Assembly: GCA_021325635.1 (NCBI GenBank)
Contig: JAJPGV010000046.1
Coordinates: 1-64,000, forward strand
Reading direction: 5' to 3'
From: Chloroflexota bacterium
GTDB taxonomy: Bacteria > Chloroflexota > JAJPGV01
Length of the DNA stretch: 64,000 nucleotides
Shown one piece after another: positions 1 through 64,000 of the stretch. The position numbers were made by a program, and so were the translations under genes. The first letter of the stretch is position 1; each line of letters opens with the position of its first letter. Below the pieces are notes generated by a model, which was not told the DNA's origin, did no database searches, and saw only the letters and a list, made by a program, of their open reading frames with translations.

Positions 1-1146
<1,146 letters not shown>

Positions 1147-1179
1147 AAACCTCCTCCTTCGGATTGTTACGCGTGCCCT

Positions 1180-1206
1180 CTAGCACTCGTTTTATGTGAC
1201 TGCTAG
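1180..1206 (-). promoter_or_regulatory. CIRCE operator (HrcA site) of groES-groEL
   Basis: Two 9-base half-sites, CTAGCACTC and GACTGCTAG, are separated by exactly 9 bases, the layout of the CIRCE operator (TTAGCACTC-N9-GAGTGCTAA). The second half differs from perfect symmetry at one base. It lies just downstream of the -10 box, over the expected start of transcription. A third half-site copy, GACTGCTAA, is at 1221-1229 inside the promoter spacer. Confidence 0.9.
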
Positions 1207-1209
1207 CAA

Positions 1210-1238
1210 ATAATATTTGCGACTGCTAACAGTGTCAA
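1210..1238 (-). promoter_or_regulatory. Sigma-A promoter of groES-groEL
   Basis: Reading the minus strand, TTGACA (1233-1238) is separated by 17 bases from TATTAT (1210-1215). That is a near-consensus housekeeping promoter, about 64 bases upstream of the groES ATG and directly followed by the CIRCE operator. Confidence 0.85.
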
Positions 1239-1396
1239 GGCCCCGTGCAGTGGATGACGAAAGGAGCGCGCTCACTACCCTCAGCCCCTTCACACAGACG
1301 CTGCCAATGCCCCCACGAACACACGGCCGGCGCCCACCATTTTGGCGCCTCCGCTGTAATAGGCGAACGTGTTGCGTATGATGAGCTTAGGGCAGC

Positions 1397-2194
1397 ATGC
1401 TTCTCGTATTCGACGTCAGTAACGTTTCCACCAAGTTCGGCGTGTACGACGGCGACCGCTTGGTCGCCAACTGGCGCATCGACACCGACTGGCATCAGAC
1501 GGCCGACGAATACGGCCTGCTGGTCACCGGGCTCATGCGTCATCGGGGCATCGAGCCGAGCGCGATCGACGCCGCCATCATGGCCAACGTGGTGCCGCCC
1601 CTGATCGTCACCTTTCAGGAGATGACCGAGGCATATTTCGGGCAGCGCTGCGCGGTGGTCTCGCACGAGCTGGATGTGGGCCTGAAATATCGCACCCTGA
1701 ACCCCGCCGAGACAGGCGCCGACCGCATCGTCAACTGCCTGGCAGCGCATCGCCTGTACGGCGGGCCATCGATCGTCGTCAAGTTCGGCACGGCGACGAC
1801 CTTCGACGCTATCTCCGGGGATGGCGCGTTCCTGGGCGGAGCCATTACCGCCGGGCTCACGCTGTCGCTGGACGCCCTCACCCAGCGCGCCGCCCGCCTC
1901 TACAAGGTGGAGCTGGCGCCACCCCCAAAAGCCATCGCCACCGATACCGTGGGCAACCTGCAGTCGGGTCTGGTCTATGGCTACGTGGGCCTGGTCGAGG
2001 GGCTGATCGAGCGCTTTCGGCATGAGCTCGGGCCGCTGCGCCGCGTGGTCGCCACAGGCTGGGAAGCACAGTACATCGCCCCACTCACGCCCGCAATCGA
2101 TGAAGTCAATCCGCTGCTCACCCTCGAAGGCCTGCGCATGGCGTACGAGGCCGTGGCCGCGCCACTGATCTCAGCACCGGGAAAGAGACAATAG
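1397..2194 (+). CDS. coaX: Type III pantothenate kinase, divergent active site
   Basis: Family role: ATP-dependent phosphorylation of pantothenate, first step of coenzyme A synthesis, by a cytoplasmic ASKHA-fold dimer. The 265-residue length is typical, and the pattern is recognisable: N-terminal FDVSN (5-9), GADRIVNCLAA (107-117), FGTATTFD (130-137), GGAI (148-151). Several motif positions deviate. The first motif is D-V-S-N-V, not D-x-G-N-T. The residue before FGTATT is Lys129 where Asp is the family rule. The pantothenate loop has TAG for PG, and the C-terminal TGG is TGW. Asp6 and Asp109 are kept. It overlaps coaBC by one base (TAGTG), so the two are co-transcribed. It may be a low-activity or regulatory paralogue; see the findings. 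Confidence 0.85.
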   Translation: MLLVFDVSNVSTKFGVYDGDRLVANWRIDTDWHQTADEYGLLVTGLMRHRGIEPSAIDAAIMANVVPPLIVTFQEMTEAYFGQRCAVVSHELDVGLKYRTLNPAETGADRIVNCLAAHRLYGGPSIVVKFGTATTFDAISGDGAFLGGAITAGLTLSLDALTQRAARLYKVELAPPPKAIATDTVGNLQSGLVYGYVGLVEGLIERFRHELGPLRRVVATGWEAQYIAPLTPAIDEVNPLLTLEGLRMAYEAVAAPLISAPGKRQ

Positions 2195-3402
2195 TGGCCG
2201 GCGGCGATCGTGACTTGACCGGCAGGCGGATCCTGCTCGGCGTTGCGGGCGGAATCGCGGCCTACAAGGTGGTCGAGGTCGCGCGCAGGCTCACTCGCCT
2301 GGGCGCCAGCGTCCACGTGGCCATGACCCACTCAGCCAGCCGGTTCGTCGGCTCCTTGACCTTCGAGACGCTGACCCGCAACAAGGTCCTGACCGACGTC
2401 ATGGAGCTGGACGCGGCCAGCGAGATCGTCCACGTCGAGCTGGGCAAGAGGGTGGACCTCATCGTGATTGCCCCTGCTACCGCCAACCTCATCGCCCGCC
2501 TGGCGCATGGGCTGGCCGAAGACCCCATCACCGTAACGGCGCTGGCCAGTCCGGCCCCGCTCCTGATCATCCCGGCCATGGACCATCACATGTGGGCCAA
2601 CGCCGCCACGCAGGCCAACGTCGAAACGCTGCGCGAGCGAGGAGCGCACATCCTGCTGCCGGTGCGCGGCGAGCTGGCTTCGGGCGAGGTGGGCTGGGGC
2701 CGGATGCAGGAGCCGGAGGCCATCGTGGAGGCCGTATGCGCCCAATTTGGGCCCGGACCGCTCGCCGGCCGCAAGATCCTGGTGACGGCCGGCGGCACGC
2801 GCGAGCCGATCGATCCGGTGCGCTACATCGGCAACCACTCGTCAGGCAAGATGGGGCTGGCGGTGGCTCAGGAGGCGGCCCGCAGAGGAGCGGACGTCAC
2901 CCTGCTGTACGGCGCGATCAGCGTGCCGCTGAGCGCCGGCATCAAGGCCGAGCACACTCCAACCGCGGCCGACATGGCCGCCGCCGTTCAGCGCATCGCC
3001 AAGGACTGCGACGCCCTGGTGATGGCCGCCGCGGTAGCCGACTACCGGCCAGCCTCGATCGCCTCGCAGAAGATCAAGAAGGGCACGGACCTCACTTTGC
3101 AGCTGACCTCCACCACCGACATCCTGTCCTCTATTGCCGGCCTGCCGCTGATCAAGGTCGGGTTCGCGGCCGAAACCGAGCAGCTGCTGTCCGCCGCCCG
3201 CGACAAGCTGCGGCGCAAGCAGCTGGATTTGATTGTCGCCAACGACGTGACTGCCGAAGGATCCGGCTTCGGTTCCAATACCAATCAGGTGACCATCCTG
3301 GGCCGGGACGGCTCAATGGAGGAGCTCCCGCTGCTCACCAAGACCGAGGTCGCCGCTCGAATCCTGGACCGCGTTCAGGAGCTGTTTGACGAACGAAGTT
3401 GA
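2194..3402 (+). CDS. coaBC: Bifunctional phosphopantothenoylcysteine decarboxylase / phosphopantothenate-cysteine ligase
   Basis: Catalyses two steps of CoA synthesis: joining cysteine to 4'-phosphopantothenate (CoaB, C-terminal) and flavin-dependent decarboxylation to phosphopantetheine (CoaC, N-terminal). At 402 residues it is family-typical. The CoaC part has the flavin motif GVAGGIAAYK (16-25), the catalytic His80 in IVHVEL, and PATANLIA (94-101). The usual PAMN is PAMD (127-130), and the usual Cys of the substrate clamp is Ser163 in LASGEVGWGRM. The CoaB part begins near residue 191 with ILVTAGGTREPIDPVR and includes AAAVADYRP. The GTG start shares its G with the coaX stop, so translation is coupled. 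Confidence 0.95.
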   Translation: MAGGDRDLTGRRILLGVAGGIAAYKVVEVARRLTRLGASVHVAMTHSASRFVGSLTFETLTRNKVLTDVMELDAASEIVHVELGKRVDLIVIAPATANLIARLAHGLAEDPITVTALASPAPLLIIPAMDHHMWANAATQANVETLRERGAHILLPVRGELASGEVGWGRMQEPEAIVEAVCAQFGPGPLAGRKILVTAGGTREPIDPVRYIGNHSSGKMGLAVAQEAARRGADVTLLYGAISVPLSAGIKAEHTPTAADMAAAVQRIAKDCDALVMAAAVADYRPASIASQKIKKGTDLTLQLTSTTDILSSIAGLPLIKVGFAAETEQLLSAARDKLRRKQLDLIVANDVTAEGSGFGSNTNQVTILGRDGSMEELPLLTKTEVAARILDRVQELFDERS

Positions 3403-3410
3403 CTTTCGCT

Positions 3411-3893
3411 CTACTCCACGGCGGCGCCGCAGCGGGGGCAGCGATGCTCGATCCCGACGAGGGAGCCGCAGCGCAGGCAGGACTCGAACGGGCTCTCCGA
3501 CCGCTCCATAAAGGGATAGGCCATCTGCAGCCGAAGCTTGATAAAGAGAATGCGCTCTTCTTCATCCAGCTCGCGCCGCTCATCCGCCTGCAGCAGATGA
3601 TTCGTATCGACCACGTTGAGGCCCAGGGCTGCTCCCAGCCACAGGATCTCGTCGAAGCTTTGGGGCGACCGTACGCCCGACTCCAGGTCGGCAACGTCCG
3701 CCAGGGGCAGGTGCAGCGCACCAGCGAGGTCACGCTGAGTGAGCTTCTGCCGCAGCCTCAGCCGGCGAAGTGTGGGACCGAACCGTTCGTTGACGGGAGC
3801 GACGCGATGGCGCCGCACCCGCTCGACTCGCTCCTCCGCTTCTCGTCCAAAGCGCCAGAAGTCACCCGAAGAGGCAGCTTGCTCCATAGGCAA
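3411..3893 (-). CDS. XRE-family DNA-binding protein with C-terminal zinc ribbon
   Basis: A predicted transcription regulator of 160 residues. A helix-turn-helix of the Cro/CI type spans about residues 40-93 (core LTQRDLAGALHLPLADVADL). A charged helical linker (103-125) follows, then a four-cysteine ribbon, C139-x2-C142 and C152-x2-C155, likely to bind zinc. The gene converges on coaBC, with only 8 bases between the stops, and is divergent from the OpgC-like gene, which it may control. Target and ligand are unknown; the HTH plus rubredoxin-like ribbon layout might sense metal or redox state (inference). Confidence 0.8.
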   Translation of the reverse strand: MPMEQAASSGDFWRFGREAEERVERVRRHRVAPVNERFGPTLRRLRLRQKLTQRDLAGALHLPLADVADLESGVRSPQSFDEILWLGAALGLNVVDTNHLLQADERRELDEEERILFIKLRLQMAYPFMERSESPFESCLRCGSLVGIEHRCPRCGAAVE

Positions 3894-4013
3894 CTGCTAG
3901 AAACGGCGAGAAGCAGCCACTGTTACGCGGGCCATCTGAACGAGTTCTGCATCGTTCCTTCACCGAACGTCAACCTTCGACGCGTACGCTGGTACTAGAT
4001 TTAGGAAACAGCA

Positions 4014-5450
4014 GTGCGACAGATGGCCATAACGTCAACCGCCCAAGGCGCTGCGCGGACGCCCCCGACGCCTGGCCTCGGCTGGGCCTACGCCGAGCCG
4101 GGCAAGCGCGACCTGCGCATCGACCTGCTGCGCGGCGCCGCCATTTTTGCCATGGTGGTCGACCACGTCGGCGGCCAGGAATCGTGGCTGTACGCGCTGA
4201 CTGGAGGCAACCACTTCTTCGTTTCCGCCGCCGAAGCCTTCATCTTCCTTTCCGGCTTCGTTACCGGCATGATCCAGGCCCAGGTCATCGCCCGCGAGGG
4301 GTGGAAAGCGGCCTTCGCCAATACCGTTCAGCGTGCCTGCAGCCTCTATTTCATGGCCGTGCTGCTGGCGCTGACCCTGCCGCTGCTGGCCCTGCACCTG
4401 GGCTTATCGTGGGCCAATCCACTGCAGACGACCTCCCTGCCAGGCTACGTCGTGGGGGTCGTCACGTTCCAGCAGACCTACTACCTGGTCGACATCCTGG
4501 TACTGTACGCTCTGCTGTTTCCCTGCGCCGGCCTGGCCCTCAAGCTCATTTCGTCGGGCGCCAGCTGGCTGGTCATCACGGCGTCCTGGAGCCTGTGGCT
4601 GCTGTGGCAGTATGCGCCCGAGGCCCTCAGCCTGCCCGGCAGCGACACGGTGTTCCATTTCGCTTCGTGGCAGGTCATCTTCTTCACGGCGCTGGTCATG
4701 GGCGCCCATCGCAAGCAGGTGGCCGCGTTCTTCGCCCAGCTACCGGCCGGGGCCTACCTCACCTGGTCCGGGGCGCTGTTCACCGCTAGCCTGCTGGTCT
4801 ACCACTCCGAGCAGGCGGTGCTGTCCGCCGTCTTGCCGAGCCGGGATGCGCAGTCCGCGGCCGATGCGCTGTTCTCTAAGGCGGACGTCGGGGTGGGGCG
4901 TTTGATCGTCTTCGCCATCCTGGCCGCGTTTGCCTACAGCCTGCTGACCATCGCCTGGAAGCCACTGAAGGCCATCCTGGGCTGGCTGCTGGTGCCGCTG
5001 GGACAGCACTCGCTCTTGGCTTACTGTCTGCACCTGTTCGTGGTGGCGCTGTTCGCCGCGGCAGGTCCATCTATCCTCGGGCCCCAACCAAGCTCCGGCG
5101 AAACAGCCCTGCTCCAGGCAAGCGGCGTTATCCTCGTGTGGCTCACGGTCATGACGATCGCCAGCTTCAGCCCGGCCAAGCGGCCCTCGGTGGCGAAGCC
5201 GGCGGCCAAACCCGCTCCGGCCATTGCTGCCCCACGGCCTCTTCCACCGGCCCGCCAGCTGCCCGCTCCTCAGACGATGCGCGCACGGCCGCTTGTAACC
5301 CCGCGCGCGCCGGCCATGCAGCCGCTCACCCTGGCGCAGCGAGGCTTGCGGCCGCTGCCGGTGGCCGTTCCCAGCGTCGGGCAGCGGACGTCTACGCTGT
5401 CTTCACGCTCCTCGCTCGCGGCCCGACAGTCTCTTCCCGCAGGTCGATGA
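4014..5450 (+). CDS. OpgC-family membrane acyltransferase-like protein
   Basis: OpgC-type proteins transfer acyl (e.g. succinyl) groups to periplasmic or cell-envelope glycans. The 478-residue protein has the family opening, DLLRGAAIFAMVVDH (about 37-51), with conserved Arg and His facing the membrane, and about ten hydrophobic spans to residue 385. A Pro/Ala-rich cytoplasmic-looking tail of some 85 residues is unusual. A GTG at 4014 follows an AGGAAA ribosome site at about 7 bases; an ATG at 4023 is an alternative. The stop overlaps the ATG of the esterase gene (ATGA), so the two are translationally coupled and probably act on the same envelope glycan or ester. Confidence 0.85.
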   Translation: MRQMAITSTAQGAARTPPTPGLGWAYAEPGKRDLRIDLLRGAAIFAMVVDHVGGQESWLYALTGGNHFFVSAAEAFIFLSGFVTGMIQAQVIAREGWKAAFANTVQRACSLYFMAVLLALTLPLLALHLGLSWANPLQTTSLPGYVVGVVTFQQTYYLVDILVLYALLFPCAGLALKLISSGASWLVITASWSLWLLWQYAPEALSLPGSDTVFHFASWQVIFFTALVMGAHRKQVAAFFAQLPAGAYLTWSGALFTASLLVYHSEQAVLSAVLPSRDAQSAADALFSKADVGVGRLIVFAILAAFAYSLLTIAWKPLKAILGWLLVPLGQHSLLAYCLHLFVVALFAAAGPSILGPQPSSGETALLQASGVILVWLTVMTIASFSPAKRPSVAKPAAKPAPAIAAPRPLPPARQLPAPQTMRARPLVTPRAPAMQPLTLAQRGLRPLPVAVPSVGQRTSTLSSRSSLAARQSLPAGR

Positions 5451-6493
5451 GGGATTTCCTCAAGCCACTCATCCTGTTCGGCGTGATTCTGGCCGGATGG
5501 GCGCTGACGCTGCTCGGCATCTGGCCGGCGACCCAGTCAACAAGCGGGGTGGCGAGCCCGCAAACCCAGGCGCCTCAGTCCGCCGCCTTTCAGCCCGTGC
5601 CTAACACGAGTCCCGTCCCCACCGACTTCCTGAAGAAGGCCGTGGCGGCCGCCACCCCGGTACCCGGCGCAGGCGCCAGCGGCCAAGCTCCGAGCGTCTC
5701 GACACGCCCTCCCGGCTCGTCCAGGATGGAATTCTTCCTCTTCCAGAGCGCCGCCCTGGACCGTCCCATGCACTACATCGCCTACCTGCCCGCTAACTAC
5801 GACACTCAGCCCAACCGGCACTACCCAGTGCTGTACATGCTTCATGGCATCGGCGGCGGCCTGGGAGGCATCATGGGCAACGAGACCGAATGGCCGGGCT
5901 ACGGCATCACCGCGGCGGCCGACCGCCTCATCGCCAGCGGCCAGATCCAACCGCTGATCATGATCTTTCCCGAAGGGGATCAGGGCTTCTGGATGGACGC
6001 GGCCGGAGACGGGCCGAAATACGGTAAGTACACGTCAGAGGACCTGCTGCACGAGGTGGATGGCCGCTTCCGCACGATCCCAGACCGCAACCACCGCGCC
6101 ATCGGCGGGCTTTCGATGGGCGGCTTCGGCGCGCTGGCGCTGGCCATGCAGCACCCCGACCTGTTTCGGACCGCCGGAGCGCACAGCCCATCGCTCAACC
6201 GCCTCCAGAACGGGCCCGCCTTCTTCGGCAACCAGGCCTATTTCGATGCGCACGATCCGGTGGCGCTGCTGCGAGACCATCCGGATACGGCGATGACCTT
6301 GAACCTGTGGCTCGACGTAGCCAACCAGGACCCGCTGTGGCGCGTCAGCACCGAAGCCTTGCATCAGCAGCTCGTGGCGGAGAACATCCCGCATCAGTGG
6401 CACGAGTGGCCGGGCCAGCACAACGGCGTGTACTGGGGCGAGCACATGGACGATTACCTCGCCTTTTACAACGCCAGTCTGCAGTCCACCTAG
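5447..6493 (+). CDS. Membrane-anchored alpha/beta-hydrolase, esterase D / antigen-85-like
   Basis: A predicted 348-residue extracytoplasmic ester hydrolase or acyltransferase. An N-terminal signal anchor (residues 7-27) is followed by a low-complexity Pro/Ala/Ser linker to about 90, then the hydrolase domain. The nucleophile elbow is GLSMGG (Ser223), the oxyanion region LHGIGGG (132-138), and the probable acid and base are Asp290 and His325. The start is placed at the ATG that overlaps the previous stop (ATGA). An open frame continues further upstream but only inside the OpgC-like gene. Coupling to an OpgC-like acyltransferase suggests acyl transfer or removal on a surface polymer (inference). 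Confidence 0.85.
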   Translation: MRDFLKPLILFGVILAGWALTLLGIWPATQSTSGVASPQTQAPQSAAFQPVPNTSPVPTDFLKKAVAAATPVPGAGASGQAPSVSTRPPGSSRMEFFLFQSAALDRPMHYIAYLPANYDTQPNRHYPVLYMLHGIGGGLGGIMGNETEWPGYGITAAADRLIASGQIQPLIMIFPEGDQGFWMDAAGDGPKYGKYTSEDLLHEVDGRFRTIPDRNHRAIGGLSMGGFGALALAMQHPDLFRTAGAHSPSLNRLQNGPAFFGNQAYFDAHDPVALLRDHPDTAMTLNLWLDVANQDPLWRVSTEALHQQLVAENIPHQWHEWPGQHNGVYWGEHMDDYLAFYNASLQST

Positions 6494-7221
6494 GCCGACG
6501 ACGGCGCCTGGGCGCGCATGACACTGAGGACGAAGTCCGGGCCCTTGGCGTCGCTCTCATGTTTGAAGAAGCAGAACACGTCGCGGCCCGCCGCGGCCAG
6601 CCCCTCCAGGCGCTTTCTCCAGCTGCGCAGCTCGTCCTCGGTGTAGTCGGTCTTGCGCAGCCGCAGGTACACGAAGCCGCTGGCGGGCAGCAGCGGGGCT
6701 GCCGACTCGTCGGTCTCCGCCAGGCAGAGCGCGGCGTCATTGCGCTGCAGCAGCTCATAGACAGGATCGACCAGCCAGGATTCGTGCCTGAACTCGAAGG
6801 CCACCTGCTGTCCCAAGGGCCGCAGCAGATCCAGGAAGGCGCTCAGCCGCTCGACGTCCGCCCGCTGGTAGGGCGGCAGCTGGAACAGGATCGGGCCGCG
6901 GCGGCTGCCCATGCTGTTGGCTAGCTCCGTGAAGCGCTCGACGGGCTGCTCGGCGTCCAGGAGGCGGCGGCGATGGGTGATCTCCTGCGGCGCCTTGAGG
7001 GCGAAGCGGAACCCCTCCGGGACGGTGTCCCGCCATTTGGCCATCGCGCTCTCAGAAGGCATGCGGTAGAACGAATTGTTCAGCTCCACGGCGTCGAAGC
7101 GCTGCGAGTAGAAAGCCAGCATCTGATCGGCAGGCAGCTTCTGCGGGTAGAACTTGCCCTTCCATTCGGGGTAAGCCCAGCCGGACGTGCCCAGGTACAG
7201 ATGGCCCATTTCCCAAAACAT
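6490..7221 (-). CDS. DUF72 family protein (YecE-like)
   Basis: A TIM-barrel-like protein family of unknown biochemical role, widespread in bacteria. The 243 residues show the hallmark opening LYLGTSGWAYPEWKGKFYP, the central AVELNNSFYRMPS and WRDTVPEGFRFALKAP blocks, FQLPP, and the later FEFRHESW and YLRLRK segments. The C-terminal WRKRLEGLAAAGRDVFCFFKHE is also typical. The next Met (7209) is an alternative start. It converges on the esterase gene with a 4-base overlap of the 3' ends, so the two are not co-transcribed. Confidence 0.92.
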   Translation of the reverse strand: MFWEMGHLYLGTSGWAYPEWKGKFYPQKLPADQMLAFYSQRFDAVELNNSFYRMPSESAMAKWRDTVPEGFRFALKAPQEITHRRRLLDAEQPVERFTELANSMGSRRGPILFQLPPYQRADVERLSAFLDLLRPLGQQVAFEFRHESWLVDPVYELLQRNDAALCLAETDESAAPLLPASGFVYLRLRKTDYTEDELRSWRKRLEGLAAAGRDVFCFFKHESDAKGPDFVLSVMRAQAPSSA

Positions 7222-7226
7222 ACCCC

Positions 7227-7270
7227 TTGACAGAATTACTGCTCATCTGTACAGTGTTCATCAGTACAGT
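7227..7270 (+). promoter_or_regulatory. Promoter with overlapping tandem repeat upstream of a small membrane protein gene
   Basis: TTGACA (7227-7232), 17 bases, then TACAGT (7250-7255) form a plausible sigma-A promoter reading right. The -10 box lies inside a 12-base unit, CATCTGTACAGT (7244-7255), repeated as CATCAGTACAGT (7259-7270) with a 15-base period and one mismatch. That layout suits an operator that blocks the promoter. Confidence 0.55.
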
Positions 7271-7287
7271 ATCTGAGGTTCGAAGAG

Positions 7288-7500
7288 ATGCACACACAAC
7301 GAACGTTCATGATCGCCGCCGGGCTGGCCCTGTGGGTGCCCCTGCTGTGCTCGTTCTTCGGCGGTCTCTCGGTCGCCCGAGTGTCTGGTCTGGCGGTTAC
7401 GCAGGTCGCCATGGTGGGCCTGTTGATCGCCGCCACGCTGCTGCTCGGAGTCCTCATCGGCAAGACGGCGGCGGTCCCGGTCAACGCCCGCGGCCGCTAA
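7288..7500 (+). CDS. Small membrane protein, two predicted transmembrane helices
   Basis: A 70-residue protein of unknown function. Hydrophobic spans lie at about residues 8-29 and 34-58, with a short basic C-terminus (NARGR). A promoter-like element with tandem repeats lies 33-61 bases upstream. It is divergent from the DUF72 gene and followed by a long perfect inverted repeat. No family was recognised. Coding status rests on the hydrophobicity pattern and the placed promoter. Confidence 0.6.
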   Translation: MHTQRTFMIAAGLALWVPLLCSFFGGLSVARVSGLAVTQVAMVGLLIAATLLLGVLIGKTAAVPVNARGR

Positions 7501-7526
7501 CGTCCGCTGATTCGAGGCAACCATTC

Positions 7527-7621
7527 CCACCGGGCAGTGATCCGCCCGCCAACAGCCGTGCTCTGACTCGTCCCGGGGCCCGGCTGTCCCCTCCCGCGGC
7601 GGGCGGATCACTGCCCGGTGG
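7527..7621. terminator. Perfect 24-bp inverted repeat with nested stem between convergent genes
   Basis: The 24 bases at 7527-7550 are exactly the reverse complement of 7598-7621. The 47-base loop contains a second perfect 7-bp pair, ACAGCCG (7552-7558) with CGGCTGT (7581-7587). The structure sits between the convergent small-membrane-protein and mutS genes, so it could end transcription from both sides, although no T-tract follows either arm. A small mobile or REP-like repeat, or a structured RNA, are alternatives. Confidence 0.6.
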
Positions 7622-7651
7622 AGGTCCTCCGGATGGCGGCGGAGCTGCTGC

Positions 7652-10309
7652 CTATACGCTCCAGCGGCCTTTCAGGTCGAACAGCACGTTGAGCGCTTCC
7701 AGCGGAGTCATGTTCAGGGGATCCAGCCGCGCCAGCTCATTCCGCAGCGCGTCGTCGGGCGCGAACAGCGACAGCTGCTGGGCCAGGCTGCCATTGCTGC
7801 TTGGCGCGATGGCGCGCGAGCCCTCGAGCTGCTCCAACAGCTCCTCCGCCCGGTGCAGCACGCCGCGTGGCAGCCCCGCCAGCTTGGCCACGTGGATGCC
7901 ATAGCTGCGGTCGGCCCCTCCCGGCGCCACCCGCCGCAGGAACACCACCTGACCCTGATCCTCCAGCACGTCCATGTGGAAATTGCGCACCCTGGGCAGC
8001 TGCTGCTCCAGCGCCGTCAGCTCGTGGTAGTGCGTTGCGAATAGCGTCTTCGCGCCGCAGGCCGGGTGATTGTGGATGTACTCCACAACGGCCTGGGCGA
8101 TAGCCAGCCCGTCGTACGTCGACGTGCCCCGACCAACCTCATCCAGGATGATCAGCGACCGTGGCGTCGACGATTGCAGGATCAGACTCGTCTCGACCAT
8201 CTCGACCATGAAGGTCGATTGTCCCGACGCCAGGTCGTCCTGTGCGCCGACCCTGGTGAAGATGCGGTCCACCAGCCCGATGCGGGCCGACGTCGCGGGC
8301 ACAAAGCTGCCAATCTGCGCCATGAGCGTGATCAACGCCACCTGGCGCAGGAAGGTCGACTTGCCCGCCATGTTCGGACCGGTGAGGACCACCAACTGGC
8401 AGTCTCGGCGGTCCAGGTGGCAGTCGTTCGGGACGAACTCACCCGCCGGCAGATTCAGCTCCACGACGGGATGGCGTCCGTCGGTGATGTCGATGCGGTC
8501 GCCCAGATCGAGCCCGGGCCGGCAGTAGCGCCGGCCGATCGCCAGCTGGGAGAAGCCTGCCAGCACGTCCAGCTCGCCGACGACGGCGGCGACGCTGCCA
8601 ATCGGCCCGGCCCAGCCCGCGATCTCCTCGCGGACCCGATCGAACAGGCGCGCTTCGATCTCCGCTCGCTGCTCCTGCGCGTTGAGCACGATCGACTCGT
8701 ACTCTTTCAGCTGCGGCGTGATGTAGCGCTCGCCACCCGTCAGCGTCTGCTTGCGCACGTAGTCCGGCGGAACCTGGTCGCGGTTCGAATTGCTGACCTC
8801 GATGTAGTAGCCGAAGACCTTGTTGAAGCCCACCTTCAAGCCGCGGATGCCCGTCCGCTCGCGCTCGCTCGCTTCCAGCCCGGCAATGTAGCTCCTGGCC
8901 TCGCTGGCTCCCTCCAGGAGCGCGTCCAGCTCGGGCGCGAAGCCCAGCCGGATCACGCCGCCCTCGGCCATGACCGCCGGCGGATCATCGACGATCGCTC
9001 GAGCGATCAGCAACACCACATCGGGGAAGGGCCGCAGCCTGGCCCCAAGCTCAGCCAGAGGGCCGCTCTCATCGACGGCCAGCGCACGCTGCAGCGCGGG
9101 AATCTGCTCCAACGCCGACTTCAGCGCCACCGCGTCGCGCGGCGAGGCAAGGCGCTGCACACAGCGGTTGATCAGCCGCTCGACGTCCGGCAGGTGTGAC
9201 AGCACCACGCCGACCTCCTGCGCCGCCACCGCGCTGCCGTTGAGCGCGGCCACAACCGCCAGCCTGCGGTTGAGCTGATCGAGATCGAGCAGTGGCATCG
9301 CCAGCCAACGCCGCAGCAGCCGGCCGCCCATCGGGGTGCGCGTAGCATCGAGCGTTGCCAGCAGCGATCCCTGGTGCTCGCCCTTGGCGGTACGCACGAT
9401 CTCCAGATTGCGGCGCGAGTACTGGTCCAGCGTCATGAAGCCGTCGACTGAGTACGTGCGCAGCTCGGACGTGGTGAGCCGCAGGCTCTTCCGCGTCTGG
9501 CCGAGATAGTGCAGCAGCCCGCCCGCAGCGGGCAGAGCCAGCGGCAGCTCTTCCAAGCCAAAGCCCTGCAGCGTTGCCACCTCCAGCTGGCGCTGCAGGG
9601 TCTCACGGCAGTTCTCGGGGTCGAACATCCAGGCATCGGCCCAGCTCACCGCGCGGTCGCCGGCCAGTCGCTTCAGATCCTCCATCTGGCTGGCTGGAAA
9701 CAGGCACTCGGTTGGATCGATGCGGTCGATTTCCCGCTGGGCCTCGGCGACCCCGGACAGCTGCGTGGCTGCGAACTCTCCGGTGGAAGCGTCGATATAG
9801 GCCAGGCCGAACGAGCGATCAGCCTCCCTATCGTTACCCTTGGCCGCCCCCATGCTCGCGAACAGCGCCAGCAGGTAATTGTTTCGCTCGCCCGGGAGCA
9901 GCGAGGCCTCCAGCACCGTGCCCGGCGTCAGCACCCGCATGACGTCGCGCTCCATCATCTTCGAGCCCGGCTCGCCCAGCTGCTCAGCCATAGCCACCTT
10001 GAAACCGCGGGCGATCAGCCGCGCCAGGTAGTTGTCGACGGCGTGATGCGGCACACCAGCCATCGGCACCCGCTCGCCCTTGGCCATCGGGCGCGAGGTA
10101 AGCGTGATCTGCAGCTCCCGAGCCACCAGCTTGGCGTCGTCGTCGAAGGTCTCGTAGAAGTCGCCCAGCCGGAAGAACAGGATGGTGTCGGGGTGCTGCT
10201 TCTTGAGGGCGAGGTACTGGCGGCGCAGCGGTGTGCTGGCCGCGCCCGAAAGGGCCTGCTCCGATCCCTGGCCGGCAGCCGGCCGATCGCGCGCGAGCTC
10301 GCTATCCAA
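7652..10309 (-). CDS. mutS: DNA mismatch repair protein MutS
   Basis: Recognises mismatches and small loops in DNA and signals repair by ATP-driven sliding-clamp formation. 885 residues, complete. The mismatch-wedge motif is F51-Y52-E53 in GDFYETF. The Walker A GPNMAGKST is at 644-652, and the Walker B LIILDE with the following GRGTSTYDG near 719-733. The helix-turn-helix dimer region FATHYHEL follows. The C-terminal tail ends with LEALNVLFDLKG. The start is a TTG, leaving only 26 bases to the divergent cyclophilin ATG. No mutL is nearby. Confidence 0.97.
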   Translation of the reverse strand: MDSELARDRPAAGQGSEQALSGAASTPLRRQYLALKKQHPDTILFFRLGDFYETFDDDAKLVARELQITLTSRPMAKGERVPMAGVPHHAVDNYLARLIARGFKVAMAEQLGEPGSKMMERDVMRVLTPGTVLEASLLPGERNNYLLALFASMGAAKGNDREADRSFGLAYIDASTGEFAATQLSGVAEAQREIDRIDPTECLFPASQMEDLKRLAGDRAVSWADAWMFDPENCRETLQRQLEVATLQGFGLEELPLALPAAGGLLHYLGQTRKSLRLTTSELRTYSVDGFMTLDQYSRRNLEIVRTAKGEHQGSLLATLDATRTPMGGRLLRRWLAMPLLDLDQLNRRLAVVAALNGSAVAAQEVGVVLSHLPDVERLINRCVQRLASPRDAVALKSALEQIPALQRALAVDESGPLAELGARLRPFPDVVLLIARAIVDDPPAVMAEGGVIRLGFAPELDALLEGASEARSYIAGLEASERERTGIRGLKVGFNKVFGYYIEVSNSNRDQVPPDYVRKQTLTGGERYITPQLKEYESIVLNAQEQRAEIEARLFDRVREEIAGWAGPIGSVAAVVGELDVLAGFSQLAIGRRYCRPGLDLGDRIDITDGRHPVVELNLPAGEFVPNDCHLDRRDCQLVVLTGPNMAGKSTFLRQVALITLMAQIGSFVPATSARIGLVDRIFTRVGAQDDLASGQSTFMVEMVETSLILQSSTPRSLIILDEVGRGTSTYDGLAIAQAVVEYIHNHPACGAKTLFATHYHELTALEQQLPRVRNFHMDVLEDQGQVVFLRRVAPGGADRSYGIHVAKLAGLPRGVLHRAEELLEQLEGSRAIAPSSNGSLAQQLSLFAPDDALRNELARLDPLNMTPLEALNVLFDLKGRWSV

Positions 10310-10335
10310 CGACGGGCTGATGGTAGCATTCGGCC

Positions 10336-10815
10336 ATGGCTAAGTCGCCCCCCGAGATGGACATCGATCTCGATAAGCTGTACGACGTCACCATCCACAC
10401 GGCGAAGGGCGACATCAGCATGGAGCTGGATCCTCAGCTGGCGCCCAATACCGTCAACAACTTCGTGCACCTCGCCCGCGACGGCTACTACGACGGGCTC
10501 ACCTTCCACCGCGTCGTTCCGGACTTCGTCATCCAGGGCGGCTGTCCTGAGGGCACCGGCCGAGGCGGCCCGGGCTATCGCTTCAACGACGAGCCGGTGA
10601 AAGGCGACTACATCGAGGGTGCGGTCGCCATGGCCAACGCCGGCCCAGACACCAACGGCAGCCAGTTCTTCATCTGCACCACCGACGACCGCCACAAGCT
10701 CGACAAGAAGTACAACCTCTTTGGGTACGTGCTCAAAGGCATGAACGTGGTCAAGGACATCGTGGTGGGTGACAAGATGGAGTCGGTCAAGGTCGTCGAA
10801 AAAGCCCGGGCTTGA
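10336..10815 (+). CDS. Cyclophilin-type peptidyl-prolyl cis-trans isomerase
   Basis: A 159-residue cytoplasmic foldase that speeds proline isomerisation. Family blocks are present: NTVNNFVHLARDGYYDGLTF (residues 37-56) with the catalytic Arg in FHRVVPDFVIQGG, then AMANAGPDTNGSQFFI and LDKKYNLFGYV. No signal peptide is visible. It starts 26 bases from the divergent mutS start, and its TGA overlaps the TTG of the following Cys-rich gene, so it heads a short operon with that gene and the thioredoxin-like gene. Confidence 0.95.
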   Translation: MAKSPPEMDIDLDKLYDVTIHTAKGDISMELDPQLAPNTVNNFVHLARDGYYDGLTFHRVVPDFVIQGGCPEGTGRGGPGYRFNDEPVKGDYIEGAVAMANAGPDTNGSQFFICTTDDRHKLDKKYNLFGYVLKGMNVVKDIVVGDKMESVKVVEKARA

Positions 10816-11147
10816 TCGAGCCGGCCCCGGCTGAAGCCCAGCCGTTGGTCAGGCTCGCCAGTGCCTGCCCTTGGCTCGACTATCTGCGTGGCGCCGAAGG
10901 CGCCAACCACCCGGCCTGCCGGCTGACTGCTCACGTCTTCCCGGCCGGCGCGCTGGACCAGACGTCATGCCTGTCGCTCTGCACCTATCCGGCGCAGCAT
11001 CACCGTGGCCGCTGCAAGCACATGGACCTCACCAATGTGCTGAGGAGCGGTAGCGATCCTCCCCTGCCTCGCATTCTGTGTCGGGCGCACGTCCGCTACG
11101 ACGCGCCCGGCTTTTGCGCCAAGTGCCCGGACTACGAGCAGACGTGA
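10812..11147 (+). CDS. Small cysteine-rich protein of unknown function
   Basis: 111 residues with ten cysteines, arranged CP near 19, C near 37, then SCLSLC, GRCKH, ILCRAH and a final FCAKC pair. The spacing suggests a metal or iron-sulphur site, but no named family was recognised. It starts at a TTG overlapping the cyclophilin stop and ends nine bases before the thioredoxin-like gene. This places it between a foldase and a redox protein, so a role linked to thiols or metals is possible (inference). Confidence 0.6.
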   Translation: MIEPAPAEAQPLVRLASACPWLDYLRGAEGANHPACRLTAHVFPAGALDQTSCLSLCTYPAQHHRGRCKHMDLTNVLRSGSDPPLPRILCRAHVRYDAPGFCAKCPDYEQT

Positions 11148-11156
11148 GCCGGCAGC

Positions 11157-11642
11157 TTGAGCGCCCGCCAGATTCTGAACCAGAACTCGTACGTGTTGAT
11201 AGCCGCCCTCGTGCTCATGGTGATCGGCTACTTTGTGGCCACGTTCGGCAATGTCACCAGCTGGATCGGCTGGCTTCTGGCCGCGCTGCTCCTGCTGGCC
11301 ATCCACCTGGTCCTACGGCCAGGCAAAGGCAGCCTTCTCAGCCCCGCTGAGCTCGAGCAGCTGGTCGGCAGTGGGTCACCGGTCGTGCTGGAGCTGTACT
11401 CCAGCTACTGCCTGGTGTGCATGGCCGCCAAGCCCGTCCTGGACGGCATCGAGAAGCAGGTAGGCCAGCGCGTGCGCTTCGTGCGCATGGACGTAGCGAC
11501 GCCCAACGGTCGTAGGGTGGCCGCCGAGGTGGGACTGGACCTGGTGCCCCTGGTCGTGGGCTTCGATGCGCAGGGATCCGAGCGCTGGCGCACTCAGCGC
11601 GTCAACCGCGGCGATCTCCTGCGTCGCATCGCCATGCTCTGA
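11157..11642 (+). CDS. Membrane-anchored thioredoxin-like protein
   Basis: 161 residues with two hydrophobic helices (about 12-30 and 35-53), then a thioredoxin fold. The redox motif is C85-L-V-C88 in SSYCLVCMAAKPVL, with the expected downstream cis-proline region DLVPLVVGFD. Two helices place both ends on the same side. Whether the domain faces inward or outward cannot be told from sequence. It is the last gene of the cyclophilin operon, behind the cysteine-rich protein, which may be its partner. The start is a TTG. Confidence 0.8.
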   Translation: MSARQILNQNSYVLIAALVLMVIGYFVATFGNVTSWIGWLLAALLLLAIHLVLRPGKGSLLSPAELEQLVGSGSPVVLELYSSYCLVCMAAKPVLDGIEKQVGQRVRFVRMDVATPNGRRVAAEVGLDLVPLVVGFDAQGSERWRTQRVNRGDLLRRIAML

Positions 11643-11731
11643 GCCGGCGAAAGAGCTCGCGGTCAAGCAGGAAACGAGCGGGCGCAACGCGCCCCCGTAG
11701 GGCTGCCCGCCGGGTTAGGCAGAGGCCGAAG

Positions 11732-13936
11732 CTACAGCGTCAGCACGACCCGCTCACGCTCTGGTGAGCGGTGAACCTCGCGGCCATCGATGAGCACCTG
11801 GAAGGCGGTGCCCGCCTCCCAGCGCACCGCAACCTCCCGCTTGCGCACGAATACCCGCTCCAACCCGAACGACGACAGCGGAAACGGCAGCGGGTCGACC
11901 ACCAGCGCGCCGTCGACGTCGGGCTGCAGCCCGGCCACGTAGCGGACCATGAGGTCTACCACCCAGGAGTGCTGGTAATCGTCGATGCCGCGATAGGCCG
12001 ACGGGTGCCCGGTGATGGGGTTGTAATGCTCGAAACAGTTCGGGCGGCCAACGTCGCCGTCGAAGAACATCAACGACACGAAGCGCTGGATCAGCTCGGC
12101 CGCCGCCGGCTGGAGCGATGGGTCCAGCTGCTGGCTGGCCCGCGCCAAAGCGTCACACGCATGGCTGTTGGTCATCGGCCAGGTTCGGCCGTTCCAGGGG
12201 CAGCTGTGGCGCTTGCCCTTCCACTCCGCCCAGGGGCTGAAGTAGGTATCGTCGGCCGGTGAGCTGGGGACCGGAAAGGGCAGCCAGAACTCGTCCGGGT
12301 TCAGCAGGTGGCGCCGCAGCGCGCCAAGGTGCTGGTGAGTGGCAATGTCGGTCATGAAGGGATAGAAGCCAACCGCTGCCTTGACGCCGGTGCGCTGGCC
12401 GCTTTCCGGATTGATGTCGGTGAACATCTCCAGGGTTGGGTCCCACAGCCGCTCGCGCACTGCCTGGCAGGTCGCGACGGCCTGGGACGTCCAGTACACC
12501 GCCTCCTCCGGCTGGCCCAGCAGACCCGCCATCCAGGCCAGTGCGCGCTGCAGCTCGTAGGCGTACACGGTGGCATCCACACCCTTCAGCCGGAGCTCAT
12601 CCCAGTGGTCGGCCCGGGGATCCACGGCCTGGTAGCGGCTCATGTACTCCTGGCCCGTCTCGCCCTGGTTGATCACGTCGTACAGATGGCAGCCCTCAGG
12701 ATCGCGCTCATCATCCAGGAACTGCGCGTAACGCCGCAACGCGGGGTACACCTCAGCCAGGAAGCGATCGTTGGGATCCAGCGCATAGATCGCTTGCACG
12801 GCGCGTCCCCAGTTGGCCAGGTACATGTCGCCGCTGTGCACCAGCTGGGCGTAGATGTTCCCCGGGAATGCCCCGTTCGGCGCCTGGTGCTCGGTAAAGT
12901 TGAGGACGCTGCCACGAGCCACGGCCCGCGAAGGCTGCCAGCGACATTCCAGCGCATGCGCCTGGGCGCTGTAGGAGATGTGGTTGCGGAACTGGGCGAT
13001 GCCTTCGGCCACGAATGGATGGCGCGCCCGCCCTCCGGGGTGATCCACCGTATTGAGCCGCAGGCCGAACCAGCGATACCACCAGTAGCGCTGCAGGTAG
13101 GCGTCCGGCACCTCCAGCGAAGGCAAATCGTCGAAGTACTCGCGCCACGACTCCTGGCTCAGCTCGATAGGCTGCAGCAGCAGCTGCCCCAGCTCATCGC
13201 CGACGGCGCAGCCAAGCACCAGCCGGCCTCGGCTCTCGGGCAGGATCTCCATCGAGTACTGCAGCCCCAGGTACACCAGTCCATCGTTGTTCCAGCCGGC
13301 CAGCCGCAGCTCGTCGCCCAGCGAGCCCTGGCTCATTCGCTCCACGAAGGGCGTGAGCTGCCACTCCGGGCGCAGAGAGTTCCATTCCGACAGCTGGCCC
13401 GCGAATGACTCCGGCGGCTGGTCGGCCCCCAGCATCACCTTGTAGCTGAACACCGGCAGCTCCTGCCCGCGCAGGCTGATCTGCTGCCGCTTGACGTAGC
13501 GAAACGCGCTTCCGTCGAAGCTCACGTCCGCTACCACGTGGTCGCCGATACCAGGCGTGGAGCGTTGCGCCGTATAAGCCACCGGGCGGACGATGACCGG
13601 CCTGTCCGTCGGATTCCAGATGGACAGCTCCGACACCAGCACGTCCTGCGGCAGGAGCGCCTTGCGCTCGCTGACCAGCAGGTCGCCGGCCATCCAGGCG
13701 GTGGTCAGCTCGCTCGGGCGCCAGTCGCGCGAAAGCGGCTTGAGCGCAAGGCACTGGTACGTCTGGTCCAGCAGGGCCACGGTGAACGGCCGCTCGACCA
13801 CGTGGTCGAAGTAATGCGCCTCATCCCAGAAGCCGGGCCAGTCCAGGTACGACGGAAACGGAGGCGCCCACAGGAGCGCCTTGCCGCCGCCCAGGAACCA
13901 CTTATCGGGCCGGCGCAGCGCCTCCAATACGTCCAT
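11732..13936 (-). CDS. Six-hairpin glycosidase-like protein (MGH1/GH63-like)
   Basis: A 734-residue protein with an N-terminal beta-sandwich half (to about 300) and a C-terminal (alpha/alpha)6 barrel. Barrel landmarks include [68 protein letters not shown] and [20 protein letters not shown]. The last block is characteristic of the GH63/GH37 and mannosylglycerate-hydrolase-like clan. No signal peptide is visible, so it probably acts on an intracellular oligosaccharide or glucoside. Substrate and exact GH family are not decidable here. It is divergent from gpmA with 50 bases between the starts. Confidence 0.8.
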
Positions 13937-13986
13937 GCACGCTTAGCGTAGCCGAACACCCCTGGCTGTCGGACGGCGATGGCACA

Positions 13987-14619
13987 ATGTCAGCGATGAC
14001 TTCTTCCTCGTGGCTGTGCCTTTTGCGTCACGGACAATCGCAATGGAATCTCGAGAACCGCTTCACGGGCTGGGTGGACGTAGCCCTCACTGACACCGGT
14101 CGGGAGGAGGCACGGCAGGCCGCCGAACGCCTCAAGCGGCGCGGCCTGAGCTTTGACGTAGCCTATACCAGCGTGCTCTCACGTGCCATCGAGACGCTGG
14201 ATATTGCCCTCGACGTGCTGGGCCAGGAAAACCTGCCCGTGCACCAGGACAAAGCCCTGAACGAGCGCATGTATGGCGATCTCCAGGGCCTCAACAAAGC
14301 CGAAACAGCAGCCAAGTTCGGCGACGACCAGGTGCACATCTGGCGGCGAAGCTACGACGTTCCACCACCGAACGGCGAAAGCCTGAAGGACACCCAGAAA
14401 CGGGCAGTGCCCTATTTCCGGACGAAGATCGAGCCGGAGCTATGCGCCGGCAAGAACGTGCTGGTCGTTGCCCACGGCAACAGCCTGCGCGCCATCGTCA
14501 TGGAGCTGGAGAAGCTCACCTCCGCGCAGATCCTGGAGGTCGAGATCCCAACCGGGGTCCCATGGCTGTATCGCCTCACGCCGGACCTGACCGTGGAGGA
14601 AAAGCTCACCCTCGACTGA
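13987..14619 (+). CDS. gpmA: 2,3-bisphosphoglycerate-dependent phosphoglycerate mutase
   Basis: Glycolytic interconversion of 3- and 2-phosphoglycerate through a phosphohistidine. 210 residues; the signature [17 protein letters not shown] holds the phosphorylated His15. The acid Glu93 is in [11 protein letters not shown] and the second histidine, His163, in VVAHGNS. The length is slightly shorter than the 225-250 usual for dPGM. The ATG at 13996 is an alternative start. It is monocistronic, between a divergent glycosidase gene and a convergent RidA gene. Confidence 0.93.
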
Positions 14620-14702
14620 CCCGCGTCAAACCGTGGCGCTCCCCTTCGGCACCCGGCACTCATCGCTCGGCACTCGCGACCCCGTCGGCGCTGCCGACCG
14701 CG

Positions 14703-15173
14703 TTACTCCACTTCGAGCACCATCTCCACTTCGACCGGGATATTGTTCGGAAGCTGCTGCATGCCAACGGCGGACCGAGCGTGGCGGCCGGCTTCGCCGT
14801 ACAGCTCGACCAGCAGGTCGGAGCAGCCGTTGATGACCTTGGGAGTATCCACGAAGCCCTCGGTGCAGTTGACCATACCCAGCACCTTGACCACCCGCTT
14901 GACGCGATCCAGATCGCCGATGGCCTGCTTAGCTGAGCGGAGGCAGCTCACGGCAGTGATGCGCGCCGCTTCATAGCCCTGCTCCAGGGTAAGGTCACCT
15001 CCCACGCGGCCGGTCATGGCGATCTTTCCGCCAACGTGCGGCCCGTGGCCGGCCACGAACAGCAGGTTGCCGGTCTGCACCGCGCCGACGTAATTGCCCG
15101 CGGGCGCCATCAAGTCATCGAGTTTGAAGCCCAGGGCTTCCAGCTTTTGTTCCACCTTCATTGCGCCGTTCAT
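14703..15173 (-). CDS. RidA (YjgF/YER057c/UK114) family protein
   Basis: Family members hydrolyse reactive enamine/imine intermediates from PLP enzymes; this longer subgroup is uncharacterised. 156 residues. Visible blocks are NYVGAVQTGNLLFVAGHGP, GYEAARITAVSCLRSAKQAIGDLDRVKRVVKVLGMVN with residues kept short here, and the final RSAVGMQQLPNNIPVEVEM. The conserved Arg that binds the substrate carboxylate in RidA is in HARSAVG. It is divergent from the VOC gene with about 60 bases between the starts. Confidence 0.92.
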   Translation of the reverse strand: MNGAMKVEQKLEALGFKLDDLMAPAGNYVGAVQTGNLLFVAGHGPHVGGKIAMTGRVGGDLTLEQGYEAARITAVSCLRSAKQAIGDLDRVKRVVKVLGMVNCTEGFVDTPKVINGCSDLLVELYGEAGRHARSAVGMQQLPNNIPVEVEMVLEVE

Positions 15174-15235
15174 GGTAAGCCCTCGGGCCGCACTTCTGGT
15201 AGTCTGCAGGCATTCATGCGATGGAGGTAACAGCT

Positions 15236-15733
15236 GTGCCGAAAGTAGCCGGCCTCGGACACATCGGCATCTGGGTGCAAGACCTGGAGAAGATGAGCGA
15301 CTTCTATCAGCGGGTGCTGGGTCTGAACCAATCAGACCGGGGGCACGGCGGACGGACCGAGATGGTGTTCCTCTCAGCCCGCGACCGTCTCAGCGAGCAT
15401 CACGAAACGGTGCTCGCGCCGGGAGGGGAGAAAGCGCCCCAGCAAATCTCGTATTACGTCAACTCCTTGGACGAGCTGAAGGCGTTCCACCAGGTCCTGC
15501 TGCGCGAGAACGTGCACATCATCGAGACCGTCAGCCACGGCTACGCGCTGGGCATCTATTTCCTGGACCCCGAAGGCAATCGCCTGGAAATCTACTGGAA
15601 GGCCGGCAGGGACGTCGCACAGCCGTTCAAGCGGCCAATCGACCTGAGCCTGCCTGACGAAGCCTTGCTCGCGGAGCTGGACGCCGACCTGCGGGGCCAG
15701 CACGAGCGCGGCGTAGCCGAGGGGACGGCGTAA
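15236..15733 (+). CDS. VOC-family (glyoxalase/extradiol dioxygenase fold) protein
   Basis: 165 residues. Paired beta-alpha-beta-beta-beta units begin with LGHIGIWVQDLEKMSDFYQR and end with IYFLDPEGNRLEIYW. The metal ligands expected for the fold are His9 in GHIGI, a middle His, and the Glu of LEIYW, so it is probably a metalloenzyme such as a ring-cleaving dioxygenase. The start is fixed at GTG 15236 by GGAGGT at 15223-15228, seven bases upstream. The ATG at 15221 would sit on that ribosome site. The substrate is unknown. Confidence 0.88.
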   Translation: MPKVAGLGHIGIWVQDLEKMSDFYQRVLGLNQSDRGHGGRTEMVFLSARDRLSEHHETVLAPGGEKAPQQISYYVNSLDELKAFHQVLLRENVHIIETVSHGYALGIYFLDPEGNRLEIYWKAGRDVAQPFKRPIDLSLPDEALLAELDADLRGQHERGVAEGTA

Positions 15734-15776
15734 GGCCCGAAGGACCTTGTTCGATGCTTGGTGTCTTGGGAGAAGC

Positions 15777-15950
15777 TCAGCGGCCAGCGGCCATGAACAG
15801 CAGCAGGGCCACCACTGCGGCCATGGTCAGGATCAGCGGGATCAAGGACGACCAGCGTCGCCGGCGGCGCGGCCGGCCAAAGGAAGCGTTCAGTGGCAGC
15901 TGGCGCAACGTCCGCGGATTGTGGTCCACGTCGCGGTAGTTAGAGATCAC
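15777..15950 (-). CDS. Small tail-anchored membrane protein
   Basis: An open frame of 57 codons from a GTG. It has a basic middle (GRPRRRRRW) followed by a single hydrophobic helix of about 20 residues (IPLILTMAAVVALLLFMA) and a short end, AAGR. The positive stretch before the helix predicts a cytoplasmic N-terminus. No family was recognised and no clear ribosome site is seen. It fills the gap between the VOC gene and the FliL-like gene. Confidence 0.5.
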   Translation of the reverse strand: MISNYRDVDHNPRTLRQLPLNASFGRPRRRRRWSSLIPLILTMAAVVALLLFMAAGR

Positions 15951-16161
15951 TCAACGCATATTTTGGCCGGAGGGAACGGGCTTCGGATTATCTAGCCCAA
16001 GTTGGCTATGGATCGGCGGTTTCACGCGGGTGCCCCTGCCAGGGAACGAACGGCAACGGCTCTACCCGGCCAATCAACCCATCTGCACTGCCAGCAGCCC
16101 GCGGCTCATACGGAGTTCGCCGCCAATCGCCGATGATCTGGTGTACGGTGTTAAGTAGCTG

Positions 16162-16812
16162 ATGATTCAGAATGCCGAGCAGCCAATTGCTCCGGCCGAG
16201 CCGCGGCAGCGCGCCGCGGCGGCGCTGGCGCGCAAGGCCGCCCCACTGCAAGCCCTGCCTCCCCCGGCCGACGAGGACGTCCCGGCGCCCCCAGCCGAAC
16301 CTCGACGGCGGCCCGGCAGCCGGCTGGTCCTTGTCGTGGTCGGCATCGTGGCCTGGCTGGCAGCGCTGGGGCTGTTCGTCCCCCCGCTGATTCCCAAGCG
16401 CCCGCCCACAGCGCCGACGCCCGTCCCAGCTGCCGGAGCCGTGCTCATCAAGCCAGCTCCGGAATTGACCATCAGCCGCACCTTCAACGTCCAGGGCAGC
16501 GGGCCCGGCTTCAAGTACGTCAAGCTCACGGCCGTGATCCAGTTTGCCGATCCCAGCGGCCAGTTCGCCAAGGCACGCAGCGATCAGCTCAGCAAACTGC
16601 AAGCGCAGTTCGCCGACGACCATGCACCGCTGCTGTCCGCCTTCAACAACATCATGACCTCGACCCTTGATACCAAGGACGCGCTCGCCCTCACGAGTCC
16701 CGAGGGCCGCGACCAGCTCAAACGGGAGCTGATCGCGGCCTTTAACCGTCAGCTGGCTGGCACGAGCGATCGCGTGACCGACATTCTGTTTGTCGACTAC
16801 GTCCTCCAGTAG
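16162..16812 (+). CDS. FliL-like single-pass membrane protein (no flagellar genes nearby)
   Basis: 216 residues: a Pro/Ala-rich cytoplasmic N-terminus (1-52), one transmembrane helix (about 54-75), a Pro-rich spacer and an extracytoplasmic domain. The C-terminal region matches the FliL pattern: a stretch like LDTKDALALTSPEG, RDQLKRELIAAFNRQL, then the DILFVDYVLQ end. FliL supports the flagellar stator in motile bacteria, but no flagellar gene is present here. Its 3' end overlaps the chrA gene by 23 bases, so they are likely co-transcribed. Confidence 0.7.
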   Translation: MIQNAEQPIAPAEPRQRAAAALARKAAPLQALPPPADEDVPAPPAEPRRRPGSRLVLVVVGIVAWLAALGLFVPPLIPKRPPTAPTPVPAAGAVLIKPAPELTISRTFNVQGSGPGFKYVKLTAVIQFADPSGQFAKARSDQLSKLQAQFADDHAPLLSAFNNIMTSTLDTKDALALTSPEGRDQLKRELIAAFNRQLAGTSDRVTDILFVDYVLQ

Positions 16813-17965
16813 CCCCCAGCCGGGATCCCTGCGCGAGGTAGCGCTCCTTTTTCTCAAGCTGGGCTGCATCGCCTTCGGCGGGCCAGCGGCCCACATCGCG
16901 CTGATGCGCTCGGAGGTCGTCCAGCGCCGCCGCTGGCTGACCGACGAGCAGTTCCTGGACATGTTGGGGGCGGCCAACCTGATTCCTGGTCCGAGCTCGA
17001 CGGAGATGGCCATCTTCATCGGCTGCACCCGCGCAGGAGCGGCCGGACTGGTGCTGGCTGGGACGTTGTTCATTCTGCCGGCGATGCTCATCGTCCTGGC
17101 TTTCGCTTGGGCCTACGTGCACTACGGCTCCATTCCGCAGGTGGGCCTCGCCCTGTACGGCGTGAAGCCAGTCATCATCGCGGTGGTCCTTCAAGCGCTG
17201 TGGGGGCTGAGCCGCACCGCCGCCAAGACCTGGCAGCTGGCCGTCCTGGGGGCCACGGTGTTCGCCCTCTACCTGGCCGGCGCGAACGTCATCGCGCTCC
17301 TGATTGGATCCGGCTTGCTGGTGCTGATCGCCCTCAACTGGTCACGCCTTCCGTTCCGGCAGGCGGCGATGCTTGCGATACCGGCGGCCGGCACATCGTA
17401 CCAGGCAGGCGTCCTGCCGGCCACGGCAGCGGGCGTGAGCCTGGCTGGACTCGGCCTCACCTTCCTGAAGATTGGCGCAGTGCTCTTCGGCAGCGGCTAC
17501 GTGCTGCTGGCTTTCCTGCAGGCCGACTTCGTGGAACGCCTTCATTGGCTCACGGAGAAGCAGATCCTCGACGCCGTCGCTGTGGGGCAATTCACCCCCG
17601 GCCCGGTGTTCACCACGGCCACCTTCATCGGCTACTTGCTGGCGGGCATTCCGGGCGCAATCGTCTCCACGGTGGCCATCTTCCTGCCCGGCTTCGTATT
17701 CGTAGCGATCGTCTACCGTCTTCTCCCACGGCTGCGGCGGTCCCCCTGGACCAGCGCCTTCCTCGACGGGGTGAACATCGGCGCCGTGGGCCTCATGGCC
17801 GGCGTAACCGTGCAGCTCGGCCGCGCGTCGATCGTCGACTGGCCATCGGCGGCCATCGGGCTGGCGGCCGCCGTAGCGCTGCTGCGGTTCAGGATCAACT
17901 CAGCCTGGCTGGTCTTGGCGGGTGGGCTCGCCGGCGTCGCAACTGCTGCTCTGCACGGCACCTGA
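16790..17965 (+). CDS. chrA: Chromate transporter family protein ChrA
   Basis: CHR-family membrane protein, proposed to export chromate or a related oxyanion. 391 residues with two homologous halves. The first is marked FLKLGCIAFGGPAAHIALM and NLIPGPSSTEMAIFIG, the second FLKIGAVLFGSGYVLLAFLQ and GQFTPGPVFTTATFIGYL. It is a full-length, long-chain ChrA with about 10-12 membrane spans. The start is a TTG inside the 3' end of the FliL-like gene. A second, diverged ChrA lies at 43.0 kb. Confidence 0.92.
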   Translation: MSTTSSSSPQPGSLREVALLFLKLGCIAFGGPAAHIALMRSEVVQRRRWLTDEQFLDMLGAANLIPGPSSTEMAIFIGCTRAGAAGLVLAGTLFILPAMLIVLAFAWAYVHYGSIPQVGLALYGVKPVIIAVVLQALWGLSRTAAKTWQLAVLGATVFALYLAGANVIALLIGSGLLVLIALNWSRLPFRQAAMLAIPAAGTSYQAGVLPATAAGVSLAGLGLTFLKIGAVLFGSGYVLLAFLQADFVERLHWLTEKQILDAVAVGQFTPGPVFTTATFIGYLLAGIPGAIVSTVAIFLPGFVFVAIVYRLLPRLRRSPWTSAFLDGVNIGAVGLMAGVTVQLGRASIVDWPSAAIGLAAAVALLRFRINSAWLVLAGGLAGVATAALHGT

Positions 17966-18032
17966 TGCCTCCGCCCGTGCATGGCGCAAGCGCTGGCCGG
18001 TCATGTGCCGCAGCGGCCCCGACGCTCGGAGG

Positions 18033-18761
18033 CTAGGCGAGCCCAGCGTGGCGGGCGCGGGAGACGTAGTGGTCCCACGTTTTCTGCAGCGGCCGCTCAT
18101 CATACACGCCAGCCATGTCGGCCATCTCCTGCTGTGTGAAGCCGCTCGGCCGGCCGATCTGCAGGGCGAGATGCTGGCGCAGCGCGTTCTCCTCGAGGAA
18201 GAGCGCTGCCACGAACGCGTCGCGCAGGCTGCTGCCGACAACCACCGAGCCATGGTTGCGCATCACGCAGGCACGCCCCTGCCCCAGCATGCGTGCCAGC
18301 GCATCGCCCTGTTGCGGGCTGCGCACCAGGCGCGGATCGGGATAGGTCGGAACCGGCCCAGGTCCAAGCAGGGTAGCGTTGTTGGTGACCGGAACGATGT
18401 CCACCCCGGCAATACCGAACACCGTGGCCATGCGTGAATGGGCATGAACCACGGCCTGCACGTCGGGACGCGCCCGGTATATCCGGGTGTGGATGAACAG
18501 CTCGCTGGGCGGCGGCTGGTCGCCCTCTACCAGCCGGCCATCGAGATCGATCGTGACGAGGTCTTCAGCCCGCACGTCGAGGCGAGGCGTGGAGTGAGGG
18601 TGAATCAGCACCTGGCCCGTCTCGGGCCGGCGCACGCTCACGTGACCGCTCTGGTCGAACAGGCCCTCATAGGCGAGCATCCGACAGGCCAGCGCCAGCT
18701 GCTCCGCGAGATCAGGGCGCCCATGGCCTCGTGTCGCGGCACCGAACGGATTCATCGGCAC
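18033..18761 (-). CDS. Class II aldolase/adducin family protein
   Basis: Zinc-dependent aldolase or epimerase fold, as in fuculose-1-phosphate aldolase. 242 residues. The zinc ligands are His106 and His108 in VVHAHSR and His170 in MRNHG, with catalytic-type Glu87 in PSELFIH. GLFDQSGHVSVRRP at the N-terminus is typical. The substrate is unknown. It converges on chrA, and a second, only distantly similar class II aldolase is encoded at 22.2 kb. Confidence 0.9.
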   Translation of the reverse strand: MPMNPFGAATRGHGRPDLAEQLALACRMLAYEGLFDQSGHVSVRRPETGQVLIHPHSTPRLDVRAEDLVTIDLDGRLVEGDQPPPSELFIHTRIYRARPDVQAVVHAHSRMATVFGIAGVDIVPVTNNATLLGPGPVPTYPDPRLVRSPQQGDALARMLGQGRACVMRNHGSVVVGSSLRDAFVAALFLEENALRQHLALQIGRPSGFTQQEMADMAGVYDERPLQKTWDHYVSRARHAGLA

Positions 18762-19088
18762 ACATGGTAGCCCGGAAAATACAAATCCCGACTAATCGAA
18801 AGAGCGCTTTCGCGACCACACGTCCGGCACCGCTGCCCTGGCCGGCTCGCGCCTGCCACGGCCCCGGCTTCGCCCAACGAGCATTCGGTCTGCTTCCAGC
18901 GTCTCGCGACTACTCGGGATTCGCAGGGCTCATGCTAGGCCACGCGGATACCGATGCAAGAGGTTTTCCCGCTCATTCGGACAAACGACCGGCGGTTTGG
19001 CCGGTGCCCACAACGGGGATGCTTCAGGCATGGCTGCTTCAGCTCACCACGTCGAATTTCACCCACCGCGTGCTTGAATAGCGGCAGC
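18762..19088. other. Intergenic region, no gene seen
   Basis: Lies between the class II aldolase and the CoA-transferase, which diverge. A short imperfect palindrome, CGAAAGAGCGCTTTCG, lies near 18797-18812. The CoA-transferase frame stays open through the right half (from 18954), but that stretch does not resemble the family N-terminus. Confidence 0.5.
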
Positions 19089-20279
19089 GTGACCAAGCCG
19101 CTCGACGGGATAACCGTGCTTGACCTCACCAGGGTGCTGGCCGGCCCCTACTGCGCCATGATGCTGGGCGACTTCGGCGCCGACGTCATCAAGGTCGAGC
19201 AGCCCCAACGAGGCGACGACACCCGCCAATGGGCTCCGCCTTCGGCCGGGGGCGAAAGTGCCTACTACCTGTCTGCCAATCGCAACAAACGCAGCATCAC
19301 CCTGAACCTGGGACACCCCGCGGGCCGGGATCTGCTGCTGCGGCTAGCGCAGCAGGCTGACGTCTTGATCGAAAACTTCAAGCAGGGCGGCGTTGAGCAG
19401 CTGGGGGCCGGCTATGACAAGCTGAGCAGGGTGAACCCCGGGCTGGTCTACTGCTCGATCAAGGGTTACGGCCATGGCAGCCCATACCAGGACCTGCCTG
19501 GCTACGACTTCGTCATCCAGGCCCAGAGCGGGATCATGAGCATTACCGGCGTCCCGGCAGGAGAGCCGGTCAAAGTAGGTGTGGCGGCGGTCGACGTCGC
19601 CACCGGCATGTACGCCTGCTCAGCCATCCTGGCGGCGCTGCGCGAACGCGATCGCTCAGGCGCGGGCCAATACGTCGAGCTGTCACTGCTCGACAGTGCC
19701 CTCGCCTGGCTGGTGAATGTGGCCAGCAGCTACCTGGTAAGCGGGCAGGAGCCGCGGCGCTACGGCAACGCTCACGCGTCCATCGTGCCCTACCAATCGT
19801 TCAGGGTGAGTGACGGCTATATCGCCCTGTCAGTCGGCAATGACCTGCAGTTCCGTGCTTTGGCCGAGATCGCCGGCGCACCGCAGCTGGCGAACGACGG
19901 GCGCTTCCTCACCAACCCGCTGCGTGTGAACAACCGTGAAGCGCTCATCGAGCTGCTGGAGCCGATCTTCGCCAGCCGAACGACAGCGCAGTGGCTCACG
20001 GCGCTGGCCGCTGCCGGCATCCCTGCCGGGCCGATCAACAGCGTGCCCCAGATCCTCAATGATCCTCACGTGGCGGCGAGGCAAACCGTGCTCGAAGTCC
20101 CACACCCCACCGCGGGATCGATCAGGATGGTGGCGCCACCCTACCGTCTGTCGCGCACGCCAGCCACCATCGACCGCCACCCACCGCTGCTCGGCGAGCA
20201 TACGGACGAGGTGCTCAGCCAGAAGCTGGGCCTTGGCGAGACCGAGATTGCGCGGCTGCGCCGGGATGGAGCTATCTGA
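19089..20279 (+). CDS. Family III (CaiB/BaiF) acyl-CoA transferase
   Basis: Moves CoA between carboxylic acids by a stepwise mechanism. 396 residues from the GTG at 19089, which gives the canonical start VTKPLDGITVLDLTRVLAGP. An in-frame start at 18954 would add 45 atypical residues. The catalytic-type Asp lies in VDVATGMYA. Other family blocks are FGADVIKVE, NRNKRSITLNL, ADVLIENFK and YCSIKGYGHGSPY. The acid substrate is unknown. Nearby aldolases and an amidohydrolase fit a catabolic neighbourhood. Confidence 0.94.
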   Translation: MTKPLDGITVLDLTRVLAGPYCAMMLGDFGADVIKVEQPQRGDDTRQWAPPSAGGESAYYLSANRNKRSITLNLGHPAGRDLLLRLAQQADVLIENFKQGGVEQLGAGYDKLSRVNPGLVYCSIKGYGHGSPYQDLPGYDFVIQAQSGIMSITGVPAGEPVKVGVAAVDVATGMYACSAILAALRERDRSGAGQYVELSLLDSALAWLVNVASSYLVSGQEPRRYGNAHASIVPYQSFRVSDGYIALSVGNDLQFRALAEIAGAPQLANDGRFLTNPLRVNNREALIELLEPIFASRTTAQWLTALAAAGIPAGPINSVPQILNDPHVAARQTVLEVPHPTAGSIRMVAPPYRLSRTPATIDRHPPLLGEHTDEVLSQKLGLGETEIARLRRDGAI

Positions 20280-20504
20280 ACCACTGAGCCGCTAGGAACC
20301 GCGCGGCGTATACCATTTCGGCAGATCCTGAGCATCGGGAGCGCAGCCATCACCAAGCCGATCGTCGCCGACACGAGCCTGACCGTCCCGCAGTCCGCGG
20401 ACGAGCTCTGGCCACACATTGCCGATACCGACAAGCTGGACAAAGCGGTCGGCCTCCCCGAAGCGCATTTCGAACGCGGGGACGCGGGCAAAGGCCAGCC
20501 CGAC

Positions 20505-22169
20505 GTGGGCGAATATCGCTGGCACGGCTTGCGTTTGGCGCGCTGGATCGAGCATCCGTTCGAGTGGGAACGGCCCCACCGCTTTCGCGTCGTGCGCGAC
20601 TATACCGCCGGGCCGATACGCCGCTTCGAGGGGGGAACCGAGCTGCTGCCTGCTGCCTCAGGCACAACGTTGCGCATATTCGTCGAGTTTGTGCCCAAGA
20701 ACTGGCTGGCCGGCATCTTCATTCGGCGCTTCCTGGTGCCCACAAGCCTGGAGCGCACGCGCAAGCAGTATCAGCTGGTATCCGATTTTCTGGGGAAGCG
20801 GAGCGCTCACCCCTTCCCCCAGCTGATACAACAGCGCACGCCAGCCGACGGCGCCCGGCTGCAGACCGGGCTTCAGCGGCTGTCCTCCATGGGCCTGGCG
20901 GCTGACGGCCTCAACCTGTTACGCGATTTGATCGCCGAGGCCCCGGACGAAGAGGTAGCCGGCATGCGCCCGCTGCAGCTCGCGGCCGACCGCGGCTTCG
21001 ATCCGGATCGGACGCTGGAAGTGTTCCTGCACGCCACTGTTGGAGGCTTGCTGGAGATGCGCTGGGAGATGCTCTGTCCCGGCTGCCGGGGAGTGAAAGC
21101 CGACGCCGGACATCTCAGCGAGCTGCAAGCGACGGCCCACTGTGACGCCTGCAACCTGGATTTCGAGCCGGATACGGACGAGCTCATCGAAGCCCGCTTC
21201 TACCCGGCGCCGTCGATACGCAGCGTCGAGGTGGGAACGTACTGTGTCAGCGGCCCGGGCAAGACACCCCATCGCGTGCTCCAGACCAGCCTGGAGCCGG
21301 GCCAGGCGCGCGACTACGAAGTCTCCCTGGACGAGGGCAGCTATGTCATCCATTCGCCGCAAACCCAGGGCTTCGCGCACTTCACCGCCGTGGCGGGCAG
21401 CGCTGCTGCTCAGCTCGAAGTCTCTGCCCAGGAAACTGCTTTAGTGAGCAGCTCCGCCGAGGTGCAGGCGGGCGAACGCACGCTGAAGCTGGCCAACAGC
21501 ACCTCCCGCGAGCTGACGCTGACCATCGACCGTGCCCACGCCACCACGGCCGCGGCGACGCCCGGCCGGTTGATGACCTTCCCGGCGTTCCGCTCGCTGT
21601 TCTCGGCGGAGGCGCTGGCGCCCGGCATCCAGCTGGAGGTCAGCCGCGTGGGGCTGCTGTTCACCGATCTCGCCGGATCGACGGCCCTGTACGACCGGGT
21701 TGGCGACGCACGTGCCTTCCGCCTGGTCTCCGAGCACTTCGGCCTGCTTCAGCGCGCCATCGAGGACGCGGGTGGGGCCATCGTCAAAACGATTGGCGAC
21801 GCCGTCATGGCGGCCTTCCCCGACGGACGGTCGGCCGTCGACGCGGGCCTGCGGATCCAGCGCTGCATCCTCGAGCTGAACACACGCGGCCTGGTGAACA
21901 CCAACGAGCTGGTCAAGGTCGGCATCAACACCGGGGCCTGCTTCGCAGTCACCCAGAACGAGCGCCTGGACTACTTCGGCACGGTGGTGAACGTGGCTGC
22001 GCGGGCCGAGCACGAGGCGCACGGCGGCGAGATCGTGATGACCCAGCCCGCCTACGAGGAGGCCAGCGACCTGCTGGGCACGGATTTCACAACCGAGCCC
22101 TTTACGGTCCAGCTCAAGGGCATCAGCGTGCCCACGCCGCTTGTCCGGATATCCGGCATCACCAACTGA
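20505..22169 (+). CDS. Class III adenylate/guanylate cyclase with N-terminal SRPBCC-like and DUF5939-like regions
   Basis: A predicted cytoplasmic cyclic nucleotide synthase, 554 residues from GTG 20505. The C-terminal cyclase domain (about 380-550) has VGLLFTDLAGSTALYDRVGD with a metal-binding Asp, KTIGDAVMAAFPD with the second, and TVVNVAARAEHEA. The middle has a cysteine ribbon, CPGC...CDACNLDF, in a DUF5939-like region. The N-terminal part resembles an SRPBCC lipid-binding fold. The same frame stays open upstream into the previous gene and encodes SRPBCC-like residues (ADELWPHIADTDKLDKAVGL) but has no ATG, GTG or TTG. The true start may therefore be a rare codon (CTG 20328), adding about 59 residues. 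Confidence 0.88.
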   Translation: MGEYRWHGLRLARWIEHPFEWERPHRFRVVRDYTAGPIRRFEGGTELLPAASGTTLRIFVEFVPKNWLAGIFIRRFLVPTSLERTRKQYQLVSDFLGKRSAHPFPQLIQQRTPADGARLQTGLQRLSSMGLAADGLNLLRDLIAEAPDEEVAGMRPLQLAADRGFDPDRTLEVFLHATVGGLLEMRWEMLCPGCRGVKADAGHLSELQATAHCDACNLDFEPDTDELIEARFYPAPSIRSVEVGTYCVSGPGKTPHRVLQTSLEPGQARDYEVSLDEGSYVIHSPQTQGFAHFTAVAGSAAAQLEVSAQETALVSSSAEVQAGERTLKLANSTSRELTLTIDRAHATTAAATPGRLMTFPAFRSLFSAEALAPGIQLEVSRVGLLFTDLAGSTALYDRVGDARAFRLVSEHFGLLQRAIEDAGGAIVKTIGDAVMAAFPDGRSAVDAGLRIQRCILELNTRGLVNTNELVKVGINTGACFAVTQNERLDYFGTVVNVAARAEHEAHGGEIVMTQPAYEEASDLLGTDFTTEPFTVQLKGISVPTPLVRISGITN

Positions 22170-22233
22170 GCATCGGGGCGAGCCCTTTGAGCCATCGGGC
22201 TCGAACATGGCTCCCGGCGCCGCCGTATTGCCT

Positions 22234-22983
22234 CTAGGCCGAATCTTCTCCAGCTAACGAGCAGTAATATTTCCAGCTGGCCAGCATGCCGGCCTCGCCG
22301 CCGGCGGAGCCACGCGTGCGCGCGGCTCGCTCGGGACGGCGGTACTCCGCGATGTCCTCATCAGGGATGGTCTGCGGCGAACCGAGCAGGTGGGCCTTGT
22401 AGTTCATGCTCACCAGGTGGTTCAGCGCCATCACCCGAACCGTGGCGTCCTCCACGCTGCTACCGACCACGGTTACACCATGGCCGCGCATCAACGCCGC
22501 CTGCTTGTCGCCCATGAATGCCGCGAACTGTTCACCCAGCTGATCGTCATGGATGGTGATGCTGCGCTGGAACGTGGGGATGCCCTCCACCGCCATGCGC
22601 GCGCCCGGTGCGTAGGCGCCGTAGATCGGCAGTACCTCCTTGCCGCACACGGTGAGCAGCACCGCGTACTCCGGGTGCACGTGGATAACGCTGCGAACCT
22701 GCGGGTTCTTCTTGTACATCCACAGGTGCAGATAGCTCTCGCTGGGCGGCTGCAGACCCTCCGCCCCGGCCACCTTGTCGGCGTTGAAGTCCACGGTCAG
22801 GATGTCGCTGGCGCGGGTGTAGCGCAGGCCCACCTCATCCGGTCCCTTGCCCTTGATCAGCATCGTGTCCGAGTCGCCCAAGCGGCAGCTCACGTGGCCG
22901 AAAGCGGCGTGGGTGATGTCCAGCTTGCCCAGGACCCGGCAAGCCCGGGCCACCAGCTCGATCAGCGCCGGGTCGGCGTTCAT
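22234..22983 (-). CDS. Class II aldolase/adducin family protein
   Basis: Predicted zinc-dependent aldolase or decarboxylase, 249 residues. Zinc ligands are His101 and His103 in VIHVHPEY and His168 in MRGHG. Glu82 is in PSESYLHLW. The start is placed at the ATG that overlaps the upstream amidohydrolase stop (ATGA), which implies translational coupling. A longer frame reaching 23304 runs antisense-like inside the amidohydrolase gene and is rejected. It is the second gene of a two-gene operon in the 22-27 kb cluster. Confidence 0.92.
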   Translation of the reverse strand: MNADPALIELVARACRVLGKLDITHAAFGHVSCRLGDSDTMLIKGKGPDEVGLRYTRASDILTVDFNADKVAGAEGLQPPSESYLHLWMYKKNPQVRSVIHVHPEYAVLLTVCGKEVLPIYGAYAPGARMAVEGIPTFQRSITIHDDQLGEQFAAFMGDKQAALMRGHGVTVVGSSVEDATVRVMALNHLVSMNYKAHLLGSPQTIPDEDIAEYRRPERAARTRGSAGGEAGMLASWKYYCSLAGEDSA

Positions 22984-24188
22984 GCAGCTGTCGACGCTGC
23001 GCCCACCGCTTCCCGCGCCGGAGCAGCGTCCAGGTGGAAGAAGTCGATGACGTTGCCGGCAACCATGGCGTAGCGCTCGTCGGCCGGCACGCCTGCCATG
23101 TTCTCCTCGATGATGCGCAAGGATTCCGGCCAGTCCGAATCCTGGTGCGGGAAATCGGAAGCCCAGATCAGCCGCTTCACGTCCAGCCGGTGGCGTATCT
23201 CGACACCGATCGGGTCGTGCTGGAAGCCCCACGAGAAGTGCTTGCGCAGGTATTCGCTCGGGCGGCGGCGAAGCGGCTTCCAGCCCAGCAGCTCCTCGGC
23301 CCACTTGCTGTGCCGGTCGAAGCGCACGTCGGCCATGTGGAAGAACAGCGGCAGCCAGCCAATCTGGTTCTCGGCAAAGAAGATGTGCAGATCGGGGAAG
23401 CGGTCAAATAGGCCGTCCAGGACCAACTGCACGGCGTTGATCCCGCCGACGCGAGCGAACTTGCACAGCTGTGATGGGAAGTCCCGGGTGCGGCTGATAC
23501 GCTCGGCCGCCTCCTTGTCGGGGGCGTTGGGGAAGGTTAGCAGTGGCCCTTTCGGCCGCTGGAACTCGACGTGCACGGTGAGCGGCATACGCATGTCGAG
23601 GGCCGCCGCCCAGAAGCGATCGTCCTCGGGAGTCGGATAGGCCTTGCCGCTGGGGAGGCTGCTGAGCGCCACGCCCTTCAGGCCCAGCTTGCGACAGCGC
23701 TCCATCTCGGCGATAGCGTCATCCACGCCGGTGACCGGCAGCATGCCCAGACCGATCAAGCGGTCCGGGTCCACCGCGCAGTATTCCTCCGCCAGGTAGT
23801 CGTTGTAGGCGCGAAGGACGGCTTTGAACGCCTCGTCGTCGGCGATGCTGCGCCACAGCCGCGGGCCGGATGCACCCGGGAACAGCACCTCGGCGTCGAT
23901 GCCATCCTGGTCCTGCTCATGCAGGCGCTGCTGAGGCGAGCCAGTACCAGGCGTGGTAGCGTAATTCTGGGCAAAGGGTCGCCAGCGCTCCCGGCCCTTG
24001 CCGCCGTACAGGTCGGAAGCATTCTCGCGCAGCGGCTGGCCTTCCACCATCCACACGTCCGTGCCGTCCTGCAGGTGCAGCACCCGCGGAGCCCGGTCAC
24101 GATGCACTTCCGGAACGCGGTTGATCCACACCTTGGAGTCGATCTCGAGGTGCGAATCCCCCGAGATGTAGCGATAGCTCTTAGCCAA
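22980..24188 (-). CDS. Amidohydrolase family protein (ACMSD/resorcylate decarboxylase-like)
   Basis: 402 residues of the amidohydrolase-2 group, whose members hydrolyse or decarboxylate ring compounds with one divalent metal. The N-terminal metal site is reduced to D-S-H in ISGDSHLEID. Later ligands are probably the His of LTVHVEF and the region LFFAENQIGWLP. The closing motif IWASDFPHQDSDWP carries the conserved metal Asp. The start is a TTG behind GGAGGA. It is coupled to the class II aldolase downstream and diverges from a pair of heme-oxygenase-fold genes, so it is probably part of one pathway. The substrate is unknown. Confidence 0.9.
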   Translation of the reverse strand: MAKSYRYISGDSHLEIDSKVWINRVPEVHRDRAPRVLHLQDGTDVWMVEGQPLRENASDLYGGKGRERWRPFAQNYATTPGTGSPQQRLHEQDQDGIDAEVLFPGASGPRLWRSIADDEAFKAVLRAYNDYLAEEYCAVDPDRLIGLGMLPVTGVDDAIAEMERCRKLGLKGVALSSLPSGKAYPTPEDDRFWAAALDMRMPLTVHVEFQRPKGPLLTFPNAPDKEAAERISRTRDFPSQLCKFARVGGINAVQLVLDGLFDRFPDLHIFFAENQIGWLPLFFHMADVRFDRHSKWAEELLGWKPLRRRPSEYLRKHFSWGFQHDPIGVEIRHRLDVKRLIWASDFPHQDSDWPESLRIIEENMAGVPADERYAMVAGNVIDFFHLDAAPAREAVGAASTAA

Positions 24189-24268
24189 AACAGTCCTCCA
24201 CGCTTTTCCTGTAACTCGCCCAAACTATGGTATACAAATGAGCAGTCTGCCCGCACGAGGAGCCTGCC
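24189..24268. promoter_or_regulatory. Shared divergent promoter region
   Basis: An 80-base gap between the divergent amidohydrolase and HDO-like genes. Its centre is A+T-rich around the palindrome GTATAC, and TATGGT/TATACA-like -10 boxes can be drawn on either strand. Good ribosome sites, GAGGAG (right) and GGAGGA (left), flank it. One shared regulator is likely, but no clear operator is seen. Confidence 0.45.
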
Positions 24269-25051
24269 ATGTTGTACGAGCCACCCTATGGACCCGAAGA
24301 CCTCAAGGAGCCACCGCTAGACGGGCAGGCCTTCATCAACTTCCTGGAGATGGAGCGGGCTCGCAAGTACCCTGAGCCGCCCCCCTTCTACCAGAGCCTT
24401 TACGCCGGCAAGCTGCGAACCGAAGATCTGCAGCTGTGGGTCAAGGACATGTACTCCTACTGGGACCACGCGCTGGTCTACAGCACCGGGGCCATCCTGA
24501 TCAAGAGCAACGACGAGGCCACCCGCACCCACATCCTCAAGAAGCTGGTCTACCTCGAAGGCAAGGACGTGGTGAAGGACCTCACCGGTTGGACCACGCC
24601 GGCTTACGAGGAGCTCTGGATTCGCTTCGGCCAGGGTCTGGGCCTCACCAAGGGCGACATCCAGAGCTGGAAGCCCTTCACCCGCAGCTACTACGCGCAA
24701 AGCACGCTGTGCATGCTCTCCCGCTGGTGGGAGTGGAGCTGGCTCGACGGCGTTGCCAGCATGCTGGCCGGTGACCTGCATCATCAGGAGTACCTGGGAC
24801 GCGCGCAGGAGGCGCTGCAGAAGCACTACAACGTACCGGAGAAGAGCCTCGAGTTCTTCCGGGTCTTCGCCGAGGACGTCAAGGAGCACATCCCCTGGGA
24901 GCGGGAGACGCTGTCCTACTGGGCCTGCACCAAGGAGCGCCAGCTGACCGCGGCCAAAGCCTTCCGCTATCGACTGGACATCGAGAACCAGCTTCTGCTG
25001 CGCGTGCATACCGCCGCCGAGAGCGGCAGCCTGCCACTGCAGGTGCCATAG
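24269..25051 (+). CDS. Heme-oxygenase-fold protein (PqqC/TenA-like), gene 1 of a pair
   Basis: 260 residues, all-helical, resembling the PqqC/TENA superfamily and its non-heme di-iron oxidase branch. Candidate metal or active-site residues are Glu97 (LEGKD), His171/His172 and Glu174 (DLHHQEYL), and Glu201, Asp203 and His207 (FAEDVKEH). The aromatic run SRWWEWSWLDG (151-161) is distinctive. It starts at an ATG behind GAGGAG and is followed 33 bases later by a second member of the same fold, so the two probably form a heteromeric or sequential enzyme pair. The reaction is unknown. Confidence 0.75.
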   Translation: MLYEPPYGPEDLKEPPLDGQAFINFLEMERARKYPEPPPFYQSLYAGKLRTEDLQLWVKDMYSYWDHALVYSTGAILIKSNDEATRTHILKKLVYLEGKDVVKDLTGWTTPAYEELWIRFGQGLGLTKGDIQSWKPFTRSYYAQSTLCMLSRWWEWSWLDGVASMLAGDLHHQEYLGRAQEALQKHYNVPEKSLEFFRVFAEDVKEHIPWERETLSYWACTKERQLTAAKAFRYRLDIENQLLLRVHTAAESGSLPLQVP

Positions 25052-25084
25052 TAACGAAACAGCCCACGACGAGGAGGACGACCC

Positions 25085-25810
25085 ATGGCGATTGCTGAGA
25101 TGAAACGCGAAGGTGAGGCGCTGCCGCCCGACCAGCTGATTGAGGAGCTGGAGGCTGTGCGCAAGGAGTTCCTGTCCGGCAAGACGCTGCGGCCACGCAA
25201 TATTCCCAAGAGCAAGGACGAGGTCATCCAGGCCAAGCTTCGCCACCACGTCGGCAATGCTGTGCAGAACCACAAGTTCGTGGGTGAGAAGTACCTCAAC
25301 TGTGAGGACAAGGCGCTGCGCCGGATGAACCTGCGCAAGATGGTCGACGAGTGCGGCCAGACTTCGGTCGGCGTCGGCCTGCCCAGCCACCCCACGCTGG
25401 CTCGCTGGGGCTCCCACGCCTTCGGCATCACCGACGAAGAGATCAACAAGCTCGAAAAGGAAGACCTGCCGGCCGATCGCATGATGTGGCAGTGCACCAA
25501 AGTCAACCTGCACCGCACGTCCCATTGGGCCATCGACACCGCCATGTCACTGGTCGGCGAAGGCGAGAAGCTGCGCCCGGAGATCCGCCAGCAGCTGCTC
25601 GATCACATCGAGGCGCTCAAGCAGGAATACACCGCCATGGGCATCGAGGACGTCGAGAAGGCGCTGGCCTTCGAGATCGAGCACGCGGCCGTCGACGTGG
25701 AGCATGGAGAGCTGGCCGTCACCGCGGTGCGGAAGTTCATCAAGACGCCTGAGCTGCAGGACGAGTTCCGCCGCGCGTTCATTCTCACCCTCCAGCAGGG
25801 ACACGCGTAA
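25085..25810 (+). CDS. Heme-oxygenase-like di-iron oxidase candidate, gene 2 of a pair
   Basis: 241 residues of the same superfamily as the preceding gene, but clearly diverged. The C-terminal helix carries H200-x3-D204-x2-H207 (EHAAVDVEHGE), the ligand spacing of di-iron members such as CADD and SznF. An earlier helix has Glu89 and His102 (VDECGQ...SHPTLARW), and His143/His147 follow. This supports a metal-dependent oxygenase instead of a classical thiaminase. A strong GAGGAGGA ribosome site lies just upstream of the ATG. A bidirectional terminator follows the stop. Confidence 0.78.
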   Translation: MAIAEMKREGEALPPDQLIEELEAVRKEFLSGKTLRPRNIPKSKDEVIQAKLRHHVGNAVQNHKFVGEKYLNCEDKALRRMNLRKMVDECGQTSVGVGLPSHPTLARWGSHAFGITDEEINKLEKEDLPADRMMWQCTKVNLHRTSHWAIDTAMSLVGEGEKLRPEIRQQLLDHIEALKQEYTAMGIEDVEKALAFEIEHAAVDVEHGELAVTAVRKFIKTPELQDEFRRAFILTLQQGHA

Positions 25811-25829
25811 GACGACGCAAAAGGACGTG

Positions 25830-25861
25830 AAAAAAGGGAGGAGCAAGCTCCTCCCTTTTTT
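25830..25861. terminator. Bidirectional intrinsic terminator
   Basis: A nearly perfect hairpin, AAAAAAGGGAGGAGC followed by its reverse complement across a 2-base centre, with A6 before and T6 after the GC stem. It ends both the HDO pair (rightward) and the solute-binding lipoprotein gene (leftward); its last base is the first base of that gene's stop triplet. Confidence 0.95.
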
Positions 25862-26916
25862 CAGTACTGTCCCAGTCCGCGTTTCGCCGCGTCGTTCACA
25901 AAGCTCAGATCGAGCAGGGCGGCCAGCTTGTCGTCGGAGAGCGCGGGGGTGTCCTTGGGAAGCTGCGAGATGATGTCGGCAAAGTCCTCTTTGGCCACTG
26001 TCGGGACTTTCGCCAGCAGCTCGGACTGACGCTCCCACAGCTTCTCCATCTGCGCCTGGTCTTCGAGCTTGTAGTGCAGGCGCATGGCAGCCACGGCCTC
26101 AGCTTTGTGACTCTTGTAGTAGCGCGCCGCGTCGAACAGGCTATCCACCAGCCGCTGCACCACGTCACGATGCTGCGCGATGAACGGCGTCCGCAGCGTG
26201 ACGACCTGTGACGCCACGTGGACGTCCGTCTCGGCAAAGTCCACCAGCACGTGGAAGCCGCCCTGCGCCACCAGCTTATCGGCAAAGTCGGTGGTGAGCG
26301 CGCCCGCGTCGATCTGGTGGCTCAGCAGCTGGGCGGCGATGCCCGCCTCGCTGGCCGACGATCCAGTTTCCACCAAGGTGTAGTCTTTGCCCGCTTGCAT
26401 ACCGTGGTCGGCAAGCAAGCGCTTGGCCGCCAGCGTGTTGGCCGAGGACAGCGAGCTGCCGCCAATCTTCTTGCCGCGCAGCTGCTCCACCGAGGTGATG
26501 GACGATGGCGCCACCAGGATCTCGTCATACACGTCCTCCATGGCGCCGAGGATCTTGAGCGGCGTGCCGTTGGCGTAGGCCGACAGCACCAGCGACGGGC
26601 CGGTGTGGATCAGGAAGTCCACGTCGCCGCCGATCAGCGCGCCCATGGCCGCCGAGCCATTCATGTTCTGCAGATCGACCGCTAGCCCGTGCTGCTCGAA
26701 CAGCCCATTGTCCTTGGCCACCCAGAAGTAGGTGGTCGACGGTGAGGTGCCGTTGATTGCCGACCGCAGCGCCACCGGCGCCGGTTTCGAGGACCCCGAC
26801 CCGGAGGCCGGTGCGGCCGCCGAGCCGCAGGCCGTCAGGCTGGCGAGCACCAGAGCGGACGCGGCCAGCGCTCCGGCTCTTCGGCATCGCCTGCTAGTCA
26901 CTGTCCGCCACGTCAT
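25861..26916 (-). CDS. ABC transporter solute-binding lipoprotein, NMT1/THI5 (SsuA-like) family
   Basis: 351 residues. A basic N-terminus, a hydrophobic segment and a lipobox ending L-T-A-C30 mark an exported lipoprotein anchored outside the membrane. The ligand-binding part shows the type II periplasmic-binding pattern: FWVAKDNGLFEQHGLAVDLQ, LIGGDVDFLIHTGPSLVLSA, EILVAPSSITSVEQLRGKKIG. Family ligands include sulphonates, nitrate and thiamine pyrimidine precursors. No permease or ATPase is adjacent. It converges on the HDO pair and shares their terminator, which suggests it delivers the pathway's substrate (inference). Confidence 0.9.
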   Translation of the reverse strand: MTWRTVTSRRCRRAGALAASALVLASLTACGSAAAPASGSGSSKPAPVALRSAINGTSPSTTYFWVAKDNGLFEQHGLAVDLQNMNGSAAMGALIGGDVDFLIHTGPSLVLSAYANGTPLKILGAMEDVYDEILVAPSSITSVEQLRGKKIGGSSLSSANTLAAKRLLADHGMQAGKDYTLVETGSSASEAGIAAQLLSHQIDAGALTTDFADKLVAQGGFHVLVDFAETDVHVASQVVTLRTPFIAQHRDVVQRLVDSLFDAARYYKSHKAEAVAAMRLHYKLEDQAQMEKLWERQSELLAKVPTVAKEDFADIISQLPKDTPALSDDKLAALLDLSFVNDAAKRGLGQY

Positions 26917-26942
26917 CGCCGATCTCCTGCGGTCCGGTTTAG

Positions 26943-28910
26943 TCAGCCATTTTCACTCCTGCGGCCCGTTTTGTCATGGGCCTGCAAACCAGGCCGGCCT
27001 GCCAGAGGCAATCGCACCGTGAACGTCGAGCCCTTGCCCACGCGGCTCTCTACCTCCAGGGCGCCACCGTGCATGTCCACGATCTCGCGAGCAATGCTCA
27101 GCCCGATGCCCGTCCCCCCAATTCGGCCGGTGTTCGATCCGCGGTGGCCGCGCACGAGGATGCGATTGAGCTCCGCTTCGGGGATGCCGATGCCCTGATC
27201 GGTCACGCTGATGAGCACCCATTCGATCCCCCGACGCACCTCCGTCCGGATGTAGACGTCGATGCTGCCGCCTTCTGGGCTGTACTTGATGGCATTATCG
27301 AGCAGGTTCTGGAGGACGCGTTCCAATCTAGCGCCATCGACTTCGGCCACGAGCGTCGCCTCCGTGCTCCTGGCGCTGATACGGTGGTGGCTGCCGCCTT
27401 CGCGACCCGCCGTGGCAACCAGATGACTCACCAGGGCAACGAGATCGACCGGCTTCGTCGCCAGATGCATCGCTTGGCCGGCATCGAGACGCTGCGCCTC
27501 GAGAAGGTCGCTCAAGATTGCTTCCAATCGCGACGCTCCGCTCTCGACAGCCTCCAGCCCACGCTTCAGCCGAACAGGGTCGATCTGATCGCACGCCACG
27601 CCGCGTTGCAGCAGCTGCGCATTGCCCTTGATAGCGGTGAGCGGCGTCTTGAGATCGTGAGTCACCGCCTCCAGGAACTCGTCCTTCTGGCGCAGCGCCT
27701 CTTCCCGATCGCGCGTGCGCAGGGCTAGCCGCTCCCGCATCTCGGCAAAGCGCTCCGACAGCTTACGCACCTCGGCAATCGAGCTCTCCGGCAGCGGCGC
27801 TGCCGAATCGTCGCGGGCCAGAGCCTCAGCCGCGTCCACCAGCAGCAGGATGGGCTTGGCGACCCATCGGGCCGCGAAGGCGCCCGCTACCGCGGCCGCC
27901 GCAACGGCGGCCAGCAGCAGACCGAATGCCGCGTTCTGCCCCGCCATGGCGGCCGGGGTCCCCTCCTGCTGGACCGCGTACAACGTGGCCAGCCCAACCA
28001 GGGGAAACGCCGCCACCAGGGCGAAGCAGATCGAAAGCCGGGCGTTGAGTGAAGCGACATTCAGCCGGGTAAGCCTTGGGCCGATAAACGCCAGGACCAG
28101 CAGCAGACCACCCAAGCCCCAGGCATAGAGGATGCCTGTCCAGGCCGGGACCGACAGGTAGGGAGCACCGATGGCGAACATCGTCGTTGCGAGTGCTGTA
28201 TGTGATGCGATGATGCTCCAGCGCGGCATCCCGGCAATGACGTGGCCGGCGATCACCGCCCCGCCGCTGGCGATGTAGGCAGCACCGAACGCTGCCATGC
28301 GCGGCCTCAGCGCGTCGAACAGCGCACCGTTGAGCTGGGAGGGCAGCGCCACGAGCAGCATTCCCGAACACAGGCTGCCAAAACCGAGCACGACCGGAAA
28401 CCAGGCGAGACTGGGCAGTTCGCTGCGCTCGACCACACGACTCATCCAGGGCGCTATCAGCGTGCCCAGACCCAGCACCCCGTAGCTGATCGTGCCCAGC
28501 CAGCTCTGCTGAAGGCTCAGCGACCCCGCCCACAGCAGCAGCATCGAGCCGGCCGCTAGGTGGGCACAGACGATCAGCGGCCGCACCTCGGAAAAGACTG
28601 CCGAGGCTAGCAGCAGGACGCCCGAGCTGAGGAAGGCCAGCCCCCAGAGCCCAATGAACAGCCGGAAGGCGGCGTACGCCGGAGCGTCGAACTGGTGCGG
28701 CGAGACGAGCATCAGCGCTCCGCTGCAGGCGAGAAATCCTCCGACACCCCACTGGATCCCGGCCAGGCGCACACGGGGAAGATCCTCACCGGAAAACCGC
28801 GCAACCGGACGCACGTTTGCCTGCGAGCCTCTCCGCACCGGCCCCGCCATCCTCACAAAAGAGTGCCGGACGCTGCTCTGTTGCATCGATTTTCCGGTAG
28901 CGGAAAGCAA
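26943..28910 (-). CDS. Multi-pass membrane sensor histidine kinase, orphan
   Basis: 655 residues. About eight to ten hydrophobic helices lie between 50 and 345, the last one leading to a HAMP-like linker (350-405). A HisKA domain with phospho-acceptor His418 in AVTHDLKTPLTAIKGN follows, then the ATPase domain with DNAIKYSPEGG (N box), DQGIGIP (G1) and GTGIGLS (G2). No response regulator gene is adjacent. The large membrane part without an extracellular sensor suggests sensing within the membrane. Internal Met21 is an alternative start. Confidence 0.9.
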   Translation of the reverse strand: MLSATGKSMQQSSVRHSFVRMAGPVRRGSQANVRPVARFSGEDLPRVRLAGIQWGVGGFLACSGALMLVSPHQFDAPAYAAFRLFIGLWGLAFLSSGVLLLASAVFSEVRPLIVCAHLAAGSMLLLWAGSLSLQQSWLGTISYGVLGLGTLIAPWMSRVVERSELPSLAWFPVVLGFGSLCSGMLLVALPSQLNGALFDALRPRMAAFGAAYIASGGAVIAGHVIAGMPRWSIIASHTALATTMFAIGAPYLSVPAWTGILYAWGLGGLLLVLAFIGPRLTRLNVASLNARLSICFALVAAFPLVGLATLYAVQQEGTPAAMAGQNAAFGLLLAAVAAAAVAGAFAARWVAKPILLLVDAAEALARDDSAAPLPESSIAEVRKLSERFAEMRERLALRTRDREEALRQKDEFLEAVTHDLKTPLTAIKGNAQLLQRGVACDQIDPVRLKRGLEAVESGASRLEAILSDLLEAQRLDAGQAMHLATKPVDLVALVSHLVATAGREGGSHHRISARSTEATLVAEVDGARLERVLQNLLDNAIKYSPEGGSIDVYIRTEVRRGIEWVLISVTDQGIGIPEAELNRILVRGHRGSNTGRIGGTGIGLSIAREIVDMHGGALEVESRVGKGSTFTVRLPLAGRPGLQAHDKTGRRSENG

Positions 28911-29101
28911 TTCTTATGCCAGCGCTGCCTGGCTGCAATCAGGAGGCATTCCGGAGTGCGCGGCCCGCCTCCGTTCACGCAGCCCAACTCTAAGGGATAA
29001 GGCGTTCCCGGCGGGGCGCAAGGCCCCGCTACACCATCGTCATTCCGTCTAGCGGAAGACTCCCGGCTGCCGTGAGCACACGACGGCGCAGGCCGGGCAG
29101 C

Positions 29102-30355
29102 CTATTCGTCCCTGGCGAGGCGGATGCCGCTGAACTGCCAGCGGGCGTCGGTGGGGAAGAAGTTGCGGTAGGTGGCGCGAATGTGTGTCTCGGAGGTCGC
29201 GCACGAGCCGCCACGAAGGACATACTGGTTGCACATGAACTTCCCGTTGTATTCGCCCACCGCTCCCGGCGCCGTCCGGAAGCCGGGATAGGGCGAGTAG
29301 GCGCTGCGGGTCCATTCCCACACGTCCCCGAAGAGCTGATCCGGCGAGGTTTCGCCCCTGGGCGGCGCCGGATGATAACGTCCGCTTTCCACGAAATTGC
29401 CTCGCGTTGGGACTTCGCCCGCCGCCAGCTCCCACTCAGCCTCGCTCGGCAGCCGAGCCCCCCACCAGCGCGCGTAAGCGTCGGCTTCGAAGTAGCTCAC
29501 GTGGCACACGGGCTCGTGCGGATCGAGGGCCCGCATGCCCGAGAGTGTGAACAGCGACCATGACCCGTCCGAGCGCTCCCAATAGAGTGGCGCCCCCCAG
29601 CCACGCTCCTGCACCGTGGCCCAACCTGCCGACAGCCACAGCTCCGGCCGGCTGTAGCCCCCGTCCTCGATGAAGGCCAGGTATTCGCCATTCGTCACCA
29701 GTCGCGACGCCAGCCCGAACGGCTGGACGAATTCCTGGTGCCGAGGCTCCTCGTTATCGAAAGCGAAATCGAAGCCTTCGTGTCCTACCCACGCCAGCCC
29801 AGCGCCGTAGGATCGCCAATTCAGGCCCAGCGTCCCGGGGCCGGCCCGCAGGCCTGCCGCCGGTGAATAGGACGGACGCAGCGGATTGCAGGAGAACACG
29901 TGCTTCACGTCGGTCAGCAGCAGCTCCTGGTGCTGCTGCTCGTGGTGGACGCCCAGGGTGACGATGGCGCTCAGCCGCTCCGACTCGCGCTCGTCTCGCA
30001 GCAGCCCCGCCATGCGCTCGTCGACGTAGGCGCGATAGCGGTACACCTCGTCGAGGCTGGGACGCGACAGGAGCCCGCGCTGCGGACGCGGATGGCGCTC
30101 GCCGACAGCTTCGTAGTAGGAGTTGAACAGGTAGTTGTAGCGGTCGTCCGGCGACACATAGCTGGCAACATTCGGTCGCAGCACGAACGTCTCGAAAAAC
30201 CAGGTCGTGTGCGCCAGGTGCCACTTGGTAGGACTGCAATCGGGCATGGACTGGATGGCGCAGTCCTCGGCCGTCAGCGGCCGGCTCAGCGCCTCGGTGA
30301 AAGCGCGAACTTCGGCGTAGCGTTGGGCCAGCGCAGGCCGGTCGATGACCAGCAT
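29102..30355 (-). CDS. egtB: Ergothioneine biosynthesis sulfoxide synthase EgtB
   Basis: Non-heme iron enzyme joining a sulphur donor (gamma-glutamylcysteine or cysteine) to trimethylhistidine with O2. 417 residues. The iron triad is consistent with His49 ([11 protein letters not shown]) plus His138 and His142 ([10 protein letters not shown]). The C-terminal FGE-sulfatase-like fold has [24 protein letters not shown] and the final RGGSCAT. The start is the ATG two bases after the egtD stop, not the frame's upstream start at 30391. egtC and egtE are not beside it. Confidence 0.95.
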
Positions 30356-30356
30356 C

Positions 30357-31352
30357 TCAGCGCTCCTCGGGCACGGCCAGAGCAAGAGCAAAGCGCTCCT
30401 CTCGGTCGGTGTACCAGGCTTCAGTGCGCAGCCCAGCTTGGGCGAACGACTCGTCCACGCGCTGGCGGGTGAACTTGGCGCTGATCTCGGTTCTCATCAG
30501 CTCTCCCTCCTTGAATTCGGCGGTGAAGCCTGCCCCGGGAATGTGCACGATCTGGTTCCCAAGCGAACGCAGATGCATCTCGATCCATTGGTTCTCGCGG
30601 TCATAGCACGCCACGTGTCGGAAGCTGCCCAGGTCGAAGTCCGCCTGCAGCTCACGATTGATCACCGACAGGACGTTCAGGTTGAACTGCGCCGTCACCC
30701 CTTGAGCGTCGTCGTAGGCAGCTTCGAGCACCAGCGGGTCCTTCACCAGGTCCACGCCCAGCAAGAACGCGTCCTCGGGACCCATCAGCTGACGCACAGC
30801 CGAGAGGAACGATCGCCGCTCGTCCGGGAAGAAGTTGCCGATGGTGCTGCCGAGGAACACCACCAGCTGACGGCCAAAGCGTGGAATGCGGTCCAGGTGC
30901 TCCTTGAAGTCGCCGATGACGGCATGGATGGTCAAACCGGGAAAATCGCGCAGCAGGTCTCGCGCGGCGCGCTGCACGATTGCGTCGCTGACGTCGAACG
31001 GCTGGAACCAACGCAGCTCGCCGCTGCTGTGCGCCGCTTCGATGAGCAGCCGCGTCTTGGTGGAAGCTCCCGCGCCGAGCTCCAGGATGGAGCGGGGCTG
31101 CACACGCTGGACAACGTCCGAAGCGCACTGCCGCAGGATCGCGGCTTCAGTTCGCGTCTGGTAATACTCGGGCAGCTCGGTGATGAGCTCGAACAGCTCC
31201 GATCCACGCTCGTCATAGAACCACCGCGGTGGCAGCTCTTTCGGCTGCCTGCCAAGGCCCGCGCGCACGTCGTCGATGAGCGCCTGGCGCGTCCCTTGGC
31301 CCAGTGCGTGGAATTCGAGGGTTAGCGGCGGGGCCGTCATGACCCAGGCCAC
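30357..31352 (-). CDS. egtD: L-histidine N-alpha-methyltransferase EgtD
   Basis: Trimethylates histidine with S-adenosylmethionine to hercynine, the first step of ergothioneine synthesis. 331 residues. The SAM-binding [15 protein letters not shown] is near 89-103, the family block [24 protein letters not shown] (quoted in part) near 41-64, and [11 protein letters not shown] and [10 protein letters not shown] are typical. The egtD-egtB order with a 1-base gap between stop and start makes an operon. The internal Met5 is an alternative start. Confidence 0.96.
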
Positions 31353-31411
31353 GAATTGGTGCCGGAGACCACCGCCAGCCTATTGCGGGCATTGATCTGC
31401 CAGCTGTTGAG

Positions 31412-31429
31412 GTGCTTCGAAAGAAGCAC
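31412..31429. other. Hairpin with GAAA tetraloop
   Basis: GTGCTTC-GAAA-GAAGCAC, seven perfect pairs, lies between the 3-hydroxyanthranilate dioxygenase gene and egtD. It is symmetric in DNA and could slow transcription or stabilise an mRNA end. There is no T-tract. Confidence 0.5.
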
Positions 31430-31530
31430 TTCGCGACGCCTCAAGGAATCGTTACCTCCAGAAAGGATCTACGCCCGGCAGCAAGTTTCAGACCATCGGC
31501 CGTGGCGCCGTCAAGATCGCTCCGTTAACT

Positions 31531-32070
31531 TCAGGGGCGCGGCATCACCTGTCCGCACTGCTTACAGGTGCGGAGCTCCTCGGAATCGAAGAAGCGGCGA
31601 TAGGCCTGCGAGACCGGATCGTCGCGATAATCGCCCACCACGAACTGCTCCTCGTGCAGCAGGCCGCGGCACCCGGAGCAGAACCACTGGAAGCGATCGA
31701 TCTCGCCCGGCCGTCTCTTGCGCTCGATGATCAACGCCGCGGCGTCTGAAGGAAAGCGCGGCGAATGGGGCGTCCCCGCCGGGGTGTAGATCACCGACCC
31801 CTCGGGAATCACTTCCACCTCCTCGTTGCCTTCGGGCGTTAGGTAGTGCAGCCGCATCTCGCCCTTCACCTGGTACATCACCTCATCGCTGGGATTGATG
31901 TGGAACTCACTGCGATAGTCGCGTCCTCGCGCGACAAAGGCCAGCGACTCCTCCTCCTGCCACAGCACGCTCACCTGCTTGCCGGACTCGGCCAGCTGCC
32001 GCGCCGTCTCGGCCAGGTTCACCAGCGGCATCCGGAGCACGGATTTCAGCGGCGCCGTCATGCCGCGCAC
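31531..32070 (-). CDS. nbaC: 3-hydroxyanthranilate 3,4-dioxygenase
   Basis: Cupin dioxygenase opening 3-hydroxyanthranilate to the semialdehyde that leads to quinolinate/NAD or to degradation. 179 residues. The catalytic iron ligands are His57, Glu63 (FHINPSDEVMYQ) and His102 (GTPHSP). The bacterial-type C-terminal rubredoxin-like site is C131-x2-C134 and C169-x2-C172. VIPEGSVIYTPAGTPHSP is the cupin motif 2 region. No other kynurenine-pathway gene is adjacent. The amidohydrolase at 23 kb belongs to the superfamily containing ACMSD, the next enzyme after this one in degradation. Inner Met4 is an alternative start. Confidence 0.94.
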   Translation of the reverse strand: MRGMTAPLKSVLRMPLVNLAETARQLAESGKQVSVLWQEEESLAFVARGRDYRSEFHINPSDEVMYQVKGEMRLHYLTPEGNEEVEVIPEGSVIYTPAGTPHSPRFPSDAAALIIERKRRPGEIDRFQWFCSGCRGLLHEEQFVVGDYRDDPVSQAYRRFFDSEELRTCKQCGQVMPRP

Positions 32071-32123
32071 CCCCCTGGCTCGCTCATCGGTTGCCCACTC
32101 CTCTCGCGCTCACCCCACACTCA

Positions 32124-33155
32124 TCAGGGGGCAGCCTCACGACCCAGCATGACACGCCCGCCACGAGCTGGCAACGCCAGATCGTGCAGCAGCGCCCGCT
32201 TGGTCTCCTCTGAGCAGAAGCCCGCTTCGATGGCGTTGCGGGTTGCGTGCAGCAGCTCAGCCTCGTCGAAGCCGAACGCCTGCCTGGCCACCTCGTACTC
32301 CTGGCTGATGCTGGTGCGGAACATGGCCGGATCGTCCGAGCTGATCGTCACTCGCACGCCGGCGTCCCACAGCCGGCGCAGGGGATGCTCTTCGTAGCTG
32401 GCCACCACGCCGGTCCGCACATTGCTCGTCGGGCACACCTCCAGCGTGACGTCCTCCGCGCGAAGCACCGTCAACAGCTTCGGGTCTTCCACCGAGCGCA
32501 CACCGTGGCCAATGCGCTTCACGCCCAGCAGCCGGATAGCTGCCCACACGCTCTCCGGCCCGGCGGCTTCGCCGGCGTGAGCCGTCACCTGCAGACCCGC
32601 CGCCAGCGCGTCCCGGTACAGTCCCGCGAACTGCTCGGCGGGAAAGCCAGCTTCGTCACCGCCGATGTCGATGGCGTCCAGCCCACGTCCTGCCCAGCCC
32701 ATGGCGCTGCCCGCGGCGGCCGTGCAGTCCCACTGCCGGGTAAGCCCGCAGATGAGCGCCAGCGCGATGTTCGGATGCTCGCGCTGTCCCTGGAGCAGCC
32801 CGGCGATCACCGCCGCGGTCACGTCATCGAACGTCATTCCGCGGCGCATAGGGTGCATCGGCGCATAGCGGATCTCGGCGTAACAGACGTCTTGGGCCAC
32901 GAGATCCTCCACCAGCTCGCGGGCGATGCGCTCGAAATCGGCCGGCCGAGTCAGGCAGCGATTGACCTGCTGAAAGGCTGCCAGGAACTGCAGGAAGGTC
33001 TTGAAATCGAGCGCCCGTTCGATCTCTTCCAGGTCCCTGAAAGGCAGATCCACACCATGCTCGCGAGCCAAATCGAGGACGGTAAGCGGACGAATCGCCC
33101 CCTCCAGATGCAGGTGCAGCTCGGCCTTCGGCAGCCCCGGCAGCGCGTACGCCAT
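32124..33155 (-). CDS. add: Adenosine deaminase
   Basis: Zinc hydrolase converting adenosine (or a related aminopurine) to inosine. 343 residues. Metal ligands are His14 and His16 (ELHLHLEGA), the His of TAHAGE, and the Asp pair of SSDDPAMF. GHGVRS carries the catalytic His region. It is transcribed in the same direction as the dioxygenase downstream, with a 53-base gap. Family members also include aminodeoxyfutalosine deaminases, so the substrate is not certain. Confidence 0.93.
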   Translation of the reverse strand: MAYALPGLPKAELHLHLEGAIRPLTVLDLAREHGVDLPFRDLEEIERALDFKTFLQFLAAFQQVNRCLTRPADFERIARELVEDLVAQDVCYAEIRYAPMHPMRRGMTFDDVTAAVIAGLLQGQREHPNIALALICGLTRQWDCTAAAGSAMGWAGRGLDAIDIGGDEAGFPAEQFAGLYRDALAAGLQVTAHAGEAAGPESVWAAIRLLGVKRIGHGVRSVEDPKLLTVLRAEDVTLEVCPTSNVRTGVVASYEEHPLRRLWDAGVRVTISSDDPAMFRTSISQEYEVARQAFGFDEAELLHATRNAIEAGFCSEETKRALLHDLALPARGGRVMLGREAAP

Positions 33156-33449
33156 TCTAGGCAGTGTAAGCCGGAGCTGGATCCGGCGGCCTAAGCCGGA
33201 AGCGGCTCCGGCGGATGCGGCGGCCTTGGCAGGTCGGGTGGAGGGCTGTCCGGATCGTCTGGCGTGGGCAGTGGCTTCTCCGGCCCTTCGGGCGTCATGC
33301 CTGTCCGCTCAGCACGACGCGTGCCTGATTCACCGTCCGGGGTGACAATGACCACATCGCGGCTGTGACGGAAAGCACAGGTACCCAAAGCCGCTAGGAG
33401 CTACGTTGTATCTGACAGTAACTGGCAGTCAGTCCGCGATGGAGGCAAG

Positions 33450-34838
33450 ATGCAACTACGCTTCTGGGGCACCCGTGGCTCGTTGGCCACGCCAGGCCCA
33501 GCCACGCTTAAGTTTGGGGGCAACACGTCCTGCGTAGAGCTGCGCGCAGACGACGGCACGTTGGTCGTCCTGGACTGTGGCACGGGCGCCTTCCCTCTAG
33601 GTCAGGCCCTGCTGCGCCAAGGGTCCGCCGGCTCCTACGGCAGTCTGCTCATCTCCCACACGCACTGGGATCACATTCAAGGCTTCCCCTTCTTCGCGCC
33701 GCTCTACGTCCCCGGCAACGAGTGGCACGTGTACGGCCCCGGCGGTCTGGGCATTCAGCTGCAGGAAGCGCTGGCCGGCCAGCAAGAGTACCGCTACTTT
33801 CCGGTCACGCTGGATGCGCTCGGCGCCAGCATGCACTTCCACGACCTGGCCGAGGGGCAGTTCAACGCCGGAGGCGTCCAGGTCCGGACCTGCTACCTGA
33901 ACCATCCCGCGGTCACGCTGGGCTATCGCCTCACGCGGGGCAGCGCGACAGTGGTCTACGCCACCGATCACGAGCCGCATTGGTCCAATCCCAGCGATCC
34001 GAGCGGTGAATCGGTGTCCGTGCATTCCGAGGATCTGCGGCACGTCAGCTTCCTGGCCGGCGCCGATCTCGTGATCCACGACGCGCAGTACCGGCTGAGT
34101 GACTTCCCCACCAAATCCGGGTGGGGCCATACGCCGGCCGAGCGAGCGGTTGACTATTGTGTGGCCGCGGGGGTCAAGCAGCTCGCCCTGTTCCACCATG
34201 ACCCGATGCGCAGCGACGAACAGCTCGAGCGGCTGGTGGACCGCTGCCGGCTCCGAGCGGCGCCAAGCCGGCTGCACGTATTTGCCGCGGCAGAGGGCAT
34301 GGAGCTGCGCCTGAGTGAAGGCCGCACGTCACCTTCTGCCGCGCCGGAGCTGCTGCCCGCGGCCGCAAACAACGACGGCCTCGAAGCCACGTTCCGCGAC
34401 CTGGTGCTGGTGGTCGACGACGATCCCGATGCCCTGGAGATGATGCGCGAGACCCTGGAAACAGATGGCTTCGCCGTAGTCGTGGCCGGCGACGGCGATT
34501 CCGCCCTGCGCATCGCCCGCGACACGCCGCCGGATCTCATTCTGCTGGACTGGATGCTGCCCGGATCCGACGGGCCCGAAGTGTGCCGGAGACTGCGCCT
34601 GGACGGAGGGCTCGCGCTGCAGCGAACGCCCATCGTCATGATCACCGGGCTGGCGGGCGGCGAGCACGTCGCTCGCGGCTTCGAGGCCGGCGCTTCCGAC
34701 TATCTCGCCAAGCCGTTCACCCCGGCATACCTGCGATCGCGGGTGCGGGACTGGCTGCTGCGCCGCGGCGACCGCCTGCGCCAAGTCATGGAGGACGTGC
34801 AAGTCCAGTCAGTCATGAAGGACTCCAGCGGACCTTAG
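33450..34838 (+). CDS. Metallo-beta-lactamase-fold hydrolase fused to a response-regulator receiver domain
   Basis: 462 residues. The N-terminal MBL domain (1-290) opens with LRFWGTRGSLATPGP, typical of the RNase Z/PhnP-like branch. It has the metal motif H70-T-H72-W-D74-H75 plus later His/Asp ligands (YATDHEPH, HDAQYR, LFHHDP). A short linker leads to a receiver domain (about 317-435) with the acidic pair Asp323/Asp324, phospho-acceptor Asp367 (LLDWMLPGSDG), Thr399-type MITG and Lys421 (KPF). All phosphorylation residues are present, so hydrolase activity may be under two-component control. The start is the ATG after a GGAGGCAAG ribosome site. Confidence 0.9.
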   Translation: MQLRFWGTRGSLATPGPATLKFGGNTSCVELRADDGTLVVLDCGTGAFPLGQALLRQGSAGSYGSLLISHTHWDHIQGFPFFAPLYVPGNEWHVYGPGGLGIQLQEALAGQQEYRYFPVTLDALGASMHFHDLAEGQFNAGGVQVRTCYLNHPAVTLGYRLTRGSATVVYATDHEPHWSNPSDPSGESVSVHSEDLRHVSFLAGADLVIHDAQYRLSDFPTKSGWGHTPAERAVDYCVAAGVKQLALFHHDPMRSDEQLERLVDRCRLRAAPSRLHVFAAAEGMELRLSEGRTSPSAAPELLPAAANNDGLEATFRDLVLVVDDDPDALEMMRETLETDGFAVVVAGDGDSALRIARDTPPDLILLDWMLPGSDGPEVCRRLRLDGGLALQRTPIVMITGLAGGEHVARGFEAGASDYLAKPFTPAYLRSRVRDWLLRRGDRLRQVMEDVQVQSVMKDSSGP

Positions 34839-34858
34839 CCGTCCCGCCCGGGCGGGCT

Positions 34859-35155
34859 TCAACGCTGGAACAGTGGTAGCCGCCGAGGATGATGCGGAAT
34901 GAACCACACGGGCCGGTGCTCGAGCGGCCAGCATTTGAACTGCGGCTCCGCTCCTTCCGGAGTCACCTGTCCGCAGGTCACGCACAGAAACGCACCGGGA
35001 TACTGCCGCTCACGGTGGCAGGGGCAGGAGCAAGCTGGCTTCGGGCCATCCACGGCCCGAAGGTAGGCCTCCTCACACCAAAATTGCGTGAACAAACCGA
35101 GAAGCTTGTGTGCGGAGTTGCCTCCTTGGCATACCCTGTGCTGCACGTCGGCCAT
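34859..35155 (-). CDS. Small cysteine-rich protein, uncertain
   Basis: 98 residues from an ATG at 35155, beginning MADVQHRVCQGG. Seven cysteines include C-S-C-P-C-H and C-V-T-C, as in a zinc ribbon, and the composition is protein-like (PKPACSCPCHRERQYPGAF). Its start codon is one base from the divergent start of the ThDP enzyme, which would require very short leaders. No family was recognised. Confidence 0.45.
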   Translation of the reverse strand: MADVQHRVCQGGNSAHKLLGLFTQFWCEEAYLRAVDGPKPACSCPCHRERQYPGAFLCVTCGQVTPEGAEPQFKCWPLEHRPVWFIPHHPRRLPLFQR

Positions 35156-35156
35156 T

Positions 35157-37004
35157 GTGACAACCGCCGCCGATCTGCTCGTGGAACGTTTGGAATGCTG
35201 GGGAGTCAAGGCCGTCTTTGGATTGCCGGGTGACGGCATCAACGGCGTCATGGAGGCGCTGCGCAAGAAGCGGGACCGCATCCGCTTCGTCCACGTGCGC
35301 CATGAAGAGGCGGCAGCCTTTGCCGCCTGTGGCTACGCCAAGTTCACCGGCGAGCTGGGCGTCTGCCTAGCCACGTCCGGGCCCGGCGCCATCCACCTCT
35401 TGAACGGGCTGTACGATGCCAAGCTCGACCAAGCGCCGGTGCTGGCGATAACCGGCATGACCTACCACGACCTCATCGGCACGCACTATCAGCAGGACGT
35501 CAATACCGACTACCTCTTCCAGGACGTGAGCGCCTACGACCAACGGATCATGGGGCCGGCCCACGTCGAGCCAGTCACCGATCTGGCAGTTCGCACGGCC
35601 ATGGCCAGGCGCGGTGTAGCCCACATCACCTTCCCTGTCGACCTGCAGGAGTCCGAGGCCGGCTCGGATAAGCGATCGCCGCGCAATATCCCCGGCCATA
35701 CCAACACTGCCTTCTGCGTGCCGCCGCAGATCCCCCGGCCGGACGATTTGCGGGCCGCGGCGGACTTCTTTCGGGACAAGCGGCGCATCGTCATCCTGGC
35801 CGGAAGTGGCGCGCGCAGCGCGAGCGACCAACTCGAAGAGCTCGCCGATCGCCTTGCCGCACCCATCATCAAGCCGCTGCTGGGCAAGGACGTCATTCCG
35901 GACGACAGCCCCTACAGCCTCGGCGGTATCGGCCTGCTGGGCAGCCGGCCCGCACAGGAGACCATCGAGGAGTGCGACGCGCTCCTCATGATCGGCACCT
36001 CGTTTCCGTACATGGAATACCTGCCCAAGCCGGGACAGGCCAAGGCGGTTCAGATCGACATCGATCCGGCACGGCTTGGCCTGCGCTACCCCGTAGAGGT
36101 TGCGCTGGCCGGCGATGCCGGGGAGACCGTCCGGCAACTCCTCCCACTGCTGCCCGCCAACCCGGACCGGTCCTTCCTGAACGCGGCACAAGAGCGCATG
36201 CGCGACTGGTGGCGGCTCATAGAAGCACGAGGTTCACGACCGGACGTACCCATGAAGCCGCAGGTCGTGGCCTGGCGTTTGGGCGAGCTGCTGCCACACG
36301 ACGCGATAGTCACGAGCGATTCGGGCACGATCGCCACCTGGGCGGCGCGACAGATCGTCATGCGCCGCGGCCAGCGCTTCTCCCTCAGCGGCACACTCGC
36401 CAGTATGGCCAACGGACTCTCCTACGCGATTGGCGCTCAAGTCGCCTTTCCGGGCCGGCCATGCGTGGCCTTTGTCGGCGATGGCGCCTTCAGCATGCTG
36501 ATGGGCGAATTCGCGACCTGCGTGCAGGAGAAGCTGCCAGTGAAGGTCGTCGTGGTCAAGAACAACAACCTCGGCATGATCCAGTGGGAGCAGATGGTCT
36601 TCCTCGGCAATCCAGAGTACGGCGTGGACTTGAGCCCGGTCGATTTCGTGGGCGTTGCCGAAGCGTGCGGCGGACGGGGCATCCGTATCGAAGACCCCAC
36701 CACCTGCCGCCAGCAGCTGGCCGAAGCGCTGACGATGGACGGCCCAGTGCTGGTAGAGGCCGTGGTCGATCCGTTCGAGGCGCCGCTCCCGCCGAAGGTC
36801 AAGCCTGAGCAGGCGCTGCACATGGCCGAAGCCCTGGCAAAGGGTGAGCCCAATCGCAAGCGCATCGCCTTGACCCTCTACCGCGACGTGGTGGAGGAAG
36901 CGGACTACCCCACCAGCCCAGCCGGTGTGGGAGCCCGTATCCGCGAGGCTGTCGCCGATAAGCTCCCGCCGGTCACGCACCAGGATCGTGGCGACGGCAA
37001 GTGA
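35157..37004 (+). CDS. Thiamine-diphosphate enzyme, pyruvate oxidase/acetolactate synthase-like
   Basis: Most like PoxB-type pyruvate oxidase/dehydrogenase (decarboxylates pyruvate to acetate), but the substrate is not proven. 615 residues from GTG 35157. The ThDP-activating Glu50 lies in RHEEAAAF. FGLPGDGINGVMEAL is the family start. The middle nucleotide-binding domain has IVILAGSGARS. The ThDP-Mg motif runs from GDGAFSM to NNNLGM. The conserved opening FGLPGDGING so close to the GTG favours this start over an in-frame ATG at 35088. Confidence 0.9.
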   Translation: MTTAADLLVERLECWGVKAVFGLPGDGINGVMEALRKKRDRIRFVHVRHEEAAAFAACGYAKFTGELGVCLATSGPGAIHLLNGLYDAKLDQAPVLAITGMTYHDLIGTHYQQDVNTDYLFQDVSAYDQRIMGPAHVEPVTDLAVRTAMARRGVAHITFPVDLQESEAGSDKRSPRNIPGHTNTAFCVPPQIPRPDDLRAAADFFRDKRRIVILAGSGARSASDQLEELADRLAAPIIKPLLGKDVIPDDSPYSLGGIGLLGSRPAQETIEECDALLMIGTSFPYMEYLPKPGQAKAVQIDIDPARLGLRYPVEVALAGDAGETVRQLLPLLPANPDRSFLNAAQERMRDWWRLIEARGSRPDVPMKPQVVAWRLGELLPHDAIVTSDSGTIATWAARQIVMRRGQRFSLSGTLASMANGLSYAIGAQVAFPGRPCVAFVGDGAFSMLMGEFATCVQEKLPVKVVVVKNNNLGMIQWEQMVFLGNPEYGVDLSPVDFVGVAEACGGRGIRIEDPTTCRQQLAEALTMDGPVLVEAVVDPFEAPLPPKVKPEQALHMAEALAKGEPNRKRIALTLYRDVVEEADYPTSPAGVGARIREAVADKLPPVTHQDRGDGK

Positions 37005-37106
37005 GGTCTGCGACCCCACCGTTGCCGCTGAAACCGGGCGGCGCTCGATGGTGAATGGAATCGCAACAGTGCGCGCTATTGCGCACCGAGCTCTCCTGCC
37101 GCGGCG

Positions 37107-40100
37107 TTAGCCGCTCAGGAGTCCTCTCACCACGCCGGCGGCGGTCTTGGATGGCGGCGGCCCGGATGGACCTACGTCCGTGGCGTTGATGTAGGCATAG
37201 TTACCCGTATCGGGGTCGATAACCATCAGCCGGCTGCCAATCTGTGGCTCAACCACCTGCAGGTAGCTGAACTGCTGCTTGGTGCTGAAGGTCTGGGCGT
37301 TGCCTGTGTCGAAGCTCGAGAGCTCCGGCGCTTCCTGGGTGAGCACCTGTACGTACCCGACGGGATTGGTTACGACCGCCACAGTCGAGCCGATGGCATT
37401 GGTCGTCGCTAGCAGTGTGCCGGTCTGGGTATTGTTGGCCACATGCTCGGGCGGGAAGATGACGAACGTCCCGACCGGATAGTGGTTCGGATTGGCGATG
37501 TCAGGAGTATTGGCGTCCACGATATAGGACAGCGTGAGCGAGGAGGCGTTGCCATTGGCCTGCCCCACGTCGGCCGGAGCGTACTTGATTTCTATGGGGA
37601 TCGCCACCGGGAAGGTGGTGATGGGCAGTCCCGAAGCCTGATCCGTAATGACGATGCTGGCCAGTGTGCCGTTGGGGCTGAACTGCGCCGGCCCGCCCGG
37701 CGCCTGAACGTTCTGCGCGGCGGAAATGCTGATTACGGCGTGCCCGCTGGGTGCCTGGATTGCGCCCGGCGGAATGAGCATGACCACGTTACCCGCATAG
37801 ACCGCAATCGGATTGCTGGTGGTGGTCGAGAGTTGAGCCGTGATCGGTTGAACGCTGGTGCCGGTGATGAGCGCGGGATCAACTGGCAGCGGCGTGTCGG
37901 GGGCAAGCGCCGTGAGTGGGACTCCCACGAGCAGCGGGAGGTTGGCTACTCCGGTATTGGGAGATGCCCCGCCAATGACGACCGCGTCGTTGCTGGTAGT
38001 TCCGGAGCTGAAGAAACCGCTGCCAGTCGGAGGTCCACTCTGACTGGGACCGGGCCCGCTGGAAGTGCTCGCCGGGGCTGCCGTTGGCGTGGGCGTCCCG
38101 GTGGCCGTCGCGGTTTGTGTTGCCGTGCTCGTGAGCGTGGGCGTGGCAGTGGTTGTCGGCGTGGCAGTGGTTGTCGGCGTGGCAGTGGTTGTCGGCGTGG
38201 CAGTGGTTGTCGGCGTGGCGGTGGGGGTGCTGGTGAGCGCGGAATACGCAAAGCCCATGCTGAGCTTGCCGGTTTGTGCGGTATCGCCACTGACCTGCGC
38301 GGCATTCGTCACGCTCACGTCGACCGTGCCGGAGCCGGCCGGGCTCTTAGCCGTGATCGTCGCCCCATCCACGACCACGACATTGGCAGCTGCCGCCGTT
38401 CCGAAGGTCACGGCCGCTCCCGAGACGTAGCCAGTGGCATCGGGTGGAGGCAAAAAGCCGCTGCCGCTGATGGTCACCGAGTCTCCGCCGGCCGCGGACC
38501 CGCCGGTGGGCACAACGGAGGCGATCGTGGGTGGCGGAACGAGCTCGTAGGCGCCGATATCGCAGGCACCATTCCGCGGCCTGCTGACGCCACGCTGATC
38601 GACCAGGGCACCACCACCCAGCGCTGCCTTCAGCCCATTGCAGTCACCGGGCGAGAACGGGATCTTGTCAAGAGCATCGACGCTGGAGGGCAGGGTTTCG
38701 GTCAGACCACCGTAGCTGGCAAACGTACCGAGCCCGGGGTTCGTGCCCGCGACCGTAAAACCACAGCTCGTGCCATCATCGATGTTGTAACCGCCATCCG
38801 CTATGGTGCCGCTGCAATTGATCCCGTTGGCAGCGATGATGGAGTTGGCGATTGTAAGCGTTGAGCTGCCCGAATATCCGACTCCGCCGGCGCCGGAAGT
38901 GGCGACGTTACTGGCGACGGTGACGTTGGTGAGAACAGCGGGTCCGGCCCCGCTGATTGAAAGTGCTCCACCCGTCCCTTGGGTGCCGTTGTTATAGAAC
39001 GTGCTGTTGACCATCGCCAGCTGCGTCCCGGATTGCGCCAATCCGCCACCCGCGGTGAACGAGGAATTGTTGCTGCTGAAGGTCGTGCCGGCAATCGTCA
39101 GTGATGCCCCGGTCAGCGAATCTTGATTCTCGATGCCGCCACCCTCGTAGCCTTGCAGATTGCTCGGGTCGGCGCTGTTGCCATCGATTGTGCTGTTGGT
39201 TATCTGCACCGTCGCACCGGCCTGGTCCAGGCAGATGCCGCCGCCGCCAAAGCAGCTGCCGGTCGCCAAGATGCCGCTGCCATTGGCGGCATTTCCACGG
39301 ATTGTGCTGTTGGTAATGGTCAACGTCAGACCGCGGTTGAAGATGCCGCCGGCGAAATCACTGGCAACGTTGGTGCTGATCGTGCTGCTGTCGATGCCTA
39401 GAGTTCCGGAACCCCGGTTGAAGATGCCGGCGCCGAATCCCCCGGCACAGCAGCCGTCGTCGTTGGCGGAATTGTCGCTGACGGTGGCGTTGACGAGACT
39501 GACGCTGCCGTTGTCGTTGAAAATCCCACCACCGGCTCCGCCGGAGTCGGCCACGTTGGCCCTCACGATGCTGCCGCCGGTAACGCTTAACGTCCCGCTG
39601 TTATAAACGCCGCCCCCGCGACTGCTGGCCATAGGGTCATCCATGCAACAGGTCGCCACGTTCCCAGCGCCGCTTCCATCGGAGGCCTTCCCGATGACGC
39701 TCGCGTTCTGGATGGTCAGCGTTCCCGCGTTGTAGATTCCGCCACCGTCTTGGGTGGCAGTCGTGTTGCCCTGCACGCTGCTGGCGTCGATAGTCAGCGT
39801 TCCACCGTTCGTGATTCCGCCGCCCTGGCAGCCGTTGTCGAGGTTGTTGTTGGCGGTGCTCCCGTTCTGGAAGGTCATCGTGCCACCCACCTCAAGAACT
39901 CCCCCGCCGGTGTTGGTGTCGAAGTGACTGCTGTCGATCACAATGTCTCCGGAGTGAGACAGCCCACGGCCGGCGTTGCCATTGATTTGACTGCCGGTGA
40001 TATGGGACGTCCCACCAGAGGTAGCGGCGCTGATCCCGCCAAGACCGCAGCTTCCATCAATAGGTGCGAGCCCGTTGTTGTTGATCTGACTATTGGTAAT

Positions 40101-42770
40101 GGTCAATACGCCGGAGCCGCTGTTGATGCCGCCGCCCATATTGCCGCTGACAAAGCTGCTGTCGAGCGTTAGCGTGCCCTCGTTGTAGATCCCCGCGCCG
40201 CCACAGCCACTCGTGTTGTCGTCATTACCCGTCACCGTGACCCCTGTGAGAGAGAGTGAGCCAGCGTTGTAGACGCCACCCCCTTGGCAAGCGTTGTCGG
40301 TCCCGCCGGTAACCGTGAGCGCGGTCAGGCCGACCTGGCCGCTGGAAATCGACAGCACCTGATAAATGCCACCGGCGTTAATGGTCACTGTCTTTCCCGT
40401 GCCATCGATGCTGAGTTGAGATGTCGAATCCATGGCAACTGCAAGCGGACTCTGGGTCGCATCCAGATTGAAGGTGGGGTTGGATCCAAGCACGGAGCCG
40501 AAGGCGATCGTTATCGTGCTGCCAGCGCCGGCACTGTTCGCCTGGTTGATAGCCTCTCGCAGTGTGCACAGGCCTGGAGTACCGCAGTCGGGGACGCTGC
40601 TCGTGTGGGCGAAGAGCGAATCGGTGTCATCCACCGTGTCGACCGTGAAGGTGGTCACAACCTTCGGCCCGAGATGGGCAGAGGAGCGACCTCCTGGTAA
40701 CTTCCCGCTCGCCACCGGCACCGGCAGGTATTTGCCCGTGTAAGATGCCAGCAGCGAATTGGCGTTCACACTGCCCAGCCCGCTCACTGGGTCCCATCCG
40801 GCGCCCGTGCGGTAGTCGCCATTGGATACGGGGAGGCTGGGATTGAGGTCGCGGAAGGTACTCGCATGGCTGTAGAAGTCCGGGTTGGGGAAGCCACTGC
40901 TGGCGCCACGAGCCTGGTTCACCACAGCCAGCATGCCGGCTAGAGCGGGCGCGCTGGCGCTGGTCCCGCCGACGCCGATCCAGTGGCCACCGTAGCGCAG
41001 GACGTAGCCGGTGGCCGGATCCGCCAGCAGCGATACGTCGGGAACCCCTCGCATCGTAAACCCGCCGCCCTGCCAGCTGGGGCGCGGAAAATGGGTGCTG
41101 AAGCCGCCGCCGCTGGGGGCCCAGGGGCTTTCGCTGGCAGGGTTGCCGCTGGCATCCGGCGCAAGGGAGGTCCCGCCCACCGCCGTCACGTAGGGATCGG
41201 TGGCCGGCCATAGCGCGCTGGTCTGTCCGCTGCTGTCGCATTCACGCGATCCGCTGTCCCCGCTGGGCATGAACACTGGCACGTTTAGCCGGGAAAGGAG
41301 GCTGTGCAGGGCGTCTTGCGCTCCCACAGCGACCTCAGCGTCGCACGCGCCCCAGCCCGCGGCGATGACCGTGGGATGGTAGGTGCTCGCCATGTAATCG
41401 ATCGCGTTCACCAGGTCAGCGGTGCTGTTGGCCGTCTCGACCAGGACGATGCGAGCGCCAGGGGCCAAAGCGCTGGCCCAGGTCACGTCGAGCGTAGTCT
41501 CTTCGGCGCCCTCGGTGTCGGGTGCATCAAGCACGTCGACCGTGATGGCGCTGCTGGGCAGCCCGAACGAGCTCTGGAAGGCCCGCACGTCGCCCAGGTC
41601 GTTGCGCGAATTGAGGGCCGCCAGGCTGACAATGCCGATCGTCTGACCGCTGCCGTTGTAGCCGGCGCTCCACAGCGCGTCCAGGCCGTAGAAGCGCGCG
41701 ATCTGGGACGGCACGTACGGCGGAGTGGCCTGCCCATTCGGGCCCGCGGCCTTGACCTGTGGTCGTGGTGACGGCGATTTGACCTGCGGGCGGATCACCT
41801 GGGGTTTAGGTGTGCTGGCGTGGCGGGCTCGAGCAGCGGCCAGACGCGCCTGGAGGACGGCGCGCCGGCTCGTAACCAGGTCCATGGGCTGGGCCCGTGA
41901 ACGTAGCCGGTCGGCGTTGCTGATGCCAATGACTGCCTGCACCAGCGAGCTGATACCCTGCGGCAGGAAGATTGGACCATCGTTGGCGTAGAAGGTCTTG
42001 CCCGAACGCGCGTAGTCGTTGATGCGAACGCCGAAGGTTTGCTCTACCAGGGTGGTCGGCGCCTGGAAACGTAGACCCGTATTGCTCGTAAATCGCCGAT
42101 CCAGCCGAAAGCCCTGGCCCTGCATGAAGGTCTCAACCTGTGCTCGCGAGGCGTCGCTGGCAGAGGCGGTGAGCATGAGCGTCACCGGCAGCTGCTCGGA
42201 GCCAACATGCCGCCCCAGCAACGTGGCTCCCGCGACGAGAGGAATGTCCGATCCCGTCAGAAGCACGCCTGCCGGGGTCACGGTTGCCGTTGCAGTGGGG
42301 GCTGCGGTTGTCGTTGGCGTGGCAGTTGTGCTCGGGGCAGAGGTTGCAGTCACGGTCGCGCTGGCGGTAGGCGTAATCGTGCTTTCGATGGTGGCGGTCG
42401 CACCGGGGGCCACTGTGAGCGTCGCAATGCTGCTCGGGGTTGGGCTCGAGGTTGGGGTTGAGTTCGGGCTGGGGCTGGCAGCGGGCGTAGCCGTTGGAGC
42501 CGCCGCGGAAGCCGCCGTCGGCGAGACTGCCGCTGTGGCTGTGTAGGTAGGCCCGCTGGCCGGAGTGGCCGTCGCAGTAAAGCTGGCCACAGCTGATGGG
42601 GTAGTTGTGGCAGTGGCGCTTGCAACGGCAGTCGCAGTCGCAGTCGCAGTCGCAGTGACGGTTGCACTTTGTGCCAGCGCCGCGGAAGGCTGGAGCACCA
42701 GGGCAGCAACGACAATACCGAGCATCGCCCGCCGAGCGCGAGCGACGCGCAGATACACAACCCCCGCCAT
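37107..42770 (-). CDS. Giant secreted sedolisin (S53) peptidase with beta-helix, IPT domain and Thr-rich linkers
   Basis: 1887 residues from an ATG behind AGGGGG. A signal peptide (about 1-34) precedes a Thr/Ala/Ser/Pro low-complexity stalk to 170. A pro-kumamolisin domain (about 175-290) and a sedolisin catalytic domain (about 350-690) follow. Catalytic residues are Glu424 and Asp428 (EETTLDVTWA), Asp505 (SGDSG) and Ser604 (GGTSASAP). A CTLREAINQAN-type entry opens a long right-handed beta-helix of Ile/Val/Asn-rich repeats (about 720-1360). An IPT/TIG domain (1400-1490), a second Thr-Pro linker (1500-1580) and an unknown C-terminal domain end it. No sortase motif or C-terminal membrane helix is visible. 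It is probably an extracellular acid protease tethered or shed at the surface. Confidence 0.92.
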   Translation of the reverse strand: MAGVVYLRVARARRAMLGIVVAALVLQPSAALAQSATVTATATATATAVASATATTTPSAVASFTATATPASGPTYTATAAVSPTAASAAAPTATPAASPSPNSTPTSSPTPSSIATLTVAPGATATIESTITPTASATVTATSAPSTTATPTTTAAPTATATVTPAGVLLTGSDIPLVAGATLLGRHVGSEQLPVTLMLTASASDASRAQVETFMQGQGFRLDRRFTSNTGLRFQAPTTLVEQTFGVRINDYARSGKTFYANDGPIFLPQGISSLVQAVIGISNADRLRSRAQPMDLVTSRRAVLQARLAAARARHASTPKPQVIRPQVKSPSPRPQVKAAGPNGQATPPYVPSQIARFYGLDALWSAGYNGSGQTIGIVSLAALNSRNDLGDVRAFQSSFGLPSSAITVDVLDAPDTEGAEETTLDVTWASALAPGARIVLVETANSTADLVNAIDYMASTYHPTVIAAGWGACDAEVAVGAQDALHSLLSRLNVPVFMPSGDSGSRECDSSGQTSALWPATDPYVTAVGGTSLAPDASGNPASESPWAPSGGGFSTHFPRPSWQGGGFTMRGVPDVSLLADPATGYVLRYGGHWIGVGGTSASAPALAGMLAVVNQARGASSGFPNPDFYSHASTFRDLNPSLPVSNGDYRTGAGWDPVSGLGSVNANSLLASYTGKYLPVPVASGKLPGGRSSAHLGPKVVTTFTVDTVDDTDSLFAHTSSVPDCGTPGLCTLREAINQANSAGAGSTITIAFGSVLGSNPTFNLDATQSPLAVAMDSTSQLSIDGTGKTVTINAGGIYQVLSISSGQVGLTALTVTGGTDNACQGGGVYNAGSLSLTGVTVTGNDDNTSGCGGAGIYNEGTLTLDSSFVSGNMGGGINSGSGVLTITNSQINNNGLAPIDGSCGLGGISAATSGGTSHITGSQINGNAGRGLSHSGDIVIDSSHFDTNTGGGVLEVGGTMTFQNGSTANNNLDNGCQGGGITNGGTLTIDASSVQGNTTATQDGGGIYNAGTLTIQNASVIGKASDGSGAGNVATCCMDDPMASSRGGGVYNSGTLSVTGGSIVRANVADSGGAGGGIFNDNGSVSLVNATVSDNSANDDGCCAGGFGAGIFNRGSGTLGIDSSTISTNVASDFAGGIFNRGLTLTITNSTIRGNAANGSGILATGSCFGGGGICLDQAGATVQITNSTIDGNSADPSNLQGYEGGGIENQDSLTGASLTIAGTTFSSNNSSFTAGGGLAQSGTQLAMVNSTFYNNGTQGTGGALSISGAGPAVLTNVTVASNVATSGAGGVGYSGSSTLTIANSIIAANGINCSGTIADGGYNIDDGTSCGFTVAGTNPGLGTFASYGGLTETLPSSVDALDKIPFSPGDCNGLKAALGGGALVDQRGVSRPRNGACDIGAYELVPPPTIASVVPTGGSAAGGDSVTISGSGFLPPPDATGYVSGAAVTFGTAAAANVVVVDGATITAKSPAGSGTVDVSVTNAAQVSGDTAQTGKLSMGFAYSALTSTPTATPTTTATPTTTATPTTTATPTTTATPTLTSTATQTATATGTPTPTAAPASTSSGPGPSQSGPPTGSGFFSSGTTSNDAVVIGGASPNTGVANLPLLVGVPLTALAPDTPLPVDPALITGTSVQPITAQLSTTTSNPIAVYAGNVVMLIPPGAIQAPSGHAVISISAAQNVQAPGGPAQFSPNGTLASIVITDQASGLPITTFPVAIPIEIKYAPADVGQANGNASSLTLSYIVDANTPDIANPNHYPVGTFVIFPPEHVANNTQTGTLLATTNAIGSTVAVVTNPVGYVQVLTQEAPELSSFDTGNAQTFSTKQQFSYLQVVEPQIGSRLMVIDPDTGNYAYINATDVGPSGPPPSKTAAGVVRGLLSG
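38143..38214 (-). repeat. Four perfect 18-bp tandem repeats in the Thr-Pro linker
   Basis: The unit GTGGCAGTGGTTGTCGGC occurs four times in tandem and encodes a T-A-T-P-T-T repeat in the sedolisin gene. Copy number can change in frame, so linker length is probably variable between strains. Confidence 0.95.
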
Positions 42771-43022
42771 GTTGAACCCCCTGTTCGTTGGAGGCACAGC
42801 CTCCGCTGGGTCTTCCTGCCGGCCCCATCACCGTCGCCGCACCGGATCCATACAGGGCAGCAAGCGTGAGGCAACAAGTTCGTCCAACCGCACGACGAAG
42901 GGCCGCCTACGCCACGTCCCAGCCTATACGGCGTGCTGGAGTAGGTAAATTTACATAGTACTTAGGTCACGTAACAGGGCAACGAGTCTGGCCGAACGGG
43001 CTCCCGATCCGTCGCCGAGAAA

Positions 43023-44291
43023 TCAACGGACCGGAATCAGTCCTGCCCCGTCGGCGACTAGCCCAACGATGCCCGCCAGAGCGATGACGTAGGGCTCTTT
43101 GAGCTTCTTGAGGTACAGGACGGTCAGCGCAGCCAGGAACACCAGCGCGGTCACTACGTCCAGGATCGCGCCCTGGCCGAGCAAGATGGCCGCTCCGGCG
43201 ATAGCTCCCACCGCCGCTGCCGTAGCGCCCTTCACGAACGCTCGCACCTGCAGGTTCTGACGGTGGCGCAGGAAGTAGCGGCCGACGATGACGTTGAATA
43301 CCCATACCGGGAAGAACACCGCGAAGGTGGCCAGCACGGCGCCGGCCAGGCCCGCCGCCAGGTAGCCGACGAACGTGGCCATGATGACGACCGGCCCTGG
43401 GCTGATGATGCCCATCGCCACCGCGTCCAGGAACTGGCGATCGTTGAGCCAGTGGTAGGTGTCTACTACGCCTTCGTGCAGGAAGGGCACGATGGCCAGA
43501 CCCGAGCCGAAGGTGAAGGCGGCGGCCTTGAGGAAGAAGAGTGCCAGCAGCCCCAGCGTGCCCAACCCCACCACAGGGAGCGCTAGGCCCCCCAGCTTCA
43601 AACCCGGTAGGGCCAGTGCCCCGGCGAGCGGCGTCGCCACGTCCGGCACCTTGCGCCACGGCGGCGCGTAGATCGCGATGCCCAAGAGTCCGCAAACCAC
43701 GAAAATCCAGGCCAGCTCCGCCCTGGTGACCACAGTAACCACCAGCAGGGCGGCCGTAGTCCCCCACAGCTTCGCATCCGAGCCGTCGGTCTGCTTGGCC
43801 AGCCGCCAGGCAGACAAGGCGATGATGGCAATGGCCGCCGGACCGATGCCGTAGAACAGCGCCCGAATCTGCGGCAAGCCCGCGAACTGGACGTAGACGG
43901 CCGCGATGGCCGTAACCAAGAGAAACGGCGGCAGCACGAACAGCACGCCGACGACCGTTGCGCCGAGGGCACCGTAGCGGATGTAGCCAATCCACATCGC
44001 CAGCTGGGCAGCCAGCGGTCCAGGCATCGTCTGGGCAATCGCCAGGCCATCCTGGTACTCGTCCTTGGTGATCCAGCCCTTCGCCTGCAGGTCCCGCTGC
44101 ATGTAGCCCGCCAGCGCGATCGGCCCGCCAAAGCCGAAGGCCCCGAGACGGAGGAAGTACGTCGCCAGCTCGCGCAGAGATACTCGCGAACCGGCTTCGG
44201 TGATGGCTGTCACCTGGGCCAGATCGCGAACGCCAAGCCTTTGCAGTTCACCATTCGCCCACCCATGGTAACGGCTGCGCCCAAGGTGCAA
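43023..44291 (-). CDS. chrA: Chromate transporter family protein ChrA (second copy)
   Basis: CHR-family oxyanion transporter candidate, 422 residues, two-domain long form. The N-half block is FLRLGAFGFGGPIALAGYMQ with AQTMPGPLAAQLAMWIGY. The C-half block is FLKAAAFTFGSGLAIVPFLHEG with MGIISPGPVVIMATFVGYL. Its motifs differ from the copy at 16.8 kb, so it is a separate subfamily and not a recent duplicate. The first 30 residues are atypical, so the true start may be an internal GTG near VTAITEAG. Confidence 0.92.
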   Translation of the reverse strand: MHLGRSRYHGWANGELQRLGVRDLAQVTAITEAGSRVSLRELATYFLRLGAFGFGGPIALAGYMQRDLQAKGWITKDEYQDGLAIAQTMPGPLAAQLAMWIGYIRYGALGATVVGVLFVLPPFLLVTAIAAVYVQFAGLPQIRALFYGIGPAAIAIIALSAWRLAKQTDGSDAKLWGTTAALLVVTVVTRAELAWIFVVCGLLGIAIYAPPWRKVPDVATPLAGALALPGLKLGGLALPVVGLGTLGLLALFFLKAAAFTFGSGLAIVPFLHEGVVDTYHWLNDRQFLDAVAMGIISPGPVVIMATFVGYLAAGLAGAVLATFAVFFPVWVFNVIVGRYFLRHRQNLQVRAFVKGATAAAVGAIAGAAILLGQGAILDVVTALVFLAALTVLYLKKLKEPYVIALAGIVGLVADGAGLIPVR

Positions 44292-44384
44292 GGCTCTCGG
44301 CGAACCATCGCGCGCCGGCGGCCCAGCCGCCGGCGGGTGGGCCCGAGCCGCCTGCCACCAAGGACAAACTGAGTCCGGGAGGAG

Positions 44385-44924
44385 TTACTGCCGCGCTTTC
44401 TCGTGCGCCGTACCGTAGGCAAGCTGAAGCGCGTCGGCCAGAGCAATGCTCGAGAACATGCCCGCGATTGTCCGCGTGGCCCGAGGAAAGAAGGCCAACC
44501 CCAGAGTCAACCCCAGGGCCACCCAGGTGGCCATGCAGAACGGACAGCTCACCAGCTCACCGATGGCATGCTGGAGCTCATTCTCCTTGCGTGGCTCCTC
44601 ATTTGTCTCGCCGGGCGCTCCCGTGCCTTTGAAACGGGTGAACGGGGCACGCAGGAAGCTCGTGATCTCGTCCTTGGTGATGACCCGGCTGAGGTGGAAC
44701 GTGGCGATCCCCAGCAGGACGACGTCGGCGGCGGTTGGTTGTGGCAGGGGCCGGCGCATCGCCCTTGCCAGGCCAAGCAGGACACCTGTACCGGACAGCC
44801 ACACCGACAGCAGCAATCCGTAGGGCAGCAAAGGCCGGCCGCCGGATGCATAACCCTGGAACGGCTCCGGCATGTCGACGGTTTTTGGCAGCTTGGGTCG
44901 TGTTGATGCGGTCGCCACGTGCAC
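44385..44924 (-). CDS. DUF1360 family membrane protein
   Basis: 179 residues. Helices lie at about 33-53, 66-80 and 128-147, with the family marker CPFCMATWVALGL. The middle block HLSRVITKDEITSFLRAPFT is also typical of DUF1360. The function is unknown; relatives occur near spore or cell-envelope genes. It is followed by chrA in the same direction after a 94-base gap. Confidence 0.85.
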   Translation of the reverse strand: MHVATASTRPKLPKTVDMPEPFQGYASGGRPLLPYGLLLSVWLSGTGVLLGLARAMRRPLPQPTAADVVLLGIATFHLSRVITKDEITSFLRAPFTRFKGTGAPGETNEEPRKENELQHAIGELVSCPFCMATWVALGLTLGLAFFPRATRTIAGMFSSIALADALQLAYGTAHEKARQ

Positions 44925-45067
44925 GCCAGCAGCAATAAGCGTTCCCGCCTTTGCAGCTCATCAGGCGCCGCGGCCACTCTGGGCGACGAGCCATGGATAG
45001 CGGGGGTGGAGGGATGCTCCGCTCTACGCTCAGCCCGCGCCTCGGCCGTATCGGCACACCCGCGGCG

Positions 45068-45415
45068 TCAGCCCGCTTCGATCTCCTCGGCGATAACAAC
45101 CGCCTGGTTATGCTCCCGATCCTTCGCTCCGTAGAGGATGGTCAGCGGCTGCTTCCGCGCCAGGTCGCGCAGGTGCTCCAGCCGCAGGCGCTGCTCCGGC
45201 GCGCTCAGCTCGGCCCGATACCTGGCCTTGAACTCTTCCCAGCGCCCGGGATCGTGGTTGAACCATTTCCGCAGCTCTGTGCTCGGCCCGAGATCGCGAA
45301 GCCATTCGTCGATAGCCGCTTGCGCTCGGCCGATCCCCCGCGGCCAGACCCGGTCCACGAGAACGCGCACACCGTCATCAGGGCTCCGCTCGTCGTACAC
45401 GCGCTTCAGCCGCAC
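45068..45415 (-). CDS. DUF488 family protein
   Basis: 115 residues. The family pattern is clear: VRLKRVYDERSPDDGVRVLV, DRVWPRGI, EWLRDLGPS, WFNHDP, FKARYRAEL, and the end ILYGAKDREHNQAVVI. The role is unknown (a small, possibly nucleic-acid- or sulphur-related protein). The start is placed at GTG 45415 because a GGGAGG ribosome site precedes it by about five bases; the frame remains open to 45730. It lies downstream of the ankyrin gene in the same direction. Confidence 0.88.
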   Translation of the reverse strand: MRLKRVYDERSPDDGVRVLVDRVWPRGIGRAQAAIDEWLRDLGPSTELRKWFNHDPGRWEEFKARYRAELSAPEQRLRLEHLRDLARKQPLTILYGAKDREHNQAVVIAEEIEAG

Positions 45416-45456
45416 ACCACCCTCCCACAGGACGTTGCCCAAATGGAGCAACCTGA

Positions 45457-46098
45457 TCAGCCGCTGGCGCGGACCTGGTGTCGCTCCAACAGGCCAATGA
45501 TCTCTTCCTGCTGTCGCTTGGCCTCGGCGGAGCCGCTGCCGCCACGGCCAGTGTTTTGAGTGGCGAGCAGCATTGGCGTTGAGCCACTCTTGTTCTCGAG
45601 CAGGGGATCGGCGCCACCGTCGATGAGCGCGCTTACGGCGGCGGCGCAGCGGGTACGGACGGCGCGATGCAGTGGACCCACGCCACTCTTGTCGACGCAG
45701 TTCGGATCGGCTCCCGCGCTGATGAGGCAAGCGATGATGGCCGCTTGAGCATCCGGATTCCAGTTCGCCGAATCGGGATGACCATCGGCGGCATAATGGA
45801 GCGGCTCGGCCCCGCGGCGGTTCTTGGCGTGAACGTCGGCGCCCGCGGCCAGCAGCCGTCGCGCGACTTCAGTTCGATAAGCCGCGGCCGCAACGTGCAG
45901 GGCGGAGTCGCCGGCGTAGACGTAGTGTTCCATCTCGGTGAAGTAATGTGACAGCGCATCCTGCCGGGTGGCCCCGTCCTTGACCTGCGCCTTCGCCAGC
46001 GCCGGTGACTTCTCCAGCAGTCCCAGAGCGATCGCTTCGTCGCCATGGACGATGGCGAGCAAGAAATCTGCGAGTGGTTCGGAGGAATCCGTTGTCAT
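45457..46098 (-). CDS. Ankyrin-repeat protein
   Basis: 213 residues with about four ankyrin repeats. Units include GDSALHVAAAAYRTEVARRL-LAAGADVHAKN, GAEPLHYAADG...ACLISAGADPNCVD, and GVGPLHRAVRTRC...LIDGGADPLLEN. The final STPMLLATQNTG unit ends before a charged helix. No signal peptide or catalytic domain is visible, so it is a cytoplasmic protein-interaction module. Partners are unknown. Confidence 0.9.
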   Translation of the reverse strand: MTTDSSEPLADFLLAIVHGDEAIALGLLEKSPALAKAQVKDGATRQDALSHYFTEMEHYVYAGDSALHVAAAAYRTEVARRLLAAGADVHAKNRRGAEPLHYAADGHPDSANWNPDAQAAIIACLISAGADPNCVDKSGVGPLHRAVRTRCAAAVSALIDGGADPLLENKSGSTPMLLATQNTGRGGSGSAEAKRQQEEIIGLLERHQVRASG

Positions 46099-46320
46099 GC
46101 CAGTCCCTGGCGAGATCGTACTAGCCGAACGGGAACGTTCCCACCGGCGTCCCCCGTGCCGCCACCACCATACGCGCCCCCGTCAGTCATCGATCACCCG
46201 GGCAGGAAGCCGAAGCTGCCCGCGATAGCGAAAGCGGTCCCATGGGCACACGTCGCCGAAGGCTGCGTTCCCTATAGGGGGTAGCGAGTCCCCACCGCCT
46301 GGCAGCGGTATCCTGGTGCG

Positions 46321-46761
46321 ATGCCGGCAGATACAGGCGGTCCTTACGTCGCGGCGGCCTTCTTTTGCGAGAAGGTTCTTATCGAGCAAGACAACACGCC
46401 TAGCATCATCCGTATCTTCGACAAGCTCATCGTCCGCTTGACAGCCACGCAGCCGGGAGCGAAGCCACCTCCCAATCTGCCACAAATGGCAACGGCGTTG
46501 ACTCTCTTTCTGCTGTTTCGGGCGGGGAAGGCGCGCGGGCGGGCGACGGTGAATCTAGCGATAGAACTGCCGTCGGGCATGCGTCATGAGCACCCCCAAG
46601 GCAACACGATCCACTTCGAAGGGGATGGTGAGCGCGGAGCGCAGATCATCGCAGAGATAGAGGTACCGGTGGTGGGTGAAGGGCTCTACTGGTTCGAGGT
46701 CAGCGTGGACGGAGACTTTCTGACCAAGATACCCTTGCGGGTTCAGTACCAGCCGAGCTGA
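46321..46761 (+). CDS. Conserved hypothetical beta-rich protein (DUF6941-like)
   Basis: 146 residues. A pattern of alternating beta strands (AAAFFCEKVLIEQ, IIRIFDKLIVRL, LTLFLLFRAG) ends with GLYWFEVSVDGDFLTKIPLRV. This resembles a family of small bacterial proteins that I associate with DUF6941, but the assignment is tentative. There is no signal peptide. Its 3' end overlaps the convergent gene at 46700 by 62 bases. Confidence 0.65.
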   Translation: MPADTGGPYVAAAFFCEKVLIEQDNTPSIIRIFDKLIVRLTATQPGAKPPPNLPQMATALTLFLLFRAGKARGRATVNLAIELPSGMRHEHPQGNTIHFEGDGERGAQIIAEIEVPVVGEGLYWFEVSVDGDFLTKIPLRVQYQPS

Positions 46762-47056
46762 ACCCTTTTACGCTGGGTACTTCCGTAAACCTAACCTGCG
46801 TGGTCTCTATCACTGCTGCCGCCAGCGCCTCTTTGAAGGCCGCCTCATCGCCATGGCCGGATGTGTGCTCGGCGACCAACATCTCTACCCGCGCTTCGAG
46901 TGTCCCGGCTTCTGGCCTCCGGTCAATCGACCAGGACAGGAACCAGTTCACGAATGCAGCACGATCAGTTTGAGCGGTAAGGTAGTCGCCCAGCCGCCGA
47001 TGCAACTCATCCATCGTAGGGGCTGCGGTCGCCGGCTGTGGGTATGCAACTGCCAT
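46700..47056 (-). CDS. Hypothetical protein
   Basis: 118 residues from an ATG at 47056, where GGAAGGAG lies six bases upstream, a strong start signal. Visible features are a helical middle (DELHRRLGDYL, FVNWFLSWSIDRRPEAGTLEARVEMLVAEHTSG split over two helices) and a Ser-rich C-terminus. No family was recognised. Its start codon overlaps the start of the next gene on the other strand by two bases (CATG). Confidence 0.65.
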   Translation of the reverse strand: MAVAYPQPATAAPTMDELHRRLGDYLTAQTDRAAFVNWFLSWSIDRRPEAGTLEARVEMLVAEHTSGHGDEAAFKEALAAAVIETTQVRFTEVPSVKGFSSAGTEPARVSWSESLRPR

Positions 47057-47390
47057 GTCTGATCTCCTTCCGGGCCGATCCAAAGCGGATAGTAGCACCC
47101 TGCGAAGATGGTTTCGCGAAATGGATCTATTGGGCAGGGTGGACCGAAATGAGCTTCGGATTGAGATCCGCGTGGACGAAGTGCGCGCAACCTACCTGTC
47201 AAAGGATGAGCCCGCAGGCACGCGAGCGCAGGTGCTCGAGTACTGGGATGGCGACGTTCGGCTAGCGATCGTATTCCAGTACCTTCGCCCGGATGGTGTT
47301 CGCGGCGGGAGCGGTTTGCCTGACCCCAAGATGATCCTCAGGGATGGCATCGAGTACGTGCTGGGTGTTGAACCCGACTCGGTGCTGTAA
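47055..47390 (+). CDS. Hypothetical protein
   Basis: 111 residues, mixed alpha/beta, with a protein-like composition (WFREMDLLGRVDRNELRIEI, VLEYWDGDVRLAIVFQYLRP). No family was recognised. The ATG at 47055 overlaps the divergent gene's ATG and has no ribosome site. The in-frame ATG at 47121 (MDLLGRVD) is a realistic alternative and would separate the two genes' starts by 64 bases. Confidence 0.55.
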   Translation: MSDLLPGRSKADSSTLRRWFREMDLLGRVDRNELRIEIRVDEVRATYLSKDEPAGTRAQVLEYWDGDVRLAIVFQYLRPDGVRGGSGLPDPKMILRDGIEYVLGVEPDSVL

Positions 47391-47505
47391 CTGCTACCGC
47401 AGCATGAACAGCGACAGCAGCCAATAGCTTCTTGCACAGTCAGCCCAAGGCCCTCGCTTGATATGTCCCTGGCGAAAGCGCTTCTTGATGCTGGCTCAGT
47501 TTGTG

Positions 47506-47549
47506 TGAGCCGACGGTCGGATTCGAACCGACGACCAATGGTTTACAAA
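47506..47549 (+). repeat. attL: 44-bp copy of the tRNA-Thr 3' part
   Basis: Identical over 44 bases to 61801-61844. It covers the tRNA from the anticodon loop through the T-arm and acceptor 3' strand. It lacks the 5' half, so it is not a functional tRNA. Confidence 0.95.
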
Positions 47550-47635
47550 TGCCCGTAAATCGTGCTCGGCTGCTAGCTATTCGTGCTCAAAGCATGGACA
47601 AGAACGGACACAAATAGCCACCGATTGCCAGTCAT

Positions 47636-47656
47636 TTGCTGCCGGAATTGATGCCG
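47636..47656 (+). repeat. Possible integrase arm-type site, left copy
   Basis: TTGCTGCCGGAATTG-ATGCCG matches 61721-61741 at 20 of 21 positions, in the same orientation. The two copies lie 87 bases and 60 bases inside the left and right attachment repeats. Confidence 0.6.
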
Positions 47657-47718
47657 ATTAGGCATGATGGCTTTGCGTCCCTTTAGCACACTAGCGCGCT
47701 GGTCGCATCCGCGATGAG

Positions 47719-48825
47719 CTATGAAGCTTCGGGATGAATTGCATGCCAGGCCGCAATAGACCTCGCGGCTAAGTCCTTGCGTTGCTCTGGTCCGAACCAC
47801 GAGTGGTCATCGAAAAAGTCAAGCAATGCGTCGCCCGCCACTGCGGCGGCTAGAACCAGCCTCAGAATACTGATAGAAGCACCACGAGATACCGTGTTGC
47901 GGTCAGTCTCACCCACCCAAACCTTGAAGAAAGCGGCGAGCGCAGGTGCCGCAGCTGCAAGCGACTGGCGCAACGCGCCGATGCTGTTAATTCCTACGTC
48001 TGGAAGATCGCTGGCAATACTGGCGAGCGTTCCCGACTCAAGCAGTGTGTCTTTTACAGCGCCCCCGAGTACCTCGGCCATAGCGCTGTCGAGTTGGGTC
48101 ACAAGCGGCTCGGATTGAATCAGACTTACTAGGGAGTCTCGGTCGATGCTAACGCTGTCCGGTTCGGCCGCTATTCGGTTGCCGAGTTCGCTGGTGTATT
48201 TCGCGAGTTCATCCCGCAGGCCGCAAAACTCATCGTCCGCGATTTCGAGGAGACCAGCTAATCGCGCGAAACGGCGTCTCAGTGGTCGGGGTATGGCTTG
48301 CTGGCTCTTGTAGCCGAGATCGTGCTCCATTTCCGCCCAGGCATGCTGAACCAAGGACCGGATCTGGATTTCAAATTTGAAATTTGAAAATGCACGATTC
48401 TCCCTTAGCTCAGAGCGCCTTGCGCAATGTTTGGCTACGTAATGTAGAGACAAATAGCCAAATCTATCGGGATCAATGCTGGCCCTCTTGTCAGTTGAGT
48501 TTTCGGTGTCGATATCAAATTCACGTTCAATCACGGTGGCGACGCGGTCCACGTCATCTGCAAAGTACGTAATGATTCGCATGCGGGCGACATCTGTGAC
48601 ATCAGCCAGCGCGCGATACCGGGCGTCCTCCCGCAGGAGCTTTCTTTGGAGGCTCTCTCGCTCCTTTAAGCCCTTCGAAATGACGTGTACCCGAATTCCC
48701 TCTTCATCTAACAATGCCGTGATAATGCGGGATGCGTCCTCGATAAGCGCGTGGTAATCTTGGCAACTTCTGTCGTATTCGCCGAGTATTACCGATGGGT
48801 CAGGTGGAGAATCAGGGGAGGCCAT
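47719..48825 (-). CDS. RelA/SpoT-domain alarmone synthetase-like protein with C-terminal extension
   Basis: 368 residues from ATG 48825 (a TTG at 48837 is possible). The synthetase domain (about 15-200) has the substrate-binding KGLKERESLQRKL, the Mg-binding Asp in DVTDVARMRII, the G-loop Tyr and His in FGYLSLHYVAK, and the hallmark EIQIRSLVQHAWAEMEHD. Hydrolase (HD), TGS and ACT domains are absent. A helical extension of about 170 residues follows, with one weakly hydrophobic segment (ILRLVLAAAVAGDAL). This may be a small alarmone synthetase or a toxic relative (toxSAS) used in anti-phage defence. The first gene inside the element is a typical cargo position. Confidence 0.88.
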   Translation of the reverse strand: MASPDSPPDPSVILGEYDRSCQDYHALIEDASRIITALLDEEGIRVHVISKGLKERESLQRKLLREDARYRALADVTDVARMRIITYFADDVDRVATVIEREFDIDTENSTDKRASIDPDRFGYLSLHYVAKHCARRSELRENRAFSNFKFEIQIRSLVQHAWAEMEHDLGYKSQQAIPRPLRRRFARLAGLLEIADDEFCGLRDELAKYTSELGNRIAAEPDSVSIDRDSLVSLIQSEPLVTQLDSAMAEVLGGAVKDTLLESGTLASIASDLPDVGINSIGALRQSLAAAAPALAAFFKVWVGETDRNTVSRGASISILRLVLAAAVAGDALLDFFDDHSWFGPEQRKDLAARSIAAWHAIHPEAS

Positions 48826-48826
48826 T

Positions 48827-48838
48827 CTTGTTAACAAG
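48827..48838. promoter_or_regulatory. 12-bp palindrome at the start of the RelA/SpoT-domain gene
   Basis: CTTGTTAACAAG is a perfect palindrome ending one base before the ATG on the minus strand. An operator, possibly for self-regulation, is the simplest reading. Confidence 0.4.
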
Positions 48839-48905
48839 GTAGCATAGACCAGGCAGGCGGCAATGCTCCAATGTCAACGACCGAATGGCCCCCTATACTG
48901 CACAG

Positions 48906-49100
48906 ATGAACAGTACAACAGTTCGCACCGTCCCGTGTCAATGCTGCCGCGAGTACGTCCCTGAGGCCGAAGGATTGCCCGTCGGCCGTAGCGGGCATCT
49001 CTACGAGTGCCGCTACTGTTTCTGGAATTGCTCGGGCCGAACCTGCCTAAAGATGACGAAGGCCCCTAGCGCAGGCGAGCAGCCGGACCGGACCGACTGA
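48906..49100 (+). CDS. Small cysteine-rich protein, possibly leaderless
   Basis: 64 residues with C-Q-C-C, C-R-Y-C, C and C in the first 45 residues (VPCQCCREY, YECRYCFWNCSG), suggesting zinc binding. TATACT (48894-48899) ends six bases before the ATG, the spacing expected of a leaderless mRNA. No family was recognised. Confidence 0.45.
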   Translation: MNSTTVRTVPCQCCREYVPEAEGLPVGRSGHLYECRYCFWNCSGRTCLKMTKAPSAGEQPDRTD

Positions 49101-49214
49101 CGCCACGAGTCAGCGACCCCTAGGGTAGGTTGCCGAGCGATCCAAACCAGCGACCGGAAAACTCGCTGATCCCGAATGGCCGCCAGCTAGCTGAATATGC
49201 TTCAATGATGGACT

Positions 49215-49778
49215 ATGACTTCTCTCGCGCTGGTTGTTGCGGTGGTGGTAGTTACCTCTTTGGCGTTCTCTGTTGCGGAGTGGCCGAAGAGCACCAGGAA
49301 GCAGATCGCGCGAGGCTACCAAATGGGATGCGTCGAGCTGTACAAGCGAGGTCACTACCTGTTGCGAAACGATTTCGCTAACGAGGATTTGGATCGGTTG
49401 GCCGCCGCGACCTGTAATCTCGCCTCCGGCTCGTCGCAACCCGAGACTAACAAGTTCGACTCGATACGAGCTCGATCCGCAGAAGTGTATGCACTAGAGC
49501 AAGAACTGGCGGCTAGAGACGAGCCCTATCGAGAGCTGTCAGTTAGAACCCAAAGAATGGCGTTAATAGACGCGAACATTAGGCATGGATTTCGCCCGTG
49601 GAGTCGTGGTAAACGCGCTTCTGCTGCTGTGGCGGCAGCTTGGAATGAATGTGCCTGGTTCGCTGAGAATGGGACGCTAGCGAAATACGGCGGGCAGTAC
49701 CCAGAAGAACTCAATCCGAAGCAGTACGTGGCGTTCTGCTACCGCTTCTGGCAAGAACACCAGACCGAGACGGGCTAA
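49215..49778 (+). CDS. Hypothetical membrane-anchored protein
   Basis: 187 residues. A hydrophobic N-terminal segment (about 4-20) looks like a signal anchor. The rest is soluble, helical and charged, with four cysteines (MGCVEL, ATCNLA, NECAWF, AFCYRF). No family was recognised. The start is an ATG preceded by another ATG ten bases upstream out of frame, so the exact start is uncertain. Confidence 0.6.
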   Translation: MTSLALVVAVVVVTSLAFSVAEWPKSTRKQIARGYQMGCVELYKRGHYLLRNDFANEDLDRLAAATCNLASGSSQPETNKFDSIRARSAEVYALEQELAARDEPYRELSVRTQRMALIDANIRHGFRPWSRGKRASAAVAAAWNECAWFAENGTLAKYGGQYPEELNPKQYVAFCYRFWQEHQTETG

Positions 49779-49878
49779 ACGACCGAGGTCGTTGCACAAA
49801 CTGTTACAAGATGACATAAGTTGGGACGGGCTGTCGGCGGACGCCGGCATCGCGGCCGCCTGCCGCCAGAAACCCGAC

Positions 49879-50118
49879 TTACTCGTCCCGAGTGTCTCGG
49901 AAATAAAAGCCTAAAACCGTACCGAAAATCCCGATCATGCCAGTCGTAATTCTGTCGAGAGCCTGAGTATTTCCCCATTGGTTGGCTTCCGCCCAGACAT
50001 TCGCGCCAATCAAAAAAGCCAAAAGAAGAACCAAGGCAAAGGCGAGCCACGAGCGCGACCTTTCCCTCATGTGCATCGTGTCCGGCTCGACCGAAGTCCG
50101 AGTGGATGTTACAGGCAT
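49879..50118 (-). CDS. Small membrane protein, two helices
   Basis: 79 residues: a polar N-terminus, hydrophobic helices at about 23-42 and 58-73, and an acidic end, DTRDE. Its ATG abuts the stop of the zinc-ribbon gene with no gap, so the two are one transcript. No family was recognised. Confidence 0.65.
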   Translation of the reverse strand: MPVTSTRTSVEPDTMHMRERSRSWLAFALVLLLAFLIGANVWAEANQWGNTQALDRITTGMIGIFGTVLGFYFRDTRDE

Positions 50119-50397
50119 CTAGATTGACCCGGAGTCGATGAATCCGAGTTTCTCGATATGCAGAAGGTGGGTGTTACCGCAGTTCGTACACGTTATGCCG
50201 ATCGCCGGAATTCCATATCCGCTCCAATGGGCACTAGTGCGAGCAATGAGTGGTCCAGGGCCGGATTTCAGGGGGATGATCACCAAATCCGGTGAGATAC
50301 TCCAATCTTTATTTCCGCAAAGGGGGCATCCACGGTCCCCCAATTTGAGATTGACTGCGGCTGCCAAGCTTTTAACTTGCTCGGTCGAAAACGGCAT
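50119..50397 (-). CDS. Small zinc-ribbon protein
   Basis: 92 residues with a split zinc ribbon: C24-P-L-C27 in GCPLCGNKDW and C-T-N-C in ITCTNCGNTHLLH. The Trp after the first knuckle and the final NTHLLH are typical of small phage- and bacteria-encoded ribbon proteins of unknown role. It is followed immediately by the two-helix membrane protein. Confidence 0.65.
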   Translation of the reverse strand: MPFSTEQVKSLAAAVNLKLGDRGCPLCGNKDWSISPDLVIIPLKSGPGPLIARTSAHWSGYGIPAIGITCTNCGNTHLLHIEKLGFIDSGSI

Positions 50398-50463
50398 GAC
50401 CTTAGACTACCAAGCCGGCGGTGTCGAGGCGGCCCTTGCACCGAAAAAGGGGGGCCGAGAGGC

Positions 50464-50859
50464 CTATAGGCTCCCGAATTCCCGTTCCGCGGCCTCTGCG
50501 GTTAGCACTCCTAGAACAGTTGCCTTAACTCTGTCCATGAACTTGGCCGTCTCGCGATCGAGCCAATCCATCAGGGCGGCGCGATCCTCGATGAGATCCT
50601 CAAAGGACCGGCCAGCATCGAGCAGCTCGCCGGGCGAAACGCCAAGCATAGCGGCAATGGCTTCTAGCCAATGAAGGCCCAGGCCACGGCGCCCGCGCAT
50701 CATCGTTGAAAGCTCGCTCTCCGGCATACCGATAGCGCGGGCTAGTTCGCGCTGAGTGATTCCCCGAGCGCGCATGAGCCATTCGATCATCGCGGCTGTC
50801 GCTGGACGCATGGCGCCTCGAACCTCAGCCGCTCCGCTGCTTCTACTGTTCTCATCCAT
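50464..50859 (-). CDS. XRE-family repressor-like protein
   Basis: 131 residues. A Cro/CI-type HTH spans about 24-80 (RARGITQRELARAIGMPESEL, then TMMRGRRGLGLHWLEAIAAML, LGVSPGELL). A C-terminal helical part probably dimerises. It is divergent from the rightward run at 50,988, with operator-like repeats between, the layout of a prophage master repressor. Confidence 0.85.
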   Translation of the reverse strand: MDENSRSSGAAEVRGAMRPATAAMIEWLMRARGITQRELARAIGMPESELSTMMRGRRGLGLHWLEAIAAMLGVSPGELLDAGRSFEDLIEDRAALMDWLDRETAKFMDRVKATVLGVLTAEAAEREFGSL

Positions 50860-50878
50860 GGCCTAATGGTAGCGGCTG

Positions 50879-50929
50879 CTTCGGCATTTCCGAAGCTACT
50901 TTACTTATTGCCGAAGTCGCTGGTATTCT
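50879..50929 (+). promoter_or_regulatory. Putative early promoter and repressor operators of the element
   Basis: CTTCGG-N5-CCGAAG (50879-50895) is an inverted repeat next to a promoter-like TTTACT (50900-50905), 18 bases, TATTCT (50924-50929). A third CCGAAG (50911-50916) lies inside the promoter spacer. Repressor binding there would block rightward transcription. Confidence 0.55.
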
Positions 50930-50987
50930 GAGGGCGTGAAAATAGCCGTAGCACGCTTACATCTCGGGAAGTAGGCTCGCGATCTCA

Positions 50988-52232
50988 TTGGCTGAGGCAC
51001 TTCTCGCCGACGGTTGGCTTGCCTACCTGAGACCCGCAGACCGGCGTAACCATATCGGCGATCCCACTCCGCTTATTACGGTCGATGAATTCAACATACC
51101 GTTCGGCATGGCGTTCCCATATGGGAAGCCGGCAAGCACGCACCAATTCAGCATTCAGCCGATAGCAGAGATCGAGGCTTTTTACCGCCAGGTGCATCCC
51201 CATTGGGATGAGCCGGCGCGGTGGTTGCTCGCTCACTTCGACAACACAGCCGTTTCAAAAGCAATCGGTCGGCGCCGCCCGCGATACCTCCTGACGGTTG
51301 ACACAGCACTACGTTACGCAGACGCCGTGTGGCTCGTATCGCAGAATCCGCAACCCGAGGACATCGATCGGCTGTGGGAATGGCATAGCGTAAGTCGGCT
51401 CTTTAACGACAGAGGCCTCATGGAATTGGTCGAGCGATTGGATCTTGAGGGCGCCCTGAACGCGGCTTGGAGAGCGACCATGCTCTTGGCTGTCCACAAT
51501 ACCGACGCAGCTCTAAAGCACTGCCCGGTCGCATACGATCACATCGAGCGGGCGGCCCGCGCCTCGCTACTAGATCTAGTGGGCGAACATCACGTCCGCA
51601 ACTACCGTGAAGACAAGGCTCGGCGACACCGGGATCTGCAAGAGGATCGAGCTAAGCAGAGCCTAGAGGGTCGGGTAAGTGCGCGCGGCCGACAAGAGGG
51701 GCTTGCCAACCCATATGGAGATCCCGAGGTTATCGCCGGGCGGCGTGCCTATATGGCTGACTGGAAGGTGCAAATCCGCCAAGCGCGCTATCTGGCCGGC
51801 CAATCGTGGAAGCCGACCGACAACGTAGCGGATGAGAGCGACGATGGTTGGGGAATGCGAGCCGCGTTTCTATCAAAACTGCACAACGAACCCACCGGCG
51901 ATCGTGTGGATCACGACTGGATCGGCAGGCAGCCCGATCTCGAATCTTGGCACGGTTATGGCCTGCTGCCGACCGTCGCCGACGACGAATCAGAGTACGA
52001 GCCCATGGACAAACCATCACTCACTTTTGCGTGCGAAAGACTCGGACTGACGGCAGCCGAGAGAGCGGTAGTCGCACGACTTAACGCTAAGCGGCCAGGG
52101 ACCAAGGCTACGGAATTATTCGATCTCGACAGGTACGAGGCCGATTCGAAGGTCTTGCGCCGGATGAGATGCAAACTCGGAGCAACCTACTGGCGGAATG
52201 CGCGGGTGCTAGCTAAGAAAAAGGCCGCCTGA
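50988..52232 (+). CDS. Unknown element-encoded 414-residue protein
   Basis: No family was recognised. It is the first gene rightward of the repressor/promoter region. A globular N-terminal half (to about 210) is followed by a highly charged helical region (EDKARRHRDLQEDRAKQ). The C-terminal block, LGLTAAERAVVARLNAKRPG to RMRCKLGATYWRN, looks like a DNA-binding helix bundle. The start is a TTG, since no ATG or GTG follows the upstream in-frame stop before it. The position would suit a replication or regulatory protein. Confidence 0.75.
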   Translation: MAEALLADGWLAYLRPADRRNHIGDPTPLITVDEFNIPFGMAFPYGKPASTHQFSIQPIAEIEAFYRQVHPHWDEPARWLLAHFDNTAVSKAIGRRRPRYLLTVDTALRYADAVWLVSQNPQPEDIDRLWEWHSVSRLFNDRGLMELVERLDLEGALNAAWRATMLLAVHNTDAALKHCPVAYDHIERAARASLLDLVGEHHVRNYREDKARRHRDLQEDRAKQSLEGRVSARGRQEGLANPYGDPEVIAGRRAYMADWKVQIRQARYLAGQSWKPTDNVADESDDGWGMRAAFLSKLHNEPTGDRVDHDWIGRQPDLESWHGYGLLPTVADDESEYEPMDKPSLTFACERLGLTAAERAVVARLNAKRPGTKATELFDLDRYEADSKVLRRMRCKLGATYWRNARVLAKKKAA

Positions 52233-52262
52233 TGTCCGATTTTCGGTAGGCGAACTCCTTAA

Positions 52263-52291
52263 AGAGTGGAAGAGCCGTTGCTCTTCACTCT
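52263..52291 (+). other. mRNA hairpin before the next gene's ribosome site
   Basis: AGAGT-g-GAAGAGC, loop CGTT, GCTCTTC-ACTCT forms a 12-bp stem with one bulged G. No T-tract follows. It lies between the unknown 414-residue gene and an AAAGGAGA ribosome site, so it may separate or process the transcripts. Confidence 0.5.
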
Positions 52292-52308
52292 GGCAGAAAG
52301 GAGAAATC

Positions 52309-52527
52309 ATGCTCGCCAATCCGACCCTGATCTTGGCCGCCGAAGATCCGAGTATTGGCCGTCAGCGGTTGCTTGCGTTGTCAAGCGACCGCCGTCATAT
52401 CGGCTCGCTCTTACGCAGCCTGATCGCCGAAGCGCTTTCGGATGCGCACGGTCCCTGTGCAGCCGACGAAGTTGAGGAAGCTCAAAGGCTTCGCCGCGTC
52501 GCGGGACAACTGCGAATCGAAGCCTGA
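52309..52527 (+). CDS. Hypothetical small helical protein
   Basis: 72 residues, mostly helical and charged (SSDRRHIGSLLRSLIAEALS, EEAQRLRRVAGQLRI). No family was recognised. An AAAGGAGA ribosome site seven bases upstream of the ATG strongly supports translation. Confidence 0.7.
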   Translation: MLANPTLILAAEDPSIGRQRLLALSSDRRHIGSLLRSLIAEALSDAHGPCAADEVEEAQRLRRVAGQLRIEA

Positions 52528-52584
52528 GGCGACCGTCGTTAGGGCGATCCCGCCCGCTTCCATGAAACCGCAAAGGAGCTACCC

Positions 52585-53052
52585 ATGGCAACAACCACCG
52601 AACCCACACGCGCGCAACTTGTCGTGCGTCGCACCGAACTACTCGCTGCGCAGCCCGACAAAGTCCTTGAGGCTCGCATCGCTGAGGCTGACAAGCGCGC
52701 CGGACTGGCACGATCGAAGCTAGCGGCCGAAGAACAGATTTTGATCGACCTGCTCGGGCAACGGGCAACTTCGAACGTCGTTCGTGAGCATGAAGCTGCA
52801 CTGATCGAGCGGACGTTGCTCGACACTGCCGATCCTCGAATTGCGGCGCTCGAAAGTCGTCTACATGACCTGTTCCAGGAGAAAAGAAAGCGAAACCCAT
52901 TCGGCACGACCAATGAGCTAGACGAGGCGTTCACGGAATTACGGAGAATCCAACACGAGTTGGCAGCGCTCAAGTTCGAGGCTCTTTCAGGTGAGCAAGT
53001 TGAGGGAAGGGTCGCCGACGTCGAGCGCCAGGTGCGCGCGCTTGGGTTGTAG
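52585..53052 (+). CDS. Coiled-coil protein upstream of the S49 protease
   Basis: 155 residues, nearly all helical with heptad character (ARIAEADKRAGLARSKLAAE, RIAALESRLHDLFQEKRKR, LRRIQHELAAL). AAAGGAG lies eight bases before the ATG. It ends two bases before the protease gene. In phages a coiled-coil protein beside a head protease is often a scaffold. That is only a positional guess here. Confidence 0.7.
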   Translation: MATTTEPTRAQLVVRRTELLAAQPDKVLEARIAEADKRAGLARSKLAAEEQILIDLLGQRATSNVVREHEAALIERTLLDTADPRIAALESRLHDLFQEKRKRNPFGTTNELDEAFTELRRIQHELAALKFEALSGEQVEGRVADVERQVRALGL

Positions 53053-53054
53053 GT

Positions 53055-53978
53055 ATGCCGAACGTCTCGCCTGAAATTTGGGCAATTCGACGTTCTGCGT
53101 TTCAGGCGATCCAGGCCGAGTTAGTGCGGCACGATCCGCAAGCGATCAGGGCGCCGGCTGCTCTAAGCGGTCCGGCCGCTCGTCAAGCCGGCGCCGTCGC
53201 CGTGCTGCCAATGATGGGGCCAATTTCGCAACGCGCCGACCTATGGTCGATGCTCTTTGGCGGCACGTCTACAGAGTGTTTCGGCGCGATGTTCGCGCAA
53301 GCCGTCGCCGATCCGAACGTCGCAGCGATCGTGATTAACGTGGATTCTCCGGGCGGCACGGTTTCGGGCGTTCCCGAGCTGGCCGCGCAGATCAACGCCG
53401 CTCGCGGAACTAAGCCGATCGTCGCCGTCGCTAACGGCATGGCCGCCTCGGCGGCCTACTGGCTGGCGTCACAAGCCGACGAGATCGTAGTTACGCCGTC
53501 CGGTGAGGTCGGATCGATAGGCGTGTTCTGCGCCCATTTCGACGAGTCGGGCGCGTTGGAGCAAGCCGGCGTAAAGCCGACGCTGATCTCGGCCGGCAAG
53601 TACAAGGTCGAAGGAAATCCGTTCGGGCCATTGACCGATGAGGCGCTCGCCTCGATTCAATCGCGCGTAGACGACCTATACGCCATGTTCACGAGTGACG
53701 TTGCAAAAGCACGGGCAATGCCTGTTGACCGAGTCCGCGGTCGGGCTTTTGGTGAAGGCCGCATGCTCGGCGCCAAGCGCTCCGTCAACTCGGGTATGGC
53801 GGATAGAGTCGGCACGCTTAGTGAGACGATCGGCCGGCTATCGACTCCACAGGGTCGCCGCACGGTTCGTACGGCCGGCTCGACCGAATGGCGTCGGGCT
53901 CGATTAGAGGCTCGATTCGAGCCGTCAGAGGATTTGGTGCGAAGAATCGTTCGAGCAGAACGGCTCGGCACGATCTAA
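53055..53978 (+). CDS. S49-family (SppA-like) serine protease, possible head maturation protease
   Basis: 307 residues, without signal peptide. The Ser/Lys dyad is recognisable: nucleophile Ser in NGMAASAAYWLASQADEIV and Lys in SAGKYKVEGNPFGPLT. The crotonase-like core shows VINVDSPGGTVSG and GEVGSIGV. Short soluble S49 proteases in phages process capsid or scaffold proteins. Cellular SppA is longer and membrane-bound. It follows the coiled-coil gene by two bases. Confidence 0.9.
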   Translation: MPNVSPEIWAIRRSAFQAIQAELVRHDPQAIRAPAALSGPAARQAGAVAVLPMMGPISQRADLWSMLFGGTSTECFGAMFAQAVADPNVAAIVINVDSPGGTVSGVPELAAQINAARGTKPIVAVANGMAASAAYWLASQADEIVVTPSGEVGSIGVFCAHFDESGALEQAGVKPTLISAGKYKVEGNPFGPLTDEALASIQSRVDDLYAMFTSDVAKARAMPVDRVRGRAFGEGRMLGAKRSVNSGMADRVGTLSETIGRLSTPQGRRTVRTAGSTEWRRARLEARFEPSEDLVRRIVRAERLGTI

Positions 53979-53985
53979 TGCGGTC

Positions 53986-54396
53986 GTGATTCCGGCTCAC
54001 CGTGAGCTACCCGCCGCCGAGATACCGCCGTCACTTCGATCGACGGCTGAACGCGCTTTGGCGAGTGCTTGTTGGGAGCTGGGAATGCCGGTTCCAGCGA
54101 TTCGTTGGTTTCGAGAAATCGAACCAAAGCTTGCTGGCTGCGTGGTTGCTATTGGCTGGATCGAGGCCAACAGCGACGCTCACGAGTTTTGGATCAGCGC
54201 CGACATTTCGCCGGATGAAGTAACCGAAGTGGCGCGGCACGAGGCGTTCCATCTGTATCAACGCCGCCTCGGAGATCTGAGCCGCCTAACAAAGGCAGAG
54301 GTCGAGCAAGAGGCCGAGCGATTCGCCGCACGGCCATTTCCACCAGGCACGCAATGGTGGCGGAAGCAGCTTAACGCGCCTCACGCGAGACCATGA
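53986..54396 (+). CDS. Small zincin-like metallopeptidase candidate
   Basis: 136 residues. The motif HEAFH in VARHEAFHLYQRRLG fits the zinc-protease HExxH, and Glu residues downstream (EVEQEAERFA) could be the third ligand. The start is a GTG, seven bases after the S49 stop. Its stop overlaps the next gene's ATG (ATGA). The substrate is unknown. Confidence 0.7.
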   Translation: MIPAHRELPAAEIPPSLRSTAERALASACWELGMPVPAIRWFREIEPKLAGCVVAIGWIEANSDAHEFWISADISPDEVTEVARHEAFHLYQRRLGDLSRLTKAEVEQEAERFAARPFPPGTQWWRKQLNAPHARP

Positions 54397-54650
54397 GCCC
54401 GCGTCAATCTCTGGCGGTCAGGAGAACGGAAATCAGCGAAACGCATCCCTCTGAGCTGGCGATAAGTGTCCCTGAGGCGGCTAGACGTTTAAACATCTCT
54501 GAGCGGTCAGCGTGGCGGCTGGTCTGGACAAACACGCTGCCGTCTGTTCGAGTCGGCAAACACCTAGTCAGAGTGCCGGTCGCCGCGTTAGAGCGGTTTG
54601 TATGCGGCGAGCCGACGCCCGTTAAGGGCCAGAAGCGGCATGCAGCGTAG
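54393..54650 (+). CDS. Excisionase-like helix-turn-helix protein
   Basis: 85 residues with a MerR/Xis-type winged HTH: SVPEAARRLNISERSAWRLV, then the wing LPSVRVGKHLVRVPVAALE. Such proteins guide integrases to excise, or act as small regulators. It is translationally coupled to the zincin gene (ATGA). It lies far from the integrase, which is unusual for xis. Confidence 0.78.
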   Translation: MSPRQSLAVRRTEISETHPSELAISVPEAARRLNISERSAWRLVWTNTLPSVRVGKHLVRVPVAALERFVCGEPTPVKGQKRHAA

Positions 54651-55023
54651 AACGCCAGCCCGGCTGCGAGTCGCGGCATATCTGCGCAAGCGCGCTGAGT
54701 ACCGGCGCAGCGTGGCGGCGAAATGGGCTGACCGGCGTAGCCAGCTCGCCGCCGAAGCACTCGACGACTTGGCCCGCTTCGTCGAACAGTTACCGGCGAC
54801 CGAGCCGACGTGCGCGCGTCTCATGCAATTGAGCAGCCGGCGCCGGCATTTCGAACCGCGCCGCGATGGCACCGCCGAGCAACTGATTCGCCACTATGGA
54901 ATGTCGCGCGCAACGACGCCCGAAAACGCGCTTTGGAACCTCATAGACGCCATGGAAGCGGACTCGAACGAGTCCACAGAGATCCGCGCCGGGCTGGACG
55001 CCGGCCGGCCGGAGTTGAACTAG
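54640..55023 (+). CDS. Hypothetical basic helical protein
   Basis: 127 residues from ATG 54640, overlapping the end of the HTH gene by 11 bases. The N-terminus is strongly basic (MQRRTPARLRVAAYLRKRAE), the middle helical, the C-terminus acidic. No family was recognised. The stop TAG shares its G with the next gene's GTG, so the run 53,986-55,688 is tightly coupled. Confidence 0.6.
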   Translation: MQRRTPARLRVAAYLRKRAEYRRSVAAKWADRRSQLAAEALDDLARFVEQLPATEPTCARLMQLSSRRRHFEPRRDGTAEQLIRHYGMSRATTPENALWNLIDAMEADSNESTEIRAGLDAGRPELN

Positions 55024-55688
55024 TGGCTCAGGCAGACGTGATCCTCGGCGCACTCACAGATCGAGAAATGACGGCCGAGCAACTCGCCGCATTACTCAAT
55101 ATGAACGTCGAGACGATCCGGCGACGGCTTAATGATCTGTATCGTCGCGGCAAGGTTTTCCGGTCTAGTTCCAAGCCGTACCAGTACAACCGGCAACCGG
55201 CAACCGGCAACCGGCTAAGAGAAGAACCGGCAACCGGCAACCGGCAGGAAGCTAGCGCTTCGGCTATGCGCCCGGAGGGCGCGCCGCCTAGCACCGCGTT
55301 TGCATTTCCCAGGCAACCGAGATTAGGTGCGCCGGATGGCGCTTGGCGGGATTACTACGTGAGTCTGGCTCGTGAGTTCGGGTACACCGAAGAGCGCCTA
55401 GCAGATCGGGTATGCGTCTACCTTGAGGCGAATGGCGAGCAAGGGGCGGCTGTCCGCAGATCCGTAGCGGCATGGAGTACGGCTGATAAACATGCCGTTT
55501 GGGATTGGACAGAGGACGAAACCGACGACCGTAACCCAGCAAGCATGAGCGACCATAACCGACCGATAGGCGAAAGGCTGGCGATCTTATTTGAGGCTGG
55601 CCTAGATTGGCACCACGCCAAATTGGGTCGAGGACAGCGAAGCCAGCCACCGCTTGATCGGCGGCTCACGACGGAGGAATGCGCGTGA
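55023..55688 (+). CDS. Winged-HTH protein containing iterons, possible replication initiator
   Basis: 221 residues from GTG 55023. The N-terminal winged HTH (TAEQLAALLNMNVETIRRRL, then LYRRGKVF) is followed by a disordered repeat-coded linker. The helical C-terminus (WRDYYVSLAREFGYTEERLA, ERLAILFEAGLDWHHAKLG) resembles nothing I can name. The linker DNA carries seven 7-bp repeats, a layout like lambda O, whose gene contains the origin. A replication role is inferred from this. Confidence 0.65.
   Translation: MAQADVILGALTDREMTAEQLAALLNMNVETIRRRLNDLYRRGKVFRSSSKPYQYNRQPATGNRLREEPATGNRQEASASAMRPEGAPPSTAFAFPRQPRLGAPDGAWRDYYVSLAREFGYTEERLADRVCVYLEANGEQGAAVRRSVAAWSTADKHAVWDWTEDETDDRNPASMSDHNRPIGERLAILFEAGLDWHHAKLGRGQRSQPPLDRRLTTEECA
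55188..55245 (+). repeat. Seven direct AACCGGC heptamers, possible iterons
   Basis: AACCGGC occurs four times end to end (55188-55215) and, after nine bases, three more times (55225-55245). All are perfect and in one orientation. They lie inside an HTH-protein gene. This could be a replication origin or a coding micro-repeat. Confidence 0.85.
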
Positions 55689-56013
55689 AGGTTCGTGCGT
55701 AGCGCGGAGAGTTTGAATGAACAGCGGCGAATGAGTAGCCGTGCGGCTGGCTCGTTGGCAGCACGCGCCTAAACGACGACGGCCAGTGGGCGACCGGCCG
55801 AGGCATCGCGGACATCGAATCCTAGCCAGCATCGATAAGCCCAAGTGAGCTGACGTGCCAGGCGTAGGGGGGATCTAAATCTCTACGGTTGGGCGACTGC
55901 CGGAACCCGCCCGCAGTCCCGCGAATGCGGTCGCATTATTACGCGTTTTGATAAGAGTCGTTTAGTAATTGCAAACGAGTCGCAATTAGCTCCGACAACG
56001 GCAGGCTAAACGC
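55689..56013. other. Gene-free stretch with A+T-rich inverted repeats
   Basis: No gene is seen. At 55921-55990 the sequence is A+T-rich and contains AATGCG-gt-CGCATT, TCGTTT-N9-AAACGA and AATTGC-N9-GCAATT inverted pairs. It may hold a promoter or an unwinding region for the iterons about 700 bases to the left. Confidence 0.4.
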
Positions 56014-56301
56014 TCAGACGGAGAACCTCGTTTGGGGCTCGATCTGGCTGCTATCGGGTTCAGCAGACTTCGGCTGAAGGTAGTTCTCGCCCTGGGTGAA
56101 CTCAGTCCTTCGGAAGTACCAGACATCCTGCCATTGCCCTGGTCTGACTTCCTGGCGCCACATCTCATAAACCTCGGTACCCTGAATCTTGCCGTCATGT
56201 ATCGAGAACGGCTCCCTGTGGATGGTCTGGTCGTCCGACTGAGGCCGGTACTCGTTGTGAAGGCTCCCGAGAATGCATCGGAGTTCTCGCGACTCGCTCA
56301 T
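56014..56301 (-). CDS. Hypothetical protein
   Basis: 95 residues, polar, with a beta-rich middle (IQGTEVYEMWRQEVRPGQW, DVWYFRRTEF). No family was recognised. It is the only leftward gene in the centre of the element, which suggests an accessory (moron-type) gene. The ribosome site is weak. Confidence 0.5.
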   Translation of the reverse strand: MSESRELRCILGSLHNEYRPQSDDQTIHREPFSIHDGKIQGTEVYEMWRQEVRPGQWQDVWYFRRTEFTQGENYLQPKSAEPDSSQIEPQTRFSV

Positions 56302-56517
56302 CCGCCGACAGTAGCAGGTTCACTGTCAAACATCAACGCCGGCCAGCTTCTCGTAGTCGCCAGCCGGCAATTTACGCCGCGACGTACTCAGCGGCGCTCG
56401 GCCGCTAATCAAGCCCTTTAAGCCACGCTGTAGCGGCCCACTTGTCAACCAGCGGCGTTTAAACGCGCTTGGCGCGCTAAACCACCGCGTTTCATTCCCA
56501 AGGGAAAGGGGTAATCG

Positions 56518-56808
56518 TTGCTCAACTCGATAAAAGCAGCAATCGGCCGCGACGACAGGTTTTCGTTTGCCGTCGCTCAACTGCGCGCGCTCGAACCTGC
56601 CGACTGGGATGCACTGCGAAAGATGGCGATGTTTCAACGGCTCAATAAGGCGGCGTCCGCCTTCCAGATCATGGCGAAGCGACCGAAGGCGTTCGCGGCA
56701 ATTCAAGCGGCGTCGGAGATGGCTGGAGCCAAAATGCCGCCGTCCGCCAAGGCGGAAGATGTCGCGTTGCTAATTCGCGCTCTGAGCATCCTCGACGATG
56801 GCAGCTAG
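56518..56808 (+). CDS. Small protein coupled to the tape-measure gene
   Basis: 96 residues, helical (SFAVAQLRALEPADWDALRK, AFQIMAKRPKAFAAIQAA). It starts at a TTG behind AAAGGGG and overlaps the tape-measure ATG by 11 bases. In long-tailed phages the gene directly before the tape measure encodes a tail assembly chaperone. Size and position fit, but sequence alone does not prove it. Confidence 0.7.
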   Translation: MLNSIKAAIGRDDRFSFAVAQLRALEPADWDALRKMAMFQRLNKAASAFQIMAKRPKAFAAIQAASEMAGAKMPPSAKAEDVALLIRALSILDDGS

Positions 56809-58966
56809 TTCCGCCGCCACCCTAGCGATCAAGCTAGCGGGCGAAGATGCCGGCGCAGAGGCCGCAACCAAGCGGCAGGCAGCCGCGCTCGATCAGGTCA
56901 AGAAATCCGCCGATGAGGCGTCCGGGCCACTGCGCCGGGCCGGCGAGGCTTCCGAAGCATCCGGCAAGCAGGCCGAAAAAGGCGGCGGCATGTTCGGCAA
57001 GCTGAAAGAAAGCCTCGTCGATGTCGGCAAGGTGGCTGCCGGATTCGTGCTCGGCAAGGCGGCGATGAGTCTCGGCGCCGGCTTAGGCGACCAACTCAAA
57101 GACATGGTCAGCGGAACTCAAGAGTACGGCGAAGCCGTGCGCAAGCTGGCAATGACGACCGGCGCCTCGACCGAGCAAGCCTCAAGCCTGCTCTTCATGT
57201 TCAAAGAGCAGAACGTCGAGGCCGACGCCGCCTCGCGATCCCTCGTGAAGTTCGCAAAGGGCTTGCAGGGCGTGCAAGATGCCGAGGACGGCGCCGTACC
57301 GGGTGGCAAAACGACGCTCGAAGTTCTAAGGGATCTCGGCGTCACGGCGAACGATGCGGCCGGGCGCCAGCGCTCATTAGTGGATGTGCTCGGCGATGTG
57401 GCCGACAAGTTCAAAGAGCTGCCGGACGGTCAAGAAAAGACCGCGCGGGCGATGCAACTCTTCGGCAAGTCGGGCGCCGATATGCTGCCAGTGCTCAACC
57501 TCGGGAAAGAGGGGCTCGAAGAGGCTGAGGCGGCGGCGAAAAAGTACGGGCTCGCGCTGAGCGCCGATAACGTGGCGCAGATCCATAAGTTCGCGATGGC
57601 CCATAAGGACATGGACGGGGCGATCGAGGGCGTGCGCCTCAAGTTGGCCGTCGGCCTAATGCCGGCGCTCACCAAAACGATCGAATGGCTCACCGAAGGA
57701 ACGACGCACCTACTCGATTTCGTCGGCGGCCTACAGCTCGGCGAGAAAGTCGGGCCGATCTTCGAGCCAGTCGGCGCGGCGATCGGAAAAGTCGTCGATA
57801 TGGTGAAGGCGCTAGGCTCGGGCGACGCCAATTCGTTCTTTCTGGCGCTTACCGAGGGTATACAAGGCATTGTCGGCGGCCCGATCGACCGGTTCCACGA
57901 AAAGATCACCGGGATTACGAACCTGCTATTCGGCACGCTGCCACAGGCGTTAGACCGCGTGATCGAGCCGTTTAAACAGTTCGGCGACGCGATCGGTTCA
58001 GCGTTCGGCCAGCTCCGGGCCGGGAACGTCCTGGGCGCAATGGAGAATATCGTCGCCAGCTTCTATGCGATGCGCGCTCGGCTGCTCGAAACAATGGCCG
58101 GCATGGGCGCGCAGCTCGTCACGGCGATTACCCAATGGGCGAAGGACGCGGCGCCGCCCCTCGTGCGTCAACTCGGCGAATTGGCGTCAACGGTTCTAGC
58201 CTGGGCGGTTGCACAGATCCCGCCATTGGCTGCACAACTCGCCCGATGGGCCGACACGCTTGTATCGTGGGCGGCTGACGCGATCCCGCCGCTCTTGCGG
58301 AGCCTCGGCGACTTACTTACCGGTGTGCTCGACTGGATCGGCGACAACGCGCCCGACTTAGTGCAAACGCTGATCGGTCAATGGGTACCGGCGTTCCTCG
58401 AATGGGTCGTGCCGGCGCTTGCGCAATTGCTAGTAAAGCTCGGCGAGCTACTTATCGGGATCACGACTTGGATCATTACCGTCGCGGTTCCAAAGATCAT
58501 CGAGGTCGCTTTCAAGATCGGCGAGGGGCTCGTTAAGGGCGTGATCGACGCGGCGAAGGAACTAGGGCCGAAGTTGGGCCAGGCGATATCTGATGCGTTC
58601 GCGTCGCTAAATCTCGATTTCGGGATATTCCACATACACGGCGGCCAGCTCAAGATCGACCTACCTATGGGCAATGCACTAACAGTCGGCGCGACCGTCG
58701 CGACGCCGGGCCATGCCCTAGGCGGGCCAGAGATCGCCGGTATGCCGCGCCTCGTCGGCGAGAAAGGGCCGGAGATTTTCGTTCCGGGCTCGAACGGCTA
58801 TACATTCCCGAACTCGGCGCTCGGCGCGATCGGCGGCAATACGACAATCGTTCACGTCGCCGGCTCGATATGGGCGCTCGACGAACTGGCCGACGCCGTG
58901 CGCTCGAATCTGCTTCAAAAGCAGAACGGCGGCGGCATGCTCGGTAACTTGTGGGGCTCAGCCTAG
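56798..58966 (+). CDS. Phage tail tape-measure protein
   Basis: 722 residues. It sets tail length in long-tailed phages and tail-like particles. The N-terminus is Ala/Lys-rich and helical (KRQAAALDQVKKSADEASG). A TMP core follows with TGASTEQASSLLFMFKEQ and LFGKSGADMLPVLNLGKEG. Hydrophobic amphipathic repeats (about 420-590) come next. The typical end is MPRLVGEKGPEIFVPGSNG. At 722 residues the predicted tail would be roughly 100 nm by the usual 1.5 angstrom per residue rule. No other tail gene was recognised beside it. Confidence 0.9.
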   Translation: MAASSAATLAIKLAGEDAGAEAATKRQAAALDQVKKSADEASGPLRRAGEASEASGKQAEKGGGMFGKLKESLVDVGKVAAGFVLGKAAMSLGAGLGDQLKDMVSGTQEYGEAVRKLAMTTGASTEQASSLLFMFKEQNVEADAASRSLVKFAKGLQGVQDAEDGAVPGGKTTLEVLRDLGVTANDAAGRQRSLVDVLGDVADKFKELPDGQEKTARAMQLFGKSGADMLPVLNLGKEGLEEAEAAAKKYGLALSADNVAQIHKFAMAHKDMDGAIEGVRLKLAVGLMPALTKTIEWLTEGTTHLLDFVGGLQLGEKVGPIFEPVGAAIGKVVDMVKALGSGDANSFFLALTEGIQGIVGGPIDRFHEKITGITNLLFGTLPQALDRVIEPFKQFGDAIGSAFGQLRAGNVLGAMENIVASFYAMRARLLETMAGMGAQLVTAITQWAKDAAPPLVRQLGELASTVLAWAVAQIPPLAAQLARWADTLVSWAADAIPPLLRSLGDLLTGVLDWIGDNAPDLVQTLIGQWVPAFLEWVVPALAQLLVKLGELLIGITTWIITVAVPKIIEVAFKIGEGLVKGVIDAAKELGPKLGQAISDAFASLNLDFGIFHIHGGQLKIDLPMGNALTVGATVATPGHALGGPEIAGMPRLVGEKGPEIFVPGSNGYTFPNSALGAIGGNTTIVHVAGSIWALDELADAVRSNLLQKQNGGGMLGNLWGSA

Positions 58967-58981
58967 GAGCTAGGCAGACGA

Positions 58982-59021
58982 AAAAGGGCGGGCAGCGCGT
59001 TTAAACGCCTCCCGCCCTTTT
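58982..59021 (+). terminator. Intrinsic terminator after the tape-measure gene
   Basis: An 11-bp stem, AAAAGGGCGGG with CCCGCCCTTTT, encloses a loop that contains the palindrome GCGTTTAAACGC. It lies 16 bases after the tape-measure stop and ends five bases before the stop of the leftward gene, so it can serve both strands. Confidence 0.92.
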
Positions 59022-59025
59022 GTCT

Positions 59026-59229
59026 CTAGGAAGCCGCCGCTCGGGCCAGCTCCTTATCGAGCAACAAGACTGCCTCGTCGGCGTCGTTCGCTAGACCGGG
59101 AAGTCGATCTCGCAGCAATGCGGCTTCCTGAACGCTCGTGGGCCAATCGAGCCCCAGGCTATTAAGCATGCGGCCGAGCGCTGGCGACGTGTAGATCCCG
59201 AAGTCGGCTATTTGGGCGGTGCGGTTCAT
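59026..59229 (-). CDS. Hypothetical small protein
   Basis: 67 residues, acidic and helical (LGLDWPTSVQEAALLRDRL, DEAVLLLDKELARA). An AAGGAGA ribosome site five bases before the ATG supports it well. No family was recognised. It diverges from the XRE-type regulator gene, which may control it. Confidence 0.7.
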   Translation of the reverse strand: MNRTAQIADFGIYTSPALGRMLNSLGLDWPTSVQEAALLRDRLPGLANDADEAVLLLDKELARAAAS

Positions 59230-59321
59230 TTTGCTCTCCTTATCTAAATAATCCGTGCAGCATCATAAATCGAAAGTAGCGTCGTTGTAGCGTACATGGT
59301 ACTTTTAGTGGAGAATGCATC

Positions 59322-59513
59322 TTGAAGCTGCCCAACCTTAGGTCTCACAGGGAAAGAGCCGCAATGACCCAGGACGAGCTGGCCAAAGCTTCCGGCATTA
59401 ACCGGATCAGCATCAGCCGAATCGAAAATGGCCGCGATGTCCGGCCGCCGACCGCTCGCAAGCTGGCCGAAGCCCTAGGGTGCCGGCCGTCCGACCTGAT
59501 GGGTAGTAACTGA
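59322..59513 (+). CDS. Small XRE-family regulator
   Basis: 63 residues, almost entirely a Cro/CI HTH: MTQDELAKASGINRISISRI, ENGRDVRPPTARKLAEALG. It starts at a TTG without a clear ribosome site; Met15 would truncate helix 1. Its TGA overlaps the next ATG (TGATG), so it is coupled to the membrane protein and, further on, the integrase. Confidence 0.85.
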   Translation: MKLPNLRSHRERAAMTQDELAKASGINRISISRIENGRDVRPPTARKLAEALGCRPSDLMGSN

Positions 59514-60019
59514 TGTTGGATCTTGCAGCCTTGGTTTCAAGCATGATAGGCGGCTTGATATCAGGCGGCCTTTCGCTAGGAGGTGTACTTGTTACGCAGG
59601 CTAAGCAAGACAGGCGAAATCGAGAGGCACGTCTCCAAGCCCTGGCTGACGACAACCGCAACCGGTTGCGCGGACTCTATCACCGATTGCTATCGGCTGT
59701 CGAAGAAATGGAATCGCTGTCCGTACAAATGTCGGGCCAACACTCAAATCAGAAGCTAATAGACGAGCGATCAATAGCGCTCAGCAAGGAGGCCAGAGCG
59801 ACCATGATTATCTTTGCCCAAGAGCACGATCCGGAAGCCCGCAAGATCTACCTGGCATTCGACGATATGTTCAACGACTTTCTCGATATCCGTGCCGACT
59901 ATTTGAAAAATCCGAGAGACCTTAGTTCGATCTCGTTCAAATCTGACGAGTTGGCGACCAAAGGCGAATCTCTCTTAGAGACCGTGCGATCGCACCTAGC
60001 CTCATTGGAACTGGCGTAA
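59513..60019 (+). CDS. Membrane-anchored coiled-coil protein of unknown function
   Basis: 168 residues. An N-terminal Gly/Ser/Leu-rich hydrophobic helix (about 5-27) is followed by a charged helix (QAKQDRRNREARLQALADDN) and further helices. No family was recognised. It is coupled to the HTH gene and followed by the integrase after one base, so all three are one transcript. Confidence 0.7.
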   Translation: MLDLAALVSSMIGGLISGGLSLGGVLVTQAKQDRRNREARLQALADDNRNRLRGLYHRLLSAVEEMESLSVQMSGQHSNQKLIDERSIALSKEARATMIIFAQEHDPEARKIYLAFDDMFNDFLDIRADYLKNPRDLSSISFKSDELATKGESLLETVRSHLASLELA

Positions 60020-60020
60020 C

Positions 60021-61217
60021 TTGAGCAGACATCGACGCGGCTTCGGCGAGGGTTCGATCTATCAATCGGGCGAAGGCTGGCGAGGGTCAATCAGCCTCGG
60101 CAACGGCAAGCGCGAGTACTTTCGCGGTCGCACTCGTGCCGACGTAGCGGCGCAGATACGCATCCGGCAGGCAGAGATCGAGGACAACTTGCCGCGCAAA
60201 GACAAGAATCTGAGGCTTGCTAAGTACCTCGATCGGTGGCTTGACGCCGTCAAACCGCCGCGTCTGCGTATGTCCACGTGGCGCGGATATGAGTCGTGGA
60301 CACGCGGAAAGCTGATTCCCGCGCTGGGGCACCACCCATTAGTGGCGCTCACCCCAAGCGATGTCGAAAAATTCCTGACCGACGAGATCGCGGCCGGCCT
60401 CGCGCCGCGTTCTGCAAGCCACATGCGCGCAATCCTTCGAGCCGCGCTCGCTCAAGCCGTTAGAGACGGGCTAATTCTTCGCAACGTCGCGCAGCTCGCC
60501 AAGCTGCCGGCCAAACCGCCAGCGGCCGAGATCGAGCCGCTCACGCCGGCAGAAACAGGCATCCTGCTTGATGCCATCAAGGGAAATCGGCTTGAGGCGC
60601 TCTACCTGCTCTCGCTTGCGACAGGCATCCGGCAAGGCGAGGCGCTCGGCCTCTGTTGGGACTGCGTTGATCTCGATGCCGGGCTCGTCCACATTCGCCG
60701 CACGCTCTACCGTGACAGTCGAGCGAAGTCGTTTCAACTCAACGAGACGACGAAAACCGCGCGCAGCCGGCGAACGCTGCCGTTGCCGGCAACCGTCAAG
60801 ATCGCCCTACAGCATCACCTAGAGGCGCAGGGCTTCGAGCAAAAGGCCGTCGCCGCGACTGCCGAGCTTCCCGCATCGGAACGGCCGAAGGGCAAGCGAT
60901 CCGAATGGGCGAACGATTGGGGGCTCGTGTTCGCGACAGACGAGGGCGCGCCGCTACATGCTTCGACGGTTACTCATGACTTCCAAGAGCTACTCGCCAG
61001 CCTCGGGCTACCGCGCAAGCGTTTCTATGATCTGCGCCATCAATGCGCTTCATTCCTGATTGCCGAGGGCGCCGAGCTTCGAGACGTAATGGAGCAGCTC
61101 GGGCACAGCCAGATCAGCCTAACGGCGAACGTCTACGGGCACTTATTTGATGAGCGCAAACGCGAGCTTGCCGATCTCATGGACGACAAGTTGCGCGCGC
61201 TTAGCGGAAGCGCTTAG
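60021..61217 (+). CDS. int: Tyrosine-type site-specific integrase
   Basis: Cuts and rejoins DNA at the 44-bp att core in tRNA-Thr. 398 residues. The N-terminal arm-binding domain is GSIYQSGEGWRGSISLGNGK; a SAM-like core-binding domain spans about 65-170. The catalytic domain has the first Arg in ATGIRQGEALGL, R-H in FYDLRHQCAS (the usual His before D is Tyr), His in EQLGHSQISLT, and the nucleophile Tyr in ANVYGHL. The start is a TTG. It reads toward the intact tRNA end of the element. Confidence 0.95.
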   Translation: MSRHRRGFGEGSIYQSGEGWRGSISLGNGKREYFRGRTRADVAAQIRIRQAEIEDNLPRKDKNLRLAKYLDRWLDAVKPPRLRMSTWRGYESWTRGKLIPALGHHPLVALTPSDVEKFLTDEIAAGLAPRSASHMRAILRAALAQAVRDGLILRNVAQLAKLPAKPPAAEIEPLTPAETGILLDAIKGNRLEALYLLSLATGIRQGEALGLCWDCVDLDAGLVHIRRTLYRDSRAKSFQLNETTKTARSRRTLPLPATVKIALQHHLEAQGFEQKAVAATAELPASERPKGKRSEWANDWGLVFATDEGAPLHASTVTHDFQELLASLGLPRKRFYDLRHQCASFLIAEGAELRDVMEQLGHSQISLTANVYGHLFDERKRELADLMDDKLRALSGSA

Positions 61218-61699
61218 GACCAGATGGCCCGCTTCGCCGTTTCGGCGATAACGCCGACAAGTATCTCCTTGAAGCCTTCGCCAACGGCGGGGCCGACCTT
61301 GTTAAAAATACGCTTCACTCGTCCAACTGCCACGGGTGTCTTTGGAGTGCTCGCAACAAGGTCCGGTAGAGCGTCGCTTAACACTTGAGCATCGTCGGGC
61401 TCTAGCTCTTCTTTCGCCAGTTCGCGCGCTGCTTCTAGCTTGGCTTCGATCCACGGATACGCCTTGCCGCACTCATGGCAATGGTTCGGAGGCCGATAGC
61501 CAGCGTAGTAAAGCAATCCGCCGCCGCTTTGCTTTCCTCGGATGCCCTCATGGCAGTTTGGGCAAGCGGTGATGGTCGGCGCGCCGCAGTACTTGCAGTA
61601 CTTCTGCGATTTTTCGGGGAAGCGATCTAGCTCGCCGGTTACAGCATGGCCGTTCAAGCAGATCTGAGCGACGCCAAACCTAATAGGCATGAAGCTCAT
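61214..61699 (-). CDS. DUF2321 zinc-ribbon protein
   Basis: 161 residues. The family pattern is clear: FGVAQICLNGHAVTGE, then CKYCGAPTITACPNCHEGIRG and CHECGKAYPW, giving two or three zinc knuckles. A helical C-terminal half follows. The function is unknown. It converges on the integrase with a 4-base overlap and is the last gene before the attachment site, a usual cargo position. Confidence 0.85.
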   Translation of the reverse strand: MSFMPIRFGVAQICLNGHAVTGELDRFPEKSQKYCKYCGAPTITACPNCHEGIRGKQSGGGLLYYAGYRPPNHCHECGKAYPWIEAKLEAARELAKEELEPDDAQVLSDALPDLVASTPKTPVAVGRVKRIFNKVGPAVGEGFKEILVGVIAETAKRAIWS

Positions 61700-61720
61700 A
61701 GCGCGTATCCTATCTGAGAA

Positions 61721-61741
61721 TTGCTGCCGGAATTGCTGCCG
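61721..61741 (+). repeat. Possible integrase arm-type site, right copy
   Basis: TTGCTGCCGGAATTGCTGCCG, internally an imperfect 12-base tandem, matches 47636-47656 at 20 of 21 bases. Confidence 0.6.
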
Positions 61742-61747
61742 GTAGCC

Positions 61748-61786
61748 AAAATGGCCTCAGCCGAAAAGTTCGGTTGGGGCCATTTT
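61748..61786. terminator. Long hairpin terminator, likely for the tRNA-Thr transcript
   Basis: An 18-bp stem (61748-61765 with 61769-61786, including two G-U pairs) around a 3-base loop. Both outer ends are A4/T4 runs. On the minus strand it lies 16 bases downstream of the tRNA 3' end, so the element supplies the tRNA with a terminator. Confidence 0.85.
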
Positions 61787-61800
61787 CGTGCTCACAAAAC

Positions 61801-61844
61801 TGAGCCGACGGTCGGATTCGAACCGACGACCAATGGTTTACAAA
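61801..61844 (+). repeat. attR: 44-bp copy within the intact tRNA-Thr
   Basis: Identical to 47506-47549. It runs from three bases outside the tRNA's 3' end to the anticodon loop. Confidence 0.95.
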
Positions 61845-61875
61845 ACCATCGCTCTGCCAGCTGAGCTACGTCGGC
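61803..61875 (-). tRNA. tRNA-Thr (anticodon UGU)
   Basis: A full cloverleaf on the minus strand. The acceptor stem is GCCGACG with CGTCGGC, then the D-arm GCTC..GAGC. The anticodon stem ATGGT/ACCAT encloses loop TTTGTAA (anticodon TGT), and the T-arm is GTCGG-TTCGAAT-CCGAC. The discriminator is T; CCA is not encoded. Its 3' half is the integration site of the neighbouring element and is still perfect. Confidence 0.97.
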
Positions 61876-61891
61876 GAGGCTGACGGGACGC

Positions 61892-61897
61892 AGTATA
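61892..61897 (-). promoter_or_regulatory. -10 box of tRNA-Thr
   Basis: TATACT on the minus strand, 16 bases before the tRNA 5' end. No good -35 was found; the region upstream holds a GGGGC..GCCCC hairpin. Confidence 0.5.
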
Positions 61898-61935
61898 GCT
61901 TTGGGGCTCCGGCCCCCTCGGAGCGTGCGAGACTT

Positions 61936-63162
61936 GTGGGCGTGACCGGGCGAGAAGCGGCCATCCTGGCCGCCAAGCTGCCGGTGACCATGGTCACCTC
62001 GCGCGATCAGATGGATGCCGTGGTCGAATCCGTGCGCGCGGCGGGCCGCATGGCCGTCGACACCGAGTTCCTGCGCGAGAAGACCTACTTCGCCCAGCTC
62101 TGCCTCGCCCAGGTAGCCACACCTGAGCGCGTCTTCCTGGTCGACCCCATCAAGGGCGCCGACGTGAAGCGCCTGGGTGAGCTCGTGGCCGACCGATCGA
62201 TAGAGGTGGTGCTGCACGCGGGCTGGCAGGACCTGCAGCTCTTCTATCAGCTCGGCGGGCAAGCACCCACCCGCGTGTTCGACGTGCAGCTGGCCGCCGG
62301 CTTCGCCGGGCTCAGCGCTTCGCTCGGCTACGGCCGGCTCATGGAGGAATTGCTCGGCGTCACCTTGGAGAAGGGCGAAGCCTACACCGATTGGTGCCGG
62401 CGGCCGCTCACCGAACGGCAGCTCAGCTACGCGGCCGACGACGTTCGCTACCTGCTGCCGGCCGCGGACATCCTGCAGCAGAAGCTGGCGGACCTGGGCC
62501 GCGCCGAATGGGTGGCCGAAGAGATGCGCTGGCTGGAGGAGGACGAGGCCTACGCCACCGACGAGGAGGCCTGGCGCAAGGTCTCCGGGCAGGGCACGTT
62601 GTCTCCGCGCCAGGCGACCATCCTGCGGGAGCTGGCACGCTGGCGCGAGGATACCGCCGCTGCGCGCGACGTGCCGCGCGGCTGGCTGGTGAAGGACGCC
62701 ACCCTGGTCGAGATTGCGCGCCGCGCCCCGGCCAGCGTGCGCGAGCTGCGCACCATCCGCGGCTTCGACGCGCGCGAGGCCGAGCGATCGGGCCAGGCCA
62801 TCCTGGACGCCATCGAGCGCGGCAAGGTGGCGCCGTCGGTCAAGCGTTCGGCCCCGCCGAACCACAACGTGGTGACGCGTGCCCGCATGGTGGCCGGGCT
62901 GGCCGACGCCGTCCTGCGCATGCGGGCGGAGGAGGCGGGCATCGCTCCCGAGCTCGTGGGCACCCGCTCCGATCTGGATGCCCTGCTGGTGGCCGTCCTC
63001 AGCGGCCGGAACGGCAGCGAAGCCAGCGATCTGCGGCTGCTGAGCGGCTGGCGCCGTTCGCTGGCCGGCGAGGCCATCGTCGCCCTGGTCCGAGGCGAGT
63101 GCGCCTTGCGCGTCGTGGACCATGCCCCCTACGTGGAAGAGATCCCGCTCCCACCGGCCTAA
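61936..63162 (+). CDS. rnd: Ribonuclease D with C-terminal HRDC domains
   Basis: A 3'-5' exoribonuclease that trims tRNA 3' ends. 408 residues. DEDDy motifs are Asp/Glu in AVDTEFLREKTYF (Exo I), Asp in VVLHAGWQDLQLF (Exo II), and Tyr/Asp in LSYAADDVRYL (Exo III). Two HRDC-like helical domains follow (about 215-290 and 315-390). It starts at GTG 61936, or GTG 61942. It diverges from the tRNA-Thr gene. Confidence 0.95.
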   Translation: MGVTGREAAILAAKLPVTMVTSRDQMDAVVESVRAAGRMAVDTEFLREKTYFAQLCLAQVATPERVFLVDPIKGADVKRLGELVADRSIEVVLHAGWQDLQLFYQLGGQAPTRVFDVQLAAGFAGLSASLGYGRLMEELLGVTLEKGEAYTDWCRRPLTERQLSYAADDVRYLLPAADILQQKLADLGRAEWVAEEMRWLEEDEAYATDEEAWRKVSGQGTLSPRQATILRELARWREDTAAARDVPRGWLVKDATLVEIARRAPASVRELRTIRGFDAREAERSGQAILDAIERGKVAPSVKRSAPPNHNVVTRARMVAGLADAVLRMRAEEAGIAPELVGTRSDLDALLVAVLSGRNGSEASDLRLLSGWRRSLAGEAIVALVRGECALRVVDHAPYVEEIPLPPA

Positions 63163-63176
63163 GCCAGCGACTCCGG

Positions 63177-63920
63177 CTAGGATTCCGCTGAGGCTGCGCT
63201 TCGGCGCCGCCACAGGTCGTACAGGACGATCGAGCCGGCCACGGCGGCGTTGAGCGACTCGACCTGCCCTCGCGACGGTAGGCTCACCAGCAGGTCGCAG
63301 CGCTTCTTGACCAGCTGGCTCAGCCCGGAGCCTTCGGACCCCACGACCAGTGCCAGGCTGGCGGTGGCATCGAGCTGCCAATAGGGCTCTGCCGCCCGCT
63401 GGTCGAGCCCAGCCACCCACACGTGCTGCCGCTGCAGCTGCTCGATGGCCTGCACCAGGTTGGACACCTCGATCATCAGCAGGTGCTCCACGGCCCCGGC
63501 CGAGGCCTTGGACACCGCGGGCGTAATTCCGGCCGCCCGCCGGCTGGGGAAAATGACGCCGTGCGCGCCCACGGCATCCGCCGTTCGCAGCAGCGTGCCG
63601 AAATTCTGCGGATCCTGCAGGTGATCCAGGAGGAGCAGCAGCGGCGGCTCGCCGCGCCGCCGGGCCAGCGCCAGGGCCTCGTCGATAGTCGCCGCGGCGC
63701 GATCCGGCAGCTCCACGGCGATACCCTGGTGATTGCCACCGTGCGCCACGCGATCCAGAATGGCCCGGCCCACCTGCTGGGTAACGACGCCGCGGGCGCT
63801 GGCCTGGGCGACCAGGAACTGGATCTCGCGGGCGTGGTCGTCGGCGTAGAGCAGCCGATCGACGGGCTGCCCGGCAGCGAGCACTTCTCGCACCGGGTTA
63901 CGGCCATAGACCAGGCGCAC
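63177..63920 (-). CDS. rlmB: 23S rRNA 2'-O-ribose methyltransferase RlmB (TrmH/SpoU family)
   Basis: Methylates a conserved G of 23S rRNA (G2251 in E. coli) with SAM. 247 residues. The N-terminal substrate-binding domain opens VYGRNPVREVLAAG. The SPOUT knot carries LLLDHLQDPQNFGTLLRTAD (motif 1), VVGSEGSGLSQLV (motif 2) and SLPSRGQVESLNAAVAGSI (motif 3). The start is a GTG. The 80 bases further upstream to the window edge hold only a possible end of another leftward gene (stop at 63983-63985). Confidence 0.95.
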   Translation of the reverse strand: MRLVYGRNPVREVLAAGQPVDRLLYADDHAREIQFLVAQASARGVVTQQVGRAILDRVAHGGNHQGIAVELPDRAAATIDEALALARRRGEPPLLLLLDHLQDPQNFGTLLRTADAVGAHGVIFPSRRAAGITPAVSKASAGAVEHLLMIEVSNLVQAIEQLQRQHVWVAGLDQRAAEPYWQLDATASLALVVGSEGSGLSQLVKKRCDLLVSLPSRGQVESLNAAVAGSIVLYDLWRRRSAASAES

Positions 63921-64000
63921 AGGCTAGTGGCGCCGGCCTAGCCGGCCAGGCAGCCACAAGCCTTGGCCGAAGCGCACGAGCCTCAGTTCTCGGACGGCTC

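Follow-up and report, generated by a model that had tools for sequence, protein, structure and literature searches.

Heme-oxygenase-like dimetal oxidases (HDOs) with a validated function number only about a dozen and are known mostly from biosynthesis; the words heterodimer and subunit are not used in the 2026 review of these enzymes (PMC13108848). The HDO motif has the form E-H-E-H-(D/E)-H, in which the first two ligands lie on one helix and the last three lie close together, with variable spacing in both groups (PMC11363339). Two HDO-fold proteins, one of them with a partly changed ligand set, are encoded in the cluster for fluopsin C biosynthesis (FlcE and FlcD; PMC11363339). FlcD keeps E-H-E-H and binds one iron, and its structure is a homodimer. 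No heteromeric HDO, nor any HDO paper in which the word heterodimer occurs, was found in the literature that we searched, the coverage of which was incomplete, so that this absence is not proof.

Other described proteins with which the locus studied here can be compared are CADD of Chlamydia (CT610), a self-sacrificing pABA synthase with the ligand spacing H-x3-D-x2-H, and pyrroloquinoline-quinone synthase PqqC, which has no metal site. In soluble methane monooxygenase (alpha and beta) and in yeast ribonucleotide reductase (Rnr2/Rnr4), a metal-bearing subunit is accompanied by a sister subunit that has the same fold but no metal. These proteins have a ferritin-like fold and belong to an unrelated superfamily, and they serve only as a working analogy for the pair described below.

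The window, i.e., the whole stretch of 64,000 nucleotides of Chloroflexota contig JAJPGV010000046.1 that was analysed, contains two tandem genes, designated here HDO-A and HDO-B, within a block at 22234-26916. The relevant features are as follows:

18954..20279, plus strand: CaiB/BaiF CoA-transferase (PF02515), about 4 kb from the pair
22234..22983, minus strand: class II aldolase-fold protein (Aldolase_II), nearest to PhtC (NF053537, 181 bits; cut-off 200)
22980..24188, minus strand: amidohydrolase family 2 of decarboxylase/hydrolase type (PF04909, 6.8e-25), divergent from HDO-A
24269..25051, plus strand: HDO-A, 260 aa (PF03070, 2.7e-11; profile and Foldseek matches to PqqC/CADD)
25066..25084, plus strand: RBS-like stretch with GAGGAGG between HDO-A and HDO-B, ahead of the HDO-B ATG
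25085..25810, plus strand: HDO-B, 241 aa, with a six-ligand E-H-E-H-D-H set and a weak PF14518 match
25828..25863: bidirectional intrinsic terminator with a 16-pair stem and T/A tracts, common to HDO-B and the lipoprotein gene
25861..26916, minus strand: NMT1/SsuA-type solute-binding lipoprotein (PF09084, 3.8e-19; SsuA_fam, 97.9 bits; cut-off 163.5)

A check of the sequence and its ORFs returned all genes of this block, on both strands, at the positions where an earlier, sequence-only reading of this DNA had placed them. The coupling of the amidohydrolase and aldolase genes that it had noticed is borne out by a 4-bp overlap (ATGA) between the aldolase start and the amidohydrolase stop, which indicates translational coupling, and the bidirectional terminator was likewise recovered. 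A longer mechanical ORF (22234-23304) is an unlikely gene for the aldolase. The lipoprotein gene faces HDO-B, its product has the lipobox LTAC, and no permease or ATPase gene was seen adjoining it.

The tandem pair across Chloroflexota genomes

HDO-A and HDO-B are adjacent and on one strand in 14 of 14 loci, which come from 10 Chloroflexota genomes. The gaps between the two genes range from 2 to 131 bp (33 bp in the window), and HDO-A comes first in the window and in locus L046, HDO-B in the remaining twelve loci. In 393 genomes of the class to which genome G397 belongs, the two genes were found in the identical 7 genomes, each at 11 loci, which coincide. The hypergeometric P of this distribution is about 4e-15, a rough guide given the relatedness of the genomes, and the co-occurrence is far beyond chance. 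In a draw of 400 genomes from the phylum both genes were present in G000, G184, and G397, and searches of this draw with HDO-B revealed two genomes other than that of the window, each with HDO-A adjoining. When about 85,000 species genomes were scanned with HDO-A, four loci were obtained, none outside Chloroflexota. The corresponding scan with the HDO-B pair alignment returned no match, its two short patterns being probably too strict. The plasmid records searched contained no HDO-B, and in the case of HDO-A only ordinary PqqC-like matches of 25-27% were obtained.

In several genomes, the complete pair is present twice. One genome has a 78-aa stretch that matches the C-terminus of HDO-A and no HDO-B, which is consistent with joint loss. 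The sole intact unpaired gene is a duplicate of HDO-B in the genome of the window (L031), which is 59% identical to HDO-B and lies near an NMT1-type ABC importer; its presence suggests that HDO-B may function without HDO-A or share an HDO-A in trans. The main clades of the HDO-A and HDO-B gene trees agree, and the positions of L046 and L060 conflict. The copy at locus L065 has an in-frame stop close to the N-terminus.

The sequence-only reading had proposed that the two fold members work as a pair, and this proposal is strongly supported by the adjacency and by the identical genome distribution. When the conservation of the neighbourhood was checked, as that reading had advised, the tandem pair proved to be kept at all 14 loci but the five-gene block around it did not. 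The solid result is the pair and not a five-gene pathway.

Metal ligands and fold of the two proteins

None of the residues E89, H102, E159, H200, D204, and H207 varies among the 15 HDO-B sequences compared, of which the most distant have 34% identity, and HDO-B thereby carries the complete motif E-H-E-H-(D/E)-H. Of the only four histidines that are invariant in this family, three are expected ligands. The arrangement H200-x3-D204-x2-H207, to which the sequence-only reading had drawn attention, is exactly as claimed, and the likeness to di-iron oxygenases that had been derived from it gains support from the invariance of all six ligands. The spacing itself was dropped as a discriminating trait: H-x3-D-x2-H is shared by HDO-B of the window, its solo paralogue, L060, and the L064/L065 branch, but the remaining loci, which are the majority, have H-x5-D-x2-H with two residues added between H and D. 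In the case of CADD, which has dimetal ligands of the same types, the sequence match to HDO-B is only about 20 bits, and the E89-x12-H102 spacing of HDO-B is longer than that of CADD.

The match of HDO-B to PF14518 (Haem_oxygenas_2) is weak (1.4e-4, under the curated cut-off), and a profile search of solved structures with HDO-B gave nothing relevant. The AlphaFold model of HDO-B is all-helical but of low confidence (pLDDT 43). Since this model is too poor for the purpose, the fold assignment rests on the weak profile matches and on a match between the HDO-B and HDO-A profiles (209 columns, probability 78, E 1.8e-5). We infer from them that HDO-B may have the seven-helix heme-oxygenase fold; judged by its sequence, it looks like a dimetal HDO and is presumably the catalytic subunit.

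The fold of HDO-A is better defined. Its model (pLDDT 72.6) has a heme-oxygenase-like fold, matching PqqC 3hlx in Foldseek (E 4.6e-8, TM 0.73) as well as the CADD structures 8vag/1rcw, and the HDO-A family profile matches PqqC 5vrc at 4e-12. HDO-A does not carry the E-H-E-H-(D/E)-H motif, and no histidine is invariant across its 14 sequences. In the profile alignment, the six ligand positions of HDO-B are occupied in HDO-A by L/I/V, Y/W, D169, F/Y/L/A, V/A/L/I, and H/D, respectively. The only ligand position that is kept as acidic is that of E159, where D169 is invariant. Even so, HDO-A is more strongly conserved than HDO-B (47-59% identity to the window protein vs. 34-46% for HDO-B, with the duplicate from the same genome left aside), which, given the absence of an invariant histidine, indicates strong constraint. 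We infer that it is a conserved partner subunit. The sequence-only reading had overlooked the loss of ligands in HDO-A.

With a probability of about one half, HDO-A and HDO-B together make up a single O2-dependent oxidase of the HDO superfamily with two kinds of subunit, in which HDO-B would be catalytic and HDO-A a diverged partner, and which would act on a carboxylated ring or poly-acid. HDO-B would hold an Fe/Fe or Mn/Fe cluster by means of its six conserved residues. HDO-A, a diverged sister unable to hold such a cluster, would be needed for assembly, for the substrate pocket, or for electron delivery, in analogy to the metal-less subunits of methane monooxygenase and yeast ribonucleotide reductase. 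The substrate would be an aromatic or poly-carboxylic acid that undergoes oxidative decarboxylation, desaturation, or C-C cleavage within catabolic islands. In the window, the enzyme may work near the amidohydrolase, the PhtC-like decarboxylase, and perhaps the CoA-transferase. In favour of this reading are the adjacency and joint distribution of the two genes, the invariant ligands of HDO-B, and the constraint on HDO-A; against it are the solo paralogue of HDO-B, the H-x5-D spacing of most relatives, the poor HDO-B model, the failure of the HDO-B profile to match a solved structure, and the disagreement of the two gene trees over L046 and L060.

The main rival of the two-subunit oxidase, although a somewhat unlikely one, is a succession of two homomeric enzymes, with which the adjacency of the genes would also agree; the product of a dimetal oxidase, HDO-B, would then be the substrate of HDO-A as a PqqC-type enzyme, a cofactorless oxidase or another, or the reverse. 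Two HDO-fold enzymes in one pathway have a precedent in FlcE/FlcD (PMC11363339). The closest relatives of HDO-A are the cofactorless PqqC proteins, and its invariant polar and aromatic residues (Y62, Y64, E97, E114, R139, D160, D169, W156, and W158) could form an active site. However, PqqC residues H84, H154, Y175, and R179 are not kept at the aligned positions of HDO-A, and the score of HDO-A against the PqqC equivalog is 48 bits, with a cut-off of 240. Since these catalytic residues are absent, the identification of HDO-A as PqqC itself was rejected. The strict 1:1 occurrence of the two genes, with swaps of their order, suits a complex at least equally well. As for the precedent, FlcD keeps E-H-E-H, whereas HDO-A has no conserved histidine at all, and the fluopsin C system is biosynthetic, whereas the contexts of the HDO-A/HDO-B pair are catabolic. 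CADD differs from HDO-A and HDO-B in that no two-gene pair is described for it.

Gene neighbourhoods and the possible role of the pair

In SAR202-like genomes (loci L041, L047, and L048), the pair is found in a conserved run of genes for a CaiB CoA-transferase, an acyl-CoA dehydrogenase, a CitE/RipC-type lyase, HDO-B, and HDO-A, followed by genes for a RipB-type hydratase, a PrpD-like protein (named by inspection), TcuA, and a binding-protein-like product. The tricarballylate dehydrogenase TcuA scores above its cut-off, and the Rip matches are below the equivalog cut-offs. The run resembles a route from tricarballylate through aconitate and itaconate to pyruvate and acetyl-CoA, to which the pair would be an addition. 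Compared with RipABC itaconate degradation and TcuA, the HDO pair and the acyl-CoA dehydrogenase are extra, and most genes of the run are absent from the window.

Other loci have different neighbours. At L061-L063, the pair is immediately preceded by an amidohydrolase gene, and both Rieske oxygenases and UbiD decarboxylases are encoded nearby; at L045 a Rieske oxygenase gene lies downstream of it. FeS proteins are encoded near two pairs: a CDGSH/Fer4 protein, together with a divergent amidohydrolase, at L046, and a ferredoxin-like protein, together with CaiB and an acyl-CoA dehydrogenase, at L064 (the ferredoxin-like protein and the dehydrogenase were named by inspection). The CaiB relatives at L041, L047, L048, and L064 are 33-38% identical to CaiB of the window, and the amidohydrolases, which occur near the pair at several loci, represent different subfamilies with 20-29% identity to that of the window. 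Genes for amidohydrolases and CaiB thus recur near the pair, but not as clear orthologues. This variation marks the pair as portable from one catabolic island to another and shows that the five genes form no conserved unit. The occurrence around the pair of genes of the Rieske, UbiD, amidohydrolase, CaiB, and acyl-CoA dehydrogenase types and of Rip-type itaconate genes, as well as the FeS proteins near two pairs, is counted in favour of the two-subunit oxidase with a catabolic role.

The sequence-only reading had united the amidohydrolase, the aldolase, the pair, and the lipoprotein in one dedicated pathway. The divergent and convergent arrangement of the 22-27 kb block with its common terminator agrees with this reading, and so do the Amidohydro_2 genes that immediately precede the pair at L061-L063 and diverge from it at L046. 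Nevertheless, we consider such a pathway improbable: no aldolase relative lies beside the pair at any other locus, just one lipoprotein relative (26% identical) was found near an HDO-B gene, namely at the solo paralogue, and the amidohydrolases are of different subfamilies, with about 20 relatives of the window one in its own genome. As for the aldolase, its nearest named family, at a score below the equivalog cut-off, is 3,4-dihydroxyphthalate decarboxylase PhtC, which makes decarboxylation likelier than the proposed C-C (aldol) cleavage.

It is quite improbable that HDO-B is no oxidase and that its conserved residues have a structural role or hold some other metal that takes no part in O2 chemistry. 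The weak family matches, the low-confidence model, and the varying H-x3/5-D spacing would fit such a protein, but its set of ligand types is precisely that of an HDO, with all six invariant and in order, these ligands account for three of the four invariant histidines, and the gene contexts are rich in oxygenases.

A pair in which one half is nearly devoid of metal ligands suggests an undescribed two-part oxidase for the breakdown of resistant organic acids. Tentatively, it may be the first HDO of a heteromeric kind, a dimetal oxidase that strictly requires two genes and includes a sister subunit free of metal, and it would serve the catabolism of refractory carboxylated organic matter in Chloroflexota and not the biosynthesis of natural products. 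If so, the strict combination of an HDO with a degenerate partner would add subunit architecture as a means of control over a very reactive cluster. The oxidation of resistant dissolved organic matter by SAR202 has been proposed largely on the basis of enzyme-family expansions, and heme-oxygenase or TenA genes are not mentioned in the SAR202 literature that we searched. The pair, if its proposed role is true, would provide a concrete candidate enzyme for SAR202 and its relatives.

Salvage of the thiamine pyrimidine by a TenA-type enzyme, which the sequence-only reading had named as the main alternative, is extremely improbable and was rejected: the TENA/THI-4 Pfam match of HDO-A and the NMT1/THI5-like binding protein next door would agree with it, but HDO-B has a metal ligand set, neither family has an invariant cysteine that could correspond to the catalytic one of TenA thiaminase II, no TPP riboswitch is present within the window, and no thiamine genes were recognised among the neighbours. 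The best match of the lipoprotein is to SsuA and not to a thiamine-type binding protein, yet with a score under the SsuA subfamily cut-off.

HDO-B and other heme-oxygenase-fold genes of the same genome

Apart from the tandem heme-oxygenase-fold pair HDO-A and HDO-B of the window, its genome encodes a solo HDO-B paralogue (59% identity to the HDO-B of the window), with no adjoining HDO-A; the neighbouring genes encode a binding protein of the NMT1 type, two permeases, and a BNR-repeat-like protein. Three additional heme-oxygenase-fold genes are present in this genome, some of which are adjoined by Rieske- and UbiD-like genes, and the one at L032 has the motif H-x3-N-x2-H.

Heme-oxygenase-fold genes at other loci of the genome
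L031 9788-10507 (-), solo HDO-B paralogue
L034 3578-4537 (+), heme-oxygenase-fold gene
L032 9209-10012 (-), heme-oxygenase-fold gene
L033 9728-10501 (-), heme-oxygenase-fold gene

Interrupted and partial copies in other genomes

An HDO-B copy at L065, 2749-3543 (+), contains an in-frame stop close to the N-terminus, which may reflect decay or an assembly error; all six predicted dimetal ligand residues are retained downstream of it. The 78-residue HDO-A remnant at L081, 9380-9613 (+), matches the C-terminus of HDO-A (62% identity), and a search of the genome carrying it revealed no HDO-B.

Other genes of the window

A second class II aldolase-fold gene, 18033-18761 (-), adjoins the CaiB gene and shares 28% identity with the aldolase-fold gene 22234-22983 (-). 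The FGE-sulfatase/DinB_2 gene and the adjoining histidine-specific methyltransferase gene, 29102-31352 (-), are an EgtB/EgtD-type pair of ergothioneine synthesis. Next to the EgtD-like gene lies a gene encoding a 3-hydroxyanthranilate 3,4-dioxygenase-family cupin, 31531-32070 (-), with an adenosine-deaminase-family gene behind it. The 1896 aa protein encoded at 37107-42797 (-), in which a pro-kumamolisin activation domain is combined with a TIG domain, is a candidate very large secreted-type protease. At 56798-61875, a phage tail-tape gene, a tyrosine integrase gene and, 0.6 kb further on, tRNA-Thr(tgt) look like a prophage or element inserted at this tRNA gene.
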